Positions 1-62,923 of a stretch of DNA of 62,923 nt are shown here, one piece after another (the stretch's first letter is position 1; the number at the start of each line of letters is the position of its first letter). The notes under the pieces were generated by a model. That model was not told the DNA's origin. It searched no databases and was given only the letters and a program-made list of their open reading frames with translations. The DNA is from an uncultured Eubacteriales bacterium (GTDB lineage: Bacteria > Bacillota > Clostridia > Christensenellales > Aristaeellaceae): NCBI GenBank assembly GCA_902765305.1, contig CACWZI010000002.1, positions 1 to 62,923 on the forward strand, read 5' to 3'. The translations under genes were made by a program, and so were the position numbers.

Positions 1-449
1 GCCCCGCCTATTCGAACATGGACGCCGCCATCGAGGCCACGACGGAGCGGGGCTGCTGCGAACCTGCGCAGGTGTTGATGAAGCCGGAGAGCGAGGAAGT
101 CAAGGCCGCGGAGGCCGAGAAGCGGGCTGAGAGCGCAGTGCAGAGCGCGCAGACGAAGGTCTCGCCCATCGGCCAGGTGTCCGCCGAGGACATCCACGAG
201 GCCCTGGAGGGCGCGGAGGCGATACTGTTCAAATCCCCCACCTGCCCGAACTGCAAGGCGGCCATGGCGCTGCTGGACCGGGCCGGCGTCAAGTACGCGG
301 CAGTGAACGCGGCGGACGCCCGGGAGCTGACGGCGAAGTACGGCGTCAAACAGGCCCCGACGCTGGTGGTGCGCACCGAGGACGGCTTCGAGAAGTTCCG
401 CGGGGTTTCGGACATCAAGGGATGGCTGATGCACACCGTGACGCGGTAA
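1..449 (+). CDS. C-terminal part of a protein ending in a thioredoxin-like domain (5' end outside window)
   Basis: The reading frame is open at base 3 and runs to a TAA at 447-449, so the protein begins outside the window. The last 75 or so residues have a thioredoxin fold pattern: a strand ending in FKSPTCPNCK (a CPNC redox motif), a helix, then the KYGVKQAPTLVV strand with the cis-proline of thioredoxins. An Ala/Glu-rich linker with a CC pair (RGCCEPAQ) precedes it and suggests a fused C-terminal redox module. The main domain cannot be identified from what is visible. The gene ends in a strong hairpin shared with the convergent ccsA. A role in dithiol transfer is inferred from the CxxC motif only. 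Confidence 0.7.
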   Translation, partial: PAYSNMDAAIEATTERGCCEPAQVLMKPESEEVKAAEAEKRAESAVQSAQTKVSPIGQVSAEDIHEALEGAEAILFKSPTCPNCKAAMALLDRAGVKYAAVNAADARELTAKYGVKQAPTLVVRTEDGFEKFRGVSDIKGWLMHTVTR

Positions 450-456
450 AACATAT

Positions 457-508
457 CCATACAGCAAAACACCATGTCGATTGTTCGGCATGGTGTTTTG
501 CTGTATGG
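457..508. terminator. Bidirectional hairpin terminator
   Basis: A perfect 20-bp inverted repeat (457-476 with 489-508, 12-nt loop) lies between the convergent thioredoxin-domain gene and ccsA. The T-tract on either side is short, but placement between two gene ends fits a shared terminator. Confidence 0.75.
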
Positions 509-520
509 GTCCTTTATCGC

Positions 521-1336
521 TCACGCGTAGCTGTGCACCCCCGGCAGCCAGGTGTTCACGCCCAGGTAGGTGAACATGACGCAGATGAAGCCGACCACGG
601 CAAAGATCGCGGCGGAGCGGCCCCGCCAGCCCCGGCGCAGGCGCAGATGCAGGTAGATGGCGTAGACGATCCAGGTTACCAGAGACCAGGTTTCCTTCGG
701 GTCCCAGGACCAGTAGCTGCCCCAGGCCCGCTCGGCCCATATGGCGCCGGTGATGATGGTGAAGGTCAAAAACAGCAGCCCCAGGGACACGCTGCGGTAG
801 CTGATCATGTCCAGCTTCTCCCTGTCCGGGATGTGCTGGTCCAGGAAGCCGCTGGCCTTCATCTTGTCCCTCAACAGGAAGATGATGGACAGCACGAAGG
901 ATACGCCGAAGGCCCCGTAGGCGATGATGGCGGTGGAGACGTGAAAGCCCAGCCAGTTGCTGCGCAGGGCGGGCATCAGCTCCTTGACCTCCTTGCTCTG
1001 CATGGCGGCGTAGCCGATGATCAGGAAGATCACCGGCGCGGCGAAGGCCCCCAGCACCGGGAATTTGAAGCGGATCACAAAGATCAGGCTGACCAGGCAC
1101 AGCCCCCAGGCGAAGGAGGTGGCGAACTCATACTGGTTGGTCAGCGGCAGACGGCCCGCGCCGATGCCCCGGCATACCAGGGCGGCCGTGTGCAGCACAA
1201 AGCCGACGATCTGAAGCCCCACGGCCACCCGGGCGACGGCGTCCTTCTTGACGGCGATGAACGCGAAGTACAGTATCATCGCGGCGAAATACGCCAGCAT
1301 GACAATGGTGAACAGCGTGTTTTCAATCTGAAGCAT
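521..1336 (-). CDS. ccsA: Cytochrome c biogenesis protein CcsA/ResC (haem channel and ligase subunit)
   Basis: This is an integral membrane protein of 271 residues with about eight hydrophobic segments. It carries the tryptophan-rich WWD signature of haem-handling proteins (ERAWGSYWSWDPKETW) followed by a helix, as in the System II c-type cytochrome synthase. With ResB it moves haem outward and attaches it to CxxCH motifs on the extracytoplasmic side. I chose the ATG at 1336 because AAAGGAG lies 9 nt upstream of it. A longer frame starting at 1369 would overlap resB further and lacks a site. It overlaps the resB stop by 14 nt, so the two are translationally coupled. The likely substrate is the pentahaem NrfA encoded upstream on the same strand. 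Confidence 0.93.
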   Translation of the reverse strand: MLQIENTLFTIVMLAYFAAMILYFAFIAVKKDAVARVAVGLQIVGFVLHTAALVCRGIGAGRLPLTNQYEFATSFAWGLCLVSLIFVIRFKFPVLGAFAAPVIFLIIGYAAMQSKEVKELMPALRSNWLGFHVSTAIIAYGAFGVSFVLSIIFLLRDKMKASGFLDQHIPDREKLDMISYRSVSLGLLFLTFTIITGAIWAERAWGSYWSWDPKETWSLVTWIVYAIYLHLRLRRGWRGRSAAIFAVVGFICVMFTYLGVNTWLPGVHSYA

Positions 1337-2621
1337 GGGAAGCACTCCTTTGGTCGATCGCCTTTTCAAACTGTTCCCTGAACAGCGCGCCGCCCTTGCG
1401 GCTCTGGCCGTATACAGTCCACAGGCCGTCCGCCTGGCGGATGGCCCACACGCGTGAGGGCTGCACGTACAGGGCCAGCAGCAGGCCCAGCATCGTCACC
1501 AGGCCGCCGACGAGGGCCAGCGGCGTGAAGCGGTCCACCTTGACCTGGATCAGCGTGTAGCTCTGGGGGTTGGAAAAGGTGACGGTGTATGCGTCGATGG
1601 TGATCTCTTCGCCGTCCATCAGCGCGTTCATGCCGATGACCTGGCCCTGGTAGTACACCGAGTACAGATAGGCCGGGTTGTTCAGCTGGTCCGAGGCGGT
1701 GGAGGGGCCGACGCCGGGGGTCATCACGTAGTCGGGGTAGAGGGCGTTCAGCATCACCACCAGGCCTTCCTTGTCCGTGACGTTCATATAGTCCCCCGCG
1801 CAGACCACCTCCTGCTGGATGGGCGCGCCGTCCTTGTAAACGTCCACCTGGGCGGCCCAGCCGGTGGAATTCTGGTAGAACTTCATGCCACACAGGTTGG
1901 CCGGGTGGTTGACGCTGATGGAGGCGCTGCCGCCCTTGCGCCCGGCGGACGCGGCATCCTCCACGGTGATGTCGGTGGTGTACTGGGCGACGGAGCCGTC
2001 CGCCCGTTTGTCCACCCTGAAATCGTCGATGGTCAGGAAGCACTCGGTGTCGCCGATGCGCCGGATCTGGCCGGGCACGCCGTAGACCGCGTACTGCCGC
2101 TGGGTCATCTGCCCCAGGCCAAAGCCCAGTATCAGCAGCAGGATCCCCAGGTGGCACACCCACGCGCCCCACAGTCCGATGGCGTTGCGGGCGGCGAACA
2201 GCGCGTCGCGGCCATCTTCGCTCTTGCAGGGGGCGGGTCCGGGCATGCGCAGCTGCTTGAATACGGCTTCGGCGTCCCGGATGTCCGGGGCGGAGACGTC
2301 GCCGGGCAGCTTCAATGCCGCCTCCGGGCGGGTCTCGGCTTTCGTGCGGCGGATCAGTTGGGGCAGGCGCACAAGGTTGCAAAGCAGCAGGTTCAGGCAC
2401 AAAAACGCGGTGATGGCGATAAACCAGGGGCTGTGAAAGGCGTCATCCAGGTGCAGGGCCATGATGAGGCCGGCGGTGCGCTCGGAATAGCGCTGGCTGT
2501 ACCAGGCGTAGGTCTGGTTCTGGGTGATCAGGCTGCTGGCGGCGCAGGCCAGGGCCAGGATCAGCAGCAGCGCGATGGCAAAGCGCATCGAGGATATGAA
2601 TTTCCAGATTTTCTTGAGCAT
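1323..2621 (-). CDS. resB: Cytochrome c biogenesis protein ResB (Ccs1)
   Basis: The 432-residue protein matches ResB in layout: an N-terminal helix pair (MRFAIALLLILALACAASSLI), a second pair near residues 70-170 (WFIAITAFLCLNLLL, WVCHLGILLLILGFGLGQM), a large extracytoplasmic domain, and a last helix (LVGGLVTMLGLLLALYV) near the C-terminus. ResB partners CcsA in System II haem attachment, presenting apocytochrome. It is followed directly by ccsA with an overlap. No strong ribosome binding site precedes the ATG, which suggests coupling or weak initiation. The region just upstream holds the two HAD-type genes on the same strand. Confidence 0.92.
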   Translation of the reverse strand: MLKKIWKFISSMRFAIALLLILALACAASSLITQNQTYAWYSQRYSERTAGLIMALHLDDAFHSPWFIAITAFLCLNLLLCNLVRLPQLIRRTKAETRPEAALKLPGDVSAPDIRDAEAVFKQLRMPGPAPCKSEDGRDALFAARNAIGLWGAWVCHLGILLLILGFGLGQMTQRQYAVYGVPGQIRRIGDTECFLTIDDFRVDKRADGSVAQYTTDITVEDAASAGRKGGSASISVNHPANLCGMKFYQNSTGWAAQVDVYKDGAPIQQEVVCAGDYMNVTDKEGLVVMLNALYPDYVMTPGVGPSTASDQLNNPAYLYSVYYQGQVIGMNALMDGEEITIDAYTVTFSNPQSYTLIQVKVDRFTPLALVGGLVTMLGLLLALYVQPSRVWAIRQADGLWTVYGQSRKGGALFREQFEKAIDQRSASHASD

Positions 2622-2672
2622 GGCTGTGATTGCGTGTCGTCGGTCGGGAAGGGTTCAGGAGGACGGTGGCGT

Positions 2673-3179
2673 CTAATGGGCGCTCTCCTCCATACGCTTG
2701 ATTTCGTTGGCCCGGGCGATGATCTTATCCTTCCAGTCGTCGTCCTCGGCGTCCAAATGATAGGCGTGAAACCCGTACTGGCGGGCCGAGGTACAGATGA
2801 CCATTTCATCGTCGATGTGCAGCGAGATCCGGTATCGGTTGGGCATCTTCTGGGGCAGTATGGTCTTGTTGTCCCGCTGGACCTCCTTCAAATGCCGGGT
2901 GGCGTTGACGATTCCGTCGAAGCGCACGCCGTACAGCCGGAACAGGCCCTTGATGTATTTCTCTGTCCGGTAGGAGGAGGTATAGACCCACACCTCGTAG
3001 CCCAATGCCTGGAGCTGCCGGATCAGGTCAGGAGCGCCCAGGCGAAGCCTTTCCACGAATAGCCTGTTGAACGGAAAGGGCGGCGGGGGTTCGGTCTTGT
3101 GGGTCTTGGGCGAGACAAAGAGCACCTCGTCCAGGTCGAAGGAGACGCGCATCTTCTGCGCCGGCAGATTCTTATTCAT
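2673..3179 (-). CDS. HAD-superfamily protein, short paralogue of the upstream gene
   Basis: This 168-residue protein has the HAD motifs: motif I RVSFDLDEVLF with the Asp nucleophile and acid/base at D15 and D17, motif II VYTSS near residue 67, and motif IV HIDDE at D123-D124. It lacks an obvious cap domain. Its substrate is unknown. It overlaps the end of the upstream gene by 8 nt, so the two are almost certainly co-translated. Its whole length resembles residues 140-260 of that neighbour, so the pair arose by duplication. Both motif IV aspartates are kept here, so this copy is the likelier active phosphatase. Its place between nrfA and resB is unexplained. Confidence 0.75.
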   Translation of the reverse strand: MNKNLPAQKMRVSFDLDEVLFVSPKTHKTEPPPPFPFNRLFVERLRLGAPDLIRQLQALGYEVWVYTSSYRTEKYIKGLFRLYGVRFDGIVNATRHLKEVQRDNKTILPQKMPNRYRISLHIDDEMVICTSARQYGFHAYHLDAEDDDWKDKIIARANEIKRMEESAH

Positions 3180-4056
3180 GCTTATCCAGCTCTCCGATCA
3201 GATTCATGATCTCTTGGGACCACTGTGCGCCGGTTTCCTTCACGGGATATTCCTCATAGGTCTTGTACCGGCTGTCCACCTTCACGATTCCACGGGCGTC
3301 GATGTGGATCGTCGTCGGATATTGCTCCGAAACGCTTTTTTTCAGTCGCTCGTGAACGGCGGCGCCCAGGCGGCCCTTCCCGCCGGTGCCTGTGACGACG
3401 CCCGTCACGCGGGTTTGATACAGCATGAACAGCGCCTGGATCTGTTTAAACGAATAGTAGTTCGCGGAGTAAACCCATATGTCATAGCCCTTGTCGTTGA
3501 GGAAGCGGAACAGTGCCGGAATGCCGAGCCTGAGGCGCTGCCTGTAGCGAACGCGCAGGAAAAAGGGCAGCTTTTCGACGGGACCGTCGTCCATGGAGCG
3601 GAAAACCACCTCATCCAGGTCCAGGGTCACGCGCCGATCGCTCCGGGAACGCTGGAGCATCTTTTGGATGTCCTCTTCCATGGGCAGGTCGACGATCCGG
3701 ATCGGCAGGCTGCGCTGCCCGGTCATGATGGCCGCGGCCCACCGATGATGGCCGTTCAGTATCAGATACCCGCTGGGGCGTATTTTATCCACTGTAAGCG
3801 GTTCGACGTCGTGTTCGACGGAGGAACGGGTCCCGAACCTGCGGAAATCCTGGCTGTATTTGGAAATGATGCCCGAATTGGGACCGATGGTCGGTATGCA
3901 GAATTCATCCTCCGGGTTGGGGTGGAGGTTTTTACAGGCGGTCCGCCGGATCAACAGGCGGCGCAGGAATCCCGCCCTGACCGGCACGTAGATTCCCTTG
4001 GTGTTCTCAAGTTCTTTTTTAAGGTAATCCTGAAAGCCTGTGATGTTTTCAGCCAT
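3172..4056 (-). CDS. ParB/sulfiredoxin-like domain fused to a HAD-type domain
   Basis: About 294 residues are predicted from the ATG at 4056, which follows GGGAGG at a rather long distance; a longer frame runs up to 4176. Residues 95-125 contain LILNGHHRWAAAI, the NGHHR box seen in ParB/Srx-fold proteins, which in that fold binds nucleotide. Residues 142-290 form a HAD-like domain with motif I VTLDLDEVVF (D146, D148) and motif II VYSANY, but motif IV is IDAR instead of IDDE, so one metal-binding aspartate is missing. It is paralogous in this half to the next gene. I infer a regulatory or nucleotide-linked partner for the smaller HAD protein; no function is known to me. Confidence 0.65.
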   Translation of the reverse strand: MAENITGFQDYLKKELENTKGIYVPVRAGFLRRLLIRRTACKNLHPNPEDEFCIPTIGPNSGIISKYSQDFRRFGTRSSVEHDVEPLTVDKIRPSGYLILNGHHRWAAAIMTGQRSLPIRIVDLPMEEDIQKMLQRSRSDRRVTLDLDEVVFRSMDDGPVEKLPFFLRVRYRQRLRLGIPALFRFLNDKGYDIWVYSANYYSFKQIQALFMLYQTRVTGVVTGTGGKGRLGAAVHERLKKSVSEQYPTTIHIDARGIVKVDSRYKTYEEYPVKETGAQWSQEIMNLIGELDKHE

Positions 4057-4160
4057 AGGTTTTGTCAGTGCCTCCCTTGTGTGTAAGAGGAGTGTGGGCG
4101 GTATCGCCGTGTCGGTGTGAGCGTTGGTTCCTGACGCATTAAAATGCGTTACTATGCAAT

Positions 4161-4189
4161 TGTAGGGGCGGCGCATCGCCGCCCCTACA
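4161..4189. terminator. Hairpin downstream of the Rnf-NrfA genes
   Basis: A perfect 13-bp inverted repeat (TGTAGGGGCGGCG, loop CAT) lies between nrfA and the HAD gene on the minus strand. It has no T-run, so it may act as an RNA-stabilising or attenuating structure, or be a member of a dispersed GTAGGGGCG palindrome family (a relative is near 45738). Confidence 0.5.
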
Positions 4190-4203
4190 GGGTTTGGAGT
4201 CGC

Positions 4204-7200
4204 TCAGGTCGTCTGCGGGTCCAGCAGCGCCATGGCCTCGTCGATCTTGGCGTCGGCGGTGTCAAGGCAGTGCATGGACAGCTCGCTGTTGTGGGCGCCC
4301 TCGGAGTTCTCCACGTAGCAGTAGTCAAAGAACCACTGGGCCTCGCGATGCAGCTTGCGGACGGCGTTCAGGTCGTCCTCGCCCCAGGTGCCCGAGGCCA
4401 CTGCGGCGGCCAGGGCGTCCTTCATGGCGGAAAGCCTGTTGCCCACCTCGGTCTCCCGGGCGGTGACCTTTTCCTGGATGCCCTTGACGAAGGCCGTCAT
4501 GTCGGTGTCGCCGTGGCACTGGGCGCAGCTGGCCAGCAGCGCCTCGTTTTCCAGCGGGCTGACCAGCATATGGCTGCGGTAGGCGACGCCCGCGTCGGTG
4601 GTTTCCGTGGGCATGTGGCAGTCGGCGCAGTTCAGGAACGCCGCGTGCTTGCCCTGCAGGAAGGTCTCCATCTCGGGGTGCTGGGCCTTCAGCATGGCGG
4701 TGCCGGTGCTCTCCTGGGTCCAGTCGGCAAAGCCCATGCCGTCGTAGTAGGCCAGGATCGCCTCGGGCGTCATCTCCTCGACGCTGTGGTAGGGCATCAT
4801 GGTCTCGCTGTCGGCGGGGGTGAAGTAGTATTCGATGTGGCACTGGCCGCAGGACAGCGTGGCGGGGTCGATCCGGGCCACGTTCTCGCCCAGGGCCTCG
4901 TTCACGTACTGGTGGGTGACCTTCAACGCGCCGCCGGCCCCCATGTCGTCGCCGTGGCAGGTGTAGCAGCTGACGTTGTTGGTCATCTGGGGGAACACCT
5001 CGTTGAAGGGCATCGAGTACACGGCCACGCCCTGTTCCTCGATCATCTTGTGCAGGTCCGGGGTCTTGCAGGTGATGCAGTTGGCCTTCGGGTGGGGGCG
5101 CTGGGTCTTGGCCACGTCCTCCAGGGTGTACTCGTGGCCGCGGGCGCTGCCGTAGTCCTTGGCGAAGCCGTAGCCCTCGTAGATATTCACCAGGTAGGGG
5201 TCCTGCTCCAGGTAGTCCACCACGTAGCTGTTCTCCCGGTTGTCGCCCATCGTGGTGACGATGCCGGGAAGGATGGCCTTGAGGCGCTCTTCTTCGGTCA
5301 GCTCAGCCGCGTCAGCTTCCTCATTCTCATCTGCGGCGGCCTGGGTTCCGGGCCTGGGGCGGACGAAGCGGGAGATGTCGGAGCTTTCAGCCTCGGACGC
5401 GGCGGCCTCCCCGGCCTCCGCTTCGGCACTGGCGGCAGAGCCGGGCCTGGGGCGCACAAAGCGGGAGATGTCAGAGCTTTCTGCCTCAGACACGGCAGCC
5501 TCAGCGGCCTCCGCTTCGGCGCTCGGGGCGGCAGAACCGGGCCTTGGGCGGACGAAGCGGGAGATGTCGGTGCTTACGGCCTCGGTCGAGGCGGTTTCCC
5601 CGGCATCCGTTTCGGCGTTCACGACGGCAGAGCCGGGCCTGGGGCGGACGAAGCGGGAGATGTCGGAGCTTTCGGCCTCGGTCGTGGGAGCCTCGGTAGC
5701 TTCTTCGGCTTCGGCCTCCTCGCCCGCGGCGCGGGCCATCAATTCATCGACGGCCTCCTGCACGGCGTTGGAGGAGACGGTGACGCCGGAGACGGCATCC
5801 ACGGCCTGGCTGTTCACGATCTGTTCGGCCCACGTGCCGCGGATGTCGTCGGTGAGCATGTCCACCTGGCCATCAAGGGCTTCGGAGGATACGACGGCCT
5901 GGGTGAGGTTGCCGTCCAGCACGGTGACGGCGACGTCGATGTCGCTGAAATCAGTGGTCTTGCGCACAGCGTAGGTGCCGTCCACCAGCCCCATGGATTC
6001 AACCTCGGGTGCGGCTTCGGCGCTCGCGGTCCCGGAGACGGGCCTGGGGCGCACGAAGCGGGAGATGTCGGAATTGCCGGCTTCGGTCGCGGGAGCCTCG
6101 GCAGCTTCTGCTTCTTCGCCTGCGGCGCGGGCCATCAGCTCGTCGACGGCCTCCTGCACGGCAGTGGAGGAGACGGTGACGCCGGAGACGGCATCCACAG
6201 CCTGGTTGTTCACGATCTGTTCGGCCCAGGCGTTTCGGATGTCGTCTGTGAGCATGTCTACCTGGCCATCAAGGGCTTCGGAGGACACGGCGGCCTGGGT
6301 GAGCTTGCCGTCCAGCACGGTGACGGCGACGTCGATGTCGCTGAAATCGGTGGTCTTGCGAACCGCGTAGGTGCCGTCCGTCAGTCCGGAGGCCTCGGCT
6401 TCGGGTTCGGCCTGAGCTTCGCCGGCCACGGCCAGTGCGGCAGCGGCGGCCTCCAGCTCGGCGACCTTCGCCTCGGCGGCGGTGTTGGCGGTCTCCAGCT
6501 CGGCGGCCTTGGCCTCGGCGGCCTCGGCGCGGGCCTGCGCTTCGGCCAGCGCGACCTCCAGCGCGGCGATCCTGCCGTCGTCCGCGGCGGCTTCGCTGCC
6601 GCTTGCGGCTTGGGCCATCAGCTCGTCGACGGCCTCCTGCACGGCGGCAGAGGAGACGGTGACGCCGGAGACGGCGTCCACGGCCTGCTTTTCAACGATC
6701 TGTTCAGCCCAGGCATTGCGGATGTCGTCGGTGAGCAGGTCGTTCGCGCCCTCGGAGGAGACCTTCGCGGCGGTGATCACGCCATTTTCGACGGTCATCT
6801 CCACGTCGATGGTGCTGAAATCGGTGGTCTCCTGGATCTGGTAGGTGCCGTCGGCCAGGCCCGCGGCTTCCCCGCCGCCATTGACCTGGACCATCAGCTG
6901 CTCCACGGACTCCTTCACGGCGTCGGAGGAGACGGTGACGCCGGAGACGGCGTCCACGGCCTGTTTCTCCACGATCTGCTGGGCCCAGGCGCTGCGGATG
7001 TCGTCGGTGAGCATGTCCACCTGGCCCTCGAGGGGGGCGGAGGTGACGCTGGCGTCGGTGATCTTGCCGTCTTCGACGGTGATGCCCACGTCGATGGTGC
7101 TGAAGTCGGTGGTCTTTTCCACGTGGAATTCGCCGTCGGCCGGCGTAGCCGCCTCATCGGCGGGGGCTTCGGCCTCAGGTTCCGGTTCCGGTTCGGGCTC

Positions 7201-7599
7201 GGGCGTGGCCGCGGGCTCGGGCGTGGGCAGTCCGGCCTGGGTGAAGATGTCCGCGGCGGCTTCCTTGACGGAGTCGGCGGAGTACTTCAGCGAGGCGGAG
7301 GAGATCACGTCGTTCTCATAGGACTGGTTGGCCACGATGGAATCGGCCCACTGGGCGCGAAGCTCGTCGGTCAGCAGATCGTTGTCGCCGGACGAGGTGA
7401 TCTCGGCATCGAGGATCTGGTCGCCCTGAATGGTCATGGCCACCTGCACATTGCTGTAATCGTTGCTGCGCTCGGCGGTATAGGGACCGGGCTTCTGGTA
7501 GATCACCTCGCCGCCCCGGCCGATGCCGCAGGCGAATACGACCCCCAGGATCAGGATCAATGCCGATACCACCAGCATGGCGATCGTCTTTTTTTCCAT
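4204..7599 (-). CDS. nrfA: Membrane-anchored multi-FMN-binding-domain / pentahaem NrfA fusion (cytochrome c nitrite reductase type)
   Basis: This 1131-residue protein has four parts. Residues 7-24 form one hydrophobic helix ending at C24, possibly an anchor or an atypical lipobox. Residues 37-125, 158-238, 252-330, 410-490 and 541-622 are five FMN_bind-type repeats; four end in VDAVSGVTVSS, the position of the flavinylation motif, and the first is degenerate (DVISSASLKYS). Residues 340-395 are a charged coiled coil. Residues 510-750 carry five copies of DISRFVRPRP. The C-terminal domain (765-1131) has five haem motifs: CITCK at 841, CYTCH at 878, CGQCH at 917, CADCH at 991 and CAQCH at 1025. 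The CxxCK first haem, CHIEYYF, and ENSEGAHN with H1103 are NrfA hallmarks. NrfA reduces nitrite to ammonium with six electrons, outside the membrane. No NrfH donor is encoded nearby. The gene lies 35 nt after rnfB with a good site (AAGGAAGGG), so the flavin repeats probably carry electrons from Rnf. The combination is inferred; substrate could also be sulfite or hydroxylamine. Confidence 0.9.
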   Translation of the reverse strand: MEKKTIAMLVVSALILILGVVFACGIGRGGEVIYQKPGPYTAERSNDYSNVQVAMTIQGDQILDAEITSSGDNDLLTDELRAQWADSIVANQSYENDVISSASLKYSADSVKEAAADIFTQAGLPTPEPAATPEPEPEPEPEAEAPADEAATPADGEFHVEKTTDFSTIDVGITVEDGKITDASVTSAPLEGQVDMLTDDIRSAWAQQIVEKQAVDAVSGVTVSSDAVKESVEQLMVQVNGGGEAAGLADGTYQIQETTDFSTIDVEMTVENGVITAAKVSSEGANDLLTDDIRNAWAEQIVEKQAVDAVSGVTVSSAAVQEAVDELMAQAASGSEAAADDGRIAALEVALAEAQARAEAAEAKAAELETANTAAEAKVAELEAAAAALAVAGEAQAEPEAEASGLTDGTYAVRKTTDFSDIDVAVTVLDGKLTQAAVSSEALDGQVDMLTDDIRNAWAEQIVNNQAVDAVSGVTVSSTAVQEAVDELMARAAGEEAEAAEAPATEAGNSDISRFVRPRPVSGTASAEAAPEVESMGLVDGTYAVRKTTDFSDIDVAVTVLDGNLTQAVVSSEALDGQVDMLTDDIRGTWAEQIVNSQAVDAVSGVTVSSNAVQEAVDELMARAAGEEAEAEEATEAPTTEAESSDISRFVRPRPGSAVVNAETDAGETASTEAVSTDISRFVRPRPGSAAPSAEAEAAEAAVSEAESSDISRFVRPRPGSAASAEAEAGEAAASEAESSDISRFVRPRPGTQAAADENEEADAAELTEEERLKAILPGIVTTMGDNRENSYVVDYLEQDPYLVNIYEGYGFAKDYGSARGHEYTLEDVAKTQRPHPKANCITCKTPDLHKMIEEQGVAVYSMPFNEVFPQMTNNVSCYTCHGDDMGAGGALKVTHQYVNEALGENVARIDPATLSCGQCHIEYYFTPADSETMMPYHSVEEMTPEAILAYYDGMGFADWTQESTGTAMLKAQHPEMETFLQGKHAAFLNCADCHMPTETTDAGVAYRSHMLVSPLENEALLASCAQCHGDTDMTAFVKGIQEKVTARETEVGNRLSAMKDALAAAVASGTWGEDDLNAVRKLHREAQWFFDYCYVENSEGAHNSELSMHCLDTADAKIDEAMALLDPQTT
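5350..6072 (-). repeat. Region with five DISRFVRPRP motif copies in the nrfA fusion linker
   Basis: Motif copies start at residues 511, 646, 678, 710 and 741, separated by Ala/Glu/Ser-rich spacers of about 20-25 residues (the first pair also spans FMN repeat 5). The motif is basic and proline-rich in otherwise acidic spacers, so it may bind a partner surface or the cell wall. I know no named family for it. Confidence 0.85.
5725..7491 (-). repeat. Five tandem FMN_bind-type domain repeats inside the nrfA fusion
   Basis: Each unit is about 80 residues: a strand start (TDFSxIDV), a TVxDGxIT turn, DxLTDDIRxAWAEQIV, then VDAVSGVTVSS and a helix. Units 4 and 5 are nearly identical in protein and DNA, a sign of recent duplication. 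The usual flavinylation box ends in GAT; here it reads GVT in four units and is lost in unit 1. Confidence 0.85.
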
Positions 7600-7634
7600 A
7601 TATCTATCATCCCTTCCTTATCGTCCGTCCGGCG

Positions 7635-8432
7635 TCAGTTGGCCGGAGGCAGGGTGATGACCTTGGCGGGGCACTTCTGGGCGCACTTGCCGCACTGGGT
7701 GCAGTTGTCGTAATTCACCTGCGCCAGGTTGCCGGTGACGTGGATGGCGTCAAACTCGCACTGCTTGGTGCACAGCATGCAGCCGATGCAGCCGGCGGTA
7801 CACACCTTCTTGACCAGGGGGCCCCTGTCGTGGTTGGAGCACTGCACGATGACCCGCTTGGAGGCGGGTACCAGTTCGATCAGCCCCCTGGGGCAGGCCT
7901 TCGCGCACAGGCCGCAGCCGATGCAGCGCTTGCGGTTGACCATGGCCACGCCGTCCACCACCTGGATCGCGTCCTGGGGACACGCGGTGGCGCAGGAACC
8001 CAGGCCCAGGCAGCCGTAGCCGCAATCGGTGAGGTTCAGCCCGGCCAGCACGGCGCTGCGGCAGTCCTGTATGCCGATGTAGTGGCCCTGGTTGTGGGTC
8101 ACGTCACAGCTGCCCTTGCAGCGCACGAAGGCCACCTTGCGCTCGGTTGCTTCCGCGCTCGTGCCCATGATCTCGCCGACCTTTTGGGCCACCGGCGCGC
8201 CGCCCACCGGGCAGGCATTCACCGGTGCCTCGCCCTTGGCGATGGCCGCCGCCAGCGCGTCGCAGCCGGCGAAGCCGCAGGCACCGCAGTTGTTGCCGGG
8301 CAGGCACTCGCGCACGGCGCTCTCCCGCTGATCCACTTCCACCTTGAATTTATCGCCGGCGAATACCAGGCCCACGCCGACCACCATGCCGATGGCGGCG
8401 ATGACAAGCGTAGTAATGATGATGGTTATCAT
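7635..8432 (-). CDS. rnfB: Rnf complex subunit RnfB (iron-sulfur ferredoxin-type subunit)
   Basis: The 265-residue protein starts with one transmembrane helix (MITIIITTLVIAAIGMVVGV). It continues with the RnfB cluster CGACGFAGC and then several 4Fe-4S ferredoxin motifs (CIGCGLCAKACP, CIGCMLCTKQC, CTQCGKCAQKCP). RnfB is the cytoplasmic entry point for electrons from reduced ferredoxin into the ion-pumping ferredoxin:NAD oxidoreductase. I place the start at 8432 because GGAAGGGGG lies just upstream; a longer frame to 8483 overlaps rnfA. It is 16 nt from rnfA and 35 nt from nrfA, in one operon. Confidence 0.95.
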   Translation of the reverse strand: MITIIITTLVIAAIGMVVGVGLVFAGDKFKVEVDQRESAVRECLPGNNCGACGFAGCDALAAAIAKGEAPVNACPVGGAPVAQKVGEIMGTSAEATERKVAFVRCKGSCDVTHNQGHYIGIQDCRSAVLAGLNLTDCGYGCLGLGSCATACPQDAIQVVDGVAMVNRKRCIGCGLCAKACPRGLIELVPASKRVIVQCSNHDRGPLVKKVCTAGCIGCMLCTKQCEFDAIHVTGNLAQVNYDNCTQCGKCAQKCPAKVITLPPAN

Positions 8433-8448
8433 GCCTATCCCCCTTCCG

Positions 8449-9030
8449 TCAGAACGACAGGCCGGAGAAGCCCATGAAAGCAATGGACATCAACGCCGCG
8501 GAAATCAGTACGATGGGCGCGCCGCGCAGCGGGGCGGGAAGATCCTCCTCGCGGATGCGGCTGCGGATACTGGCCAGCAGCACGATGGCGATGGTGTAGC
8601 CCACGGCCGTGCCGAAGCCGGAAAACACGCACTGGGTGAAGTTGTAGCCGTCCTGCACGTTGGTCAGGGCCACGCCCAGCACCGCGCAGTTGGTGGTGAT
8701 CAGGGGCAGGTAGATGCCCAGCGCCTGGTACATGCTCGGGGATTTCTTTTTCAGGAACATCTCCACGATCTGGACCAGGGCCGCGATGACCAGTATGAAC
8801 ACGATGGTCTTCATGTAGTCCAGGCCCAGGGGGGCCAGCACATAGTCGTAGAGCAGGCTGGCCACCGCCGAGGCGATGGTGATGACGAAGATCACCGCGC
8901 CGCCCAGGCTGGCGGAGGCCTTCATCTGCTTGGACACGCCCAGGAACGAGCAGATGCCCAGGAACTGGTTCAGCACCACGTTGTTGATCAACGCGCCGGA
9001 GATGATGATCATGATCAGGCTGCTGTTCAT
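8449..9030 (-). CDS. rnfA: Rnf complex subunit RnfA
   Basis: A 193-residue protein with six hydrophobic helices and the RnfA/NqrE signature near the N-terminus (NNVVLNQFLGICSFLG). RnfA and RnfE form an inverted-topology pair that holds an iron-sulfur centre in the membrane and passes electrons across it. The start codon overlaps the rnfE stop as ATGA, so the two are coupled. Confidence 0.95.
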   Translation of the reverse strand: MNSSLIMIIISGALINNVVLNQFLGICSFLGVSKQMKASASLGGAVIFVITIASAVASLLYDYVLAPLGLDYMKTIVFILVIAALVQIVEMFLKKKSPSMYQALGIYLPLITTNCAVLGVALTNVQDGYNFTQCVFSGFGTAVGYTIAIVLLASIRSRIREEDLPAPLRGAPIVLISAALMSIAFMGFSGLSF

Positions 9031-9713
9031 TTGGCGCTCACCTCCCCGGATTTATCGCAGGCGGCGGCGCAATTGGCGCACATGCCGTCGCAGCCGCTCT
9101 CAACCAGCTTGCGCTGGCGGGTCTTGATGCCGATGGCGTTCATCACCGCGATGATGAAGGCGATGATCAGGAACGCTCCCGGCGGCTGGATGAAGATGCC
9201 GATGGGCTCGAAGCTCTTGGGCAGCAGCTGGACGCCGAAGGCGGTGCCGTTGCCCAGGATCTCGCGCAGCAGGGCCGCCAGCGTCAGCGCCAGCGTGAAG
9301 CCGATGCCCATGCCCAGGCCGTCCATCACGGACAGCAGCGGGGTGTGCTTGTTGGCGTAGGCCTCGGCGCGGCCCAGGATGATGCAGTTGACCACGATCA
9401 GCGGGATGTAGATGCCCAGCGCGGCGTACAGCGAGGGCAGGTAGGCCTGGATCAGCAGCTCGGTGACCGTCACCAGCGAGGCCACGATCACGATGTAGCT
9501 GGGCAGGCGCACCTGATCGGGTATGGCCTTGCGCAGCAGTGAGATCACCAGGTTGGACAGGATCAGCACCGCCGTGGTGGACAGGCCCATGCCGATGCCG
9601 TTCATGGCACGGGTGGACACCGCCAGTGTGGGGCACATGCCCAGCATCAGTATCAGCGTGGGGTTTTCCTTGACGACGCCGTTGTACAGGCGCTCAATGT
9701 ACTTGTTCTTCAT
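9027..9713 (-). CDS. rnfE: Rnf complex subunit RnfE with a cysteine-rich C-terminal tail
   Basis: The 228-residue protein has six membrane helices and the RnfE/NqrD pattern (NPTLILMLGMCPTLAVSTRA). It is the partner of RnfA in transmembrane electron transfer. The last 25 residues are unusual: after the final helix comes CDGMCANCAAACDKSG with four Cys, a pattern that could bind a metal or an iron-sulfur cluster on the cytoplasmic side. It starts 2 nt after the end of the rnfDG fusion. Confidence 0.94.
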   Translation of the reverse strand: MKNKYIERLYNGVVKENPTLILMLGMCPTLAVSTRAMNGIGMGLSTTAVLILSNLVISLLRKAIPDQVRLPSYIVIVASLVTVTELLIQAYLPSLYAALGIYIPLIVVNCIILGRAEAYANKHTPLLSVMDGLGMGIGFTLALTLAALLREILGNGTAFGVQLLPKSFEPIGIFIQPPGAFLIIAFIIAVMNAIGIKTRQRKLVESGCDGMCANCAAACDKSGEVSAK

Positions 9714-9715
9714 GC

Positions 9716-11293
9716 TCAGGCTCCCCCCTTCACCGTGTTTTTGTAGAAGTCGAGGGCGGCGTTGACGGCGTTGACCACCGCGCCGGAGGTGGTGGACGCG
9801 CCGGAGACGCTGTCGATCTCGTCATCGGCGGTGGAGCCGCCGGCCTTGTTCAGCGTGAACCTCTCCACGGCCTTGCCGGCGAACTGGCCCTTGAATTCGT
9901 CCTCGTCCACCCGCATGCCAAGGCCCGCGGTCTCGTTCAGCTCGGTAAAGGAGATGCCGTTCAGCGTGCCGTCGTCGTCGATGCCCACCGCCAGGGTGAC
10001 GTTGCCGTGGTAGCCGTCGGCGGTGGTGACGCTGATGGCGTGGCCGGTGACCTGGCCCTGTGCGTCGATGGCGGTGAAGGCCTCGTTGATGGTCACCCGG
10101 CCGAAGGCCGAGCCGTAGGTCTCGCCATTCATGTCGGCGATGGCCTTGTCCAGGGCCTCGTCGGTTTCAAAGTGGTCGGCGTCGGGGCAGACCACCAGGT
10201 AGGAGGCCGCCTGGGCCGCACGCTGCTGGTCGGCGATGATGTCCTTGGTCATGCCGTAGACGCCGCTGAGGGCCAGGCCCGCGATGGCGGCGATCACCGT
10301 CAGCACCAGGGCCGGGCGGGGGATGCGCTTGTACAGCGGAATGCCGGAGGCCCGCGCCTGCCGGATGATGGAATACTTCGTGAAGGCGTAGGGCCTGGAC
10401 ACGATGTAGTGGTCGATCAGCGGGGTGAACAGGTTGCCGGTGATCACGCAGTAGCTGAAGGAATCGGCGGTGCCGCCGTACAGGCGGAAGATGCCGCCCA
10501 GCAGGCCGATCAGGCAGCCGTAGATCGCCTGGCCCAGCCGGGTGACGGGGGACGTGACGTAGTCGGTGGCCATGAAGAAGGCCGCCATCACAACGCCGCC
10601 GCCGCTGATATGGGCCAGCAGGAAGGGCAGGTTGAAGCCCTGGCCGCCGAACAGCCCGATCGTCAGCGTGAACATGATCAGCACGGAGAAGCAGATCTGG
10701 CCGTGGATGAATCCGAAGGCCCACAGCGCCAGGCCGCCCGCCAGCAGCGCCAGCGCGGAGTTGCCGATGACGCCGTTGGTCAGGCCCAGGAACATCTTGG
10801 TGACGCTCACCGCGTCGCCGTTCATGAGCAGCGCCACCGGGGTGGCGGAGGAGACGGCGTCGGGGGAGAAGGCGGACATGGCGCTGCTGAAGGAGATCAG
10901 CAGGAAGCAGCGCCCGGCCAGGGCGGGGTTGATGAAGTTCTTGCCCAGGCCGCCGAAGCAGCACTTGCAGATCAGTATCGCGAACATGCTGCCCAGCACC
11001 GGCAGGTGCAGCGGCACCGACGGACTCAGCGACAGGGCCAGCAGCAGGCCGGTCACGGCGGCGCTGCCGTCCTTCCAGGTGTCCGGCTTGTGGCACAGCT
11101 TGTCAAACACCAGCTCGCACAGCACGGCGGTGAACACGCTCAGCAGCACCACCAGCAGCGCGTGAATGCCGAAGTGGATCACGCCCACCAGCGTGGCCGG
11201 CAACAGCGCCAGCAGCACCACCCGCATGATGTAGGCGGTGGTCCACCGGTCCCTTACGTGGGGGCTGGAGGATAGATTCAGCATCGTATTCAT
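9716..11293 (-). CDS. rnfD: RnfD-RnfG fusion (two covalent-flavin subunits of the Rnf complex in one chain)
   Basis: One 525-residue frame holds a complete RnfD (residues 1-330, multiple helices, SSATPVALL with T151 at the covalent FMN position and DYVTSPVTRLG near 244) followed by a complete RnfG (helix LTVIAAIAGLALSGVYGM at 331-348, then an extracytoplasmic FMN_bind domain). The RnfG flavin box is DSVSGASTTS, with S500 where Thr is usual. In other bacteria these are separate genes. Both flavins face the outer side and accept electrons from RnfA/E. The start is coupled to the rnfC stop by 4 nt and has GGGAGG upstream. Confidence 0.92.
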   Translation of the reverse strand: MNTMLNLSSSPHVRDRWTTAYIMRVVLLALLPATLVGVIHFGIHALLVVLLSVFTAVLCELVFDKLCHKPDTWKDGSAAVTGLLLALSLSPSVPLHLPVLGSMFAILICKCCFGGLGKNFINPALAGRCFLLISFSSAMSAFSPDAVSSATPVALLMNGDAVSVTKMFLGLTNGVIGNSALALLAGGLALWAFGFIHGQICFSVLIMFTLTIGLFGGQGFNLPFLLAHISGGGVVMAAFFMATDYVTSPVTRLGQAIYGCLIGLLGGIFRLYGGTADSFSYCVITGNLFTPLIDHYIVSRPYAFTKYSIIRQARASGIPLYKRIPRPALVLTVIAAIAGLALSGVYGMTKDIIADQQRAAQAASYLVVCPDADHFETDEALDKAIADMNGETYGSAFGRVTINEAFTAIDAQGQVTGHAISVTTADGYHGNVTLAVGIDDDGTLNGISFTELNETAGLGMRVDEDEFKGQFAGKAVERFTLNKAGGSTADDEIDSVSGASTTSGAVVNAVNAALDFYKNTVKGGA

Positions 11294-12642
11294 TTTTTAC
11301 CTCCCGCCTGCTGGGCGCGCTTCTGCGCCATGATTTCAGCCTTGGTCTGCTTGAAGATCTGCATCAGGGGCCGCTTGGCCGGGCAGATGTAGGTGCAGCT
11401 GCCGCACTGGATGCACTCCAGGCCGTACAGCTTCTCTTCGTAGCGCTTGTAGTCGCGGTCGATGGCGGCGTCGGCCATCAGCTGAGGCAGCAGGCCCACC
11501 GGACAGACGGTGGTGCAGCGCCCGCAGTGCAGGCAGGCGGTCATTTGGGCCTCGGCCAGCTCGTTGGGGTCCTCGGTCAACAGCGTCAGGCCGTTGTTCT
11601 GCTTCTGGATCGGCACGTCCAGGCTGCCCAGCGCAATGCCCATCATCGGGCCGCCCACCAGCGCCTTCTTCAGGAGCACGCCGTCCTTGATTCCGCCGGA
11701 GGCCTGCAAGAGCTCCGCGAAGCTGGCGCCGTCGCGCACGATCCAGTTGCCGGGCTTCGCCGCCGCGTCGCCGGTCAGCGTGAAAACCTGCTTGTACAGA
11801 GGCTCGTTGAACACCACGGCCCGCTGGATGGCGTAGAGCGTGCCCACGTTGTCCACCACGCAGCCCACGTCGGCGGGCAGCTTGGTGATGGGGAAGTCCA
11901 CGCCGGCGACCACCTGGATCAGGCTGCGCTCGCCGCCCTGGGGGTATTTGGTCTTAAGCGGCAATACCCGCATGCGGGCCTTGCCTGAGACGGCCTTCTG
12001 CATGGCCTCGATGGCTTCGGGCTTGTTGCGCTCGATGCCGATGACGCCCTCGGCGTTGGGGAACAGCCGAAGCACCAGCTCCAGGCCCTCGACGATGGCG
12101 TCGGCTTCGGTGCGCATCAGCTGGTCGTTACAGGTCAGGTAGGGCTCGCACTCCGCGCCGTTGGCGATGACATAGCGGATCAGATCCGGGTTTTTGGGCT
12201 GCAGCTTGACGTGGGTGGGAAAGCCCGCGCCGCCCAGGCCCACGATGCCCGCGCTCTGGATGCGGAAGAGGATGTCCCCGTTGGCGATGGCGGCCGTGTC
12301 CTGCCGCCGGGTGTAGTCCTCGGCGGGGGTGAACTGGCCGTCGTTGTCCACCACGATGCAGTCGGCCATCGAGCCCATCAGCGTGAGCCGCTTCTCGATG
12401 CCCTTCACCGTGCCGGAGCAGGAACTGATGACGTGGGCGGAAACAAAGCCGTCCGCCTCGGCGATGCGCTGGCCCACCAGCACGGTGTCGCCCTTTTTCA
12501 CGATGGGCTTGGCCGGCTTGCCGATGTGCTGGGCAAGCGGGAAAACCATCTCGCCCGTCGGCAGGAATTCGCGCAGCGGGACGTCCCGGCTCAGTTCCTT
12601 GCGCCCTGCCGGGTGAACGCCGCCGCGAAAGGTGTCTTTCAC
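11290..12642 (-). CDS. rnfC: Rnf complex subunit RnfC (NADH-binding, first gene of the operon)
   Basis: 450 residues. The central part has the flavin/NADH-binding glycine pattern of the NuoF family (GLGGAGFPTHVKL), and the C-terminal part has two 4Fe-4S motifs (CLHCGRCTTVCP, CIQCGSCTYICP). RnfC is peripheral on the cytoplasmic face and exchanges electrons with NAD(H). The start is GTG at 12642, preceded by AAAGGGGAG. It heads an operon rnfC-rnfDG-rnfE-rnfA-rnfB-nrfA with gaps below 40 nt. Confidence 0.95.
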   Translation of the reverse strand: MKDTFRGGVHPAGRKELSRDVPLREFLPTGEMVFPLAQHIGKPAKPIVKKGDTVLVGQRIAEADGFVSAHVISSCSGTVKGIEKRLTLMGSMADCIVVDNDGQFTPAEDYTRRQDTAAIANGDILFRIQSAGIVGLGGAGFPTHVKLQPKNPDLIRYVIANGAECEPYLTCNDQLMRTEADAIVEGLELVLRLFPNAEGVIGIERNKPEAIEAMQKAVSGKARMRVLPLKTKYPQGGERSLIQVVAGVDFPITKLPADVGCVVDNVGTLYAIQRAVVFNEPLYKQVFTLTGDAAAKPGNWIVRDGASFAELLQASGGIKDGVLLKKALVGGPMMGIALGSLDVPIQKQNNGLTLLTEDPNELAEAQMTACLHCGRCTTVCPVGLLPQLMADAAIDRDYKRYEEKLYGLECIQCGSCTYICPAKRPLMQIFKQTKAEIMAQKRAQQAGGKK

Positions 12643-12748
12643 GATGCTCGACTCCCCTTTATAATATAGTAGATTTTATTCCCCCATCGGGGCTTGCATC
12701 CGTACATCGTGATCAATGCATACACGTAGCACAGATGATACCATGATT

Positions 12749-12777
12749 ATTCTATCATATTAAAAAGGGTTTGTAAA
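12749..12777 (-). promoter_or_regulatory. Promoter of the rnf-nrf operon
   Basis: On the minus strand TTTACA (12772-12777) and TAGAAT (12749-12754) are separated by 17 bp. A start near 12742 gives a leader of about 100 nt, which contains the short palindrome CCCCGATGGGG (around 12681-12692). Confidence 0.7.
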
Positions 12778-12818
12778 TGATAAAATTGGGGAAAAGAGAG
12801 GACACTGGATGAAATAGG

Positions 12819-12855
12819 TTGATTTTTACCTAATATTCGATATAATAGTATTCGA
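12819..12855 (+). promoter_or_regulatory. Promoter and probable operator of the phd-doc pair
   Basis: TTGATT (12819-12824) and TATAAT (12841-12846) are 16 bp apart. TATTCGA occurs twice in direct repeat (12833-12839 and 12849-12855) around the -10 box, a likely site for autorepression by the antitoxin. Confidence 0.6.
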
Positions 12856-12866
12856 GGTGGTATACT

Positions 12867-13109
12867 TTGAAGATTGATACGAACGAAATCGTAACCGCGA
12901 CGGAGGCCAACCAGAACTTCTCCCGCGTCGCCAGAATGGCGGAGAAGAAGGGCAGGGTCGTCATTTTCAAGAACAATCGGCCCAAGCTGCTGGTGATCGA
13001 CCTGGACAAGGAGCCGCAGATCGAAATGACCGAGGACGAGAAGCTGGAGTTTGTCGCAGCCAGAATCCTGAAGGAACACCGGGCGGCCTTTGAGGAGCTG
13101 GCGAAATGA
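12867..13109 (+). CDS. phd: Phd/YefM-type antitoxin
   Basis: The 80-residue protein begins at a TTG codon with GAGGTGG 5 nt upstream. The N-terminal half (ATEANQNFSRVARMAEKKGRVVIFKNNRPKLL, written here only as a pattern of an N-terminal DNA-binding fold) fits the Phd/YefM fold, and the charged C-terminal tail would wrap and neutralise the toxin. It overlaps the doc gene by 4 nt (ATGA), the classical antitoxin-first arrangement. Confidence 0.85.
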   Translation: MKIDTNEIVTATEANQNFSRVARMAEKKGRVVIFKNNRPKLLVIDLDKEPQIEMTEDEKLEFVAARILKEHRAAFEELAK

Positions 13110-13483
13110 TCAGGTTTTCAAGAGAAAAGGTCTTGCTCCTCCATCAGCTGTTGGCGGAAGCCACCGGCGGCAGCATCGGCGTGCGCGATCAGGGCCTGCT
13201 GGACTCCGCCCTGGAGGGAGCCTTCGCCGGTTTTGGGAATCAGGAATTCTATCCCACGAAAGAGGAAAAGGGTGCGCGGCTCGGCTATACCCTGATTTCC
13301 AACCATGCCTTTGTCGATGGCAACAAGCGCATTGGCATATATGTTATGCTTTCCTTTTTAGAAATGAACGGCATTCGAATTTCCTGTACCGATGAAGAAC
13401 TTGTTCAGGTCGGGCTTTCTGTTGCGGATGGAAAGATGAGATATGAGGAGTTGTACAGTTGGGTGCTGGAGCATGAAGAATAA
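13106..13483 (+). CDS. doc: Doc toxin (Fic-family kinase)
   Basis: The 125-residue protein carries the Doc form of the Fic motif, HAFVDGNKR, at about residue 70. Doc phosphorylates elongation factor EF-Tu and stops translation; the Phd tail blocks its ATP site. The Fic motif is intact, so the toxin is probably active. It is coupled to the antitoxin gene. Confidence 0.88.
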   Translation: MIRFSREKVLLLHQLLAEATGGSIGVRDQGLLDSALEGAFAGFGNQEFYPTKEEKGARLGYTLISNHAFVDGNKRIGIYVMLSFLEMNGIRISCTDEELVQVGLSVADGKMRYEELYSWVLEHEE

Positions 13484-13548
13484 ACGCTTGATATATGGCT
13501 TGTTTTCGGGTAAAATATAAGTAATGAAACGGGGGAGGAGGTGCGCTC

Positions 13549-14630
13549 ATGGGCTATATATTGAAACAGTTCGATATCCCGCTATTGCGGTTCAGCGTTG
13601 TGGAGAACACGGCCTCACCCCAGCTGCGGGTCGAATGGGTCAACGAGGAAAAGAAGGCGCTGCTTCCCCTCGATCTCGCCCTGTCGCCGGAGGGCCTGAG
13701 CCGCTGGATTCAGAAGCGCATCATCCCCAAGAACCGCGCCTATGTGGGCGCGCTGCTGGCCCGCTGCGGGTTGAGCATCAACCGGCCCATGTCCATCATC
13801 GCCGTCTGCAAGGGGCTGTCCCTGAACGACAGCTATTGGGTCGTGGAATCCTGGGCCTGATCGCGTTCACCGGCTACGGCAGCAGCATTCGCTCTTCGCT
13901 GGTTTCCACCCCGGAGCTGACCACCAACGGCATGCTGCCCAAGTGCTGGCGCAGGATCGACGGCAAGGTGAAGCTGTACAAGGGCGGCACCTCCGGCGCG
14001 TCCAACGCCGGCTTCGAGCCCTATTCCGAATACTATGCCGCCCAAGTGGCCGAGACCACGGGCATCAACGCCATCCGCTACGGCCTGTCCAGGTGGAAGG
14101 GTCAGCTTTGCTCCACCTGCGAGCTGTTCACCAGCCGGGATGTCTCCTTCATGCCCGTGGGACGCCTGGTGACCCACGGCGGCTTTTCGGCCGTGAGGGC
14201 GTTTTATGAGGAACTGGGCCCGGAATACCTCCAGGCCCTGCGGGATATGGTCGTGTTCGACGCCGTCATCTGCAATACCGACCGGCACTTCGGCAACTTC
14301 GGCTTCCTGATCGACAACACCACGAACAGGATCGTCGCCTCGGCACCGCTCTTTGACCACGGTAATTCTCTTTTCAACTTTGCCGGGGCCGAGTTCATGT
14401 CCAGCCCGGAAAAGCTCCGGGAGTACGCCGATACCCTCGCCCCGCGCGCCTATGAGGATTATGTGGAAATGGCGCGCGCCATGATGAACGATAGGAATCG
14501 GGAGCAGCTGCGGCATCTGCTGGGATTCCGGTTTAAGCGGCATTCGCATTATAATTTGCCGGGAGAATGGACAGGTATGATTGAGACGCAGATAAAAAGG
14601 CGTAGTAGATTGCTTCTGGAGTTCCCATAA
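13549..14630 (+). pseudogene. HipA-like serine/threonine kinase gene, broken by a deletion/frameshift
   Basis: Two frames together give one HipA-like protein. The first (13549-13860) has the N-terminal domain ending in KGLSLNDSYWVVESWA and a stop. The second (from about 13845 to 14630) continues with GLIAFTGYGSS, then the kinase part with VVFDAVICNTDRHFGNFGFLID and the metal-binding APLFDHGNSL. Compared with relatives, roughly 20 residues between SYWVV and the LIAFTG strand are missing and the frame changes at about 13845, so this looks like a deletion that is not a multiple of three. A sequencing error alone would not explain the lost residues. HipA proteins are toxins or regulators that phosphorylate aminoacyl-tRNA synthetases. 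Confidence 0.75.
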
Positions 14631-14665
14631 ATACTGGGTGTGGCTTCAAATAAGGGAATAAAAAG

Positions 14666-14692
14666 GGCGCTGTTTGGAACGGCGCCATATTT
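14666..14692. terminator. Bidirectional terminator
   Basis: GGCGCTGTT (14666-14674) pairs with AACGGCGCC (14678-14686), followed by an AT-rich run. It separates the convergent HipA-like remnant and the XRE gene. Confidence 0.7.
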
Positions 14693-14935
14693 TTATTTGA
14701 TTTCCTGTTCGAGCGCGTCGAATTCTGGGGTGGAAAAGAATTCCCCGAGGGTGATCTCAAAGGCGTCGCAGAGCTTCTTGATCGTAACGGTCCCCGGATT
14801 TTGGCTTTCGCCGTTCAATATGCTCTTGATCGTGCTCTGTGAAACGGCAGAGAGATTGGCCAGTCCGTTCGGCGTGATCCCGCGCTCCCGGCACAGCGCC
14901 CGAATTCGGGCAGCGATGGCTTCCTGGGTTGTCAT
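14693..14935 (-). CDS. XRE-family helix-turn-helix repressor
   Basis: 80 residues from the ATG at 14935, chosen because GGAGG precedes it at a normal distance. Residues 5-65 form an HTH_XRE fold (ARIRALCRERGITPNGLA, then SQSTIKSILNG). The end, FFSTPEFDALEQEIK, is closely similar to that of the XRE genes at 47173 and 48898, so all three are paralogues. It faces a divergent small ORF across a region with two palindromic operators and is likely autoregulated. Confidence 0.9.
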   Translation of the reverse strand: MTTQEAIAARIRALCRERGITPNGLANLSAVSQSTIKSILNGESQNPGTVTIKKLCDAFEITLGEFFSTPEFDALEQEIK

Positions 14936-14989
14936 AGGCCAATCCTCCAAGTAATCTGTCACTATGATAGGACAGGGGAAGATTAAATA

Positions 14990-15044
14990 TTAGTGATATA
15001 TCACTAAACTGAAAATTTGTGTGGTAGAATAGTGATAAATCACT
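14990..15044. promoter_or_regulatory. Palindromic operators between the XRE gene and a divergent small ORF
   Basis: A perfect 18-bp palindrome TTAGTGATATATCACTAA lies at 14990-15007, and a second AGTGAT-AA-ATCACT at 15031-15044. On the minus strand TTTTCA-17-TAATAT surrounds the first palindrome, and on the plus strand a TAGAAT -10 box abuts the second, so one repressor could control both directions. Confidence 0.7.
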
Positions 15045-15077
15045 GATTTGATGGAAGCCTCTGGAGGATGGAATATC

Positions 15078-15203
15078 GTGGCGGATCAAATGATAATGGA
15101 AGAAGTGGCCTGCCTCTTTGTGGAGCAATATGAAGCTATGTTTCACAAGGATTATAAGGTATCCGATGTGAACAATAACAGTATTGGCTCTATACGAATG
15201 TAA
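15078..15203 (+). CDS. Small ORF of 41 residues, unknown
   Basis: GTG start at 15078 with GGAGG 11 nt upstream, ending in TAA at 15201-15203 inside a terminator hairpin. The product is acidic (MEEVACLFVEQYEAMFHKDYK). It lies downstream of the palindromic operators and divergent from the XRE gene, so it is a plausible repressor-controlled partner. It could also be the truncated start of a longer gene. I recognise no family. Confidence 0.5.
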   Translation: MADQMIMEEVACLFVEQYEAMFHKDYKVSDVNNNSIGSIRM

Positions 15204-15224
15204 GCTTTCGTATAGAGCCAAGTT
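15186..15224. terminator. Bidirectional terminator
   Basis: A perfect 13-bp stem (GGCTCTATACGAA, 15186-15198, with 15207-15219) is followed by AAGTTTT. It overlaps the stop codon of the 41-residue ORF and ends the convergent XRE gene. Confidence 0.8.
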
Positions 15225-15227
15225 TTA

Positions 15228-15470
15228 CTATTTCCTTCGCTCGATTTCTTCCTCCACCCGGCGAATCAGCTCGCTCAGGCGGATGTCCAGCCCTCCGGCG
15301 ATCCGCCAGAGGGTTTCGACGCTCGCGTTGTCCTTCCCGCTTTCGATCTCGGCCAGATGGCTGCGGGAGAGGGCGGCAAGGCCGGAGAGGATCTCCTGGG
15401 ACATCCCGCGCTCCAGGCGCAGGCGGCGGATTACCCGCCCGGTGACGGTGTGGTCGTAGCTTTGCGGCAT
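15228..15470 (-). CDS. XRE-family helix-turn-helix regulator
   Basis: 80 residues from the ATG at 15470, which has AAAGGAG 8 nt upstream; an ATG two codons earlier is too close to it. The HTH lies at residues 10-65 (VIRRLRLERGMSQEILSGLAALSRSHLAEIESGK), here spanning the typical SQExLA helix and recognition helix. The C-terminus is charged (LIRRVEEEIERRK). Its targets are unknown. A nested palindromic element lies directly upstream at 15541 and may have replaced its original promoter. Confidence 0.88.
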   Translation of the reverse strand: MPQSYDHTVTGRVIRRLRLERGMSQEILSGLAALSRSHLAEIESGKDNASVETLWRIAGGLDIRLSELIRRVEEEIERRK

Positions 15471-15540
15471 ATACATCGCTCCTTTTGATGATGGTAGGCG
15501 TCGGCCTCCATATGAGGGCTTGTTTTTACCGCGAGGAAAA

Positions 15541-15857
15541 TTCTGATTTGGCGAGATGATGCGGCATCCCAAAGCCTTCCCCAGGCAGCGAAGCTGCCGG
15601 TTCAGGGGAAGGTGGATTTCGGCGAAAACGCTTGCGTTTTTGTCCTAAAGGACTAGCTACGCGTCGTCGAAAGACGGATGAGGTCGTTCTCCTGCAAGGA
15701 TGCGTGCAAACCAGCGTAACCGCGGGGGAACCGACCTCATCCGACCCGCTACGCGGGCCACCTTCCCCTGAAACGCAGGCTTTGCCTGCTGGGGAAGGCT
15801 TTTGGAGCGCGGCGATAGCTATTCCTATTATCTGGGCGCTAGCTCGACAAATCAGAA
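15541..15857. repeat. Nested palindromic element, copy A (about 317 bp)
   Basis: Outer ends TTCTGATTTG (15541) and CAAATCAGAA (to 15857) are inverted. Inside lie further paired arms: CCTTCCCC... with ...GGGGAAGG, and CGGATGAGGTCG with CGACCTCATCCG, giving concentric palindromes. It holds no convincing gene. It resembles a miniature inverted-repeat element. Confidence 0.7.
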
Positions 15858-15866
15858 TTTACGCAC

Positions 15867-15911
15867 TTGTCGGACATCTCCGACAACCGCCGTCCCTTTG
15901 CGTGGTATAAT
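15867..15911 (+). promoter_or_regulatory. Palindrome and -10 box upstream of a secreted-protein gene
   Basis: TTGTCGGA-CATC-TCCGACAA (15867-15886) is a perfect 8-bp dyad just upstream of a TATAAT at 15906-15911. The -35 box is weak, so an activator may bind the dyad. Confidence 0.5.
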
Positions 15912-15942
15912 CCAGGCACCAATCACGAAGGGGGTAGGACAG

Positions 15943-16377
15943 ATGAAAAAATACGTGACTCTGATCGTCGCGCTGGCGCTGCTGGCAGCCGTTGGCGCGG
16001 GCGCGGCCCTTGCCCAGGAGGTGGAGCCCCGCACTTTGCGGGAGGGCAAGTACATCGTCGGCGAGGACATCGAGGCCGGCGCTTACACGCTGACCTGCAC
16101 CGCCACGGCGGGGGAACAGATGAAGGACGCCTATGGTTCCCTGAGTGGCGCTTTTGATAAGCTGGACGGCGGCGGCAGCGAATACGGCTCGCTGTTCGGG
16201 GCGCTGGGGGGACTGATGGAGGAAGTGATCGACATGACCGTGGAGATCATCGGCGATTACGGCGACGTGCTGAAGCGCTACGACATGAAGGCGGGGGACA
16301 GTATCAAAATCACCCTGAAGGCAAAGACGGCGCTGAAGATCACCGACGGCAGCTGCACGCTCACGGCGCTGCAATGA
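15943..16377 (+). CDS. Small secreted protein of unknown function
   Basis: 144 residues with a clear signal peptide (KKYVTLIVALALLAAVGAGAALA, cleavage after ALA) and GGGGG-type site just upstream. The mature part begins EVEPRTLREGKYIVGEDIEAG, a pattern (a tract predicting what an element gains by being exposed) seen in many small exported beta-rich proteins, and contains a Gly-rich middle. It has its own promoter and a strong terminator, so it is monocistronic. I cannot name a function. Confidence 0.8.
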   Translation: MKKYVTLIVALALLAAVGAGAALAQEVEPRTLREGKYIVGEDIEAGAYTLTCTATAGEQMKDAYGSLSGAFDKLDGGGSEYGSLFGALGGLMEEVIDMTVEIIGDYGDVLKRYDMKAGDSIKITLKAKTALKITDGSCTLTALQ

Positions 16378-16388
16378 CGGACGAAGGA

Positions 16389-16445
16389 AAACAACGTCAG
16401 GGGCGGCCAATGAATTGAGGCCGCCCCTGACGTTGTTTCTATATC
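16389..16445 (+). terminator. Strong intrinsic terminator
   Basis: A perfect 20-bp stem (16389-16408 with 16419-16438) is followed by a T-rich run, closing the secreted-protein gene. Confidence 0.9.
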
Positions 16446-16486
16446 TTAATATATTTAACGAAACCAAGACAAAACGCGCTTTCCAC

Positions 16487-16515
16487 TTTACATTTATGCC
16501 GGGTTATAGTAAAAT
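16487..16515 (+). promoter_or_regulatory. Promoter of the PTS genes
   Basis: TTTACA (16487-16492) and TAAAAT (16510-16515) are 17 bp apart. The leader of about 75 nt before the PTS ATG contains a GC-rich inverted repeat but no recognised antiterminator target. Confidence 0.7.
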
Positions 16516-16597
16516 GATGATTAATCGGGGATTTATGCGCGCTTTCCGCCGGAAGGGCGCAGAAATCCCGGAACTTAGAAGAAGGGGAGAGAAATCT

Positions 16598-18451
16598 ATG
16601 GCACTGGACTATCGGAAATGCGCTGAAGAGATCGCCGCCAATATCGGCGGAGGATCCAACGTCATCAGCGCCGCGCACTGCGCGACCCGCCTCAGGCTGG
16701 TCATCGCCGACAACAGCAAGGTCAACAAGGCGGCCCTGGAGAACGTCGACGGCGTCAAGGGCATGTTCGAATCCAACGGTCAGCTGCAGCTGATCATCGG
16801 TACCGGCACCGTCAACAAGGTCTACGACGAATTCCTGTCCGTCACCGGCGCTTCCGCCGCCACCAAGGCCGACGTCAAGGCCGCGGCGGCCAGCAAGATG
16901 CCCCTGTGGAAGAAGATCCTGAAGACCCCCGGCGACGTGTTCGTCCCGATTCTGCCCGCCATCGTGGCCTCCGGCCTGATGATGGGTATCGTCGAAGCCA
17001 TCCCGAAGTTCTGGCCCGCCTTTGGTAACAGCGACTGGTTCGCCTTCCTGGACCTGGTGGCCAACACCGCCTTCGCGCTGCTGCCAGTGCTGGTGGCCAT
17101 CTCCGCCGCCCGCGTGTTCGGCGGCAACATCTTCCTGGGCGCGGTCGTCGGCCTGATGATGGTCCATCCCGCGCTGATCAACGCCTGGACCGTGGGCAGC
17201 TACGCAGCCGGAGAGATACCAACCTGGCACCTGTTCTTCTTTAACGTCCAACAAGTGGGTTACCAGGGCCATGTGATACCTGTCATACTGGCCGTGCTGC
17301 TGATGAGCGTGGTCGAGAAGTGGCTGCACAAGAAGGTGCCGGAGATGATCGACCTGTTCGTCACCCCGCTGTGCACCGTGCTGATCACCTCCTTCGTCAC
17401 CTTCACCATCATCGGGCCCGTGTTCTCGGTGCTTGAGAACTGGGTGCTGACCGGCGCGAAGTGGCTGGCCAGCTCGCTGTTCGGCTCGGTGGTCATGGGC
17501 GCGATCTATCCCTGGACCGTGGTCATGGGCCTGCACCACATGTACAACGTGATCGAGGCCGGCATGATCGCCCAGACCGGCCTGAACACCTGGATGCCCA
17601 TCGCCTCCGCGGCCAACTTCGCCCAGTTCGGCGCCTGCCTGGCCGTGGCGCTGAAGGTGAAGAACCAGAAGACCAAGTCCGTGGCGTTCCCGTCCGCGCT
17701 GTCCGCCTCCCTGGGCATCACCGAGCCCGCCATCTTCGGTATCAACTTCCGCTTCATGAAGCCCTTCATCTGCGGCATGGCCGGCGGCGCTGTGGGCTCC
17801 CTGTTCGGCAGCCTGTTCAAGCTGGGCGCGCCCGTGTACGGCGTCACCGGCATTCCCGCGATCCCCGCGGTGAACAATATCCCGCTGTACCTGGTTGAGC
17901 TGCTGATCGCCGCAGGCGTGGCCTTCATCCTGACCACCATCATCTGGAGGGAAGACGCTCCCGCCCCGGCCCCGGCCGCTGCGGCCCCCGCCCCGGCACC
18001 TGCCCGGCTCGAGGTGCCCACCACCAGCGTCATCCGCTGCGCCAACGGCACCGTGCTGCAGCCCGTGAAGGGCAACGTCATCCCCTATGACCAGATCCCG
18101 GACAACACCTTTGCCTCCGGCGTGCTGGGCGTGGGCGTGGGCGTGCAGCCCACCGACGAGGTCGTGGTCGCGCCCTTCGACGGCGAGATCACCTCTGTGG
18201 CCGAGAGCAAGCATGCCGTGGGCGTCGCCGCCAACGACATGGAGCTGCTGATCCACGTGGGCGTGGACACCGTGGCCATGAACGGCGACGGCTTCGACTG
18301 CCTGGTGAAGGAGGGCGACCAGGTCAAGGCCGGCCAGCCCCTGATCCGCTTCAGCCGCGCGAAGATCAAGGCCGCCGGCTACAGCGATACCGTGGCCGTG
18401 CTGCTGACCAACTCCGACGACCTGGACGGCGTGGAGTACGGCGCGAAATAA
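16598..18451 (+). CDS. PTS EIIBCA transporter, sucrose/trehalose type
   Basis: 617 residues from the ATG with AAGGGGAGA upstream. IIB (1-80) has the phospho-cysteine motif AAHCATRLRL (C28). IIC (about 105-460) is the membrane channel with the family motifs GITEPAIFGINFRF and AAGVAFILTTIIW. An Ala/Pro linker (about 467-485) leads to IIA (to the end), with the active histidine in ELLIHVGVDTV. The three domains in one chain resemble ScrA/TreB-family enzymes. The sugar cannot be read from sequence. ptsI follows 22 nt later, so Enzyme I is co-expressed with this sugar permease. No glycoside hydrolase or antiterminator gene is adjacent. Confidence 0.92.
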   Translation: MALDYRKCAEEIAANIGGGSNVISAAHCATRLRLVIADNSKVNKAALENVDGVKGMFESNGQLQLIIGTGTVNKVYDEFLSVTGASAATKADVKAAAASKMPLWKKILKTPGDVFVPILPAIVASGLMMGIVEAIPKFWPAFGNSDWFAFLDLVANTAFALLPVLVAISAARVFGGNIFLGAVVGLMMVHPALINAWTVGSYAAGEIPTWHLFFFNVQQVGYQGHVIPVILAVLLMSVVEKWLHKKVPEMIDLFVTPLCTVLITSFVTFTIIGPVFSVLENWVLTGAKWLASSLFGSVVMGAIYPWTVVMGLHHMYNVIEAGMIAQTGLNTWMPIASAANFAQFGACLAVALKVKNQKTKSVAFPSALSASLGITEPAIFGINFRFMKPFICGMAGGAVGSLFGSLFKLGAPVYGVTGIPAIPAVNNIPLYLVELLIAAGVAFILTTIIWREDAPAPAPAAAAPAPAPARLEVPTTSVIRCANGTVLQPVKGNVIPYDQIPDNTFASGVLGVGVGVQPTDEVVVAPFDGEITSVAESKHAVGVAANDMELLIHVGVDTVAMNGDGFDCLVKEGDQVKAGQPLIRFSRAKIKAAGYSDTVAVLLTNSDDLDGVEYGAK

Positions 18452-18473
18452 AATAATAAAGGAGTAGATAAAT

Positions 18474-20153
18474 ATGATTTCTATCCAGGGCAAAGGCGTA
18501 TCCACCGGCGTGGCCATGGGGCCGCTGTACTACTATCAGCGCGCGAAGAGCGTCATCCGCCGCATCACGGTGGTGGACACCGCGGCCGAGTGGGACCGCT
18601 TCAAGGCCGCCCAGAAGAAGGCCATCGAGCAGCTGGGCGAGCTGTATGAAAAGGCCCTCAAGGAGGCCGGCGAGGAGGCCGCGTTCCTGTTCGAAACCCA
18701 CCAGATGATGGCCGAGGACGACGATTACGTCGAAGCCATCGAGGGCCTGATCAAGGAGGAACAGCTGAACGCCGAGGCCGCCGTCACCGATACCGCCGCC
18801 CAGTTCGCCGACATGTTCGCCCAGATGGAGGACACCTATATGCAGGCCCGCGCCGCCGACGTGAAGGACGTCTCCGGCCGCATCATCGGCATACTGACCG
18901 GCGTGGTGCAGGGCGGCATCGACAGCCCCGTGCCCGTGATCCTGGCGGCGGACGACCTGGCCCCGTCGGAGACCGTGCAGCTGGACAAGAGCAAGATACT
19001 GGCCTTCGTCACCGAGGGCGGCAGCGGCTCCAGCCACACGGCGATACTGGCCCGCACCATGGGCATTCCCGCTATCATCGGCGTGGGCGACCAGCTGAAG
19101 CCGGAATATGAGGGCCGCGACTGCATCGTGGACGGCGCCACCGGCACCGTGATCCTGGATGCCGACGAGGCTACAAAGGCCGTGATGATGGCCAAGCGGG
19201 AGGAGCAGCTGAAGCGCCAGAAGCTGCTGGAGCAGCTGAAGGGCCAGCCCAACGTCACCAGGGACGGCCAGAGCATCAAGGTGTTCTGCAACATCGGCAA
19301 CCCCGAGGACGTGCCCGTGGTGCTGTCGAACGACGGCGGCGGCGTGGGCCTGTTCCGCTCCGAGTTCCTGTACCTGAACTGCTCCGACTATCCCAGTGAG
19401 GATTACCAGTTCGAGGCCTATAAGAAGGTCCTCTCCGACATGGGCGGCAAGGAGGTCGTCATCCGCACGCTGGACATCGGCGCGGACAAGCAGATCGACT
19501 ACTTCGAGATGCCCGAGGAGGAGAACCCGGCTCTGGGCAACCGCGCGCTGCGCATCTGCCTGAACCGGCCCGAGATCTTCAAGACCCAGCTGCGCGCGCT
19601 GTACCGCGCCTCCGCCTTCGGCAAGCTGGGCATCATGTTCCCGATGGTCACCAGCGTGTGGGAGGTCAAGGAAGCCAAGAAGATGTGCGAGCAGGTCAAG
19701 AAGGAGCTGACGGCAGAGGGCAAGCCCTTCGCCGACGACGTGCAGATCGGCATCATGATCGAGACCCCCGCCGCCGCGGTGATGAGCGATCGCCTGGCCA
19801 AGCTGGTGGACTTCTTCTCCTGCGGCACCAACGACCTGACCCAGTACACCCTGGCCTGCGACCGCCAGAACAACGACCTGGGCCGCTTCTTCAATCCCCA
19901 TCACCCGGCAGTGCTGCGGCTTCTGAAGATGGTTTGCGACAACGCCCACAAGAACGGCGTTTGGGTCGGCATCTGCGGCGAGCTGGGCGCTGACCTGGAG
20001 CTGACCGAGACCTTCCTGTCCATCGGCATCGACGAGCTGTCGGTCTCCCCGCGCTCCGTGCTGCCCCTGCGGCAGAAGATCCGCGAGACCACCGTCGGCG
20101 ATGTGAAGGAAAAGATACTGGCTGACCTGTTCAGCGATGAGGTCACGCTGTAA
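18474..20153 (+). CDS. ptsI: Phosphoenolpyruvate-protein phosphotransferase (PTS Enzyme I)
   Basis: 559 residues, the normal length. The phospho-histidine motif GGSGSSHTAILAR is at H188, and the PEP-binding barrel motifs GGVGLFRSEFLY and SCGTNDLTQYTLACDRQN are intact. It transfers phosphate from PEP to HPr, then to the PTS permeases. AAAGGAG precedes the ATG. It is coupled in an operon with the EIIBCA gene. No ptsH is in this window. Confidence 0.97.
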   Translation: MISIQGKGVSTGVAMGPLYYYQRAKSVIRRITVVDTAAEWDRFKAAQKKAIEQLGELYEKALKEAGEEAAFLFETHQMMAEDDDYVEAIEGLIKEEQLNAEAAVTDTAAQFADMFAQMEDTYMQARAADVKDVSGRIIGILTGVVQGGIDSPVPVILAADDLAPSETVQLDKSKILAFVTEGGSGSSHTAILARTMGIPAIIGVGDQLKPEYEGRDCIVDGATGTVILDADEATKAVMMAKREEQLKRQKLLEQLKGQPNVTRDGQSIKVFCNIGNPEDVPVVLSNDGGGVGLFRSEFLYLNCSDYPSEDYQFEAYKKVLSDMGGKEVVIRTLDIGADKQIDYFEMPEEENPALGNRALRICLNRPEIFKTQLRALYRASAFGKLGIMFPMVTSVWEVKEAKKMCEQVKKELTAEGKPFADDVQIGIMIETPAAAVMSDRLAKLVDFFSCGTNDLTQYTLACDRQNNDLGRFFNPHHPAVLRLLKMVCDNAHKNGVWVGICGELGADLELTETFLSIGIDELSVSPRSVLPLRQKIRETTVGDVKEKILADLFSDEVTL

Positions 20154-20154
20154 C

Positions 20155-20280
20155 TTCTGATTTGTCGGGAGATGCATTTTCCGTAGCGGCGGCAATCTGC
20201 CGCCACCGTTCCCTCACATCTTTGAAATGCCATGGCGGCAAATTGCCGCCGCTACATGATCTCTCCCCGACAAATCAGAA
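20155..20280. repeat. Nested palindromic element, copy B (126 bp)
   Basis: Ends TTCTGATTTGTCGGGA (20155) and TCCCCGACAAATCAGAA (to 20280) are inverted. The inner part has GTAGCGGCGGCAA and TTGCCGCCGCTAC arms. It begins one base after the ptsI TAA, and the repeat consensus itself seems to include that TAA. Confidence 0.75.
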
Positions 20281-20303
20281 GCTATCGTTCAAGGAGCATT
20301 GCC

Positions 20304-20588
20304 ATGAAACACTATGAATTGCTGAAGCTGGTTCCCGGGACGGACCCGGTGGAGGTTCAGGAAAAGCTGAGGAAGTACTTCCGCGAGCTGGACGGCACGA
20401 AGGATTGGCTGAACCACCCGTTGGTTCATCGCAGCTGCCGACAGGAGGACGACTATGATCTGATGATTGTCGTCGAAATTGACGCGGAGGAGCGCATGGG
20501 CGAACTTGTGGACGATCCGCTGGTGCTGGAGTTCCAGGGCAAGATTGCGCAATACCTAAAGAAGAGAAAGACCTTCGATCACTATTGA
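20304..20588 (+). CDS. Dabb-family (stress-responsive A/B barrel) protein
   Basis: 94 residues from the ATG at 20304, with AAGGAG upstream. The pattern is that of the Dabb ferredoxin-like fold: MKHYELLKLVPGTDPVEVQE, then HRSCRQEDDYDLMIVVEID and a helix-strand end (FQGKIAQYLKKRKTFDHY). Dabb proteins are small dimers with poorly known roles, some enzymes and some stress proteins. It is monocistronic next to a nested palindrome. Confidence 0.8.
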   Translation: MKHYELLKLVPGTDPVEVQEKLRKYFRELDGTKDWLNHPLVHRSCRQEDDYDLMIVVEIDAEERMGELVDDPLVLEFQGKIAQYLKKRKTFDHY

Positions 20589-20698
20589 TCGGGATTGCAC
20601 ACCCTGTGTGACGGTTCTGTGACGGCGGTCGCGGTATACTGTTCACGAAACAAAGGACAATACCGATCGACTCAAGCAGTGAGAAGGAGCGTGTGATT

Positions 20699-20968
20699 AT
20701 GGATAACAACGAGATTATCAACGAGCTGAGCGCAGAAGAGCTGGAAAAGATCGCAGGCGGAAAGGACCAGAAGGTGCAGGCCGTCAAGGCCGGCGTCAAC
20801 ATCCACGAGCTGCCCGGCGAGAACCAGCGCGTCATCGCCAAGACCACGTCCGGCGCCATCGCCAACTATACCGGCGAGCTGGTGTACGTCGAGGGCAAGC
20901 CCTGGATCAAGGTGAAATGGAGCGGCAAGAGCGGCTGGATCCTTGCCAAGTATGTGAAAATCCTCTGA
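20699..20968 (+). CDS. Double-glycine-leader peptide with SH3-like core
   Basis: 89 residues from the ATG at 20699 (GAAGGAG 9 nt upstream; a GTG two codons earlier is too close). The first 21 residues, MDNNEIINELSAEELEKIAGG, form a leader of the GG-cleaved type seen before bacteriocins and other peptides processed by C39 peptidases; the core follows. The core (to the end) has the bacterial SH3 pattern: VNIHELPG, TSGAIANYTGE, WIKVKWSGKSGWILAKYVKIL. I infer an exported small SH3 protein. No C39 transporter gene is in this window. Confidence 0.7.
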   Translation: MDNNEIINELSAEELEKIAGGKDQKVQAVKAGVNIHELPGENQRVIAKTTSGAIANYTGELVYVEGKPWIKVKWSGKSGWILAKYVKIL

Positions 20969-20984
20969 TAAAAAAGGATGATCT

Positions 20985-21020
20985 GCGCCTACCTGTACTT
21001 GACAGGCAGGCGCTTTTTTT
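20985..21020 (+). terminator. Intrinsic terminator of the GG-leader gene
   Basis: GCGCCT-A-CCTGT pairs with ACAGG-C-AGGCGC and is followed by seven T. Confidence 0.9.
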
Positions 21021-21095
21021 GTATGATACAAGTGTAAATTTGAAGGTGTTTCAGATGTAAAGCACATGTGATTATTATATAAGGAGGCGTATCCC

Positions 21096-22604
21096 ATGAA
21101 ACGACTGACGGCCCTTCTGCTGGCGCTGCTGGCGCTGGCCCTGCCCGCCCTGGCGGAGCCGATGGCGCTGCTCGACTACACCGACGACATCCTTGAGGAC
21201 GGTAGCCCGATCTACTATTTCCAGGAGCTTTCCCTGAAGCTGCCGGCGGACTGGCGGGGCAAGGTGATGGCCATGCCGGGGGAGGGCGGCGTGCGCTTTT
21301 ACCAGATCGCCAGCCATGAAAAATACGCTGCGGAGGGCGTTGACGGCGGCGGCTTCCTGTTCATGCTGGGCGCCAGCGTGAACGGCAGTTTTTCCCAGCT
21401 GCCCCGCTTTGAATATCTGGGCTTCAGTGAGGCCTCCGCGATGAATTACTACCTGCAGCTGCCCACCGATTACCCGGCCTATCTGGAGGAAGGCATTCAG
21501 GCCGAATACGACGCGATGTGCGAACAGATCGACGACGTGGTTCGGAATGTCGAATTCTATCCGGGCACCGGGGCCGAAAAGGCCGACGCGCCTCAGGCGA
21601 AGGCACAGGATGCCTCCGGTTCGGGCGGCGTGACGCTGACCAGGGCCCGCTATCACTTCGAGCAAAGCGCCCTGCCCCGCTACTTCTACGACGATCCGGC
21701 CAACATGCTGCAGGTGCTGGAAGAATCCGGCACTTACCGGCTGTGGTGCTCCCTGGCGGATGAAAACGGCGTGGAATATCCCTACCAGGCCGGAGACTAT
21801 GCAGAGCATGTGTATACGACTGCGGACGGCGCGACCGTCATGCAGATCGAAATGCCCAGACCCGAGGAAACGCCCCAATGCTATCGCGTCTATATGGTCT
21901 ACGCCCCGGCCACCGGCGACGCGGCCTATTATACCGTTGAATACGACGGACTGCTGGGCGAATCCGCCCTGCTCTGCGGCAGGTCGAAGGCGCTCGAGCA
22001 CACCGTCTACGACGGCGCGGCGGTGCTGGACAGGGCCGACGGCGGCTATGGCGACGCGCTGCTGGCCGAGGCGCAGCAGGTGGCGGCGCTGGCGGGCTTC
22101 TCGCCGTCGCTGACCGCCGGGGGCGCTGTGCAGGCGCCCGTCGACACGGAACCCGACGGGGACCTGGCTGTGATCGCCTGTGACGAGCAGGGCTTTACCA
22201 CGATGGCCGATCCCGCCTACAGCTGGGACTACCAGGAGGGCACGGGCCTGTCCATCTACACGCAGAACGCCGGAAAGATCCCCTATGTGATCGTCTTCCG
22301 CAGCGAGGACCTGCTGGGCGAACCCTATGAATACATCCAGGAGCAGTACACGCCCCACATGCGCAATAAATACGGCGAAGCCCTGGCGGATGTCCAGGAG
22401 ATCGAGCGCTATGAGATCGGCGGCAAGCAGCTGCCCGCAGGCCTGTATTCCTACTATGTGGGGGATACGCTGGTGGATATGCTGCGCCTGATGGATTCCA
22501 CCGGCAGCCGCACCGTCAGCTACACCGCCAAGTTCATCCACGGCGAGGGCGACGCCACCATGGCCGCGCTGGATGCCGCAATCCGCGGCTTCAGGGCGGA
22601 ATGA
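21096..22604 (+). CDS. Secreted protein of unknown function (502 residues)
   Basis: A typical signal peptide (KRLTALLLALLALALPALA, cleavage after ALA) and TAAGGAGG upstream. The mature protein is acidic with many Tyr, Gly and Asp residues, for example YTDDILEDGSPIYYFQELSL near its start; it has no CxxCH, no glycosidase motif and no obvious repeat that I can name. A Pro/Gln linker (QAKAQDASGSGG) near 170 may separate two domains. It has no close neighbour on the same strand. Function unknown. Confidence 0.75.
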   Translation: MKRLTALLLALLALALPALAEPMALLDYTDDILEDGSPIYYFQELSLKLPADWRGKVMAMPGEGGVRFYQIASHEKYAAEGVDGGGFLFMLGASVNGSFSQLPRFEYLGFSEASAMNYYLQLPTDYPAYLEEGIQAEYDAMCEQIDDVVRNVEFYPGTGAEKADAPQAKAQDASGSGGVTLTRARYHFEQSALPRYFYDDPANMLQVLEESGTYRLWCSLADENGVEYPYQAGDYAEHVYTTADGATVMQIEMPRPEETPQCYRVYMVYAPATGDAAYYTVEYDGLLGESALLCGRSKALEHTVYDGAAVLDRADGGYGDALLAEAQQVAALAGFSPSLTAGGAVQAPVDTEPDGDLAVIACDEQGFTTMADPAYSWDYQEGTGLSIYTQNAGKIPYVIVFRSEDLLGEPYEYIQEQYTPHMRNKYGEALADVQEIERYEIGGKQLPAGLYSYYVGDTLVDMLRLMDSTGSRTVSYTAKFIHGEGDATMAALDAAIRGFRAE

Positions 22605-23165
22605 GGCGTGGATACCGGATAGACAAAAACAGGGGCGCGCGTTGATCGAGATTGGCAGCTGGTGTGCGGCGTGGGCAGTGGCGCATAAAAAGAGCGCCTG
22701 ATGAGAGGGCGATCCAGGCAGGAAGTCACATGCACCGGCAAAGCCGGTACTGTTCGCAACCTCTCTGCAATATCCAAATCAATTCTATCATTACATGTAT
22801 TGGCCACACCCCACAGGCCCTGCGCATTTGCGCGGGGCCATTGCCTTGGAGGCAAGGGAGCGCCGAAGCGACGGCTTTTGTAGCAGCGGCCTTAAAGGCC
22901 GCCACAAAAGGAACAAATACGTCAAAACTGAACATATACGAGGTGATTTTCAAGGCTGGGGTGACCGTGGAGGTCGAGATTTGAGGGGAATGGACGGGCA
23001 GCATATCACTGTGAAAATGGTGATGTGGCTGCCAGCTTTTTTTATGGGGAGTAATCACATGAGCAAATCCGTACTTGCACCCATACTCCAGCTGTGATAC
23101 ACTCTTTGCAGGCGAGGCGATGGTTCTCGCCTGTTTCTCGTCCGGGAAAATTTCTGAAAAATCCG
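22605..23165. other. Gene-free stretch with several hairpins
   Basis: I see no convincing gene. It holds a hairpin at 22875-22910 (CTTTTGT...ACAAAAG enclosing GCGGCCTT/AAGGCCGC), a GC-rich palindrome near 22817-22840, a terminator-like stem at 22997-23043 (GGCAGCATATCAC... then seven T) and another stem at 23108-23133. A transcript could end at 23043. Confidence 0.45.
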
Positions 23166-23194
23166 TTGAAATCAGCCCCAAGTTTTGCTATAAT
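23166..23194 (+). promoter_or_regulatory. Strong promoter of a structured RNA or leader
   Basis: TTGAAA (23166-23171) and TATAAT (23189-23194) are 17 bp apart, one of the best matches in the window, and a start near 23201 is predicted. Confidence 0.75.
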
Positions 23195-23200
23195 ATAGGT

Positions 23201-23366
23201 GTATCTTTATGCTCACATGCAGGGGGTTAAGAATCTGCGCTGGCAGGCCGATACATGAGATGAGAAATTCTTCTCAGATTTTTGACGGAAAGGGGCTTGA
23301 TAGCCATGCGGAATAGACCTACGCTCCTTAGAGCAGAGCAGGGGCTAACTGCGCCCTTTTTGCGTC
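23201..23366 (+). ncRNA. Unclassified structured RNA or long leader of the esterase gene
   Basis: From the promoter at 23166 a transcript of about 165 nt would run to GGGGCTAACTGCGCCC and a T-run near 23362. It contains a clear apical hairpin TGAGAA-ATTC-TTCTCA (about 23260-23275). A second terminator follows before the esterase start at 23501. It could be a riboswitch-like leader or an independent small RNA of 6S-like size; I could not fit it to 6S, SRP, tmRNA, RNase P or any riboswitch I know. Confidence 0.4.
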
Positions 23367-23413
23367 TTGCGGCTGCGGGGCGCTTGAAACTGAATATTAT
23401 ATTCGTGATGGAT

Positions 23414-23466
23414 AACCGTCGGATTTGACGGGGTTACTATACCCTGTCAGGTCCGGCGGTTTTTGT
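23414..23466 (+). terminator. Terminator immediately upstream of the first esterase gene
   Basis: AACCGTCGGATTTGACGGGGT pairs with a matching arm ending in CCGGCGGTT, followed by a run of T. The first arm is described only by its 5' 20 bases at 23414. Its position 30 nt before the esterase ribosome binding site would let it attenuate that gene. Confidence 0.75.
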
Positions 23467-23500
23467 CATATAAAGAATAAATCACAAGGAGGCAATTTGG

Positions 23501-25291
23501 ATGAAACAGAAAATAGGAAGGAAGCTACTCGGCTTTTTACTCGCGCTGGCAATGATTGTCGGGTTTATACCGGGGATGAATTTAACAGTTATTGCCGAGA
23601 CAGAGAAATCTGAGACGATTGATAATGTTGGTCTTAATGATGAGAACGCATTGAAAGAGAAAAGGGAATTCAAGGATCTGGTTAGATTTGAGTCTTACGA
23701 GAACCTGAACAGTGAAATCACGGGAGACTATGACGAGACCCATGCCGTGAAATGTGTGAACGGCACCTTCGTAGGAACCGAGGAGTACGGGATTGCGTCG
23801 TGGCTGGGTATTCCCTATGCGAAGCCGCCCGTGGGCGAGCGCCGCTTCAAGGCACCGGAGTACGTGGATGCGAGCGATCAGGTTTACGAGGCCAGGTACT
23901 ACGGAAAGAGTGCTTTTGGCTCAGATGCCTATCCGGATTGCGTGCAGAAGCTGTGCTCCGAGGATTGCCTTTATTTGAACATATGGGTCAATGCCGACGA
24001 CAAGACCGAGAAGAAGCCGGTGATGGTCTGGATCCACGGAGGGGCGTACGTCACTGGCTCGGGTTCAGAGGCTTCCTACAGCGGAGCCAACCTCGTCCAG
24101 GCGCAAAGTGACATCGTCCTGGTGAACATTAACTATCGCCTGAACATGTACGGCTTCATGGACTTCTCGTCGGTGCCCGGCGGCGAAAACTTTAAGACGG
24201 CGCCCTGCAACGGCCTGCTCGACCAGGCTATGGCACTTCGGTGGGTGCATGAGAATATCGCCGCTTTCGGAGGCGACCCCGACAACGTGACCATCTTCGG
24301 GCAAAGCGCTGGCGGCGGCTCGGTCTCCATTCTGCCGGTCATGAAGGAGGCAAACCAGTATTTCCAGAAGGTTATCGCCCAGAGCGGCTCAACCACCCTG
24401 GCTTTCCCGATCGACTGCGAAGCTGCGCAGAGCAAGACGAAGGCACTGCTCGAGTACACCGGGTGCAAGACCATGGACGACATCATGGCTCTGAGCGAAG
24501 AGGAGCTCCAGAAGGCTTATGTCGAAGCGGTCGGCAAGTTCACATCTTGTCCCTATTACGGAACTGAGGTACTCCCAGAGGCACCCATTGAGCTGTACAA
24601 GAAGGGCTACGCAAAGGACATAATCATCATGGCAGGCAGCACGGCTGACGAAGCCAGGCTGTTCATGGGCGAGGGCCCGAGCCTGAACCTGGAAGAGCAA
24701 AAAATATTCGCCCAGCGCGCTGTGGGCGACGCAGTTCCCTACCTGAAGGAAGAGGACAGGAAGTATTATGAAGAATTCCAGCAGGTCTGCAGGTTCCAGG
24801 AGCCGGGACTGATCGAGACGGAGTTCATAGATGAGCTTATGTTTAGGGTACCCATGCTTCAGCAGCTTGACGAGCAGAGCGCGTTCAACAAAACGTACTG
24901 CTACTACTGGTCGTACCCGGGCAGCAATCCGGACATAGGAGCAGCGCATTCCGTAGAACTCATGTTCGTGTTCAACCTTCGCGGTATCGGGACGAACAGC
25001 GCCTTCAATGGCACGAACATCCCCGATGAGATTTTCACGACTGTTCAGCAGATGTGGACCAATTTTGCACGTTGCGGCAACCCTTCGACGGATCAGATCG
25101 AATGGAAGGAGTACTCGGCCGATGACCAGAACGTCATGGTCATTGCTGGGCCTGAAGACATGCATATCGAACAAGGCCTTCTGTCCGACCAGTACAAGGC
25201 CGTGCTTCCCCTGGTCGGTTACTATCAGTTCATGGACAAGTACTTTACCCCTGGTTACCTTTCGGATATTCTCGCCGCGCGCGAGCAGTAA
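23501..25291 (+). CDS. Secreted carboxylesterase type B, first of three
   Basis: 596 residues, close to the 500-550 of the family plus a signal peptide (LLGFLLALAMIVGFIPGM). The alpha/beta-hydrolase motifs are HGG at 179-181 (oxyanion hole) and FGQSAGGGS with S269 the nucleophile; the catalytic His is in GAAHSVELMF near residue 485. The family hydrolyses carboxylic esters, including acetyl or feruloyl esters and drug-like substrates. RBS is AAGGAGG. An attenuator-like terminator lies upstream. The first 70 residues are less GC-rich than the rest. Together with the next two genes this is a tandem array. Confidence 0.88.
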   Translation: MKQKIGRKLLGFLLALAMIVGFIPGMNLTVIAETEKSETIDNVGLNDENALKEKREFKDLVRFESYENLNSEITGDYDETHAVKCVNGTFVGTEEYGIASWLGIPYAKPPVGERRFKAPEYVDASDQVYEARYYGKSAFGSDAYPDCVQKLCSEDCLYLNIWVNADDKTEKKPVMVWIHGGAYVTGSGSEASYSGANLVQAQSDIVLVNINYRLNMYGFMDFSSVPGGENFKTAPCNGLLDQAMALRWVHENIAAFGGDPDNVTIFGQSAGGGSVSILPVMKEANQYFQKVIAQSGSTTLAFPIDCEAAQSKTKALLEYTGCKTMDDIMALSEEELQKAYVEAVGKFTSCPYYGTEVLPEAPIELYKKGYAKDIIIMAGSTADEARLFMGEGPSLNLEEQKIFAQRAVGDAVPYLKEEDRKYYEEFQQVCRFQEPGLIETEFIDELMFRVPMLQQLDEQSAFNKTYCYYWSYPGSNPDIGAAHSVELMFVFNLRGIGTNSAFNGTNIPDEIFTTVQQMWTNFARCGNPSTDQIEWKEYSADDQNVMVIAGPEDMHIEQGLLSDQYKAVLPLVGYYQFMDKYFTPGYLSDILAAREQ

Positions 25292-25423
25292 TCCTAAGCG
25301 GTGGGCTCAAAAGCCTGTCGTTGCTTTTATACTGTCCCTCCCATCTGTTGGATCGTATATATAATGGATAGGTCTGTTGATGGAAGAGGGCTCTAAAATT
25401 TGTAAGGGAGGGTAAAAGATTCT

Positions 25424-27121
25424 ATGAAAAAATGGTTTATCTTCAGATTTTTCCCGGTGGCGCTGGCTTTATCGCTGGTGTTGCTTGTATTTAGTGCCAG
25501 TTGCATAGCGGGGGAAACCGTCAGCACCGAGGCGGCGGCAGCAGCGAAGAAGATGATGGCGCAGATCAGGGCACGTTACGGCGAGAATAAACCGATCACC
25601 GACGACAACTACGACAAGTCGCTGGCGGTCAAGTGCGTGAACGGCACCTTCGTGGGAACAAAGACAGACGATGTCGTTTCTTACAAAGGCATTCCCTATG
25701 TCGGGCAGCAGCCCGTCGGCGAAAACAGGTTCAAAAAGCCTGTTCCGTTCGAGGCGGATGAGGGCGTTTACGAGGCCTATCATTTTGCCAAGGGCTGCCT
25801 TCAGCCAATTAGTGCGGACGACGCGGGATCCCTTGCCGTGCTCGGCGAGGACAGCCTGTATCTGAACATATGGAAAAACACAGCGGATACGTCTGAGAAA
25901 AAACCGGTCATGGTCTGGATCCATGGCGGCGGATTTACCCAGGGCAGCACGATCAATCCTTTGTACGACGGCTTCAATTTCGTGAGGGATAATGGAGACG
26001 TTATTTTGGTTTCCATCGCATATCGTCTGGGCGGCCTGGGCTTTCTCCATCTCTCCCATTTGCCGGACGGCGCAGATTACCCGGATGCCCAGAATCTGGG
26101 AATCCTGGATCAGGTGATGGCACTCAGATGGGTTCATGAGAACATCGCTGCCTTCGGAGGAGACCCGGACAATGTCACGATCTTCGGCGAATCTGCGGGA
26201 GGCTGCAGCGTCACGTTGCTTCCACTGATCCCCGAGGCCAGGAGCTATATCCGCCGCGTTATCGCCGAGAGCGGTACGCCCGCCTTTACAAGCTCCACTG
26301 AGGAGGCAATCGCAGCTGCAGATAAAGCGCTGAAGGCACTGAACTGTGAGACTGTGGCCGATCTTCTCGCCCTTCCGCCGGAGAAAATTGCCGATGTGGT
26401 CGGGGAACTTTTCTCCCTGGAGGTCTGGCCGGAGCGGGACGGCAATCTCATTCCACTGGATCCCTACGATGCTTATCTCAAGGGAGAGGCCAGTCAGATC
26501 GATCTCCTGGAAGGCTGCAACAAGGACGAAATGGGCGAGTTCGTCCATTTTATGACGCCGGATGGGTTTACCGAATTCTTTACCGCGAGAAGAGAGAACC
26601 GGTTTGCGGCCATGTCCAAAGAGGACCTGGAAAAGGCCAGGGCGTTTCTGGACAATACTCCGGGGAATGCCCTTTATAAGACCCGCAGTTTTGGAGATCA
26701 GATGATCTTCATTACGCCCGCGTTCCGTATGTCTGAGAACCATACAGCGGCAGGCGGCCGGACATATCATTATTATTTCAGGGTTGAGAGCTCGATAACG
26801 AATTATCTCTCCGGTCATGCGGCTGAGCTTGCGGCGGTATTCAATAATCCACAGGAGACTTTCTTCAGCGGAAGAGCTTACGACGATGCCTTCAATCATA
26901 CCATGCAGCGCATGTGGGTGAATTTTGCCAAGACGGGCGATCCTTCCCTGACGGCCGGGGAATCTCCCACCGGGAAGGCCATACAGTGGGAACTTTATAA
27001 CTCTGATACCAGGCCGATTATGGTGTTCGATGAATTTAATGTCCATCAAGGATATGAGCCTGACTATGGAATCGTGGACTGGGAGCGAACCTATCCGCTG
27101 ACAAAGTATTTCGTGTTCTGA
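25424..27121 (+). CDS. Secreted carboxylesterase type B, second of three
   Basis: 565 residues with a signal peptide (FFPVALALSLVLLVFSASCIA; the Cys could also be lipobox-like). It keeps WIHGGGF, the nucleophile motif FGESAGGCS and the late His motif SGHAAELAAVF. It resembles the third gene more than the first, for example both contain GENKPI.DxxYDKSLAVKCVNGTFVG. It has its own ribosome binding site (AAGGGAGGG), and the 130-nt gap upstream holds no obvious promoter, so co-transcription with the first gene is plausible. Confidence 0.88.
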   Translation: MKKWFIFRFFPVALALSLVLLVFSASCIAGETVSTEAAAAAKKMMAQIRARYGENKPITDDNYDKSLAVKCVNGTFVGTKTDDVVSYKGIPYVGQQPVGENRFKKPVPFEADEGVYEAYHFAKGCLQPISADDAGSLAVLGEDSLYLNIWKNTADTSEKKPVMVWIHGGGFTQGSTINPLYDGFNFVRDNGDVILVSIAYRLGGLGFLHLSHLPDGADYPDAQNLGILDQVMALRWVHENIAAFGGDPDNVTIFGESAGGCSVTLLPLIPEARSYIRRVIAESGTPAFTSSTEEAIAAADKALKALNCETVADLLALPPEKIADVVGELFSLEVWPERDGNLIPLDPYDAYLKGEASQIDLLEGCNKDEMGEFVHFMTPDGFTEFFTARRENRFAAMSKEDLEKARAFLDNTPGNALYKTRSFGDQMIFITPAFRMSENHTAAGGRTYHYYFRVESSITNYLSGHAAELAAVFNNPQETFFSGRAYDDAFNHTMQRMWVNFAKTGDPSLTAGESPTGKAIQWELYNSDTRPIMVFDEFNVHQGYEPDYGIVDWERTYPLTKYFVF

Positions 27122-27240
27122 TTCGCCTATAACAAGTCTGGAGATGTGTATTTCTTCGGGAAGAAAATGAGCTGATAGTTGAAGGCGAATAGCATCAAAC
27201 GATAGCATAAGAATATTTAGGAGTTAGGAGGAAGATTGTT

Positions 27241-28956
27241 ATGAAACATTGCTTTTCCAGGACTATGGCAATGACACTGACATTGTCACTGGCTGTGATC
27301 AGCTTTTGCGGCAGCAGCTTCGCGGCGAGCAGCAATGACACTAACGTGTCAGGCGCAGGCTTCGAAGCTATAGAATCCTCGGAGAAGGTGAAGCAAGAAT
27401 TAATGGCCCAGTATGGCGAGAATAAGCCAATCATGGACGGTGATTATGACAAGTCGCTGGCGGTCAAATGTGTGAACGGCACCTTTGTCGGAAGAAAGAC
27501 GGATGATAATATCATCGCATATAAGGGCATTCCCTTTGTAGGTCAGCAGCCTGTGGGAGAATACCGTTGGAAAGCTCCGGTGGAATATGGTGCCGATGAT
27601 GGCATCTATGAAGCATATTATAATGGCAAGACCCCTTGCCAGAAAGAGGAAGTCGGCGAAAAGGCCAGCCTCTATGTTCAGGGCGAGGACTGCCTGCATC
27701 TGAACATATGGAAGGCGGACGACACCGGCGCGGAGAAGAAACCCGTGATGGTATGGATTCATGGAGGTGCCTTTGAAATGGGCGGAACCGTGGATCCGCT
27801 ATACGAAGCCCACAATCTTGTCAGGGAAAACCCGTATGTCATCGTCGTCTCCATTGAGTACAGGGTGGGTGTCTTCGGCTTTTTCCATCTGTCCCACCTG
27901 CCGGACGGTGATGACTATCCGGATGCGCAGAATCTGGGACTTATGGATCAGATGATGGCCCTCAAGTGGATCCATGAGAATATTGAGGGCTTTGGCGGCG
28001 ATCCTGAGAATGTAACCATCTTTGGAGAATCTGCCGGTGGTGCCAGCGTGACCCTTTTGCCACTGGTTGAGGGATCCCACGAGTATTTTCAGCGTGTTAT
28101 AGCACAGAGCGGGTCTCCTGTGTTCACCAGATCCACAGAAGAGGCTATTGCCTGCACCGACGAGGTGATGGATAAGCTCGGCTGTAAGACCGTTGCTGAC
28201 CTGCAAAAGGTGGATGTCGAGGATCTGGTGAATGCGTCGGGCGTGCTTGGACTGCGCGTATGGGCGGAACGGGATGGCAGTTTCCTTCCTGCGGATCCTT
28301 ATGAAGCCTATGCAGACGGAGCGGCGAAGGATCTGGATATCCTTCAGGGCTGCAATAAGGACGAAATGGGCTATTTTATATGTGGATTCGGTCTGGAACC
28401 TTACAATGCCTTTGCCGCAGACCGCCTGGAAAAGAAGCTTGCTCAGCTGACGGAGGAAGAGAAAGCACTGGTAGAGAGCTACATGAAGGATGCCGGCGAT
28501 GTGACCGAAACGTATACAAGCACCAGCCGCCTGTTCGACCAGATTACATTCATCGCGCCGTTGTTCAGACTTTCGGAGAATCAGACTATGGCGGGGGGTA
28601 AATCCTACACCTATTTCTTCACGCCGGAATCGGATATTCCGTTGATGAGAAGCGGACACTCGATAGAGCTTCCTGTGGTATTCGACCGCGAGAAAGACAC
28701 GACAGGGCGGGATTTTGACGAGACCTTCTCAAAAATCCTACGCAAGATGTGGGTTCAGTTTGCCAAAACGGGCGACCCGTCTCTCACCGCAGACACATCT
28801 CCCGACGGAAAGGAAAAGGTGTGGCCGCTGTACGATCTGAAGGACAGGCAGGTGATGATCTTCGATGAATTCGATATCCATCCGGAGAAAGAATCCGAAA
28901 GAGCAATCCTCGATTGGGACAGAACCTATTTCCTGACAAAATATTATTGCATCTGA
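27241..28956 (+). CDS. Secreted carboxylesterase type B, third of three
   Basis: 571 residues with a signal peptide (CFSRTMAMTLTLSLAVISFCGSSFA). HGGAF forms the oxyanion hole, FGESAGGAS carries the nucleophile, and RSGHSIELPVVF carries the late His. It shares the N-terminal block with the second gene. RBS is GGAGG about 8 nt upstream. It ends at a palindrome (TTCTGCCGGCAGAA, about 28964-28977), a possible terminator. Three paralogues in a row point to recent tandem expansion. Confidence 0.88.
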   Translation: MKHCFSRTMAMTLTLSLAVISFCGSSFAASSNDTNVSGAGFEAIESSEKVKQELMAQYGENKPIMDGDYDKSLAVKCVNGTFVGRKTDDNIIAYKGIPFVGQQPVGEYRWKAPVEYGADDGIYEAYYNGKTPCQKEEVGEKASLYVQGEDCLHLNIWKADDTGAEKKPVMVWIHGGAFEMGGTVDPLYEAHNLVRENPYVIVVSIEYRVGVFGFFHLSHLPDGDDYPDAQNLGLMDQMMALKWIHENIEGFGGDPENVTIFGESAGGASVTLLPLVEGSHEYFQRVIAQSGSPVFTRSTEEAIACTDEVMDKLGCKTVADLQKVDVEDLVNASGVLGLRVWAERDGSFLPADPYEAYADGAAKDLDILQGCNKDEMGYFICGFGLEPYNAFAADRLEKKLAQLTEEEKALVESYMKDAGDVTETYTSTSRLFDQITFIAPLFRLSENQTMAGGKSYTYFFTPESDIPLMRSGHSIELPVVFDREKDTTGRDFDETFSKILRKMWVQFAKTGDPSLTADTSPDGKEKVWPLYDLKDRQVMIFDEFDIHPEKESERAILDWDRTYFLTKYYCI

Positions 28957-29239
28957 TATCTTTTTCTGCCGGCAGAATGAAAGATGCGGAAGCATTGGGG
29001 TCAGGTAGTGCGCCCAGAAGGGCGTTTCACATAGTGGGATGGAAACATTCATCCGGTAAGCTGTAAGCCACAGCGCCGGAAGCGAGTTTGCGTGGTATGC
29101 GGTAACATATATTGTGAAGTGTAAACAGCATGGCTGTAGGGATGACTGCCCCGCATCGAAAGACCATATTCCCGTTGGACGACGCTGTTGCCTGAGCGGA
29201 AGTCAAAACACATGCGGACGTTATGGCGATGGAAGTGTG

Positions 29240-29741
29240 TGTCTCGTCACGAAGTGCGGCACGTTCACCGTCAAGGTCAGCACCGCCGCGTCGGACACTC
29301 ACACGGCAGGGACGGAAACCTCCCCGACGCTGACCGTGAACAAGGCTAATGATACCGCGACAGCCCCGACGGCGAAAACCGTGGCCTATTACGGCTCTGC
29401 GCAGGAGTTGGTCAACGCCGGTTCCACCAACGATGGCACCCTGTACTGTGACAGGAGGTTATGACGCTGACTACTGCAACACGAGGTCAGTGAAGCTGAA
29501 CCATAGCAGCCTGACTTTGAAGGCAGGCAAGAGCAAGACGCTCAAGGCGACTATGAAGGGTGTTAAAAGCGGCAAGAAAGTGTTGCAGCACATACCAAAG
29601 GTGCGCTTCTACAGCACCAACGCGAATGTGGCGACCGTCGACGCCAATGGCAAGGTGAAGGCTGTTGCGAAGGGCAGCTGCACGATCTATGCCATCGCCA
29701 ACAACGGTGTGCGAAACAGCGTGAAGGTCACGGTGAAATAA
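29240..29741 (+). pseudogene. Remnant of an Ig-repeat surface protein
   Basis: Two frames carry parts of a surface protein. From about 29240 to 29464 one frame reads GTFTVKV...SPTLTVNKANDTATAP, a repeat-domain sequence that stops abruptly. A shifted frame then gives a Big_2-type Ig domain (SVKLNHSSLTLKAGKSKTL, then NVATVDANGKVKAVAKG) ending at 29741. No start codon or signal peptide precedes these, so only the C-terminal end of a much larger gene survives. A terminator follows. Confidence 0.65.
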
Positions 29742-29756
29742 CCGACCATGACAGAG

Positions 29757-29791
29757 ATTGAAGGGGTGACCGAAACGGTCACCCCTTCAAT
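29757..29791. terminator. Bidirectional terminator
   Basis: A perfect 16-bp stem ATTGAAGGGGTGACCG (29757) with loop AAA separates the surface-protein remnant and the convergent argD. Confidence 0.85.
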
Positions 29792-29796
29792 TGAAA

Positions 29797-30960
29797 TTAC
29801 GCGCAGGCCATTTTCAGAACCGCCACGGCCTTTTCCAGCAGGTCCATGGGGATGTTCAGGGCGGGCAGCAGGCGCACCCGGTCCTTGGCGGTCAGGAACA
29901 GCACGCCGTTGTCGATGCACTTCATGACGACCTCCCGGGCGGGCTTGGCCGTCTTGACGCCGATCATCAGGCCCAAACCGCTGACGCCCTCGATGCCGGG
30001 AGCGCCGGTCAGCTGCTCGAAAATGTAGGCGCTGCGCTGGCGCACGCCCTCCAGCAGCGCGTCGTCGATGCGGCTGAGGATGCTCACGCCGCCGGCGCAG
30101 GCCACGGGGTTGCCGCCGAAGGTGGAGCCGTGGTCGCCGGGGGTCAGCACGTCCTGCACCTTTTCGCCCATCAGGCACGCGCCGATGGGTAGCCCGCCGC
30201 CCAGGCCCTTGGCTGTGGAGACGATGTCGGGCTGGATGCCGAAGGTCATGTAGGCGTACAGCGCGCCGCTGCGGCCGTTGCCGGTCTGCACCTCGTCCAC
30301 CATCAGCGGGATGTCGTTCGCGTGGGCGTATTCCGCCAAGGCGTGAACGAAGCCGGCCTCCAGCGGCACCACGCCGCCCTCGCCCTGCACGCACTCGATC
30401 AGTATGCCCGCCACGGGGGTCTTTGCGTCGATGGCCTTCAGCGCTTCCATGTCGCCGGGAGCGATGTGCGCAAAGCCGGGCACCAGCGGCTGGTACAGCT
30501 CGTGGTAGTGGTCCTGGCCGGTGGCGGACAGGGTGGCCAGCGTGCGGCCGTGGAAGCTGTTCTTCAGCGTCACGATGGTGTAGCAGCCCGGGCCCTTTTT
30601 GTCGGCGGAGTACTTGCGAGCCACCTTGATGGCGCACTCGTTGGCCTCCGCGCCGGAATTGCCGAAGAACACCTTCTTCATGCCTGTGCGCTGGCACAGC
30701 ATCTCCGCCAGCTTCGCGCCAGGCTCTGTATAGTAGAGGTTCGAACTGTGGGGGAGCTTGCCCAGCTGCTCGATGACGGCCTGCATCCACAGGTCGTCCG
30801 CCGCGCCGAAGCCGTTCACGGCGATGCCGGAGCCCATGTCGATGTAATCCTTCCCGTCCGCGCCCTTCAGCAGCGACCCCTTGCCCGAAACCAGCTCCAC
30901 CGGAAACCGGGCGTAGGTGTTGGCGATGTAGGCCTTGTCCAATGCCTGAGTATTCCTCAT
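29797..30960 (-). CDS. argD: Acetylornithine aminotransferase
   Basis: 387 residues, the normal size. The PLP-dependent fold is recognised by FFGNSGAEANECAIK, by MVDEVQTGNGRSG and by the Lys-containing STAKGLGGGLPIGA. It converts N-acetylglutamate semialdehyde to N-acetylornithine with glutamate. The start codon ATG at 30960 lies within a run of GGAATGA heptamers that also contains the end of argB, so the ribosome binding site is supplied by the repeat. It is the last gene of the arginine operon. Confidence 0.95.
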   Translation of the reverse strand: MRNTQALDKAYIANTYARFPVELVSGKGSLLKGADGKDYIDMGSGIAVNGFGAADDLWMQAVIEQLGKLPHSSNLYYTEPGAKLAEMLCQRTGMKKVFFGNSGAEANECAIKVARKYSADKKGPGCYTIVTLKNSFHGRTLATLSATGQDHYHELYQPLVPGFAHIAPGDMEALKAIDAKTPVAGILIECVQGEGGVVPLEAGFVHALAEYAHANDIPLMVDEVQTGNGRSGALYAYMTFGIQPDIVSTAKGLGGGLPIGACLMGEKVQDVLTPGDHGSTFGGNPVACAGGVSILSRIDDALLEGVRQRSAYIFEQLTGAPGIEGVSGLGLMIGVKTAKPAREVVMKCIDNGVLFLTAKDRVRLLPALNIPMDLLEKAVAVLKMACA

Positions 30961-31877
30961 TCCTCATTCCTCATTCCTAATTGATGGTCTCTGTGTTGTT
31001 CTTCGTTCATCGAGCTCGCGCCTTTGATCATCGTGCCTGCGCCTTCGTCGGTGAGCAGCTCCATCAGTATGGAGTGGGGAACGCGGCCGTCCATGATGAT
31101 GACCTTCTTCACGCCCCGGCGAATGGCCTCCACGCAGCACTCCATCTTGGGGATCATGCCGCCGGAGATGACGCCCTCCTGGCGCAGCCGGGTCGCTTCC
31201 ATGACGGAAAGCTCGGGGATCAGCGTGGTGGGGTCGTCCTTGTCCCGAAGCAGGCCGGGGATGTCCGACAGCATGATCAGGCGCTCGGCCTCCAGCGCCC
31301 CGGCCACCCGGGCCGCGGCGGTGTCGCCGTTGATGTTGTAGGCGTTGCCCTCCCGGTCGCAGCCCAGCGTGGAGATCACGGGAATGTAGCCCTTCTCCAG
31401 CAGGTCGGTGACCGGCTGGATGTTGATATGAGTGATCTCACCCACGTAGCCCAGCCGCTCGTCCTTGATCTCAGCCTCGATCAGCCGGCCGTCCATGCCG
31501 GAGATGCCCATGGCCTGGCCGCCCTTCATCTCCAGCAGGTTCACCAGCGTCTTGTTGATCTTGCCCGCCAGCACCATCTGCACGATGTCCACGGTCTCCC
31601 GGTCGGTCACCCGCAGGCCGTCCACGAACACGGCCTCCTTGCCCAGGGCCTTCATGGTCTGGCTGATCTCCGGGCCGCCGCCGTGCACCAGCACTACTTT
31701 TACGCCGATCAGCCACAGCAGCACCACGTCCTCCATGACCTGCTGCTTCAGTTGCTCGTTTACCATGGCGTTGCCGCCGTACTTCACCACCACGACCTTG
31801 CCGGTGTAGCGCCGGATATAGGGCAGCGCCTGCACCAGCACCTCGGCCCGCTCGGCGTTGGAAAACAGTTTATCCAT
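30957..31877 (-). CDS. argB: Acetylglutamate kinase, C-terminus extended into a repeat
   Basis: 306 residues. The amino-acid-kinase motifs are intact: VVVKYGGNAMV near residue 28, LVHGGGPEISQTM for substrate binding, and MSDIPGLL. The family normally ends near EGAGTMI; here about 20 more residues follow (ending GMRNEE), read out of the heptamer repeats GGAATGA at 30958-30985. ArgB phosphorylates N-acetylglutamate and is often the arginine-feedback site. The start is 11 nt from argJ. Confidence 0.95.
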   Translation of the reverse strand: MDKLFSNAERAEVLVQALPYIRRYTGKVVVVKYGGNAMVNEQLKQQVMEDVVLLWLIGVKVVLVHGGGPEISQTMKALGKEAVFVDGLRVTDRETVDIVQMVLAGKINKTLVNLLEMKGGQAMGISGMDGRLIEAEIKDERLGYVGEITHINIQPVTDLLEKGYIPVISTLGCDREGNAYNINGDTAAARVAGALEAERLIMLSDIPGLLRDKDDPTTLIPELSVMEATRLRQEGVISGGMIPKMECCVEAIRRGVKKVIIMDGRVPHSILMELLTDEGAGTMIKGASSMNEEQHRDHQLGMRNEE

Positions 31878-31888
31878 GATCGCTCCTT

Positions 31889-33136
31889 TTAGGACCTGTA
31901 ATCCCCGTTGATCTTCACATAGTCATAGGTTAAATCGCAGCCCCAGGCGGTGGCCTCCGCGCTGCCCATTTTCATGTCGCAGCAGAATCGGATCTCTTTT
32001 TCGGAAAGGATCGCCAGCGCCCTGTCTTCGTCGAAGGCCTGCACGCAGCCGTTCCTGTAGAAGCAGAGGGTATCGTCCTTGCCCACCAGGTAGAGCTCGA
32101 TCACCGCGGGGTCGAAATCCACGCCCGCGTAGCCCAGCGCGCAGAGTATCCGGCCGCAGTTGGCATCCTTGCCGTAGATCATCGCCTTCACCAGGCTGGA
32201 GCCCACCACCGAGCGGGCCAGCGTCCGGGCGTGTTCCTTGGTGTCGGCGCCCGTCACCTTCATTTCCATCAGGTGGGTCGCGCCTTCGCCGTCCCCGGCC
32301 ATGAGGATGGCCAGCGTCCGGCAGACGGTGAACAGCGCCTCGCGGAAGGCCGCAAAGGCCGCGCTCCCGGCGGCGACGGGTTCGTTGTCCGCCGCGCCGT
32401 TGGCCAGTACCAGCAGCGTGTCGTTGGTGCTGGTGTCGCCGTCCACTGAGATCATGTTGAAGGTGTCGGCCACCACGTCGCTGACAGCCTGCTGCAGCAG
32501 GGCCGAATCGATGGCGCAGTCGGTGGTGATGTAGGCCAGCATCGTGCACATGTTGGGATGGATCATGCCCGAGCCCTTGCTCATGCCGCCCATGCGGACC
32601 TTCACGGTGCCCTGACCGTTTGCGGCGGGCAGCTCGAAGGCCACGGCGCATTCCTTGTTGACGGTGTCGGTGGTCATGATGGCCCTGCTGGCGGCGGTGC
32701 CCGCCTCCAAGTTGTTCGACAGCGTCTGCTTCATCATGGTCACGCCCGCGGTGATGCGGTCGAGGGGCAGGTTCGGCCCGATCACGCCGGTGGAGCCCAG
32801 CAGCACCTGATCGGCGGGGATGCCCAGCGCCTTGGCGGTGAAGTCGGCGGTCTGCCGGCACATGGCCATGCCCGTCTCACCGGTGGCCGCGTTGGCGATG
32901 CCGGCGTTGATCACCACGGCCCGAGCCGCCCTGACATTCTGTACGATCTGCCGGTCCCACACCACCGGCGCGGCCTTGACCACGTTGCTGGTGAAGGTGC
33001 CCGCCACCGCGCAGGACCTATCGCTGAGAAGCATCGCCATGTCGGTGCGCCCCCGGTACTTGATGCCCGCGGCGCAGCAGGCTGCCTTAAAGCCCGCAGC
33101 CGCCGTCACGCCGCCGGGAATGATGTCAATCTTCAT
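31889..33136 (-). CDS. argJ: Bifunctional ornithine acetyltransferase/N-acetylglutamate synthase
   Basis: 415 residues. The autocleavage region KGSGMIHPNMCTMLAYITTD contains the conserved SGMI-x-PNM-x-TML site; the nucleophile Thr generated by self-cleavage is in that block. ArgJ recycles the acetyl group from acetylornithine to glutamate. Its start overlaps the GNAT gene by 11 nt. Presence of argJ makes a separate ArgA formally dispensable. Confidence 0.95.
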   Translation of the reverse strand: MKIDIIPGGVTAAAGFKAACCAAGIKYRGRTDMAMLLSDRSCAVAGTFTSNVVKAAPVVWDRQIVQNVRAARAVVINAGIANAATGETGMAMCRQTADFTAKALGIPADQVLLGSTGVIGPNLPLDRITAGVTMMKQTLSNNLEAGTAASRAIMTTDTVNKECAVAFELPAANGQGTVKVRMGGMSKGSGMIHPNMCTMLAYITTDCAIDSALLQQAVSDVVADTFNMISVDGDTSTNDTLLVLANGAADNEPVAAGSAAFAAFREALFTVCRTLAILMAGDGEGATHLMEMKVTGADTKEHARTLARSVVGSSLVKAMIYGKDANCGRILCALGYAGVDFDPAVIELYLVGKDDTLCFYRNGCVQAFDEDRALAILSEKEIRFCCDMKMGSAEATAWGCDLTYDYVKINGDYRS

Positions 33137-33593
33137 TGTCCTCTCCTATAAATCTCGTGATGTTCTTCCCGTTCAGCACGAACTCATAATAATTCACGTC
33201 GCACTTCTTCCAGCCGATCTGCCGCCAGAAGGCGTTGCCCACGTCGTTGTTTGCGAAGGCGATGAGCGAGACCTTGTTGATGCCCATCTCCCGCAGGCGT
33301 TCCATGCAGTAACCCACCATCCGGGTGCCGATGCGTTTTCGCCGGTATTCCCGGGCCACACAGACGTGGTAAAGGGCGCCCTGACGCCCGTCCGATCCAC
33401 AGAGGATCGAGCCGACGATGCGCCCACCCACCATGGCCACCACGCTGGTGGTGGGGTTGCGGCGGATGAAGCGGGCTACGTCCTCCCGGGAGTCGTCCAG
33501 CGCCCGTATGCCGAAGCCCCGTATGGTCATCCACAGCGCCCGAACGGCGTCGTAGTCCTCTTCCCGCATGGGCAGGATCTGTACCTCATCCAT
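33126..33593 (-). CDS. GNAT acetyltransferase within the arginine operon
   Basis: 155 residues with the GNAT fold: acetyl-CoA loop REYRRKRIGTRMV near 96-108 and the paired strand LIAFANNDVGNAFWRQIGW. It resembles the YpeA type of E. coli (GxxGxxYHVCV block). It overlaps argC by 8 nt and argJ by 11 nt, so it is a genuine member of the operon. It could be a short N-acetylglutamate synthase that primes the cycle or a protein N-acetyltransferase; the sequence does not decide. Confidence 0.75.
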   Translation of the reverse strand: MDEVQILPMREEDYDAVRALWMTIRGFGIRALDDSREDVARFIRRNPTTSVVAMVGGRIVGSILCGSDGRQGALYHVCVAREYRRKRIGTRMVGYCMERLREMGINKVSLIAFANNDVGNAFWRQIGWKKCDVNYYEFVLNGKNITRFIGEDNED

Positions 33594-34521
33594 GGCAGCC
33601 GATCACCAGTCCCTCCGTCTCGTCGATGCCCAGCAGCAGGTTCATGTTCTGCAGGGCCGCGCCGGAAGCCCCCTTGCCCAGGTTGTCGAAGCGGGCGGTC
33701 ACGAGGATGCGCTCCGCGTTGCCCGCGACGCTGATCTGCATGTCATCCCGGCCCGACAGCGCCCCGGCGGACAGAAAGCCGCTTTCGTCCGCGGCTTCGG
33801 CGAAGTTCACCACAGGGCCTTCATAGGCCGCGCGATAGGCCGCCTTCACGTCGTCGATAGAACCGTTCAGCTGGTCCGCGAACAGGGGCACGCTGACCTC
33901 CATGCCGCTGTAAAAGTCGCCCACGATGGGCATGAACGCCGGGACACGGGTCAACCCGCACACCGCGGCCATCTCCTTCAGGTGCTTGTGCTGCTGACCC
34001 AGGCCATACTGGCGCGGGGCGTCCAGCAGCGGGCTGCGGCCTTCGGCCTCGTATTCGGCGATCATCTTCTTGCCGCCGCCGGAATAGCCGGTCAGCGACG
34101 TGCAGCACAGCAGGGCATCTTTATTCAACAGCCCCGCGTGGACCAGCGGTGCGACCAGCGCGATGAAGCCGCTGGCGTGGCAGCCGGGGTTGGCGATGCG
34201 CTTCGACGCGGCAATGCGCGCGCGTTGTCCGGGCAGCTCGGCAAAGCCGTACACCCAGCCTTCGGCGGTGCGGTGGGCGGTGGAGGTGTCGATGACGGCG
34301 GTATCGGGATTGTCTACCAAGGCGACCGCCTCGATGGCGGCTGCGTCCGGCAGGCACAAAAAGGCGATGTCCGCTCCGTTCAGCGCGTCCTTCCGGGCCG
34401 ATGGGTCCTTGCGCAGGGCCTCCGGCAGGGTGATCAGCTCGATCCCCGGCCGTTCGGCCAGCCGTTCCCGTATCCGCAGGCCCGTGGTGCCCGCGCTGCC
34501 GTCAATGAAAATCCGCTTCAT
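33586..34521 (-). CDS. argC: N-acetyl-gamma-glutamyl-phosphate reductase, type 2 (short form)
   Basis: 311 residues from the ATG at 34521, with GGAGGCGG upstream; the frame runs 11 residues further but without a site. The NADP loop DGSAGTTGLRIRERL is at the N-terminus and the catalytic cysteine motif NPGCHASGF is at about 120-130. The shortened form fits the type-2 ArgC family. It reduces N-acetylglutamyl phosphate to the semialdehyde. It is the first gene of the operon. Confidence 0.94.
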   Translation of the reverse strand: MKRIFIDGSAGTTGLRIRERLAERPGIELITLPEALRKDPSARKDALNGADIAFLCLPDAAAIEAVALVDNPDTAVIDTSTAHRTAEGWVYGFAELPGQRARIAASKRIANPGCHASGFIALVAPLVHAGLLNKDALLCCTSLTGYSGGGKKMIAEYEAEGRSPLLDAPRQYGLGQQHKHLKEMAAVCGLTRVPAFMPIVGDFYSGMEVSVPLFADQLNGSIDDVKAAYRAAYEGPVVNFAEAADESGFLSAGALSGRDDMQISVAGNAERILVTARFDNLGKGASGAALQNMNLLLGIDETEGLVIGCHG

Positions 34522-34556
34522 GTCCGCCTCCAGAAGTGCTTTATAAATATACAAGA

Positions 34557-34610
34557 ATTATACGGCTAAAGGCCGCTTTAGGCAAGTTAAATGTGCATTA
34601 TTATTCGTTG
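34557..34610 (-). promoter_or_regulatory. argC promoter with candidate ARG box
   Basis: On the minus strand TTGCCT (34580-34585) and TATAAT (34557-34562) are 17 bp apart. An AT-rich sequence TTATTATTCG near 34598-34608, upstream of the -35, resembles an ArgR/AhrC half-box, and a CTAAAG...CTTTAG dyad lies in the spacer. The ARG box is a guess from motif likeness. Confidence 0.6.
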
Positions 34611-34690
34611 AAAATGTATAATCATGCGTGATAATGATTGAATATACAACATGGCGCGCTTTGACGCAATGAACATTTAATACAGGCGCG

Positions 34691-34719
34691 TTGACACGCG
34701 CCCTTTTTTGTGATAGCAT
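34691..34719 (+). promoter_or_regulatory. Promoter of the lysine/DAP operon
   Basis: TTGACA (34691-34696) and TAGCAT (34714-34719) are 17 bp apart. A GGCGCGT/ACGCGCC hairpin overlaps the -35 and may be the end of an upstream minus-strand transcript. Confidence 0.7.
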
Positions 34720-34748
34720 AATGCCATAACCGAATATTGCGATTAAAG

Positions 34749-34901
34749 GATAGAGGCGCAGTTGTCATCAGTAGGGCCGGTGCAAGGCATCGCAAAGCCG
34801 TTGCCGGTCGTGAAAGGGGCCGCTGCCGAAGACGGGGAGGGCGGTCTCCGTCTGGGCGAACGGACAATATCCGTTCGACTGCCGCGTTTGCGGAGCGCTA
34901 T
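34749..34901 (+). promoter_or_regulatory. Lysine riboswitch (L-box)
   Basis: The leader has the L-box blocks in order: GAGGCGCAG near the P1 5' side, CATCAGTAG, GAAAGGGGCCGCTGCCGAAG (20 bases at about 34812), CTGGGCGAAC, and GACTGCCGCG, closing with GCGCTAT that pairs with ATAG(A)GGCGC. Lysine binding in the aptamer would favour the terminator at 34956, lowering dapA expression. Confidence 0.9.
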
Positions 34902-34955
34902 GGATTAATCGAAGTACTGCCGCGCCTGTGCGGGGCGGGCGATGTCGATTGGAAC

Positions 34956-34987
34956 ACAGCGAATGCAGCGGGCATTGGCTGTTTTTT
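34956..34987 (+). terminator. Riboswitch-controlled terminator upstream of dapA
   Basis: ACAGCGAATGC pairs with GCATTGGCTGT (one mismatch) and is followed by six T, 50 nt before the dapA start. Confidence 0.85.
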
Positions 34988-35039
34988 ATAGGTATACCGA
35001 ATTGCAATATGCGGAACAACGCCACAAAGGAGCATCGTT

Positions 35040-35927
35040 ATGAGCAAGAAGACCATTTTCCGCGGCGCCGCCACGGCGCTGATCACCCCCCTGACCCACG
35101 CCGGCGTGGATTACGAGGCCCTGGGTCGGCTGATCGACTGGCAGATCGACCAGGGCATCGACGCTCTGGTGATCGCCGGCACCACCGGCGAGGGCGCTAC
35201 CCTGACCTATGACGAGCATCAGGAGGTCATTCGCTACTCGGTGGAGCGTGCGGCGGGGCGCGTGCCCATCATCGCGGGCAGCGGCTCCAACGATACCAGC
35301 CGCGCCATCACCCTGTCCCGCTTTTCCTGTGATGCCGGAGCCGATGCGCTGCTGGTGGTGACCCCCTACTACAACAAGGCCACCCAGAAGGGCCTGATCG
35401 CCATGTACAACGCCATCGCCGACGCGGTGGACAGGCCCATCATACTGTACAACGTGCCCTCCCGCACCGGCGTGGGCATCGAGCCCAACACCTACCTGGC
35501 CCTGGCCGAACACCCCAACATCGTGGCCATCAAGGAGGCCAACGGCAACATCTCCAAGATCGTGGAGACCGCCCGACTGGTGGGCGACAAGCTGGACATC
35601 TACTCCGGCAACGACGACCAGGTGGTGCCGATCCTCTCGATGGGCGGCAGCGGCGTGATTTCGGTGCTTTCCAATGTGATGCCGGCCCAGACCCACGAGA
35701 TGTGCCAGCGCTTCTTCGAGGGCGACCTGGCCGGGGCGGCGAAGCTGCAGATGGATTACCTGCCCCTGATCAACGCCCTGTTCAGCGAGGTCAACCCCAT
35801 CCCCGTGAAGGCGGCCATGGCGGCCATGGGCTGGTGCGAGAATTATCTGCGCATGCCCCTGACCCGTATGGAGCCCGAGCACTGGGAGAAGCTGAAGACC
35901 ATCATGCAGGCGCACAAGCTCATTTAG
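35040..35927 (+). CDS. dapA: 4-hydroxy-tetrahydrodipicolinate synthase
   Basis: 295 residues. The TIM-barrel aldolase motifs are intact: GTTGEGATLTYDEH, YYNKATQKGL with the active Tyr, NVPSRTG and IKEANGNISK with the Schiff-base Lys. It condenses pyruvate with aspartate semialdehyde, the committed step to lysine and diaminopimelate. AAAGGAG precedes the ATG. It is first in dapA-dapB-dapH-deacetylase and is controlled by the lysine riboswitch. Confidence 0.97.
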   Translation: MSKKTIFRGAATALITPLTHAGVDYEALGRLIDWQIDQGIDALVIAGTTGEGATLTYDEHQEVIRYSVERAAGRVPIIAGSGSNDTSRAITLSRFSCDAGADALLVVTPYYNKATQKGLIAMYNAIADAVDRPIILYNVPSRTGVGIEPNTYLALAEHPNIVAIKEANGNISKIVETARLVGDKLDIYSGNDDQVVPILSMGGSGVISVLSNVMPAQTHEMCQRFFEGDLAGAAKLQMDYLPLINALFSEVNPIPVKAAMAAMGWCENYLRMPLTRMEPEHWEKLKTIMQAHKLI

Positions 35928-36013
35928 AATGAGGAATGAGGAATCAGGAATGAAGAATGCCTGTCCAAATTCCTTGCTGAATTACAGAAGTATTATGAGG
36001 GTGGGGTTATATA

Positions 36014-36742
36014 ATGAGAATTGTACTGAACGGCGCGAAGGGGCGCATGGGGCGGATCGTGGATAAAGCCGCGGCGGACAGTGGCCATGATGTCGTCGCC
36101 CGGGTGGACTTCGGCTACGCCGAAGGCGAAGGCCTTCGGGCGCTGAATGAATACCAGGGACCTGCGGACGTGGTCGTCGACTTTTCCAACCACGCGGCCA
36201 CGGCCCAGGTGACGGAATACTGCGTAAAGCGTGGCCTGCCGGTGGTCGTCGCCACCACGGGCCAGACCAAAGAAGAGCAGGCCATGATCGACGAGGCGGC
36301 GAAAGCCGTGCCGGTATTCCTGTCGGCGAACATGTCCCTGGGCGTGGCACTGCTGGCGGACCTGGCGAAGAAGGCGGCGGCGGTGTTCCCAGACGCGGAC
36401 ATCGAGATCGCCGAAAAGCACCACAACCAGAAGTTGGACGTGCCCAGCGGCACGGCGCTGCTGCTGGCCCGGCGCATCAAGGAGGCCCGGCCCGAGGCGG
36501 AGTTTGTGATTGGCCGCCACGAGAACGGCAAGCGGACGCAGAAGGAGATCGGAATCCACTCGCTGCGCCTGGGCAACGAGGTGGGCATTCACGAAATCAT
36601 TATCGCCACCGGCAGCGAGACCGTCACCCTCAAGCACGAGGCGGAGAACCGGTCGCTGTTCGCCCAGGGGGCGCTGGCCGCCGCCGCGTTCATCGTGGGG
36701 AAGGCCCCGGGCATGTACGACATGAGAAGCATCATAGAGTGA
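36014..36742 (+). CDS. dapB: 4-hydroxy-tetrahydrodipicolinate reductase
   Basis: 242 residues. The nucleotide-binding [10 protein letters not shown] motif is at the N-terminus, and the substrate-binding [15 protein letters not shown] region is intact; this short form resembles Clostridial DapB. It reduces the DapA product with NAD(P)H. A heptamer-like GAATGAGGAATGAGGAA run lies between dapA and this gene (35928-35955). Confidence 0.96.
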
Positions 36743-36752
36743 GGTGAGCGCC

Positions 36753-37445
36753 ATGAATGCGCAGGATTTGATCAACTATATCGCCAATTCCGAGAAAAAG
36801 ACGCCGGTGAAGCTGTATATCAAGGAAAAGGCGCCCATCGACTACGGCGACGCGAAGGTGTTCGGAGCGGGGGACAGGATCGTGTTCGGCGACTGGACCA
36901 AACTGGGCCCCATCATCGAGCAGAACCGGGAGCGCATCGAGGATATCGTGATCGAAAATGACCGGCGCAACAGCGGCGTGCCGCTGCTGGACATGAAGGC
37001 TGTGCCCGCCCGCATCGAGCCCGGCGCAGTGATCCGCGAGCAGGTGACCATCGGCAGGAATGCCGTCATCATGATGGGCGCGATCATCAACATCGGCGCG
37101 GTCATCGGTGAGGGCACCATGATCGACATGGGCGCGGTGCTGGGCGGCCGGGCCACCGTGGGCAAAAACTGCCACGTGGGCGCGGGCGCGGTGCTGGCCG
37201 GGGTGATCGAGCCGGCCTCCGCCACGCCGGTGATCATCGAGGACAACGTGCTCATCGGCGCCAACGCCGTGGTCATCGAGGGCGTGCACGTGGGCAAGGG
37301 CGCGGTGGTCGCCGCAGGGGCCATCGTCATCGAGGACGTACCCGACAACGCTGTCGTGGCCGGCTGCCCCGCGAAGGTCATCAAGCAGGTGGACGCAGGC
37401 ACCAGCCAAAAGACCGCGCTGGAGGCGGCGCTGAGGAAGCTATAA
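36753..37445 (+). CDS. dapH: Tetrahydrodipicolinate N-acetyltransferase
   Basis: 230 residues from the ATG at 36753 with GAGGTGAG upstream; the frame extends back to a GTG. An N-terminal domain is followed by a left-handed beta-helix of hexapeptide repeats ([21 protein letters not shown]..., about 105-190). Members of this family acetylate tetrahydrodipicolinate, so the organism uses the acetylase route to DAP, not the succinylase or dehydrogenase routes. The stop TAA at 37443-37445 is the first codon of a nested palindromic element. Confidence 0.96.
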
Positions 37446-37446
37446 C

Positions 37447-37619
37447 TTCTGATTTGTCGGGGAGAGGGGGAGCCCTATCCCCCGCTTCGCGGGTACTTCC
37501 CCACTGCGGTGGGGAAGCTTTTGGGTGCATCAAGCCGCTTCTTTAGCTTCCCCACCGCAGTGGGGAAGTGGCCCGAAGGGCCGATAGGGCTCCCCTTTCG
37601 TCAGATCCACAAATCAGTA
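37447..37619. repeat. Nested palindromic element, copy C (173 bp)
   Basis: Starts TTCTGATTTGTCGGGG, one base after the dapH stop, and ends with an inverted but less perfect CACAAATCAGTAG. The inside has GGGGAGCCCTATC with GATAGGGCTCCCC, and CTTCCCCACTGCGGTGGGGA with a mirrored CTTCCCCACCGCAGTGGGGA. It separates dapH from the deacetylase gene. Confidence 0.75.
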
Positions 37620-37638
37620 GTTATCAAAGGAGTATACT

Positions 37639-38790
37639 ATGCCTGACTATCTCTCCGAGGCTCAGAGCATCGCCCCCGAACTCATCGCCCTCCGACGCGC
37701 CTTCCACATGGACCCGGAGCTGGGGAATCATGAGTTCCATACCGCTGCGCGGATCGAGGAAACGCTGAATGGGTGGGGGATTCCCACCCGGCGGCTGCTG
37801 GACACGGCGGTGGTGGGGCATCTGGACGGCGCGCTGCCGGGGCCGACGGTCGCACTGCGGGCGGACATGGACGCGCTGCCGCTGGCGGAGGCCACCGGCG
37901 CGGACTTTGCTTCCAGGAATGAAGGTGTGATGCACGCCTGCGGCCATGACGTGCACATGACCGCAGCCCTTGGCGCGGCGCGGCTGCTGGCATCTCACAG
38001 GGACGGCTTGAAGGGCAGCGTATTGTTCCTGTTTCAGCCCGACGAGGAGGGCCGGGGCGGGGCGCAGCGCATGATCGAGGCCGGGGTTCTGGAGGGCGTG
38101 GACGCGGTATTCGGAGCCCACGTGTCTCCGGAACTGCCCCTGGGCCACGTGGGCGTGCGCTACGGCAAGTTCTACGCCGCCTCGGACACCTTCAAGATCG
38201 TCGTCCACGGCGTCAGCGCCCACGGGGCCGAGCGGGAGAAGGGCATCGACGCCCTTGGCGCGGCGGCGGCGCTGGTGAGCCGCCTGATCGACCTGCCCAA
38301 GTGCCTGCCGGGCGAGCGCGCCGTGCTGTCGGTGGGGTCCTTCCATGCGGGCGCGGCGGAGAACGCCCTGTCGGACCGGGCCGAATTCGCGGGCATCATC
38401 CGCACGCTGGGGCCTGCGGCGCGCTCGGAGCTGAAGCGCCTGTTCCGCCTGGCGGTGGACGAGATCACGGCGGCCTGGGGCGCGACGGCGGAGGTGACGC
38501 TGCGGGAGAGCTATCCCGGCGTGGTGAACGACGACGCCATGACCGCCCTGGCTGAGGACGCTGCCCGGCAGCTGCTGGGCAGGGACAGTGTGCATGTGAT
38601 CGAACGCCCCACCATGACCACCGAGGACTTCGGCTATTTCCTGATGGAACGGCCCGGCAGCTTCTATCACATCGGCGCAGGCTGCAGCCTGCCGCTGCAC
38701 AACACCGCCTTTCTGCCCGACGAACAGGCCCCTGTCGTTGCTGCCGCCGTACACGCCGCGGTAATCCGAAAATTCCTGATGGATGCATGA
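37639..38790 (+). CDS. M20-family amidohydrolase, probable N-acetyldiaminopimelate deacetylase
   Basis: 383 residues. The metal-binding motifs are those of M20D/YkuR enzymes: ALRADMDALPL, HACGHDVHMTAALG and the late EDFGYF. It removes the acetyl group from N-acetyl-LL-DAP, following DapH. It is in the dap operon, separated from dapH only by the palindromic element. The missing aminotransferase of the pathway is not in this window. Other M20D substrates are possible, but operon context favours DAP. Confidence 0.9.
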   Translation: MPDYLSEAQSIAPELIALRRAFHMDPELGNHEFHTAARIEETLNGWGIPTRRLLDTAVVGHLDGALPGPTVALRADMDALPLAEATGADFASRNEGVMHACGHDVHMTAALGAARLLASHRDGLKGSVLFLFQPDEEGRGGAQRMIEAGVLEGVDAVFGAHVSPELPLGHVGVRYGKFYAASDTFKIVVHGVSAHGAEREKGIDALGAAAALVSRLIDLPKCLPGERAVLSVGSFHAGAAENALSDRAEFAGIIRTLGPAARSELKRLFRLAVDEITAAWGATAEVTLRESYPGVVNDDAMTALAEDAARQLLGRDSVHVIERPTMTTEDFGYFLMERPGSFYHIGAGCSLPLHNTAFLPDEQAPVVAAAVHAAVIRKFLMDA

Positions 38791-38840
38791 TAAACCGGTA
38801 AAAAGCAGTCGGTCGCACCGACTGTTTTTTTACCGGTTTA
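38791..38840 (+). terminator. Nested terminator of the dap operon
   Basis: TAAACCGGTAAAAA pairs with TTTTTACCGGTTTA around an inner stem CAGTCGGT/ACCGACTG, with T-rich 3' arm. The sequence is almost fully palindromic. Confidence 0.9.
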
Positions 38841-38914
38841 TCATGAACTCTTTTGCGCTGATGATCGTCAAATGATATAAAGGGTATGTACCGGCGGGAC
38901 AATCCCGCCGGACG

Positions 38915-39130
38915 TCATCGCATGTCGCCGTCGGGCTCGCCCACGCGCTCGCGGAACAGCAGGGATATGCACCACAGGGCGGCTATGCCCACGACGGTGT
39001 AGATCACGCGGCTGATGGTCGCCGCCTGCCCGCCGAAGAGGTAGGCCACCAGGTCAAAGCGGAACAGGCCGACAAGCAGCCAGTTGATGCCGCCGATGAT
39101 GCTCAGCAGCAGGGATATGCGGTCCAGCAT
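38915..39130 (-). CDS. DUF378 (YuzA-like) small membrane protein
   Basis: 71 residues from the ATG at 39130, which has AGAAGGAG 9 nt upstream; an upstream ATG at 39139 sits too close to it. Two hydrophobic helices: LLLSIIGGINWLLVGLF and VIYTVVGIAALWCISLL. The pattern INWLLVGLFRFDLVAYLFGG is that of DUF378. Function unknown. Confidence 0.9.
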   Translation of the reverse strand: MLDRISLLLSIIGGINWLLVGLFRFDLVAYLFGGQAATISRVIYTVVGIAALWCISLLFRERVGEPDGDMR

Positions 39131-39253
39131 GATTGACATCTCCTTCTCTCAGCCGGTGTTCCGGCGTGATGCTCTTATGTTGGCCCCTTTTTCGCAAAAT
39201 ATACCGAAGCCGGAAAAATTTGCAACGCCGCTGTGAAATCTTCAGGCATCGTG

Positions 39254-39281
39254 TTGACATCGCGCGGGCAAATGTTATACT
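39254..39281 (+). promoter_or_regulatory. Promoter of the SH3-domain protein gene
   Basis: TTGACA (39254-39259) and TATACT (39276-39281) are 16 bp apart, with GGAGG 10 nt before the ATG at 39344. Confidence 0.75.
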
Positions 39282-39343
39282 TGGAATTGGATTCGCGGAG
39301 GCATAAAACAGCTGCTTGCAAACCGTTCAGGAGGTACATATTG

Positions 39344-40261
39344 ATGAAAAACCGCATTATCAAGGTTTTGGCCATGGCTGTGGCACTGATGCTGATTCTG
39401 GGTCTTGCGCTGGCGGAGGTGCGCACCACCGGCGACGTCTGGCTGCGAACGGGCCCTGGACTGGATTACGATGCCGTATCCATATTGTCGTCGGGCAAGA
39501 GCTTCGAATATCTGGGAGAATCCAGCGTGGACGAGCGCGGCGTTGCCTGGTACAGGATCATCGCCGGTGAAAAAGAAGGCTGGGTGTCCTCACGGTATAC
39601 CGAGCTGATCGGGGAATCGGCGAAGGCGGTGGACGAGGCGGAGGTCGCCGAAGCGGTCGAGCCTGCCCCCACCGATGCGCCGGCCAGCCAGAACGCGCTT
39701 TTTGCCGGCTTGCTGTTCGGCAGCGATGCTTCCAAAGAGGAGACCGATGAAAAGGCCGAAGTTGAGGGCACAGATGAACCCGTGACGGATGCGCCTGCGG
39801 AGGAACCGGCAGAGGAAGCTGCCGAAACGCCTACGCCCGTCTCAGCGAATGCGCCTGCCAGGACCGTGGAGCTGTCCACCTACTACCTGCGCAACCTGGT
39901 GGAGGCGGCCAATGAAATCGGCCTGATTTCCTATCGACAGGTGGAATCCGAGGTGCCCTATCAGTACTACGACAAAGCCCTGATCCTTGCCGGCAACCAG
40001 CAGGTGGAGAGCATCGTGGTATACGGCCCGGGTTATGAGATTTACGGCGTGTCTGTGGGCATGGATATCAATGCCGCCAGGGCCTGCCTGAACGCCGCCG
40101 GGCTGGACTACGTGGAATCAGTCAACGGCGTCACCTATGAGCACAAGGCCACCGGAGCCTCCCTGTTTACCGATCCCAGTGGCCACGATTCCTGCATCAA
40201 CGTGTGGGTAAACGATGGCGGTACCGTCACGGAGATCGACTGGTCGACGTATACCGGCTGA
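39344..40261 (+). CDS. Secreted protein with an N-terminal bacterial SH3 domain
   Basis: 305 residues from the ATG at 39344 with CAGGAGG upstream. A signal peptide (VLAMAVALMLILGLALA) is followed by an SH3b domain (about 25-90; VRTTGDVWLRTGPGLDYDAV and GWVSSRYTELIG), a long acidic Ala/Glu/Pro linker, and a C-terminal unknown domain (about 170-305). SH3b domains bind peptidoglycan, so it probably acts at the cell wall. It is monocistronic. Confidence 0.8.
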   Translation: MKNRIIKVLAMAVALMLILGLALAEVRTTGDVWLRTGPGLDYDAVSILSSGKSFEYLGESSVDERGVAWYRIIAGEKEGWVSSRYTELIGESAKAVDEAEVAEAVEPAPTDAPASQNALFAGLLFGSDASKEETDEKAEVEGTDEPVTDAPAEEPAEEAAETPTPVSANAPARTVELSTYYLRNLVEAANEIGLISYRQVESEVPYQYYDKALILAGNQQVESIVVYGPGYEIYGVSVGMDINAARACLNAAGLDYVESVNGVTYEHKATGASLFTDPSGHDSCINVWVNDGGTVTEIDWSTYTG

Positions 40262-40271
40262 CGGGATAAAA

Positions 40272-40325
40272 ACAGGGGGCTGCCTCAAATTGACCTATCG
40301 GAATCAATTTGGGGCAGCCCCCTGT
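40272..40325. terminator. Bidirectional terminator
   Basis: A 22-bp stem starting ACAGGGGGCTGCCTCAAATT (one G-T) closes the SH3 gene and the convergent deacetylase gene. Confidence 0.88.
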
Positions 40326-40334
40326 TCTATGCGT

Positions 40335-41606
40335 TTATTCCAGCACCTTCCGCTGGGTTTCGATGTCGGCCTCGCCGGTGGCGGGCAGTCCGTGATCCTG
40401 CTGGAAGGCAGCGATGGCCTTCACGGTCTGCGGACCGTAGTAGCCGGTGGAGGGACCGTCCATCTTCAGGTAGCCCATGGCCCGAAGCTTTTCCTGCAGC
40501 TGCAGGGCCACCCAGGTGTATTCGCCCTCCACCAGGGTGTGGTGGTCGTCCACGTTGTATTCCGGGGTCGGCATGGCGGCGTCGGTCTGGGCGGAGGTCT
40601 CGTTGCCCGGCAGGTTGAACAGCTCGTTCAGCGTCACCAGCTTGTAGCCCTTGGAGACGGCCCAGGGGATGAACTCCTCCAGCTTCTTGGTGTCCGGGTC
40701 GGTGCAGTGGAACAGGTACACCTGGCCGGGAGCCAGCGATGCGCGGATGTGCTTCATGTCGGAATCCGAGCCGGAGACGCTCCAGTTGGCGATGCCCAGG
40801 TAGCCCAGCTGCTTCAGGTAGCTGTGGATGCGGGGGTCGGTGTCGCCGTCGCCGCCCATCAGCCGCAGGAAGTGCTCCTGGTAGTGCACGCCCAGGGCCT
40901 TGTCCAGCGCGGCGTCCTGCTTCCATATCTCGGCGGCCATCTCGTCGTCGGACATGCGGAAGATACGGGAGTGGCTGTAGGTGTGGTTTTCGATCTCGAA
41001 GCCCAGGTCGAAGGCGCAACGCTTCAGCAGCTTCGGCATGCCTTCCTTCGACAGGGTCTCACCCACGGGGAACAGCGTCAGCTTGCCACCCGCGGCCTCC
41101 GCAGCCCTTGCGATGCGCTCCAGGTTCTTGACCTGATAGCAGTCGTCCACGGTGATGGCGATCTTTTTCGATTCGATCCCGGCGCTGTGGATCACCGGCA
41201 GATACGAAAAGGGCGTGGGTTCGGGGGTGGTTTCCGGCGTGGGTTCGGGGGTTGGTTCCGGCGTGGGTTCCGGCGTCGGTTCGGGCGTGGGCTCGGGTGT
41301 CACCAGGGGAACCAGCGTGATCACCGGTGCTTCTTCGGCCCTGTGGAGGTCAGCGGTGTCGGCCTCGATTCCGGCACGGGTCTGCACCTCGCTGGCGGCG
41401 GGCACATTTGCGGCGGGCATGGACAGCAGCCGGACGGCCAGCACGATGAGCGCCAGCATGCCCAGCGTGAACAACAGCGCCGGCAGCAGGCTGTTCTGCT
41501 TGCGCTTGCGGCGCTTTCTGTGGTGGTTCTGTACGCGCTTCGCGGTGCGCGGATCGATGCGCCGGACGGAATTCCGGCTTGCCGCTCTTTTTGGATTGCG
41601 ATTCAT
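40335..41606 (-). CDS. Membrane-anchored polysaccharide deacetylase with peptidoglycan-binding domain
   Basis: 423 residues. A basic N-terminus and one helix (LLPALLFTLGMLALIVLAVRLL) anchor it; a PEPTPEPT linker follows (about 105-132). The NodB domain has KIAITVDDCYQ (Asp-Asp kept) and the HxxxH of ENHTYSHSR. The C-terminus is a peptidoglycan-binding type-1 domain (LQLQEKLRAMGYL ... GYYGPQTVKAIAAFQQDHGL). It probably deacetylates cell-wall glycans. Convergent with the SH3 gene through a terminator. The VDDC sequence where TFDDG is usual is slightly unusual. Confidence 0.86.
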   Translation of the reverse strand: MNRNPKRAASRNSVRRIDPRTAKRVQNHHRKRRKRKQNSLLPALLFTLGMLALIVLAVRLLSMPAANVPAASEVQTRAGIEADTADLHRAEEAPVITLVPLVTPEPTPEPTPEPTPEPTPEPTPETTPEPTPFSYLPVIHSAGIESKKIAITVDDCYQVKNLERIARAAEAAGGKLTLFPVGETLSKEGMPKLLKRCAFDLGFEIENHTYSHSRIFRMSDDEMAAEIWKQDAALDKALGVHYQEHFLRLMGGDGDTDPRIHSYLKQLGYLGIANWSVSGSDSDMKHIRASLAPGQVYLFHCTDPDTKKLEEFIPWAVSKGYKLVTLNELFNLPGNETSAQTDAAMPTPEYNVDDHHTLVEGEYTWVALQLQEKLRAMGYLKMDGPSTGYYGPQTVKAIAAFQQDHGLPATGEADIETQRKVLE

Positions 41607-41775
41607 AAACCGTCCCTCCTGTCTTGACGCGGCGCGGTTCAGGGCTTATACTTGAACTGAAGATGCGAGTATGACGATTGTGCAACAACAATGATTATAG
41701 CCACAAACGCGGCGTATATCCATCACATTGCGCTAATAAGACGTGACATTTTTCTGAACTGTTGCGGCGCTTTCA

Positions 41776-42534
41776 ATGAAAAATTCTGGAAAAGGAAGTG
41801 CGACGACTGTGCGGTTGGACAAGGCGGTGGCCATGACGGGGTTGACGCGCAGCGAGGCGCGCAAGGCGATCGTGGCGGGGCGCGTGCAGGTGGACGGCCG
41901 GCCGGTCCGGGACGGGGCCATGCAGGTTCAGCCCGGGCAGGTGACCATCGACGGGTCCGCGCCGGTGGAGGCCGGCGAGCTGTACATCATGGTGAACAAG
42001 CCCGCAGGGGTACTCACGGCCACCGAGGACCGCCGCCTGCCCACGGTGCTTGAGCTGCTGCCTCCGGCGTTGCGCCGCAGGGGGCTCGGGCCGGTGGGCC
42101 GGCTGGATAGGGACGTGACGGGACTGGTGCTGCTGACCACGGACGGACAGCTGGCCCACCGGCTGATTTCCCCCAAATGGAAGGCGGAAAAGCAGTATCG
42201 GGCGCGATGTGAGGGGCGATTGACGGCCAATGAGGTGGAAGCCTTCGCCCAGGGCATATCGCTGTCCGACTTTACAGCGCGGCCCGCGCGGCTGATACTT
42301 CTTGAAACCGGTGACGAAGGCTCGACGGCGGACGTCGTACTGACCGAGGGCAAGTTTCATCAGGTCAAGCGCATGTTTGCCGCCGTAGGCCATCCGCTGG
42401 TCGCCCTGGAGCGGTTGCGCATCGGGCCCCTCGCCCTCGATCCGATCCTCGGACCGGGTCAATGGCGGCACCTGACCGAGGGGGAAGCAGACGCGCTATA
42501 TAAGTCCTGTCAAATGAAATCGGGAGAGGATTAG
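41776..42534 (+). CDS. rsuA: RsuA-family 16S rRNA pseudouridine synthase
   Basis: 252 residues. An S4-like N-terminus (VRLDKAVAMTGLTRSEARKAI) precedes the catalytic domain with GRLDRDVTGLVLLTTDG, whose Asp forms the adduct. The family modifies a uridine of 16S rRNA. It is 3 nt from the next gene, so both form one operon. Confidence 0.9.
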   Translation: MKNSGKGSATTVRLDKAVAMTGLTRSEARKAIVAGRVQVDGRPVRDGAMQVQPGQVTIDGSAPVEAGELYIMVNKPAGVLTATEDRRLPTVLELLPPALRRRGLGPVGRLDRDVTGLVLLTTDGQLAHRLISPKWKAEKQYRARCEGRLTANEVEAFAQGISLSDFTARPARLILLETGDEGSTADVVLTEGKFHQVKRMFAAVGHPLVALERLRIGPLALDPILGPGQWRHLTEGEADALYKSCQMKSGED

Positions 42535-42537
42535 ACT

Positions 42538-43125
42538 ATGCCGGACCATTATTATACCGAAATCCCAAGCTCTGCCCACGATGAGCGCCGGGTCGCGCTG
42601 CGGGCGCTGGGGAACGAACTGACCTTTATTACCGACGCGGGCGTGTTTTCCCGGGACGGGCTGGACCGGGGCACCGAGGTGTTGCTGGAAGCGCTGCCGG
42701 CGCTGTCGGGCCGGGTGCTGGACCTGGGCTGCGGCTGGGGCGCCGTGGGGGTCGCTCTGGGCAAGCGCTGGCCGGGGCTGGAGATCGTCATGACCGACAT
42801 CAACAGCAGGGCCGTCGGGCTGGCGCGGCGCAACCTGACCGAAAACGGCGTGAAGGCCACGGTGGTACAGGGCGACGGCTTTGCCGCCGTGGAGGGAAAG
42901 TTCGACGCCATCGTTACCAATCCGCCCATACGCGCCGGCAAGGCGGTCATCTACGGCCTGTTCGCCCAGGCGCGGGATCATTTGAAGCCGGGCGGGGCGC
43001 TGTATGTCGTCATTCGCAAGCAGCAGGGCGCGCCTTCGGCGTTGAAGTACCTGAAGGAGATCTATGCCCGGGCCGAAACCGTGGACCGCGGGTCGGGCTT
43101 TCACGTGTTGCGGGCACAGCTGTAA
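42538..43125 (+). CDS. RsmC-like class I methyltransferase (small domain form)
   Basis: 195 residues with VLDLGCGWGAVGVALGKRWP (SAM loop), VTNPPIRAGK (the NPP motif of N2-guanine methyltransferases) and GGALYVVIRKQQGA. E. coli RsmC is about 340 residues, so this single-domain form lacks the N-terminal half; similar short forms are known in Firmicutes. It is coupled with rsuA, in line with 16S rRNA modification. Confidence 0.88.
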   Translation: MPDHYYTEIPSSAHDERRVALRALGNELTFITDAGVFSRDGLDRGTEVLLEALPALSGRVLDLGCGWGAVGVALGKRWPGLEIVMTDINSRAVGLARRNLTENGVKATVVQGDGFAAVEGKFDAIVTNPPIRAGKAVIYGLFAQARDHLKPGGALYVVIRKQQGAPSALKYLKEIYARAETVDRGSGFHVLRAQL

Positions 43126-43338
43126 TGAAAGGGAATTCATTGGATACCGCCACGTCGGTTTGCCAGGATAATATTGAATTTTTTTCGTTTAATGAAGCAT
43201 GAATGAAGCATGAATTCAAGTTTCCTGTTGCGAAAAATGTAAAACGATGGTATAATGTTAAATGATGAGTCTTCGGAAGCTGATTGAGGCGCGGTCAGCA
43301 TCGTGCGTGTGCCGGAAGGCGGATAAAGGAAAACGGAT

Positions 43339-44739
43339 ATGCGAATAGCGCGTGTTTTGCTGGTGATCGTGGCCGTGATATGCCTGGGGGTGGCGCTGTC
43401 CTACCCGTTGCGCTATCGCCAGGCGCAGGAGAAGAACGATACAGACATGGGGGATTTGGCCGAGATGCGCCAGCAGGCGCGGCAAGGCCAGGTCGACCGT
43501 GCGCAGGACGATGTGGTTTTTCCAGCGCTTCCCGCAAGGTTTGCGGATGGCTTGGACGACGAAGCGGTCGTCCCGGACGGCGAAAGCGGACCGGAAAGCG
43601 AAACGGGAGAGGCGATAAGCGGGGCGGGCGGAGATGCCGGCCAAGCTTCCGGGGACAGCGCATCTTCGGCTTCCTGGGGGAATGGAAGCGACGTGTCGGA
43701 GACGGCGATTTCCCCGGAAGAGCCGTCGGACAGAACTGGCGACAGCGGGACAGGTGCTCGGGAAGATTCAACGGAGAAAGCCGGTGACAGGTCCCGGGAG
43801 GACGCTTCGGAAGCTGACGGCAGGATCGCGGCTGGGCGCGCGGAGGATCGGCATGACAGTGCTGAAGGCATGGATGCCGTTGACGGTCCGGTTGAGGGAC
43901 TCGAGGGCACCGTCGTGCCGGTGGTAGAGGCAGGGCCGACGCCCGAGCCGACACCGACACCCGAGCCGACGCGGGAGCCCAACTATTGGGACCTGGGAAA
44001 ATATTACGCGCCGACGCCCGAACCGACGCCCACGCCAAAGCCGGTGGAAGGACCAACCGTCGCGCCGACGCCGACGCCCGACCGTTCCATTCGCAATGGG
44101 CCATTGCCCTACGCGCTCCGGGACAAGGCGGAGTTGGACGAGACGGCCATATTGCCCGAGTTGAAGGATATCTACGCCCTCAATAAGGATCTGATTGGCT
44201 GGATCAACATCCCCGACACGGTCATCGACTATCCGGTGGTCCAGGCGGAGGACGGCGAGTTTTACCTCACCCACGACTTCTACGGCGAGGAAAACGTCAA
44301 CGGCCAGATCATACTGGACAAGCTGTGTGATCCCTATACGCCCAGCTACAATCTGGTCGTCAGCGGACACCACATGAAGAACGGTTCCATGTTCGGCGGT
44401 CTGCCCCAGTACCGGACCAAGAGCTATTGGGCGAAGCATCCGTTCCTCGAATTTGACTCGCTGATGGAGCGCAAGATCTACGTGATCTTCGCCTGCTTCT
44501 ATTCCGCGGATTACGACGAGGACGAGACGGGGTTCCGATACAACGCCATCATCGATTACAAGATCGATGCCGACCGCTGGCTGGAGGAGATCGAGGAAAA
44601 CCAGCTTTACGATACAGAAATCGAACGGGAATTCGGCGACGAATTCATCACACTGACAACCTGCGATCGAGCGCGCCACCGCAACGGAAGATTTGTGGTG
44701 GTGGGCCGAAGAATACGGGAAGGGGAGAGTTTTGAATGA
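43339..44739 (+). CDS. Class B sortase with long disordered N-terminal region
   Basis: 466 residues. An N-terminal helix (RVLLVIVAVICLGVALSYPLRY) anchors it; residues 40-250 are low-complexity Asp/Glu/Ser, then Pro-Thr. The catalytic domain (about 255-466) has LVVSGHHMKNGSMFGG (catalytic His), ITLTTCDRA with the Cys, and the Arg shortly after in NGRFVVVGRR. Class B sortases attach iron-uptake or pilus-type proteins; no clear sorting-motif protein adjoins. The stop overlaps the next start (ATGA). Confidence 0.88.
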   Translation: MRIARVLLVIVAVICLGVALSYPLRYRQAQEKNDTDMGDLAEMRQQARQGQVDRAQDDVVFPALPARFADGLDDEAVVPDGESGPESETGEAISGAGGDAGQASGDSASSASWGNGSDVSETAISPEEPSDRTGDSGTGAREDSTEKAGDRSREDASEADGRIAAGRAEDRHDSAEGMDAVDGPVEGLEGTVVPVVEAGPTPEPTPTPEPTREPNYWDLGKYYAPTPEPTPTPKPVEGPTVAPTPTPDRSIRNGPLPYALRDKAELDETAILPELKDIYALNKDLIGWINIPDTVIDYPVVQAEDGEFYLTHDFYGEENVNGQIILDKLCDPYTPSYNLVVSGHHMKNGSMFGGLPQYRTKSYWAKHPFLEFDSLMERKIYVIFACFYSADYDEDETGFRYNAIIDYKIDADRWLEEIEENQLYDTEIEREFGDEFITLTTCDRARHRNGRFVVVGRRIREGESFE

Positions 44740-45662
44740 AGAGACTGTTGGCGTTGGTTTTGGTATGCTTGCTGTGCGCGACCAGTGCGCTTGCGGCTGA
44801 GTGGGCGGAGGGCCTTGGGCCGGATCAGCCCTTGCCGGGCGTGCCAAAGATCGACCTGAGCAAGGAGATGGGCTATGACTATACCTATCCCAGCGCGAAG
44901 CTGAAGGTGAAGTATTTCTGCAATGTGCTGGAGATCTACCTGCCCCGTGAGGACATCGAGCTGGGCGAGGGCCATGCCCACCTGTACGATTCCACCGATA
45001 CCGAGATTGCGGATATCGATTTTGCCAATCCTGACCAGGTCGAGCTGCGCGTCCAGCAGGAAAACGAGCTGATGGCGAAGAAGTGGGGCAGCGGCGTTTG
45101 CATTGAAATGCACCTGCCCGTTTCGCTGAAGTTCAATGAGAGCTACTATGTGCTGATGGACCTGAATTGCTTCACGGCGGGCGAGAACCATGTTTCGAAC
45201 TACGACCTGACCGAGAAGACCCAGTGGACGCCCGTGCTGGAAAGCGATTTCGGCATCGAGGGCCTGTTCTATTTCACGCCGCCCGCCCCGCCGGAGGAGG
45301 AAGAGGGCGAGGCGGCCGAACCGGTCGAGGAAGCACCCGAGGAGGCAGCCGAGGCGAACCCCTTTGAGAAGTCGATGGTGACCGAGGAGACAGAAGCGGC
45401 GCCCGTGGAAGAGGAGCTGGGCGAGCCCAAGTACAACCCCGTGACCGGCGATAAGATCCACTTCGACCTGGTGCTGGGCGGCGACGCCAAGACCGCCGTC
45501 ATATTCAGCGAGAATGACTCCGTATTGGTCAGTCAGCAGGACTACACCGAGTCCAGTCCCGTGACGCTGACCATCACCAAGGACGACCTGGACTGGGGCG
45601 TCGTGTTCCTGAACGAAAAGGACGAGGTGATCCAGGCGATCAAGCCCAATTGGGTAGGGTAA
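44736..45662 (+). CDS. Secreted protein of unknown function, coupled to sortase
   Basis: 308 residues with a signal peptide (KRLLALVLVCLLCATSALA, ALA-type cleavage) and a mature region of probable beta-sandwich type (SAKLKVKYFCNVLEIYLPRE ... ESYYVLMDLNC). The last third has an acidic stretch (EEEEGEAAEPVEE) and then a beta-rich tail ending in PNWVG. No LPxTG-like motif or membrane tail is present, so it is not an obvious substrate of the sortase it is coupled to by 4 nt. Confidence 0.75.
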   Translation: MKRLLALVLVCLLCATSALAAEWAEGLGPDQPLPGVPKIDLSKEMGYDYTYPSAKLKVKYFCNVLEIYLPREDIELGEGHAHLYDSTDTEIADIDFANPDQVELRVQQENELMAKKWGSGVCIEMHLPVSLKFNESYYVLMDLNCFTAGENHVSNYDLTEKTQWTPVLESDFGIEGLFYFTPPAPPEEEEGEAAEPVEEAPEEAAEANPFEKSMVTEETEAAPVEEELGEPKYNPVTGDKIHFDLVLGGDAKTAVIFSENDSVLVSQQDYTESSPVTLTITKDDLDWGVVFLNEKDEVIQAIKPNWVG

Positions 45663-45808
45663 GCTTATCGCAACGGGAAAGGAACCGAGCGGCGGATACA
45701 GAATCCGCCGCCCGGTTTATCAAATAAACGCATTACCCGTAGGGGCGATCTCCTGATCGCCAGCGGGACTGAACAGTTGCTTTTGAAGAACGTTGGAAGA
45801 GAACAATG

Positions 45809-45846
45809 AAAGGCGCATGGATTTAAAAGCAAATCCATGCGCCTTT
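45809..45846. terminator. Bidirectional terminator
   Basis: AAAGGCGCATGGATTT pairs with its complement across loop AAAAGC. It serves the secreted-protein gene and the convergent Ig-like gene. Confidence 0.85.
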
Positions 45847-45862
45847 GGAACCGGTTTTGAAA

Positions 45863-46987
45863 CTACTCTGTACGCATAATGGAAACGTAATTGACATTAC
45901 TGCTGCCCTGATTGCCAGCGGCTGTCAATACCAGGTAGATGGTTTCGCCATTATATGTTGACGTATAGTAGTATCTATATCCCTCTGTTTTCCAGTATGA
46001 CCAACCGGCATCTTCTGCCTGCATCCTGCACAAGACCAGATTGCTGCCAGGATGTATTTTGGTTATTGTATATTTACCATTATTATCGCCGCTGGTGAGC
46101 ATAATTGTCAATATTTTATTGTCAATATATGACACACTCACCATCATATAATTGTTCATATAAACAATATAATCGTCTTCATTGCTGTATAGGATCAGTG
46201 GATCGGCAATAACGCTGTTAAAGACACTGAAATCTGTCCCTATAGCATCCCATATATCACCAGAGTATCCTTCTTCCTCCTCCTCTTCTTCTTCTACCGT
46301 CACCTTGCAGGTGGCCTTCTTGCCGTTAAAGGTCTTGACGGTAATGGTGGCAGTGCCTTCGCCTTTGGCGGTAACCTTGCCTTTGTTGCTGACGGTAGCC
46401 ACATTCTTGTTGCTGCTGGTCCAGGTAATCTTGTTGGAGGCGGTCTTGCTCGGCAATGTCGCTTTCAGCTGAAGCGTGTCGCCAACCTCCAGGGTCGCCG
46501 TCTTCTTGTTCAGCGTCACCTTTGACGGCGCCTTTGCGACTGTTACAGTAACCGTATACTTCTTGCCCTTCGAGGTCTTGATGGTGATCTTGGCAGTGCC
46601 CACCTTCTTGCCCGTGATCACGCCCTTCTTGGTGACGGTGGCCACGGCTGCTTTCGAGGAAGTAAAGGTCAGCTTGCCGCTCAGGCTGCTGGTGTCAATG
46701 GTGTATTTCTCTTTGACGCCAATTTTGACCTTTTTGACCAATGCATTGGAAAATACTTCGGCGTCAATGTCCTCTTCAGGGGTGATTATCTCGTCGATTA
46801 CCGGCTCTTGCAGATCGAGATTCAAATCCGGTAAGTCGAGATCGTTCGCGGGCTCAGACAATTCAATGTCTTCAAGGACGGACAGATCATCACTGTTGAT
46901 GATTTCATCCTCACCCAAAGCGGTCAGGGAAAGTGTCAGCATTACGGCCAGCAACAGCGCGGCCAATCTCTTCCAATTAAATGTCAT
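45863..46987 (-). CDS. Secreted protein with two Big_2-type Ig domains
   Basis: 374 residues from the ATG at 46987, preceded by AAGGAGGAGG. A signal peptide (LAALLLAVMLTLSLTALG) is followed by an acidic Leu/Asp-rich region, then two Ig-like domains (about 85-150 and 155-230; SSKAAVATVTKKGVITGKKV and SSNKNVATVSNKGKVTAKGE). A poly-Glu run (EEEEEEEE) leads to a C-terminal unknown domain. It is expressed from a promoter flanked by three copies of an ACGCA..TGCGT dyad, divergent from a (broken) XRE gene. Confidence 0.85.
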   Translation of the reverse strand: MTFNWKRLAALLLAVMLTLSLTALGEDEIINSDDLSVLEDIELSEPANDLDLPDLNLDLQEPVIDEIITPEEDIDAEVFSNALVKKVKIGVKEKYTIDTSSLSGKLTFTSSKAAVATVTKKGVITGKKVGTAKITIKTSKGKKYTVTVTVAKAPSKVTLNKKTATLEVGDTLQLKATLPSKTASNKITWTSSNKNVATVSNKGKVTAKGEGTATITVKTFNGKKATCKVTVEEEEEEEEGYSGDIWDAIGTDFSVFNSVIADPLILYSNEDDYIVYMNNYMMVSVSYIDNKILTIMLTSGDNNGKYTITKIHPGSNLVLCRMQAEDAGWSYWKTEGYRYYYTSTYNGETIYLVLTAAGNQGSSNVNYVSIMRTE

Positions 46988-47064
46988 GTGGATTTCCTCC
47001 TCCTTCAAAAATGATATTGTTGACCTGCGGACAATGTGAAACACGACCCTCCCTCATCAAAATT

Positions 47065-47134
47065 ACGCAGGTGCGTCATAAAACCATTATACACTGTTGT
47101 CAACAAAAACGCAAGTGCGTACACGCGTTTGCGT
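47065..47134. promoter_or_regulatory. XRE-type operators and promoter of the Ig-like gene (module copy 1)
   Basis: Three dyads ACGCAGGTGCGT (47065-47076), ACGCAAGTGCGT (47109-47120) and ACGCGTTTGCGT (47123-47134) are present. On the minus strand TTGCGT (47109-47114), a 17-bp spacer and TATAAT (47086-47091) form a promoter in which dyad 2 covers the -35 and dyad 1 lies just downstream of the start. A near copy is at 48792. Confidence 0.75.
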
Positions 47135-47172
47135 AAAATTTTTCTATCCTTTTTATTGTGAGGTGAGGGGAT

Positions 47173-47435
47173 ATGGGCGTAAAGGAAGCAGTGGTGGCAC
47201 GGTTTCGGGAGATATTTGACCAGCGGAACATGCGGCCCAACGAGCTGGCGTACCGCTCGGGGGTGACGCCCTCTACGGTCTACAGCATGCTCTACGGGCG
47301 GCGCAGGGAAGTGGCCATCCACCTATCAAGAAGCTCTGCGGCGGGCTGGACATGAGCCTGGGCGCGTTTTTCAGCGCACAGGCATTTGATGAATTGGGGC
47401 GGCAGATCAAATTGGCAGATATAAAGGTTACATGA
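47173..47435 (+). pseudogene. XRE repressor gene with a one-base frameshift
   Basis: The frame from 47173 reads like the intact gene at 48898 (GVKEAVVARFREIF... PSTVYSMLYGRR) up to about residue 50. Then one base is missing (ACCT|ATCAAG where the copy has ACCTGATCAAG, near 47327), and the downstream frame continues the original protein (KKLCGGLDMSLGAFFS) to a stop at 47433-47435. The gene is a duplicate of 48898, now inactivated. Confidence 0.8.
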
Positions 47436-47598
47436 GCTGGAAATATGACGATCGTTGGAAAAAACTGAAAACGGGCGTTAAAGTCCGTTTTTTTGTACAT
47501 TATAAATAGTATAATGACATTATAGACAGAATTACCTGCGACAGTACAGACGGCACATAAAAGCAAGATACGCGTTTGAAAGAAGGAGGGGGAGTGCT

Positions 47599-47781
47599 TT
47601 GGATACTCAGATACAGAAGCTGCGCCTGATCGTCAATGGCGCGGTGTGCCTCTATGAGGGGCAGGGACTGGAGATCCCGGAGCTATTGAAAGCTCAACGC
47701 CGGGACGACCTGCTGAACGTGTTGGATGCCATTGTTGCTGCATTATACTGGATGCAGCAGGAACTGACCGTCGGAGAGTAG
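47599..47781 (+). CDS. Small protein of unknown function (60 residues)
   Basis: TTG start with GGAGGGGG upstream. It reads LRLIVNGAVCLYEGQGLEIP then DLLNVLDAIVAALYWMQQEL, with an amphipathic helical C-terminal half. No family is recognised. Its strong site and lack of overlap suggest a real gene. Confidence 0.55.
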   Translation: MDTQIQKLRLIVNGAVCLYEGQGLEIPELLKAQRRDDLLNVLDAIVAALYWMQQELTVGE

Positions 47782-47815
47782 TGCAAAGGCTGAAGATATA
47801 GAGTTTCCCCAAAAA

Positions 47816-47929
47816 CAAGCGGCTGTCTCATGATACGTTTCGCCTCGCGGAATATCCTGTGTAACGCCGCCTTTCAGACGCAACATGGGATGTGTTTCCG
47901 TTTCAACGTCGCTTTGAGACAGCCACTTG
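47816..47929. repeat. Inverted repeat flanking a 114-bp gap region
   Basis: CAAGCGGCTGTCTCA (47816-47830) is inverted as TGAGACAGCCACTTG (47915-47929), one mismatch. The 84 bp between hold no gene. The arms could form a long-range terminator or be ends of a small mobile repeat; arms of similar sequence (GGCTGCCTCA) occur in the hairpin at 40272. Confidence 0.5.
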
Positions 47930-47942
47930 AAGCGCGCTGGTG

Positions 47943-48653
47943 CTACTTGACTTCGATCCTGTCAATGGTGCAGGAGGGAATGGTCACACTGCCGCCCATG
48001 ATGGTTTCGTAGGTATAGATGCCGGTGCATGTGCCGTAAACGGTCACCTTGTCGTCCTCCAGGATGCGCTTGTAGTTTTCCGGCGCCTCATAATTGCAAT
48101 AGACGACATTGTCGTAATTGCCCTTGGAGGAAATGCGGAAAGTGATGTGTTTGCCGCTTTCCATTACCTGAAGCACCTTGCCGGAGAAGGTGATCAAATC
48201 GCCTTTGTGGGCGTCCGGGTCACGCGCGACGGCCTTGTAGTCCAGCTTCATATAGACCTTGGACTTGGGAGCGTCGTCGGCATACAGCGCCTTCTGGGTG
48301 GCTTCGTCCGCTACGCCGGTTGCACTCAGACCGGCTTCTTTTTGGAAAGCCGATACCGCCGAAGCGGTTCCGTTGCCATAGTCGCCATCAACGCCGCCGC
48401 TGAGGTAGTTCAGGTCCTTCAGCCGTTGCTGGAGCTTTTTGACGTCATCGCCCTTGCTGCCCTTCTCCAGCGTGGGTATGCCTGCTTCGACTTCGACGTT
48501 CTCAGTCCCTCCATCGCGCTTTTTCAATTCTGCCTGGGCATTCGCAATCTCGGCGTTGATTTGCTCATCGGTCATTTTGGACCAGTCAATGCCCTCGGCC
48601 AGGGCAGCGCCGCAAAGTACAAGTACAATAATCAGTGCAATGATTCGCTTCAT
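47943..48653 (-). CDS. Secreted protein with peptidoglycan-binding domain and a C-terminal OB-like domain
   Basis: 236 residues from the ATG at 48653 with GGGAGG upstream. A signal peptide (KRIIALIIVLVLCGAALA) is followed by a short helix (DEQINAEIANAQAELKKRDGG), a peptidoglycan-binding type-1 domain (about 58-115; DDVKKLQQRLKDLNYLSGG and GTASAVSAFQKEAG) and a C-terminal beta-rich domain resembling an OB fold (DLITFSGKVLQVMESGKHI...). The upstream region carries the same operators as the Ig-like gene, so the same XRE repressor probably controls it. Confidence 0.82.
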   Translation of the reverse strand: MKRIIALIIVLVLCGAALAEGIDWSKMTDEQINAEIANAQAELKKRDGGTENVEVEAGIPTLEKGSKGDDVKKLQQRLKDLNYLSGGVDGDYGNGTASAVSAFQKEAGLSATGVADEATQKALYADDAPKSKVYMKLDYKAVARDPDAHKGDLITFSGKVLQVMESGKHITFRISSKGNYDNVVYCNYEAPENYKRILEDDKVTVYGTCTGIYTYETIMGGSVTIPSCTIDRIEVK

Positions 48654-48791
48654 GTCGATGCCTCCCATTCATGCATTATTGAAGATGTTGTCTCACAATT
48701 AATTCACACAATTAACAGGTTATCCGCCTGTTTCAATATTTACACTGCCCTGTCTGTTACGACATAAAATACGCCCCCATTCATCATAATT

Positions 48792-48861
48792 ACGCAGGTG
48801 CGTTATAAAACCATTATACACAACTGTCGATAAAAACGCAAGTGCGTACACGCCTTTGCGT
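48792..48861. promoter_or_regulatory. XRE-type operators and promoter (module copy 2)
   Basis: ACGCAGGTGCGT (48792-48803), ACGCAAGTGCGT (48836-48847) and ACGCCTTTGCGT (48850-48861) repeat the arrangement at 47065. The minus-strand promoter TTGCGT (48836-48841), 17 bp, TATAAT (48813-48818) is conserved, about 150 nt before the peptidoglycan-binding gene. Confidence 0.75.
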
Positions 48862-48897
48862 AAAATTTTATATCCTTTTATTGTGAGGTGAGAGGAT

Positions 48898-49140
48898 ATG
48901 GGCGTAAAGGAAGCGGTGGTGGCGCGATTCCGGGAGATACTTGAGCAGCGGAACATGCGGCCCAACGAGCTGGCGTACCGCTCGGGGGTGACGCCCTCCA
49001 CGGTCTACAGCATGCTGGACGGGCGGCGCAGGGAAGTGACCATCAACCTGATCAAGAAGCTCTGCGACGGGCTGGACATGAGCCTGGGCGCGTTCTTCAG
49101 CGCGAAGGTATTTGATGAATTGGAGCAGGAGATCAAATGA
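48898..49140 (+). CDS. XRE-family repressor (intact copy of the duplicated module)
   Basis: 80 residues; GAGGTGAGAGG precedes the ATG. HTH at about 10-60 (FREILEQRNMRPNELAYRSG, then PSTVYSMLDGRRRE) and a conserved end FFSAKVFDELEQEIK. It lies divergently from the peptidoglycan-binding gene across ACGCA..TGCGT dyads and is the presumed binder of them. The 47173 copy is its frameshifted twin and the gene at 14693 a more distant paralogue. Confidence 0.9.
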   Translation: MGVKEAVVARFREILEQRNMRPNELAYRSGVTPSTVYSMLDGRRREVTINLIKKLCDGLDMSLGAFFSAKVFDELEQEIK

Positions 49141-49146
49141 TAAAAA

Positions 49147-49178
49147 CAACAGCCTCCGCGTGAAGCGGAAGGCTGTTG
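49147..49178. terminator. Bidirectional terminator
   Basis: CAACAGCCTCCGC pairs with GCGGAAGGCTGTTG (one bulge), between the XRE gene and the convergent small gene. Confidence 0.75.
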
Positions 49179-49192
49179 AATAAGGATAGATA

Positions 49193-49423
49193 TTAGAGTA
49201 TAGTGGCCTTTTTCCCCTTGAAAGGTTTTTCTCTACTGTGCTTTTCAAGAGAGGCATACAACGCTTCAGGGGTCAGAGTGTCATAATGTTCCCGCTGCCA
49301 TTTTGTGTAGTCGAAGGACTGGCTCCTGACATAGTAGATAAATGCTTCCAATTCTACGGCCCCTACATGTTCTCGTATGGCATCCATACATTTGTCAGCC
49401 GTGATGGACATATTATTTAGCAT
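49193..49423 (-). CDS. Small protein coupled to a PIN-domain gene (possible antitoxin)
   Basis: 76 residues from the ATG at 49423 with GAGGAGGAG upstream. It overlaps the PIN gene stop by 11 nt. The sequence is helical and charged (ADKCMDAIREHVGAVELEAF ... FKGKKATIL) with no known domain I can name. Position after the toxin is the reverse of most PIN systems but similar pairs occur in Firmicutes. Function is inferred from context only. Confidence 0.6.
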   Translation of the reverse strand: MLNNMSITADKCMDAIREHVGAVELEAFIYYVRSQSFDYTKWQREHYDTLTPEALYASLEKHSREKPFKGKKATIL

Positions 49424-49868
49424 GGTTCTCCTCCTCCTCTGCTTCCGCGACAAATTGAATCGGATCGAGCAATTTCAGTGCGTCAGTGTGGTATTTCAAC
49501 AAGCGCTTATCGGTCGAAATCAGGCAATCGCATTTACCTATTATCGCGGAGGCAATGTGGCATGCGTCTTTATACTTGATGCCGGTTTTCATAATGTCAT
49601 GCGCTATTTGATTGATTTTCTGATTGTTTCCAGGCCCAACATGGATTGTTGAATTTTCTTCAACGAAATTGGTTATTCCTTTTCGTCGGATTTCAAAAGG
49701 GCAATCGTCGATCTCTTTCATTAACATTTCAGAGGATACAAGATCGTATTTTCCGCTTTGAATCCAAAATTGGATGTGAAGCTTTGCCTGTGCTTCAAGA
49801 TTCACTGTCATCTGTGTCAGGTCATCATAGGGGCGATTCAATGCACAGCAATCCAAGTAAATTCTCAT
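49413..49868 (-). CDS. PIN-domain protein (probable ribonuclease toxin)
   Basis: 151 residues from the ATG at 49868, which follows AGGAGG. PIN motifs are visible: IYLDCCALNRPYDD at the start (first acidic residue), the middle Glu in EMLMKEIDD, and GIKYKDACHIASAI ... CLISTDKRLLK with the late Asp residues. The family cleaves RNA. The gene is coupled to the small downstream gene. Note the pair may be addictive or regulatory; no target is known. Confidence 0.78.
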   Translation of the reverse strand: MRIYLDCCALNRPYDDLTQMTVNLEAQAKLHIQFWIQSGKYDLVSSEMLMKEIDDCPFEIRRKGITNFVEENSTIHVGPGNNQKINQIAHDIMKTGIKYKDACHIASAIIGKCDCLISTDKRLLKYHTDALKLLDPIQFVAEAEEEENHAK

Positions 49869-49984
49869 GGAGCACGGCCTCCTGTGAGCATTGTTCGATA
49901 GTTTATGCTGGTTCAATTCAAATATTATCACGGGCAGGAGTATATGTCAAGCGCATGGCTTGACATGCCGATATCGGGCCTCAT

Positions 49985-50023
49985 AAGGGACAAGCGCCTC
50001 CGAACCGGAGGCGCTTGTCCCTT
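49985..50023. terminator. Bidirectional terminator
   Basis: An 18-bp perfect stem AAGGGACAAGCGCCTCCG (loop AAC) lies downstream of the ROK gene on the minus strand. Confidence 0.85.
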
Positions 50024-50032
50024 CATAAACCA

Positions 50033-51271
50033 TCACATCGTGATCGTAAACACCTTGTCCAGATAGTGCTCGGCCACGCCGAGGACCTCGGCGTTGGGGC
50101 CGGCCTGGGCATAGGAGAGGTCTATGTGGCGAATCAGCGAGGTTCGGCTGCACAGGGCGTGGTAGACCTCCCGCAGGAAGACGTCGCCCATGACCTCGAT
50201 GCCGCCGCCCAGTACGATGCGCCGCATGCCGGAGCTGCACATGACGCTGTACAGGCCGAAGGCCAGCAGCTGCGCCGATTGCTTGACGGCTTCCAGCAGG
50301 ACGGGCTCGTCGGGATAGCGCTGCGCCAGCGCCTCCAGGCTGTCCGGGGGTTCGACGCCCGCCGCTTCGGCGGCTTGCCGCGCGTCCTCCAGCATGGCGT
50401 TCAGGTTGACATAGCGCTCGAGGCACCCACGGTTGCCGCAGGAGCAGGGCCTGCCCTTGTAGTCGATGGTGAAGTGCCCGATCTCGCCGGATACGTTGAA
50501 GGGGCCGGGATAGATATCGCCGTTTGAAATGAACGAACAGCGTATGCCTCCGCGGATCTCAACGAATATCATGTTCTGGGTGTCCGGGGCGTCCGGGGCG
50601 TCGGGACTGGCGGCGTCCAGGAACTTCTTCTCGGCATAGGCCATGCTGCGGGTGCTGTTGAACAGGAACACCGACAGGCCCACGCGCTGCTGGAACCGGC
50701 GGATGGATTCCTCTGTCAGGGGAAAGCCCAGCGCCGTTTCGGTGTGAAACAGGTGGTCCTGCTCGATAAATATGCCGGGGAAGCAGACGCCGATCATCAC
50801 GGCGCGGGAGGGGTTGAACCGCTTCGATTGGTTGCGCAGTATGTCGTCGAACAGCTGGATGTAGGCGTCACCGGCGGTGGCTTCGTCAAGCGTGTGGCAA
50901 TCCAGCGGGAAAAATCGATCCTCGAGGATGCGGCATTCCAGGCTCATCAGCGCAAAGCGGACGCCCTCGGGCTTGACCGAGAACACCGCCAGGTGATGGG
51001 CGGTCTTGTTCAGCCGCAGGCTGATGGGCCGCCGCCCGGGCAGGGAGGTCTGCGCAGGGCCGGTCTCGTCGATCAGCTTGCGGTTGGCCAGCTCCTCCAC
51101 CAGCACCGAGACGCTTGTGGCGCTCAGGTTCATGTGGCGCACGATTTCGGCGCGGGATTTGCACTTCCCGCTGCGCACCAAGTCAAAAATGCGCTTGATG
51201 TTGGCTTCCTTGACCTGCTGCTGGTAGCCGGTATGGATGAAACCAAACTTGTCCTGGGGCAAATATTTCAT
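50033..51271 (-). CDS. ROK-family transcriptional regulator
   Basis: 412 residues. The N-terminal MarR-like HTH (RSGKCKSRAEIVRHMNLSAT, about 33-53) is followed by a ROK kinase-like domain with the zinc motif CSCGNRGCLE (about 285-295) and GEIGHFTIDYKG. The glycine-rich ATP loop is weak, so it is a regulator and not a sugar kinase. It probably senses a sugar; its own operon neighbour is not a transporter. GGAAGG precedes the ATG. Confidence 0.88.
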   Translation of the reverse strand: MKYLPQDKFGFIHTGYQQQVKEANIKRIFDLVRSGKCKSRAEIVRHMNLSATSVSVLVEELANRKLIDETGPAQTSLPGRRPISLRLNKTAHHLAVFSVKPEGVRFALMSLECRILEDRFFPLDCHTLDEATAGDAYIQLFDDILRNQSKRFNPSRAVMIGVCFPGIFIEQDHLFHTETALGFPLTEESIRRFQQRVGLSVFLFNSTRSMAYAEKKFLDAASPDAPDAPDTQNMIFVEIRGGIRCSFISNGDIYPGPFNVSGEIGHFTIDYKGRPCSCGNRGCLERYVNLNAMLEDARQAAEAAGVEPPDSLEALAQRYPDEPVLLEAVKQSAQLLAFGLYSVMCSSGMRRIVLGGGIEVMGDVFLREVYHALCSRTSLIRHIDLSYAQAGPNAEVLGVAEHYLDKVFTITM

Positions 51272-51492
51272 ACGGATTCCTTCCTTAAATAACGGCGCGG
51301 ACGCGGATCAGCGAGGCTGTCCAAACCGGCAGGGGAAGCAGAGAGAGTGAAGGGTATACTTAGAGTGTGAATAGTATACTTATCTACATGGTATCACATT
51401 AATTCGTATTTATCAAGCGATTTTAGATTATTTAATAAATACAACGCATTTTTGAATTGGATTGTTCATTTCTGCAGCGTGAATAATGCCAA

Positions 51493-51523
51493 GGGCGCGG
51501 CTCCGTAAATGGGAGTCGCGCCC
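51493..51523 (-). terminator. Terminator of the groESL operon
   Basis: GGGCGCGGCTCC and GGGAGTCGCGCCC form a stem downstream of groEL on the minus strand. Confidence 0.75.
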
Positions 51524-51541
51524 AAAAGCTTCAGGCTTGCA

Positions 51542-53185
<1,644 letters not shown>

Positions 53186-53235
53186 TTATATCCGGCAATT
53201 CCTATTGCCTATTCCCTATTGCCTGTTCCCTTGTG

Positions 53236-53579
<344 letters not shown>

Positions 53580-53593
53580 CCCTTGCAGAGGAT

Positions 53594-53622
53594 AGTTTAA
53601 CCATTCTATATGGAAAAATCAA
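53594..53622 (-). promoter_or_regulatory. groESL promoter
   Basis: On the minus strand TTGATT (53617-53622) and TAAACT (53594-53599) are 17 bp apart, immediately upstream of the CIRCE element. Confidence 0.7.
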
Positions 53623-53742
53623 GCCCTTTAAGCAAATAATTACGGTTAAAGTTTGGTAAAATACGCCCGGGAGGGTCCAAACACCACAAAAAAACGGCCC
53701 ATCGCCTATGCAATGAACCGCGCCTTGCGCAAGTCGTGTCGC

Positions 53743-53949
53743 TTACAGCTCGACCTTGCCCTCGGTCTCCTTGTTGACCACGTAGTAAACGGCGGCCTCC
53801 TCGGGCTTCACGTAGATGTCCAGGTCGACGATCTCGGACAGCTTCTTGCCGGATTCCTTCCAGTTCTTCTTCACGTTCGCCTCGACGGCGCCCAGATCGA
53901 ATTCACGACCGTTGAACTGCAGGATCATCTGCTGGTTGATCTTAGCCAT
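53743..53949 (-). CDS. DUF6465-family small protein
   Basis: 68 residues from the ATG at 53949, preceded by GAGGAGG; the open frame continues upstream without a site. The sequence MILQFNGREFDLGAVEANVK ... LDIYVKPEEAAVYYVVN matches DUF6465. These proteins are small acidic cytosolic proteins common in Clostridia; function is unknown. It is monocistronic. Confidence 0.88.
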   Translation of the reverse strand: MAKINQQMILQFNGREFDLGAVEANVKKNWKESGKKLSEIVDLDIYVKPEEAAVYYVVNKETEGKVEL

Positions 53950-54100
53950 GTTATTATCCTCCTCATTGATTTCGACCTCATCGGTCTCAATGCTCCGCGC
54001 CTTCTGCACGATGCCGGTAACAATATAGCAAAACCAATGTAAAGTTGCAAGATTAATCGCGTGAAATTGCACTTTGAAAAATAGGCGGCTTAGCCAAAAA

Positions 54101-55426
54101 TCAGTGTTTTTCCCCCTTCCAGGCGCGTATGGCATCAAGTTTTTGGCCAAAGGCGACCTCCTCGCCCTGATTGGTGGGCAGATAATAGCGCTTGTCCGCC
54201 AGGGCGTCGGGCAGGCACTGCATGTCCGTCAGCTTCTCTTCGTAGTCGTGGGCGTAGCGGTAGCCCTTGCCGTAGTCCAAGTCCTTCATCAGCCCGGTCA
54301 CCGCGTTGCGCAGGTGCAGCGGCACCGGGTCGGCCAGCGCCTTCTCGGCGTCGGCCTTCGCGGTCATGTAGGCCACCTCCATGGCGTTGGACTTGGGGGC
54401 CAGGGCCATGTACACCACCGCCTGGGTCAGGTGCACCGAGCACTCCGGCATGCCGATCAGCCGGCAGGCCTGGAAAGCGGCCACGGCCTGGTCCAGGGCC
54501 CTCGGGTCGGCCAGGCCCACGTCCTCGCTGGCGAAGCGGGTGACCCGGCGGGCGATGTAGATCGGGTCCTCGCCGGCCTCCAGCATCCGCGCCAGCCAGT
54601 ACACCGCGGCGTCGGGGTCGGAATTGCGCATGGACTTGTGGAGCGCAGAGATCAGGTTGTAGTGCTCCTCGCCGCTCTTGTCGTACAGTAGCGACTTTTT
54701 CGACACGCACTGCGCCAGGGTCTCCTCGGTCGCCTTCACGCCGCCGTCCGCGTCCAGCTCGCCGTTGAGCACCGCCATCTCCAGCGTGGAAAGGGCCGTG
54801 CGGGCGTCGCCGTTGGAAAATACGGCGATGCGCGTAAGCATGTCCTCCGGCATTTCGATGGCCTGCCCGCCGAAGCCCCTGGGGTCGTCCAGGGCATGGC
54901 GAAGCAGCTTCACCACGTCCTCCACGCCCAGCGCGTGCAGCACGAACACCTTGCAGCGGCTCAGCAGCGCGGCGTTGACCTCAAAGGAGGGGTTCTCGGT
55001 GGTGGCACCGATCAGTATGATGCTGCCCTTCTCCACGAAGGGCAGAAAGGCGTCCTGCTGGGCCTTGTTGAAGCGGTGGATCTCGTCCACGAACACGATG
55101 GTCCGCTCGCCGAAGCGCCGGTTGTCGTCGGCCTGCTGCATCACGCTTCGGATCTCCTTGATGCCGCTGGTGACGGCGGAGAAGTCGATGAAGGCCGCCT
55201 TCGTGCGCCGGGCGATGATCCGCGCCAACGTGGTCTTGCCCACGCCAGGCGGCCCCCAGAAGATCATCGAGGCCACCTGGTCCGATTCGATCAGCCGCCG
55301 CAGCACCTTCCCCGGCCCGATGAGGTGCTGCTGGCCCACGAATTCCTCCAGCGATTCCGGCCGCAGCCGCGCCGCCAGCGGCTGGGAAGCGGCAGGGGCG
55401 GCGTCAAAAAGGGATAGCTGTTCCAT
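54101..55426 (-). CDS. rarA: Replication-associated recombination protein RarA (MgsA)
   Basis: 441 residues. Walker A is WGPPGVGKTTLARII, Walker B is IVFVDEIHRFNKAQQDAF, and the C-terminal domain has the RarA-type helical bundle with a signature around DEHYNLISALHKSMRNSDPDAA. It is an AAA+ ATPase that acts at stalled replication forks, related to clamp-loader and DnaB-like proteins. It is monocistronic and near house-keeping genes. Confidence 0.95.
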   Translation of the reverse strand: MEQLSLFDAAPAASQPLAARLRPESLEEFVGQQHLIGPGKVLRRLIESDQVASMIFWGPPGVGKTTLARIIARRTKAAFIDFSAVTSGIKEIRSVMQQADDNRRFGERTIVFVDEIHRFNKAQQDAFLPFVEKGSIILIGATTENPSFEVNAALLSRCKVFVLHALGVEDVVKLLRHALDDPRGFGGQAIEMPEDMLTRIAVFSNGDARTALSTLEMAVLNGELDADGGVKATEETLAQCVSKKSLLYDKSGEEHYNLISALHKSMRNSDPDAAVYWLARMLEAGEDPIYIARRVTRFASEDVGLADPRALDQAVAAFQACRLIGMPECSVHLTQAVVYMALAPKSNAMEVAYMTAKADAEKALADPVPLHLRNAVTGLMKDLDYGKGYRYAHDYEEKLTDMQCLPDALADKRYYLPTNQGEEVAFGQKLDAIRAWKGEKH

Positions 55427-55451
55427 ATTGGCCCTCCGGGGGGATTATTAT

Positions 55452-55682
55452 TTATGCGACTGCGTCGGGATACTTTACGACGGCCACTTCGGTCAGCGCC
55501 TGTTTGGCGGTCCTGACGATTTTTTCGAGGTTTTCGGTCACTTCACCACTGTAGGCGATTTCCCCGCACGAATCGCACTGAAGGCAGGGCACATGCCGCA
55601 CGACGATGCAACTGTCATCCGTGTCGGTGACAAACGTGGTGTAGCCCTGGCGCATTTCGCCTTTGCACTTGAAGCACTTCAT
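55452..55682 (-). CDS. YgiT-type zinc-finger antitoxin
   Basis: 76 residues with CFKCKGEM and CLQCDSCGE, the CxxC pairs of YgiT/MqsA N-terminal zinc domains, and a short helical tail. It overlaps the upstream DUF4258 gene by 4 nt (ATGA). Such pairs form type II toxin-antitoxin systems. Confidence 0.82.
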   Translation of the reverse strand: MKCFKCKGEMRQGYTTFVTDTDDSCIVVRHVPCLQCDSCGEIAYSGEVTENLEKIVRTAKQALTEVAVVKYPDAVA

Positions 55683-55978
55683 GGTTTTTCCCTCCTTGTT
55701 TTCAGATCATCGCTCCACTGATCAAGGTCCGGCCTGTATGCCGTAATCAGCCAAAGCATGTCATCACCTATCCCGGCGACGATATGTATTCCTTCGCCAA
55801 GGATCAGGCAACTGGGATAAGGATAGTCGTCTGGATAATCCTCTATAACCTCACCCTTTGCGATGGCCTGTTTGATTTCGGTTAATTCTATGCCGCGTTC
55901 CATCATGCGTTTAATACAGTGCTGAGTGACGATCAGGCGCTGATTGTTGCACAGGATGCGTAGTCTTTCAATGTCCAT
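55679..55978 (-). CDS. DUF4258-domain protein (probable toxin)
   Basis: 99 residues from the ATG at 55978; an ATG two codons earlier is also possible, but the GGAG is nearer a normal distance from 55978. The core DUF4258 pattern is present: VTQHCIKRMMERGIELTEIK, a strand with YPYPSCLILG, and IHIVAGIGDDMLWLITAY. It is paired with the YgiT-type antitoxin and would be the RNA-cleaving partner by analogy. Confidence 0.78.
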   Translation of the reverse strand: MDIERLRILCNNQRLIVTQHCIKRMMERGIELTEIKQAIAKGEVIEDYPDDYPYPSCLILGEGIHIVAGIGDDMLWLITAYRPDLDQWSDDLKTRREKP

Positions 55979-56132
55979 AATCATTGATCTCCGTTTGCAG
56001 AGATAAAGGATAGAAAGAAGAGTCTTCCTCTCTTTCATTATTATACCTTGTCATTGTGAAGGAAGCAAGGGAAATGAAAGCGTAAGCCGAGAAATACAGG
56101 AGGTGGGAAATTAAGCGGGAAATAAAGAACAT

Positions 56133-56169
56133 ATGGTGTATTGCGTTTTGCAATACACCATGTTATAAT
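56133..56169 (+). promoter_or_regulatory. Promoter with operator of the BrnT/BrnA-like locus
   Basis: TTGCGT (56141-56146) and TATAAT (56164-56169) are 17 bp apart. A 12-bp inverted repeat ATGGTGTATTGC-GTTTT-GCAATACACCAT covers the -35 box and is a likely BrnA-type operator. Confidence 0.75.
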
Positions 56170-56191
56170 GTATTTACGAGGTGGAAAAAGT

Positions 56192-56296
56192 ATGTATGAA
56201 CGCTTTGGATTCGATCTAAGCAACGCCTCCTTCGATTGGGACGACGATAAGGACAGGATCAATTTTATCAAGCATGGCGAGGATTACGATGAATGA
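56192..56296 (+). CDS. BrnT-like toxin remnant (34 residues)
   Basis: Starts after GAGGTGG at 56192. It reads MYERFGFDLSNASFDWDDDK then DRINFIKHGEDYDE and stop. The FxWDxxKxxxNxxKHG pattern is the start of BrnT toxins, which are about 90 residues long, so the last two thirds are lost by deletion that fused it to the antitoxin start (overlap ATGA). Confidence 0.6.
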   Translation: MYERFGFDLSNASFDWDDDKDRINFIKHGEDYDE

Positions 56297-56576
56297 ATTA
56301 ACGGCGGAACTCACCCCCGAAGAAATCCGGGAGTTGGAGGCCGCTGAAAAAATGCCGCCGGTATTCGATGAGGACAGCCCTGAGATGACGGCGGAGCAGC
56401 TTTTGCAATTCAAGCGAATGAATCATGAAAACAGGATAAAGCAGACGGTTTCCCTTCGCCTGTCTCCGGATACGCTGAAGAAGGCGAAGCAGTATGGAAA
56501 GGGGTATACCTCATTTCTGAGCCGTTTGCTGGATGCTGCCATTGACGACGAGGAACTGGTTCGAAAATGTATTTGA
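56289..56576 (+). CDS. BrnA-like (ribbon-helix-helix) antitoxin
   Basis: 95 residues from the ATG at 56289 with GAGGA just upstream; an upstream in-frame ATG at 56274 is possible. The C-terminal part is a ribbon-helix-helix: QTVSLRLSPDTLKKAKQYG then YTSFLSRLLDAAI. It follows the BrnT remnant with overlapping stop/start, in the position of BrnA, and probably still autorepresses the promoter through the 12-bp dyad. Confidence 0.72.
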   Translation: MNELTAELTPEEIRELEAAEKMPPVFDEDSPEMTAEQLLQFKRMNHENRIKQTVSLRLSPDTLKKAKQYGKGYTSFLSRLLDAAIDDEELVRKCI

Positions 56577-56700
56577 TGTAGAAGTTCGCAGGATACAGGA
56601 ATTTATCAGGGAACACTATTTGGGAATGTATGAGCTGTGGAAGACCGACAGCACCAATGGTTTCTATGAAAAGCGAATAAGTACGCAAAGGAAACATTGA
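56563..56700 (+). pseudogene. Possible C-terminal remnant of a DUF4160-like protein
   Basis: An open frame without a start codon reads VRRIQEFIREHYLGMYELW and ends at 56700. The pattern resembles the end of DUF4160-type toxin proteins. It overlaps the end of the antitoxin gene in another frame. This is a low-confidence reading. Confidence 0.25.
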
Positions 56701-56740
56701 AATAAAGTCACGGGAGCTTTTCTGTGGCTTTATTCTTTTG
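56700..56740 (+). terminator. Terminator after the BrnA-like gene
   Basis: AATAAAGTCACGG pairs with CTGTGGCTTTATT across a short loop (G-T pairs), followed by T-rich sequence. Confidence 0.6.
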
Positions 56741-56765
56741 GTGTTAGTCGGAAACTGGGATGACG

Positions 56766-56916
56766 GGGTGCCCCTCAGTCGCCTACGGCGACAGCTCCCC
56801 GCTGCGGCAGGGAGCCTTTGAGATGGTCAATTCCGCAAATATAGCTTCCCCACCGCAGTGGGGAAGTACCCGCGTAGCGGGGGATAGGGCTCCCCCGTCT
56901 CCCCGACAAATCAGAA
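56766..56916. repeat. Nested palindromic element, copy D (right end intact)
   Basis: The right end CCCCGACAAATCAGAA (56901-56916) and inner arm GGGGGATAGGGCTCCCCC match copy C, including CTTCCCCACCGCAGTGGGGA. The left end is not the usual TTCTGATTTG, so it is truncated or diverged. It lies before the end of the PQQ gene. Confidence 0.65.
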
Positions 56917-57012
56917 TTTCTCTGACTGAATGCGTCCCGCGAAGGCAGGACACAGAAACAAGCGCCTGACCATATACGCACATGGCGGGTATCTGGCGCC
57001 TGTTTCCGTGTC

Positions 57013-58857
57013 CTATTCTATCCTTATCCCGTAAATCTTGCAGCTCCGCGTCCCCACCACGATCATGTCGTCGAACACCGCCGGGGTGCCCTCGATGTTG
57101 CCGCGCAGCTGGATGGATGCGGCCTCCTCGCCGGTCAGGCCGTCCAGCAGGCGCAGCTCGCCGCTGGAGCTGCCCAGCAGCACGTAGCCCTTGCCGGATT
57201 TCGTGTACAGTGTCGTGGGGGAGGACCAGCCGTGGCTGCCCAGGGGCAGGGACCAGGCCGTCTCGCCGGTGGACTTGTCCAGGGCATAGAGCATGCCCTC
57301 GCCCTGGCGGGTGCGGCAGACGTGGTAATAGACCAGACCGGACAGGTCGCTCTTGCCCACGGCGGGGGTGGCGAAGCTGCCGCCGCCGTTGTCGTCGTTC
57401 TGGTGGATGGGGTCGGAATCCCGGCTCCAGAGCAATTCGCCGGTCAGCGCGTTCAGCTTGAACATCTGGCTGACGCCGTTGTGGCCCCGGTGGTCCAGCT
57501 CGTTGGCGGCGTACAGCGCCACCGTGCCGCCGTCCTCGACCTCGATCGCCATGCTGGCGTCGATGTCGTCCACAGCATCGAAGCACCAGACCAGCTTCAT
57601 CGCGTTCAGGTCCACGCACTGAATGGTGCCGTTGTTCGTGGCGAAGTAGGCGTAGTGGTTGTAGATCGCCACGCTGTTCTCGGTGCCCAGCTTGCCGTTT
57701 CGGTCCTTGTCGTATTGATAGGTATAGCGGTTGACCCTGGGGTCGACGTCAATGCTGCCGGCGCCCTCGCGGGTGTTCAGCTTCACCCGGTACAGCACGC
57801 CGTTTTCCCCGGCGGTGATCATCGTGTCGGTCTCGGCGTCCACCAGCGGCGAGCAGTCGAAGGCCTGCCAGCCGCGATGGGCCGCGCGGTCCTTGCCGTC
57901 CAGAAAGTACAGCAGCTTCTGGTCGATCAGGCTCCAGATGCGGGTGCCGCAGGGCACGCGCTTGCCCTCCACCTCGTAGATGCCCTGGCCGCAGTACAAC
58001 AGCGGCAGGCCCCTGGGGTCCACGGTCAGGCTGCCCTTGATGGGCGCGTCGATGTCGATGGATTCACGGGCCTTTTCGCCGTCCGCCATGTCGAGGAAGT
58101 AGATATGGCCGTCCAACGTGGCGTAGATGACCTCCACGAGGTCGTCCACGCCCTTCTTTTCGGGCTTGATGTTCATCTTTCGGCGCATTTCCTCAGGCCA
58201 GCGCACCAGGCTGGCCTGGCCCGTCCAGCCCACGCCGGACCATTCGTCCAGGCTGTGGATGCGCTTTTCCCACACCTGGGTCAGCCGGGTGGGCGCGTCC
58301 GGGATGGTTCCCCAGGCACCGCCGTCCCGGTAGTGGCTGCCGCGGAAGGTGGTCACGCCCTCCAGGGTCGCGTAGCTGTCGGAGCTCTTCATGTGGATAT
58401 CGTCGCTGCCCGGGGCGGTTTCCCAGAGGGCTTCGGTGTCCTTCAGCAGCTTGTTGGAAGCGGGGTCGGAGTAATCCGCGCCGGGGGCCGCCGTTTGCAG
58501 CCAGGGCGACAGGTCCGGCGTGGGCTCCGGCGTGGGTTCCGGGGTCGGCGCCTGGGTCGGCGCGACCGTGGGCATGGCGGTCAGGGGCGGCGCGGCCACC
58601 TCCGCCACCGGGCGGACCCGGTCCGCCGGTCCGGGCAGGGCGGATACTATGCCCCATGCGGCGAGCCCCCCGACGGCCAGCAGGCACAGCGAAACCGAGG
58701 CGACGCGCACAATGGGCTTCGCCTGGGGATGCCTCCGGTACAGGCGTTTCAGCCTGCGCCGCATGAAGCGGAAGGGTCCGGGCGCGGGGGCCTTTTTGCG
58801 CCTGGCGCTGCCCTGTCGGGCGGACGGCCTGGACTTTGACGGTTCCCGGTTTGCCAT
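57013..58857 (-). CDS. Membrane-anchored PQQ-type beta-propeller protein
   Basis: 614 residues from the ATG at 58857; a longer frame reaches 59022 without a good site. A basic N-terminus with one helix (VRVASVSLCLLAVGGLAAWG) anchors it, followed by a PTPEPTPEPTP linker. The rest is a PQQ-like propeller of WD-type blades (IYATLDGHIYFLDMADGEK, GVLYRVKLNTREG, GQSLDKSTGETAWSLPLG style). It probably acts outside the membrane as a binding platform. It is divergent from the cobalamin genes; whether that is meaningful is unclear. Confidence 0.8.
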   Translation of the reverse strand: MANREPSKSRPSARQGSARRKKAPAPGPFRFMRRRLKRLYRRHPQAKPIVRVASVSLCLLAVGGLAAWGIVSALPGPADRVRPVAEVAAPPLTAMPTVAPTQAPTPEPTPEPTPDLSPWLQTAAPGADYSDPASNKLLKDTEALWETAPGSDDIHMKSSDSYATLEGVTTFRGSHYRDGGAWGTIPDAPTRLTQVWEKRIHSLDEWSGVGWTGQASLVRWPEEMRRKMNIKPEKKGVDDLVEVIYATLDGHIYFLDMADGEKARESIDIDAPIKGSLTVDPRGLPLLYCGQGIYEVEGKRVPCGTRIWSLIDQKLLYFLDGKDRAAHRGWQAFDCSPLVDAETDTMITAGENGVLYRVKLNTREGAGSIDVDPRVNRYTYQYDKDRNGKLGTENSVAIYNHYAYFATNNGTIQCVDLNAMKLVWCFDAVDDIDASMAIEVEDGGTVALYAANELDHRGHNGVSQMFKLNALTGELLWSRDSDPIHQNDDNGGGSFATPAVGKSDLSGLVYYHVCRTRQGEGMLYALDKSTGETAWSLPLGSHGWSSPTTLYTKSGKGYVLLGSSSGELRLLDGLTGEEAASIQLRGNIEGTPAVFDDMIVVGTRSCKIYGIRIE

Positions 58858-58952
58858 TTTTTCTTCCCCGATTCTTCCCGAAATTGTCACATTTTCATGA
58901 TACGACATTAGTGTTTCATAAATATTATATATATATTTCAAAACTATGAACT

Positions 58953-58981
58953 TGATGACCTCGCTCCGCTGTGGTATACTA
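58953..58981 (+). promoter_or_regulatory. Promoter of the cbiA operon
   Basis: TTGATG (58953-58958) and TATACT (58976-58981) are 17 bp apart. The leader of about 60 nt is too short for a cobalamin riboswitch. Confidence 0.6.
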
Positions 58982-59045
58982 TAACGTGGGCTGCGCCGAG
59001 GCGCAGGCAAAGAATACCTCATTGTAACGGCGGGGAGGCGGATTC

Positions 59046-60311
59046 ATGCGCATCATGTTGGCGGGCATCAGCAGCGGCTGCGGCAAGACCACGGCGTCGC
59101 TGGCGCTGATGGCGGCGCTACGGACAAAGGGCCTGGCGGTCGCGCCCTTCAAGTCCGGGCCGGACTACATCGATCCCGGCTTCCACCGCATCGCCTGCGG
59201 CCGGTACTCCCACAACCTGGACGAGTGGCTCTGCATGCCTCAAAGTGTGGCGCGGATACTGGCCGGGGGCAGCGAGGGCGCGGACATCGCCGTGATCGAG
59301 GGGGCGATGGGCATGTACGACGGGCTGGGCGGCGGCACCCAGTGCAGCGCCTACGCCCTGGCCAAACATACCGGCACGCCCATCGTGCTGGTGGTGGACG
59401 CCTCCGGCAGCGCCGCCAGCGCGGCGGCCACCGCACTGGGCTTTGTGAAATACCGCTCTGACAATACCATCGCCGGGGTGCTGGTGAACCGGGCGTCCTC
59501 CGAGAGGCACTATGCGCTGATCAAAGAGGCCATGGCCGGCATCGGCCTTCCCTGCGTGGGCTGGCTGCCGAAGGACGCCGGACTGGGCATGCCCGACCGC
59601 CACCTAGGCCTGGTGCCGGTGGAGGAGCGTCCCGAGGCGAAGAGCCAGATCGACCGGGCGGCGGCGCTGCTCAAGCTGGACATGGAGGCGCTGCATGCCG
59701 TGGCGAGCCGGGCGGAGGCCCTGTCGCCCCAGCCCTTCAGCTGTCCCGAGCGCCTGAAGGGGAAGCGCATCGGCCTGGCGAAGGACGCCGCCTTCTCCTT
59801 CACCTATGAGGCGAACCTGATCGCTCTTCGGCGCATGGGGGCCGAGCTGGTGCCCTTTTCGCCGCTGTCGGACGCCGCGCTGCCGGAAGGCCTGGACGCG
59901 CTGTACCTGCCCGGAGGCTTCCCCGAGGTGTTCGAGGCCGAGCTAACGGCCAACGGGACCATGGCCGCGTCGGTGCGCGGCGTCATAGAGGGCGGGCTGC
60001 GGGTGTACGCCGAGTGCGGCGGCATGCTGTACCTGTCGATGATCGGCGCCATTCCCCTGAAGTGGGAGATGACCAGGCGCCTGCAGCGCTTCGGCTATGT
60101 GACTGTCACCGACGGCGACGGCTATGCGTTTCCGGCCCACGAATTCCACCACTCGGTGGTGACGCCCACGACTCCGCTGGAGACCCGCTTCGAGGTGGCG
60201 AAGGGCGAGCGCCGCTACCGGGAGGGCTACATCTATAAAAATGTCCTGGCGGGCTATCCCCACATCCACTTCTATGACCGGCACGAGCTGGTGGAAAGGC
60301 TGTTCCTATGA
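59046..60311 (+). CDS. cbiA: Cobyrinate a,c-diamide synthase
   Basis: 421 residues. The N-terminal P-loop GISSGCGKTTASLALM and the glutaminase Cys in YAECGGMLYLS define the amidotransferase family. It amidates the a and c carboxylates of cobyrinic acid with glutamine and ATP. GGGGAGG lies 8 nt upstream of the ATG. It overlaps cobD by 4 nt. Confidence 0.95.
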   Translation: MRIMLAGISSGCGKTTASLALMAALRTKGLAVAPFKSGPDYIDPGFHRIACGRYSHNLDEWLCMPQSVARILAGGSEGADIAVIEGAMGMYDGLGGGTQCSAYALAKHTGTPIVLVVDASGSAASAAATALGFVKYRSDNTIAGVLVNRASSERHYALIKEAMAGIGLPCVGWLPKDAGLGMPDRHLGLVPVEERPEAKSQIDRAAALLKLDMEALHAVASRAEALSPQPFSCPERLKGKRIGLAKDAAFSFTYEANLIALRRMGAELVPFSPLSDAALPEGLDALYLPGGFPEVFEAELTANGTMAASVRGVIEGGLRVYAECGGMLYLSMIGAIPLKWEMTRRLQRFGYVTVTDGDGYAFPAHEFHHSVVTPTTPLETRFEVAKGERRYREGYIYKNVLAGYPHIHFYDRHELVERLFL

Positions 60312-61294
60312 GCGTTTATCACGGCGGAGACGTCTGGCGGGGGCCGTCCCCCGATGTGATCCTGGATTTCTCGGCCAACCTGAACCCCGAGGGACCGCCC
60401 GAATGGGTCCGCGCCGCGATGCTCCGGGGACTTGAAAACGCCCGCTACTATCCCGACTTGCGCCAGGCGGCGGCGCTGGCGGGGCTGAGCGCCCACCTGG
60501 GCCTGCCGGAGGCGTGCGTATTGCCCACGGCGGGGGGCATCGAGGCGGCGGCCTGTGTGGCAAAGCGCCTTGACAATCATGCCGTCATCCAGCCTACCTT
60601 TCAGGAGTATGGGGCATTGTGCGGCGGGCACAGGGATGTGCTTCGCTCGGAATTGGCCGATTACCGTCCCTTGACGGGGGAGACCCTCTGGCTGTGCAAC
60701 CCCAACAACCCCACCGGCGACGCGCTGCCCCGGCCGGCGGTGCTGGCGCTGCTCGAAAGGCTGGAGGTCGCCGGCGGACGGCTGGTGGTGGACGAGGCGT
60801 TCATCGACTACTGCCCCGAGCACAGCGTGCGCGGCGCGGTCGCCGATCATCCGGCGCTGGTGGTGCTGGGCTCGCTGACCAAGGTGCTGGCGATTCCCGG
60901 CGTGCGGCTGGGCTACCTGGCCGCCCATCCTTCGGTGGTTGGGGAGCTGCGGGAGGGGCTGCTGCCCTGGCGGCTGAACTGCGTGGCCGATGCGGTGGCC
61001 GCGGCGCTGCCAGGGCACGGGACGGACTTCGAGGCGATCCGCCGCCTGAACGACGCCCGCCGGGAGCCCTTCGCCGCCGCGTTGGCGGGCATCGGGGCGA
61101 GGATCTGTCCCAGCGACGCCAACTTCCTGCTCTGCGATTTCGGCCGGGATATGCGCCCGGACATCGAACGGCTGCGGGAAATGGGCCTGCTCGTCCGCCC
61201 CTGCGGCATGTTCCCTGGCCTGACCCACGGCCACGTGCGGCTGTGTGTGCGCACGGAGGGGGAGAACGTGAGGCTGGTTGAGGCAATGAAATAA
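60308..61294 (+). CDS. cobD: Threonine-phosphate decarboxylase CobD
   Basis: 328 residues of the histidinol-phosphate aminotransferase fold. PLP-binding Lys is in GSLTKVLAIPGVRLGYL; NPNNPTGDALP and the start SVYHGGDVWRGPSPDV are typical of CobD. It makes (R)-1-aminopropan-2-ol phosphate for the nucleotide loop of cobalamin. Confidence 0.92.
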   Translation: MSVYHGGDVWRGPSPDVILDFSANLNPEGPPEWVRAAMLRGLENARYYPDLRQAAALAGLSAHLGLPEACVLPTAGGIEAAACVAKRLDNHAVIQPTFQEYGALCGGHRDVLRSELADYRPLTGETLWLCNPNNPTGDALPRPAVLALLERLEVAGGRLVVDEAFIDYCPEHSVRGAVADHPALVVLGSLTKVLAIPGVRLGYLAAHPSVVGELREGLLPWRLNCVADAVAAALPGHGTDFEAIRRLNDARREPFAAALAGIGARICPSDANFLLCDFGRDMRPDIERLREMGLLVRPCGMFPGLTHGHVRLCVRTEGENVRLVEAMK

Positions 61295-61307
61295 CGGAGG
61301 TAATCCC

Positions 61308-62828
61308 ATGCGCGGAAAGTCGATCATGCTGCAGGGCACGGGCTCTTCGGTGGGCAAGTCCATGCTGTGCGCGGCGCTGTGCCGCATATTCAAGGAGGAC
61401 GGCCTTCGGGTCGCCCCCTTCAAGAGCCAGAACATGGCCCTGAACAGCTTCGCCACGAAGGAGGGGCTGGAGATGGGGCGCGCCCAGGTGGTGCAGGCCC
61501 AGGCTGCGGGGGTGGAGCCCAGCGTGGAGATGAACCCCATACTGCTCAAGCCCACCAGCGACAAAAAGAGCCAGGTCATCTGCCTGGGCAGGCCCATCGG
61601 CAACATGGGCGCGATGGAATATCACAACTACAAGCCCAACCTGCGAAGGCTCGTGAAGGACACCTACGACAGCCTGGAATCGAAATACGACGCCGTGGTG
61701 ATCGAGGGCGCGGGCAGCCCGGCGGAAATCAACCTGAAGGAAGGCGACCTGGTCAACATGTGGATGGCCGAGGCCGCCGACGCGCCGGTGCTGCTGGTGG
61801 GCGACATCGACCGGGGCGGCGTGTTCGCGTCCCTCTACGGCACAGTCATGCTGCTGGAGCCGGAGGAACGCGCTCGGATCAAGGGCATGATCGTCAACAA
61901 GTTCCGGGGCGACGTGCGCATCCTGGAGCCGGGGCTGCGGATGATCGAAGAGAAGGTGGGCATCCCTGTGATCGGCGTGGTGCCCTGGTGTGACGCCGAC
62001 ATCGAGGACGAGGACAGCGTGTCCGAGCGCCTGACCGCCGTCAGCGGCACAGGGGAGATCACCGTGGCCGTGGTGCGGCTCAAGCACATATCGAACTTCA
62101 CCGACTTCCAGGCCCTTTCGCTGCACCCCGGCGTGACGCTGAAATACGCCCTGCGCCCGTCGGATCTGGACGGCGCGGACGTGGTGATCCTGCCCGGCAC
62201 GAAGAACACCATCGACGACCTGATCGACCTGCGCAACCGGAACATGCTGGCGCCTATCGTGCGCCACGCCCGCTCGGGCAGGCTGCTGCTGGGCGTGTGC
62301 GGCGGCTATCAGATGCTGGGCCAGGTGCTGCGGGACCCCCACGGCGTGGAATCCGCCGCCCCCGAGGTGGCGGGGCTGGGCCTTCTGGACATGGCCGTCA
62401 CCTTCGAGCCGGAAAAACGCACCGTGCAGGCCACGGGGACGCTGACCGGCGCGGCGGACTGGCTGGACGGCCTGCGGGGCGCGCGGATCGAGGGCTACGA
62501 GATCCACTCCGGCGTGAACACCTTTGGGGAGAACGCCCGCTTCTGGATGCGCCTTGAAGGGGACAACGCGGCCATCGACAGCGCCTGCAACGCCGCCGGG
62601 AACGTGTTGGGCACCTACCTGCACGGCCTGTTCGACGACGGCCAGCTGGCGGACGCGTTGGTGAAGCGGGCAAGGCGGCTGAAGGGCCTGCCCGAGGAAG
62701 CGCTCACCGCCGAACAGGCCGCCGTGAATATGAAGGCGTACAGGGAGCAGCAGTTCGATCTGTTGGCCAGGACGGTGCGGGAAAGCTTGGATATGGACGC
62801 TGTGTATCGGATATTGAAAGGAGAGTAA
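61308..62828 (+). CDS. cbiP: Cobyric acid synthase
   Basis: 506 residues. N-terminal P-loop GTGSSVGKSMLCAALC, glutaminase Cys in GVCGGYQMLG and the late His in TYLHGLFD. It amidates the four remaining carboxylates (b, d, e, g) of adenosylcobyrinate diamide. Its TAA stop (62826-62828) opens a nested palindromic element. Only three cobalamin genes are seen in the window; the rest lie elsewhere. Confidence 0.96.
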   Translation: MRGKSIMLQGTGSSVGKSMLCAALCRIFKEDGLRVAPFKSQNMALNSFATKEGLEMGRAQVVQAQAAGVEPSVEMNPILLKPTSDKKSQVICLGRPIGNMGAMEYHNYKPNLRRLVKDTYDSLESKYDAVVIEGAGSPAEINLKEGDLVNMWMAEAADAPVLLVGDIDRGGVFASLYGTVMLLEPEERARIKGMIVNKFRGDVRILEPGLRMIEEKVGIPVIGVVPWCDADIEDEDSVSERLTAVSGTGEITVAVVRLKHISNFTDFQALSLHPGVTLKYALRPSDLDGADVVILPGTKNTIDDLIDLRNRNMLAPIVRHARSGRLLLGVCGGYQMLGQVLRDPHGVESAAPEVAGLGLLDMAVTFEPEKRTVQATGTLTGAADWLDGLRGARIEGYEIHSGVNTFGENARFWMRLEGDNAAIDSACNAAGNVLGTYLHGLFDDGQLADALVKRARRLKGLPEEALTAEQAAVNMKAYREQQFDLLARTVRESLDMDAVYRILKGE

Positions 62829-62829
62829 A

Positions 62830-62923
62830 TTCTGATTTGTCGGGGAGACGAGGGAACAGGGAACAGGGAACAGGGAACAGGAATGGCGGCTGCCGCGAAC
62901 ATATCGATAACGTACGAGTTGTA
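62830..62923. repeat. Nested palindromic element, copy E (cut by window end)
   Basis: Starts with TTCTGATTTGTCGGGG one base after the cbiP TAA. It is followed by four copies of the heptamer GGGAACA (62853-62881), then an unrelated GC-rich stretch to the window end. Confidence 0.65.

Follow-up and report, generated by a model that had tools for sequence, protein, structure and literature searches.

Nitrite ammonification by the NrfHA and NrfBCD systems is fed by quinol, and to our knowledge the NrfA systems known so far all take their electrons from this source. NrfA also reduces NO and hydroxylamine. The best-known role of the Rnf complex is that of a ferredoxin:NAD+ pump, and in Methanosarcina acetivorans it has the multihaem cytochrome MmcA as a partner. 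Menaquinone synthesis needs UbiA. Other relevant systems, as presented in excerpts of the respective papers, are NrfH1A1 of Sporomusa ovata (PMC12780646) and a Desulfovibrionaceae Rnf that occurs with a decahaem CbcC-like protein (PMC11434368). Furthermore, the excerpted text of Meheust et al. 2021 (eLife, PMC8238504) includes multi-flavinylated RnfG proteins with a multihaem cytochrome domain from Christensenellales, drawn as a branched Rnf electron path. An earlier note on the DNA stretch discussed here (the window, 62,923 nucleotides in all) knew of no described example of its central fusion protein. The Christensenellales proteins are probably the same as the type found in the window. Among the literature matches listed, as far as their excerpts go, we recognised no paper that describes an Rnf-NrfA operon or names the haem part NrfA.

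Profile matches and ORF positions bear out the gene order rnfC-rnfDG-rnfE-rnfA-rnfB-fusion, and its coordinates, as first read from the window. All of these genes lie on the minus strand. They comprise rnfC for the NADH-side subunit (11290..12642, 450 aa; TIGR01945 481 bits, Complex1_51K, RnfC_N), rnfDG for a fused RnfD and RnfG (9716..11293, 525 aa; TIGR01946 226 bits over residues 10-302, TIGR01947 105 bits over residues 329-519), rnfE (9027..9713, 228 aa; TIGR01948 243 bits), rnfA (8449..9030, 193 aa; TIGR01943 259 bits) and rnfB for the ferredoxin-side subunit (7635..8432, about 265 aa; TIGR01944 108 bits). Thus, all six Rnf subunit types (A, B, C, D, E and G) pass their NCBIfam cut-offs, with D and G as one protein. 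The start of rnfB is placed at the ATG at 8432, which is preceded by GGAAGGGGG; the mechanically listed TTG at 8483 overlaps rnfA. With this start, neighbouring genes overlap by 4 nt at the closest and lie 35 nt apart at the widest. Downstream of the fusion, on the same strand, are two genes without a Pfam match (3172..4176, seen again at loci L038 and L039, and 2673..3179), followed by the system II cytochrome c maturation genes resB (1323..2621; PF05140 181 bits) and ccsB/ccsA (521..1369; TIGR03144 272 bits).

The last gene of the rnf series (4204..7599, 1131 aa; PF04205 and PF02335) had been read as a fusion of a membrane anchor, five FMN-binding-type domains and a pentahaem NrfA. Pfam, a custom HMM and structure models bear out this composition, and the NrfA part is complete. 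The N-terminal membrane helix (residues 2-23, 7531..7596; sequence and model) is followed by a diverged domain 1 with the motif DVISSAS (residues 38-122, 7234..7488) and by four domains with the motif DAVSGVT, namely domain 2 (residues 156-240, 6880..7134), domain 3 (residues 251-332, 6604..6849), domain 4 (residues 409-493, 6121..6375) and domain 5 (residues 541-625, 5725..5979). Each was located by the custom HMM and the model. The model further predicts a long helix at residues 340-393 (6421..6582). Pfam counts four FMN_bind stretches in the fusion, and the fifth, diverged domain scores 47 bits with an HMM built from the other four. The AlphaFold model of the whole fusion, made with 8 sequences and a mean pLDDT of 54.5, can be used for the five FMN domains but neither for NrfA nor for how the domains are arranged, and it repeats a strand-strand-strand-helix-helix pattern five times. 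Compared with the ApbE motif D-x-x-[ST]-G-A-[ST], the four DAVSGVT copies and DVISSAS are close, and none is identical, a departure that counts against the reading favored below. An apbE gene, which the earlier note had suggested looking for, is present elsewhere in the same genome (G000 C12:27459-28280), and ApbE occurs in 17/18 NrfA-carrying genomes of the order sample. The fusion is a protein with more than one FMN-binding domain, predicted from its N-terminal helix to lie outside the cytosol. Ahead of the NrfA domain there are also five RFVRPRP motifs in total, four of them in an acidic linker (residues 649-750, 5350..5655; sequence).

The NrfA domain itself (residues 771-1131, 4207..5289; PF02335, PDB matches and model) holds five haem motifs, the first of which is CxxCK. 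PF02335 matches residues 790-1126 with 259 bits (E 1e-76), well above its cut-off, and a model of the domain (pLDDT 84.7) reaches a TM-score of 0.84-0.86 to E. coli NrfA. An alignment with 1gu6 finds in place the catalytic Arg, Tyr and His and the Glu, Lys and Gln of the calcium site. Indeed, the catalytic Arg, Lys, Tyr and His, the calcium-site residues and the haem residues are kept in 87/87 NrfA examined, and these 87 form a clade separate from NrfH-linked NrfA in our tree. The domain misses two NCBIfam equivalog cut-offs (NF008339, 214 bits vs 595; TIGR03152, 176 bits vs 692.5), which suggests a divergent NrfA branch because these models fit proteobacterial NrfA. A reading as a sulfite reductase was rejected, since octahaem MccA is matched only weakly by Foldseek (TM-score about 0.3) and no NrfA residue is missing; for these reasons nitrite is preferred over sulfite as the probable substrate. 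Sulfite and hydroxylamine may be side substrates.

The proposal that Rnf and NrfA form a linked pair is supported by other genomes. A complete rnf set lies upstream of nrfA at 58/79 loci from named genomes, and at a further 7/79 a contig end truncates the locus. RnfD and RnfG form a single protein in 58/58 complete relatives as well as in the window. Because this gene order is kept in dozens of species, the operon is not a chance arrangement. In the order sample, complete rnf is upstream of nrfA in 15/17 genomes when the window is excluded, and full-length fused RnfDG occurs in 17/396 genomes, all of which are among the 18 with NrfA, with genomes counted regardless of relatedness. Counting against the association are G365, which has a diverged NrfA with neither adjacent rnf nor RnfDG, and G626, which has an RnfDG-like fused protein (43%) with no NrfA match. 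Six spirochaete-labelled MAGs also carry nrfA with rnf genes upstream, and their nrfA forms one subclade inside the Rnf clade of the tree, as expected of a transferable unit. A phylum-wide sample of 398 genomes has RnfDG and NrfA together only in the window's own genome; with one carrier, this sample informs on the NrfH-linked background rather than on the RnfDG-NrfA association. These comparisons of sequence support the view that what is conserved is the combination of NrfA with an Rnf whose RnfD and RnfG are fused, which upholds the core idea of the earlier note and corrects its emphasis.

NrfH (PF03264), whose presence would have spoken against the earlier note, was found in 0/18 NrfA genomes, the window's included. 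At NrfA loci elsewhere in the phylum, a small ORF with 3-4 haem motifs adjoins the gene in 28/30 cases. The suggestion that quinones are not needed likewise fits most genomes, with UbiA missing in 17/18 NrfA genomes and in 48/50 further genomes, but G254 and the genomes that carry loci L049 and L062 have matches above the cut-off, which counts against it. Perhaps nrfA sits in the rnf operon merely for joint regulation and draws on some other donor. Indeed, 8/79 loci have at least 1.8 kb of upstream DNA with no rnf there, leaving nrfA-resB-ccsB on its own (L066, L093, L105, L108, L109, L110, L112 and L115), an observation that counts against the Rnf-NrfA pairing. However, RnfDG is present elsewhere in 7/8 of these genomes (with L114 tested in place of L115), the exception being that of L114. 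Co-location without contact also sits poorly with the missing NrfH and UbiA, with the finding that the flanks of the examined loci hold no other ORF with at least three haem motifs, and with locus L088, where RnfB and NrfA are a single ORF. We consider it improbable.

The earlier note had assigned the flavin repeats the role of wiring Rnf to NrfA. This role was rejected as an essential one because most Rnf-NrfA operons have plain NrfA: no FMN domain was detected on NrfA at 68/79 loci, of which two could nevertheless be fusions (the start of the contig truncates L038, and at L043 adjacent ORFs contain FMN fragments). Plain NrfA is mostly about 425-460 residues long. FMN or FMN-FAD domains were detected on NrfA at only 11/79 loci, including FMN-FAD-NrfA fusions at L028 and L062, and relatives differ in how many domains the array has and where it sits. 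No FMN-NrfA fusion lies next to an unrelated donor among the examined loci with readable upstream DNA, as had been expected, with L025, L040 and L041 cut upstream by a contig end. The five repeats are most likely an add-on of one lineage, serving as a relay or outlet for electrons. Such variability, the long-range transfer proposed for multi-flavinylated proteins in the excerpted text of PMC8238504, and the appearance of OcwA behind nitrite reductases in the Foldseek list (E 8e-6, TM 0.46) could also suggest an OcwA-like haem-flavin protein that mainly passes electrons to extracellular acceptors such as iron, humics or shuttles, with nitrite incidental. Most members lack the array, however, and the NrfA catalytic residues are complete throughout, so we regard this broad surface role as very improbable.

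Gene content and order, intact active-site residues, co-occurrence and the absence of NrfH and UbiA lead us to favor, at a probability of about 0.7, a quinone-free nitrite-ammonifying respiratory operon in which Rnf would feed NrfA at the outer face. From the sequences we infer the electron path, the ion coupling, the flavin occupancy and nitrite as the substrate. Reduced ferredoxin would pass electrons into RnfB, and these would cross the membrane via RnfA and RnfE in a step credited with driving the export of Na+ or H+. They would arrive at the FMN bound covalently to RnfG at the outer face and, instead of or besides returning via RnfD and RnfC to NAD+, might move on to the membrane-anchored pentahaem NrfA, where nitrite would be reduced to ammonium. 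In the window's lineage, the five FMN-type domains between membrane helix and NrfA may pass electrons along as a flexible flavin relay or offer them a further outlet, and in most relatives an array-free NrfA would dock directly on Rnf. Haems would be attached by ResB-CcsB and flavins by ApbE. Counting against this reading, the NAD-side subunit RnfC has been retained, so that the main work of Rnf may still be that of a ferredoxin:NAD+ pump.

A molybdopterin enzyme is absent in 16/18 NrfA genomes, which implies no known nitrate reductase, so that nitrite would come from outside and its supply may be low. Scarce external nitrite, together with the activity of NrfA on NO and hydroxylamine, would suit a low-flux path from Rnf to NrfA that clears nitrite, NO or hydroxylamine and yields little energy. 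It would be costly, however, to keep NrfA in one operon with a whole ion pump and a haem-attachment system, and the cluster is maintained as a unit in many species; detoxification is thus an unlikely purpose. Returning to nitrite respiration, we lean slightly toward a broader reading in which the Rnf subclass with fused RnfD-RnfG was converted from a ferredoxin:NAD+ pump to one whose last step is a terminal reductase at the outer face, in most cases NrfA and in some relatives flavinylated FAD reductases. By this reading, rnf-nrfA-resB-ccsB would be a self-contained, horizontally transferred nitrite-respiration unit without quinones or nitrate reductase in ruminant-gut Clostridia and Spirochaetes, and in one lineage it would have been extended by as many as about six FMN domains in a row.

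If a direct Rnf-to-NrfA link is true, a single ion pump and a single terminal reductase would make up a respiratory chain that needs no quinone. Cells otherwise filed as fermenters would then respire nitrite, which would explain energy gain from nitrite in quinone-lacking rumen bacteria. It would also widen the set of organisms behind rumen nitrite ammonification, a rival of methanogens for reducing power, for which rumen surveys, in their excerpted text, name Selenomonas, Mitsuokella, Wolinella, Prevotella and Bacteroides. In addition, it becomes testable whether acceptors at the outer face are fed directly by Rnf.

The system of Meheust et al. resembles the one described here in joining an Rnf cluster to a protein that combines a multihaem domain with several FMN-binding domains. 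In its excerpted text (PMC8238504), however, that account does not term the haem domain NrfA or propose nitrite ammonification, nor does it treat the FMN-free majority or the absence of NrfH and quinone. Flavinylated FMN_bind-FAD_binding_2 reductases of the fumarate/urocanate type likewise join outer-face reductase domains to FMN domains, but they have an FAD domain, whereas the Pfam search found none in the window's fusion. The NrfHA and NrfBCD systems share the pentahaem NrfA, the CxxCK motif and the same active-site residues. Their quinol electrons arrive via NrfH or NrfBCD, whereas here Rnf is the operon partner, without NrfH and mostly without UbiA. Finally, in the MmcA- and CbcC-type Rnf systems, too, a multihaem cytochrome c serves the Rnf cluster as an extra electron partner. 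Those cytochromes are electron carriers, whereas the cytochrome of the window, judged by its genes, would be the terminal reductase itself.

Rnf together with NrfA is a conserved unit, and in the operon of the window its NrfA is fused to FMN-binding-type domains. Gene and domain calls bore out the order rnfC-rnfDG-rnfE-rnfA-rnfB-nrfA on the minus strand (4204-12642), which the earlier note had read from the DNA. Only 35 nt separate rnfB from the fusion gene (4204-7599), whose 1131-residue product comprises a hydrophobic N-terminal helix, five FMN-binding-type domains (a long helix is predicted between domains 3 and 4), a disordered, Glu- and Ala-rich linker, and a C-terminal NrfA. A disordered acidic stretch of this protein (residues 514-750; 5350-6060, minus strand) contains five copies of the motif (S/T)DISRFVRPRP, and similar versions of RFVRPRP (YMRxRP, YMRARP or MMRPRP) occur in four fetched loci (L024, L041, L042 and L043). 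Downstream on the same strand lie two genes (2673-4176) that lack a Pfam match, have a DLDEVxF stretch in common and are perhaps HAD-like, followed by resB-ccsB. A plus-strand gene for a thioredoxin or glutaredoxin-like protein with CPNC (18-449) adjoins ccsB at the contig end. Pfam matches elsewhere in the window denote a Fic/DOC protein (13106-13483), a PTS EIIABC-type transporter (16415-18451), two carboxylesterases (23501-25291 and 27241-28956) and a sortase (43339-44739), none with a bearing on nitrite metabolism.

NrfA is present in 18 of the 396 genomes of the order sample, the window's among them. The whole rnfC-DG-E-A-B set lies directly upstream of nrfA on the same strand in 15 of the 17 others, consistent with the earlier proposal that the two are linked. 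In genome G264 the nrfA neighbourhood (L025) is cut by the contig; the rnf genes sit on a different contig, which runs out in FMN repeats immediately past rnfB, a picture that fits a single operon. Genome G365 (L027) carries a diverged NrfA with no rnf there. A scan of a genome collection (84,980 species) matched at least 595 stretches; at least 471 of these code for relatives, of which the best 80 were carried forward as 79 loci. Open reading frames (ORFs) at the loci were called mechanically and labeled by phmmer with the window proteins. Among these 79 loci (best 80 of at least 471), a complete rnf set lies upstream at 58, a contig end truncates the rnf genes at seven, and no rnf is seen at 14. 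Every one of the 58 complete loci encodes RnfD and RnfG as a single protein, resB is downstream of nrfA at 77 of the 79, and no further ORF in the fetched flanks contains at least three haem motifs. The first of the two genes between nrfA and resB recurs among them only in L038 and L039, which are also the nearest listed relatives (95% NrfA identity; MAGs labeled Clostridia or Clostridiales bacterium).

By record title, the listed loci come mostly from rumen or ruminant-gut Clostridia MAGs. Six spirochaete-labeled rumen MAGs (L076, L082, L084, L089, L099 and L102) also have nrfA with rnf genes upstream, and their NrfA sequences form one subclade inside Clostridia-labeled sequences, which suggests possible transfer between phyla. 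In one MAG, RnfB and NrfA occupy a single 705-residue open frame (L088:8969-11086), which could reflect a genuine fusion or a sequence error, or a frame in which an inner start codon is still used.

Because five of the 14 loci showing no rnf have less than 1 kb of upstream DNA (L038, L040, L041, L057 and L114) and L043 starts with FMN fragments, eight real gaps remain. A genome-wide search for RnfDG covered seven of these, with L114 in place of L115, and found it in seven of the eight genomes: five encode a full-length fused RnfDG (50-56% identity), L105 gives a partial match and L108 gives two pieces in a single 552-residue frame. The L114 genome, searched whole, gave no RnfDG match. These eight cases are not all independent, since the NrfA sequences of L105 and L110 are near-identical. 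Genomes whose nrfA locus shows no rnf mostly still carry this Rnf type.

Full-length RnfDG matches (E 4e-170 or better) were obtained from 17 genomes of the order sample, each of which also has NrfA, and G365 is the one NrfA genome of 18 without such a match (Fisher's test on the table 17/1/1/377, p about 1e-27 without kinship correction). The other 249 matching genomes give much weaker matches; most of those listed cover just the RnfD half, with identities of about 35-50%. In G056, where no NrfA was found, both halves of an RnfDG-type gene lie at contig ends and the contig stops 265 nt past rnfB; the match in G089 (58%) spans 179 residues, also at a contig end. A counter-case is G626, of the same class, with an RnfDG-like fused protein (43% identity) and no NrfA match. 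In G396, G397, G400 and G403, the RnfDG operon adjoins an FMN-FAD flavoprotein gene, so further outer-face reductases may also draw on this Rnf. Two RnfC-RnfDG operons with diverged RnfA/E-like proteins stand beside an FMN-FAD flavoprotein (L160:8053-14427 and L162:4005-10286); neither has an RnfB match, and they are perhaps Rnf complexes without the ferredoxin module.

The NrfA domain of the window matches Shewanella and E. coli NrfA in sequence, and its structural model (mean pLDDT 84.7; 79 sequences used) superposes on E. coli NrfA with a TM-score of 0.84-0.86 over the query. Residue positions, mapped by alignment with 1gu6, were compared across 87 sequences (the 79 loci, the window and seven further loci). 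All 87 retain the lysine of haem 1, the proximal histidines of the other four haems, all ten cysteines that bind haem, and the Arg/Tyr/His and Glu/Lys/Gln residues that we take to form the active site and calcium site, respectively. The domain is thus a complete NrfA; its scores fall far under the NCBIfam cut-offs for proteobacterial NrfA, which places it on a divergent branch. An 811-residue protein in L068 (9776-12211) has two complete NrfA domains in tandem, with ten haem motifs.

The earlier note held that the flavin repeats wire Rnf to NrfA, and this does not extend to the family: a fusion of NrfA with FMN or FMN-FAD domains was detected at only 11 of the 79 loci (best 80 of at least 471). 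On the tree, FMN-bearing NrfA sequences fall in one clade (18 rows including the window, SH-aLRT 99); the exception, L062, is an FMN-FAD-NrfA fusion that stands apart. In this clade, the array precedes NrfA, follows it or lies on both sides, with varying domain number, and L028 encodes a four-FMN protein alongside a distinct FMN-FAD-NrfA protein. This variation in place, number and fusion form is more easily reconciled with a flexible relay or an additional outlet than with a fixed wire, and the array is best read as an add-on. In L028 (9764-12688) and L062 (8135-11056), FMN_bind, FAD_binding_2 (fumarate/urocanate reductase type) and NrfA share one chain, with two reductase sites per chain possible.

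The flavin motifs of the window are DAVSGVT (four copies) and DVISSAS (one). In the text available from a review (PMC12052999), the flavinylation motif is D-x-x-[ST]-G-A-[ST], and an Ala-to-Val change in Klebsiella fumarate reductase left about 50% flavinylation. Other FMN-clade members (e.g., L020 and L023) have Ala at that position. Given both points, flavin occupancy of the window fusion is likely, though it may be partial. An apbE gene, which the earlier note suggested seeking elsewhere in the genome, is present, and ApbE was found in 17 of the 18 NrfA genomes of the order sample (the exception, G104, is 88% complete).

A UbiA-type prenyltransferase is required by both known menaquinone routes. 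UbiA is absent in 17 of the 18 NrfA genomes of the order sample; with the curated cut-off applied, it is also missing from 48 of 50 additional genomes, chosen from the 79 loci with the FMN clade left out, and is present in all 14 control genomes. Molybdopterin enzymes are absent in 16 of the 18, so carriers should depend on nitrite made by other organisms. The window genome (3.88 Mb, 177 contigs, 93% complete) encodes a single NrfA and a single ApbE and gives one RnfD match at E 1e-15 or better; searches for NrfH, UbiA and molybdopterin oxidoreductases found nothing in it. MAG incompleteness weakens single absences, not the overall pattern.

In Rnf, ferredoxin electrons pass via RnfB, the RnfA/E iron-sulfur cluster, the outer RnfG FMN, RnfD and RnfC to NAD+. 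From the genes, residues, co-occurrence and absences observed here, we infer contact between Rnf and NrfA, the electron path, its coupling and the substrate: electrons would branch off at RnfG to nitrite with the pumping step kept, and with nitrite E0' at about +0.34 V this branch would make that step practically irreversible. Both the membrane helix that plain NrfA carries and the RnfB-NrfA frame of L088 (one MAG) fit a membrane complex.

NrfH-type NrfA provides the contrast. In the phylum sample, 91 of 398 genomes exceed the NrfA family cut-off, and 28 of the 30 loci provided adjoin an ORF that resembles NrfH in size and composition (137-235 residues, 3-4 haem motifs). When 118 NrfA domains were placed on a tree by a quick method, it split these 30 from the other 88 (SH-aLRT 100), with L027 sister to the remaining 87. 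Position 126 of the domain (window 4912-4914) falls between haems 2 and 3. All 87 Rnf-clade sequences have His here, as does L027, whereas each of the 30 NrfH-type sequences has Arg, Gln or Ser. This His may mark a changed electron-entry site.

The main text of a 2023 nrfA survey (PMC10716430) contains neither Rnf nor nrfH, and the word nitrite is absent from that of a 2024 paper on multi-flavinylated proteins and Rnf (PMC11334425). The portions available of two other papers assign rumen nrfA to Selenomonas, Mitsuokella and Wolinella (PMC6776011) and to Prevotella and Bacteroides (PMC12918512). The earlier note knew of no described example of the fusion, and this stands in part. In the literature searched, no paper was found that names the haem part as NrfA, reports the FMN-free majority or the RnfDG marker, or describes the NrfH-free, quinone-free setting. 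The fused FMN-haem architecture itself was already in print: in the text available from Meheust et al. 2021 (PMC8238504), Rnf clusters carry a multi-flavinylated RnfG, the Christensenellales versions bear a multihaem cytochrome domain, and the legend to Fig. 6H has the path drawn as bifurcated.
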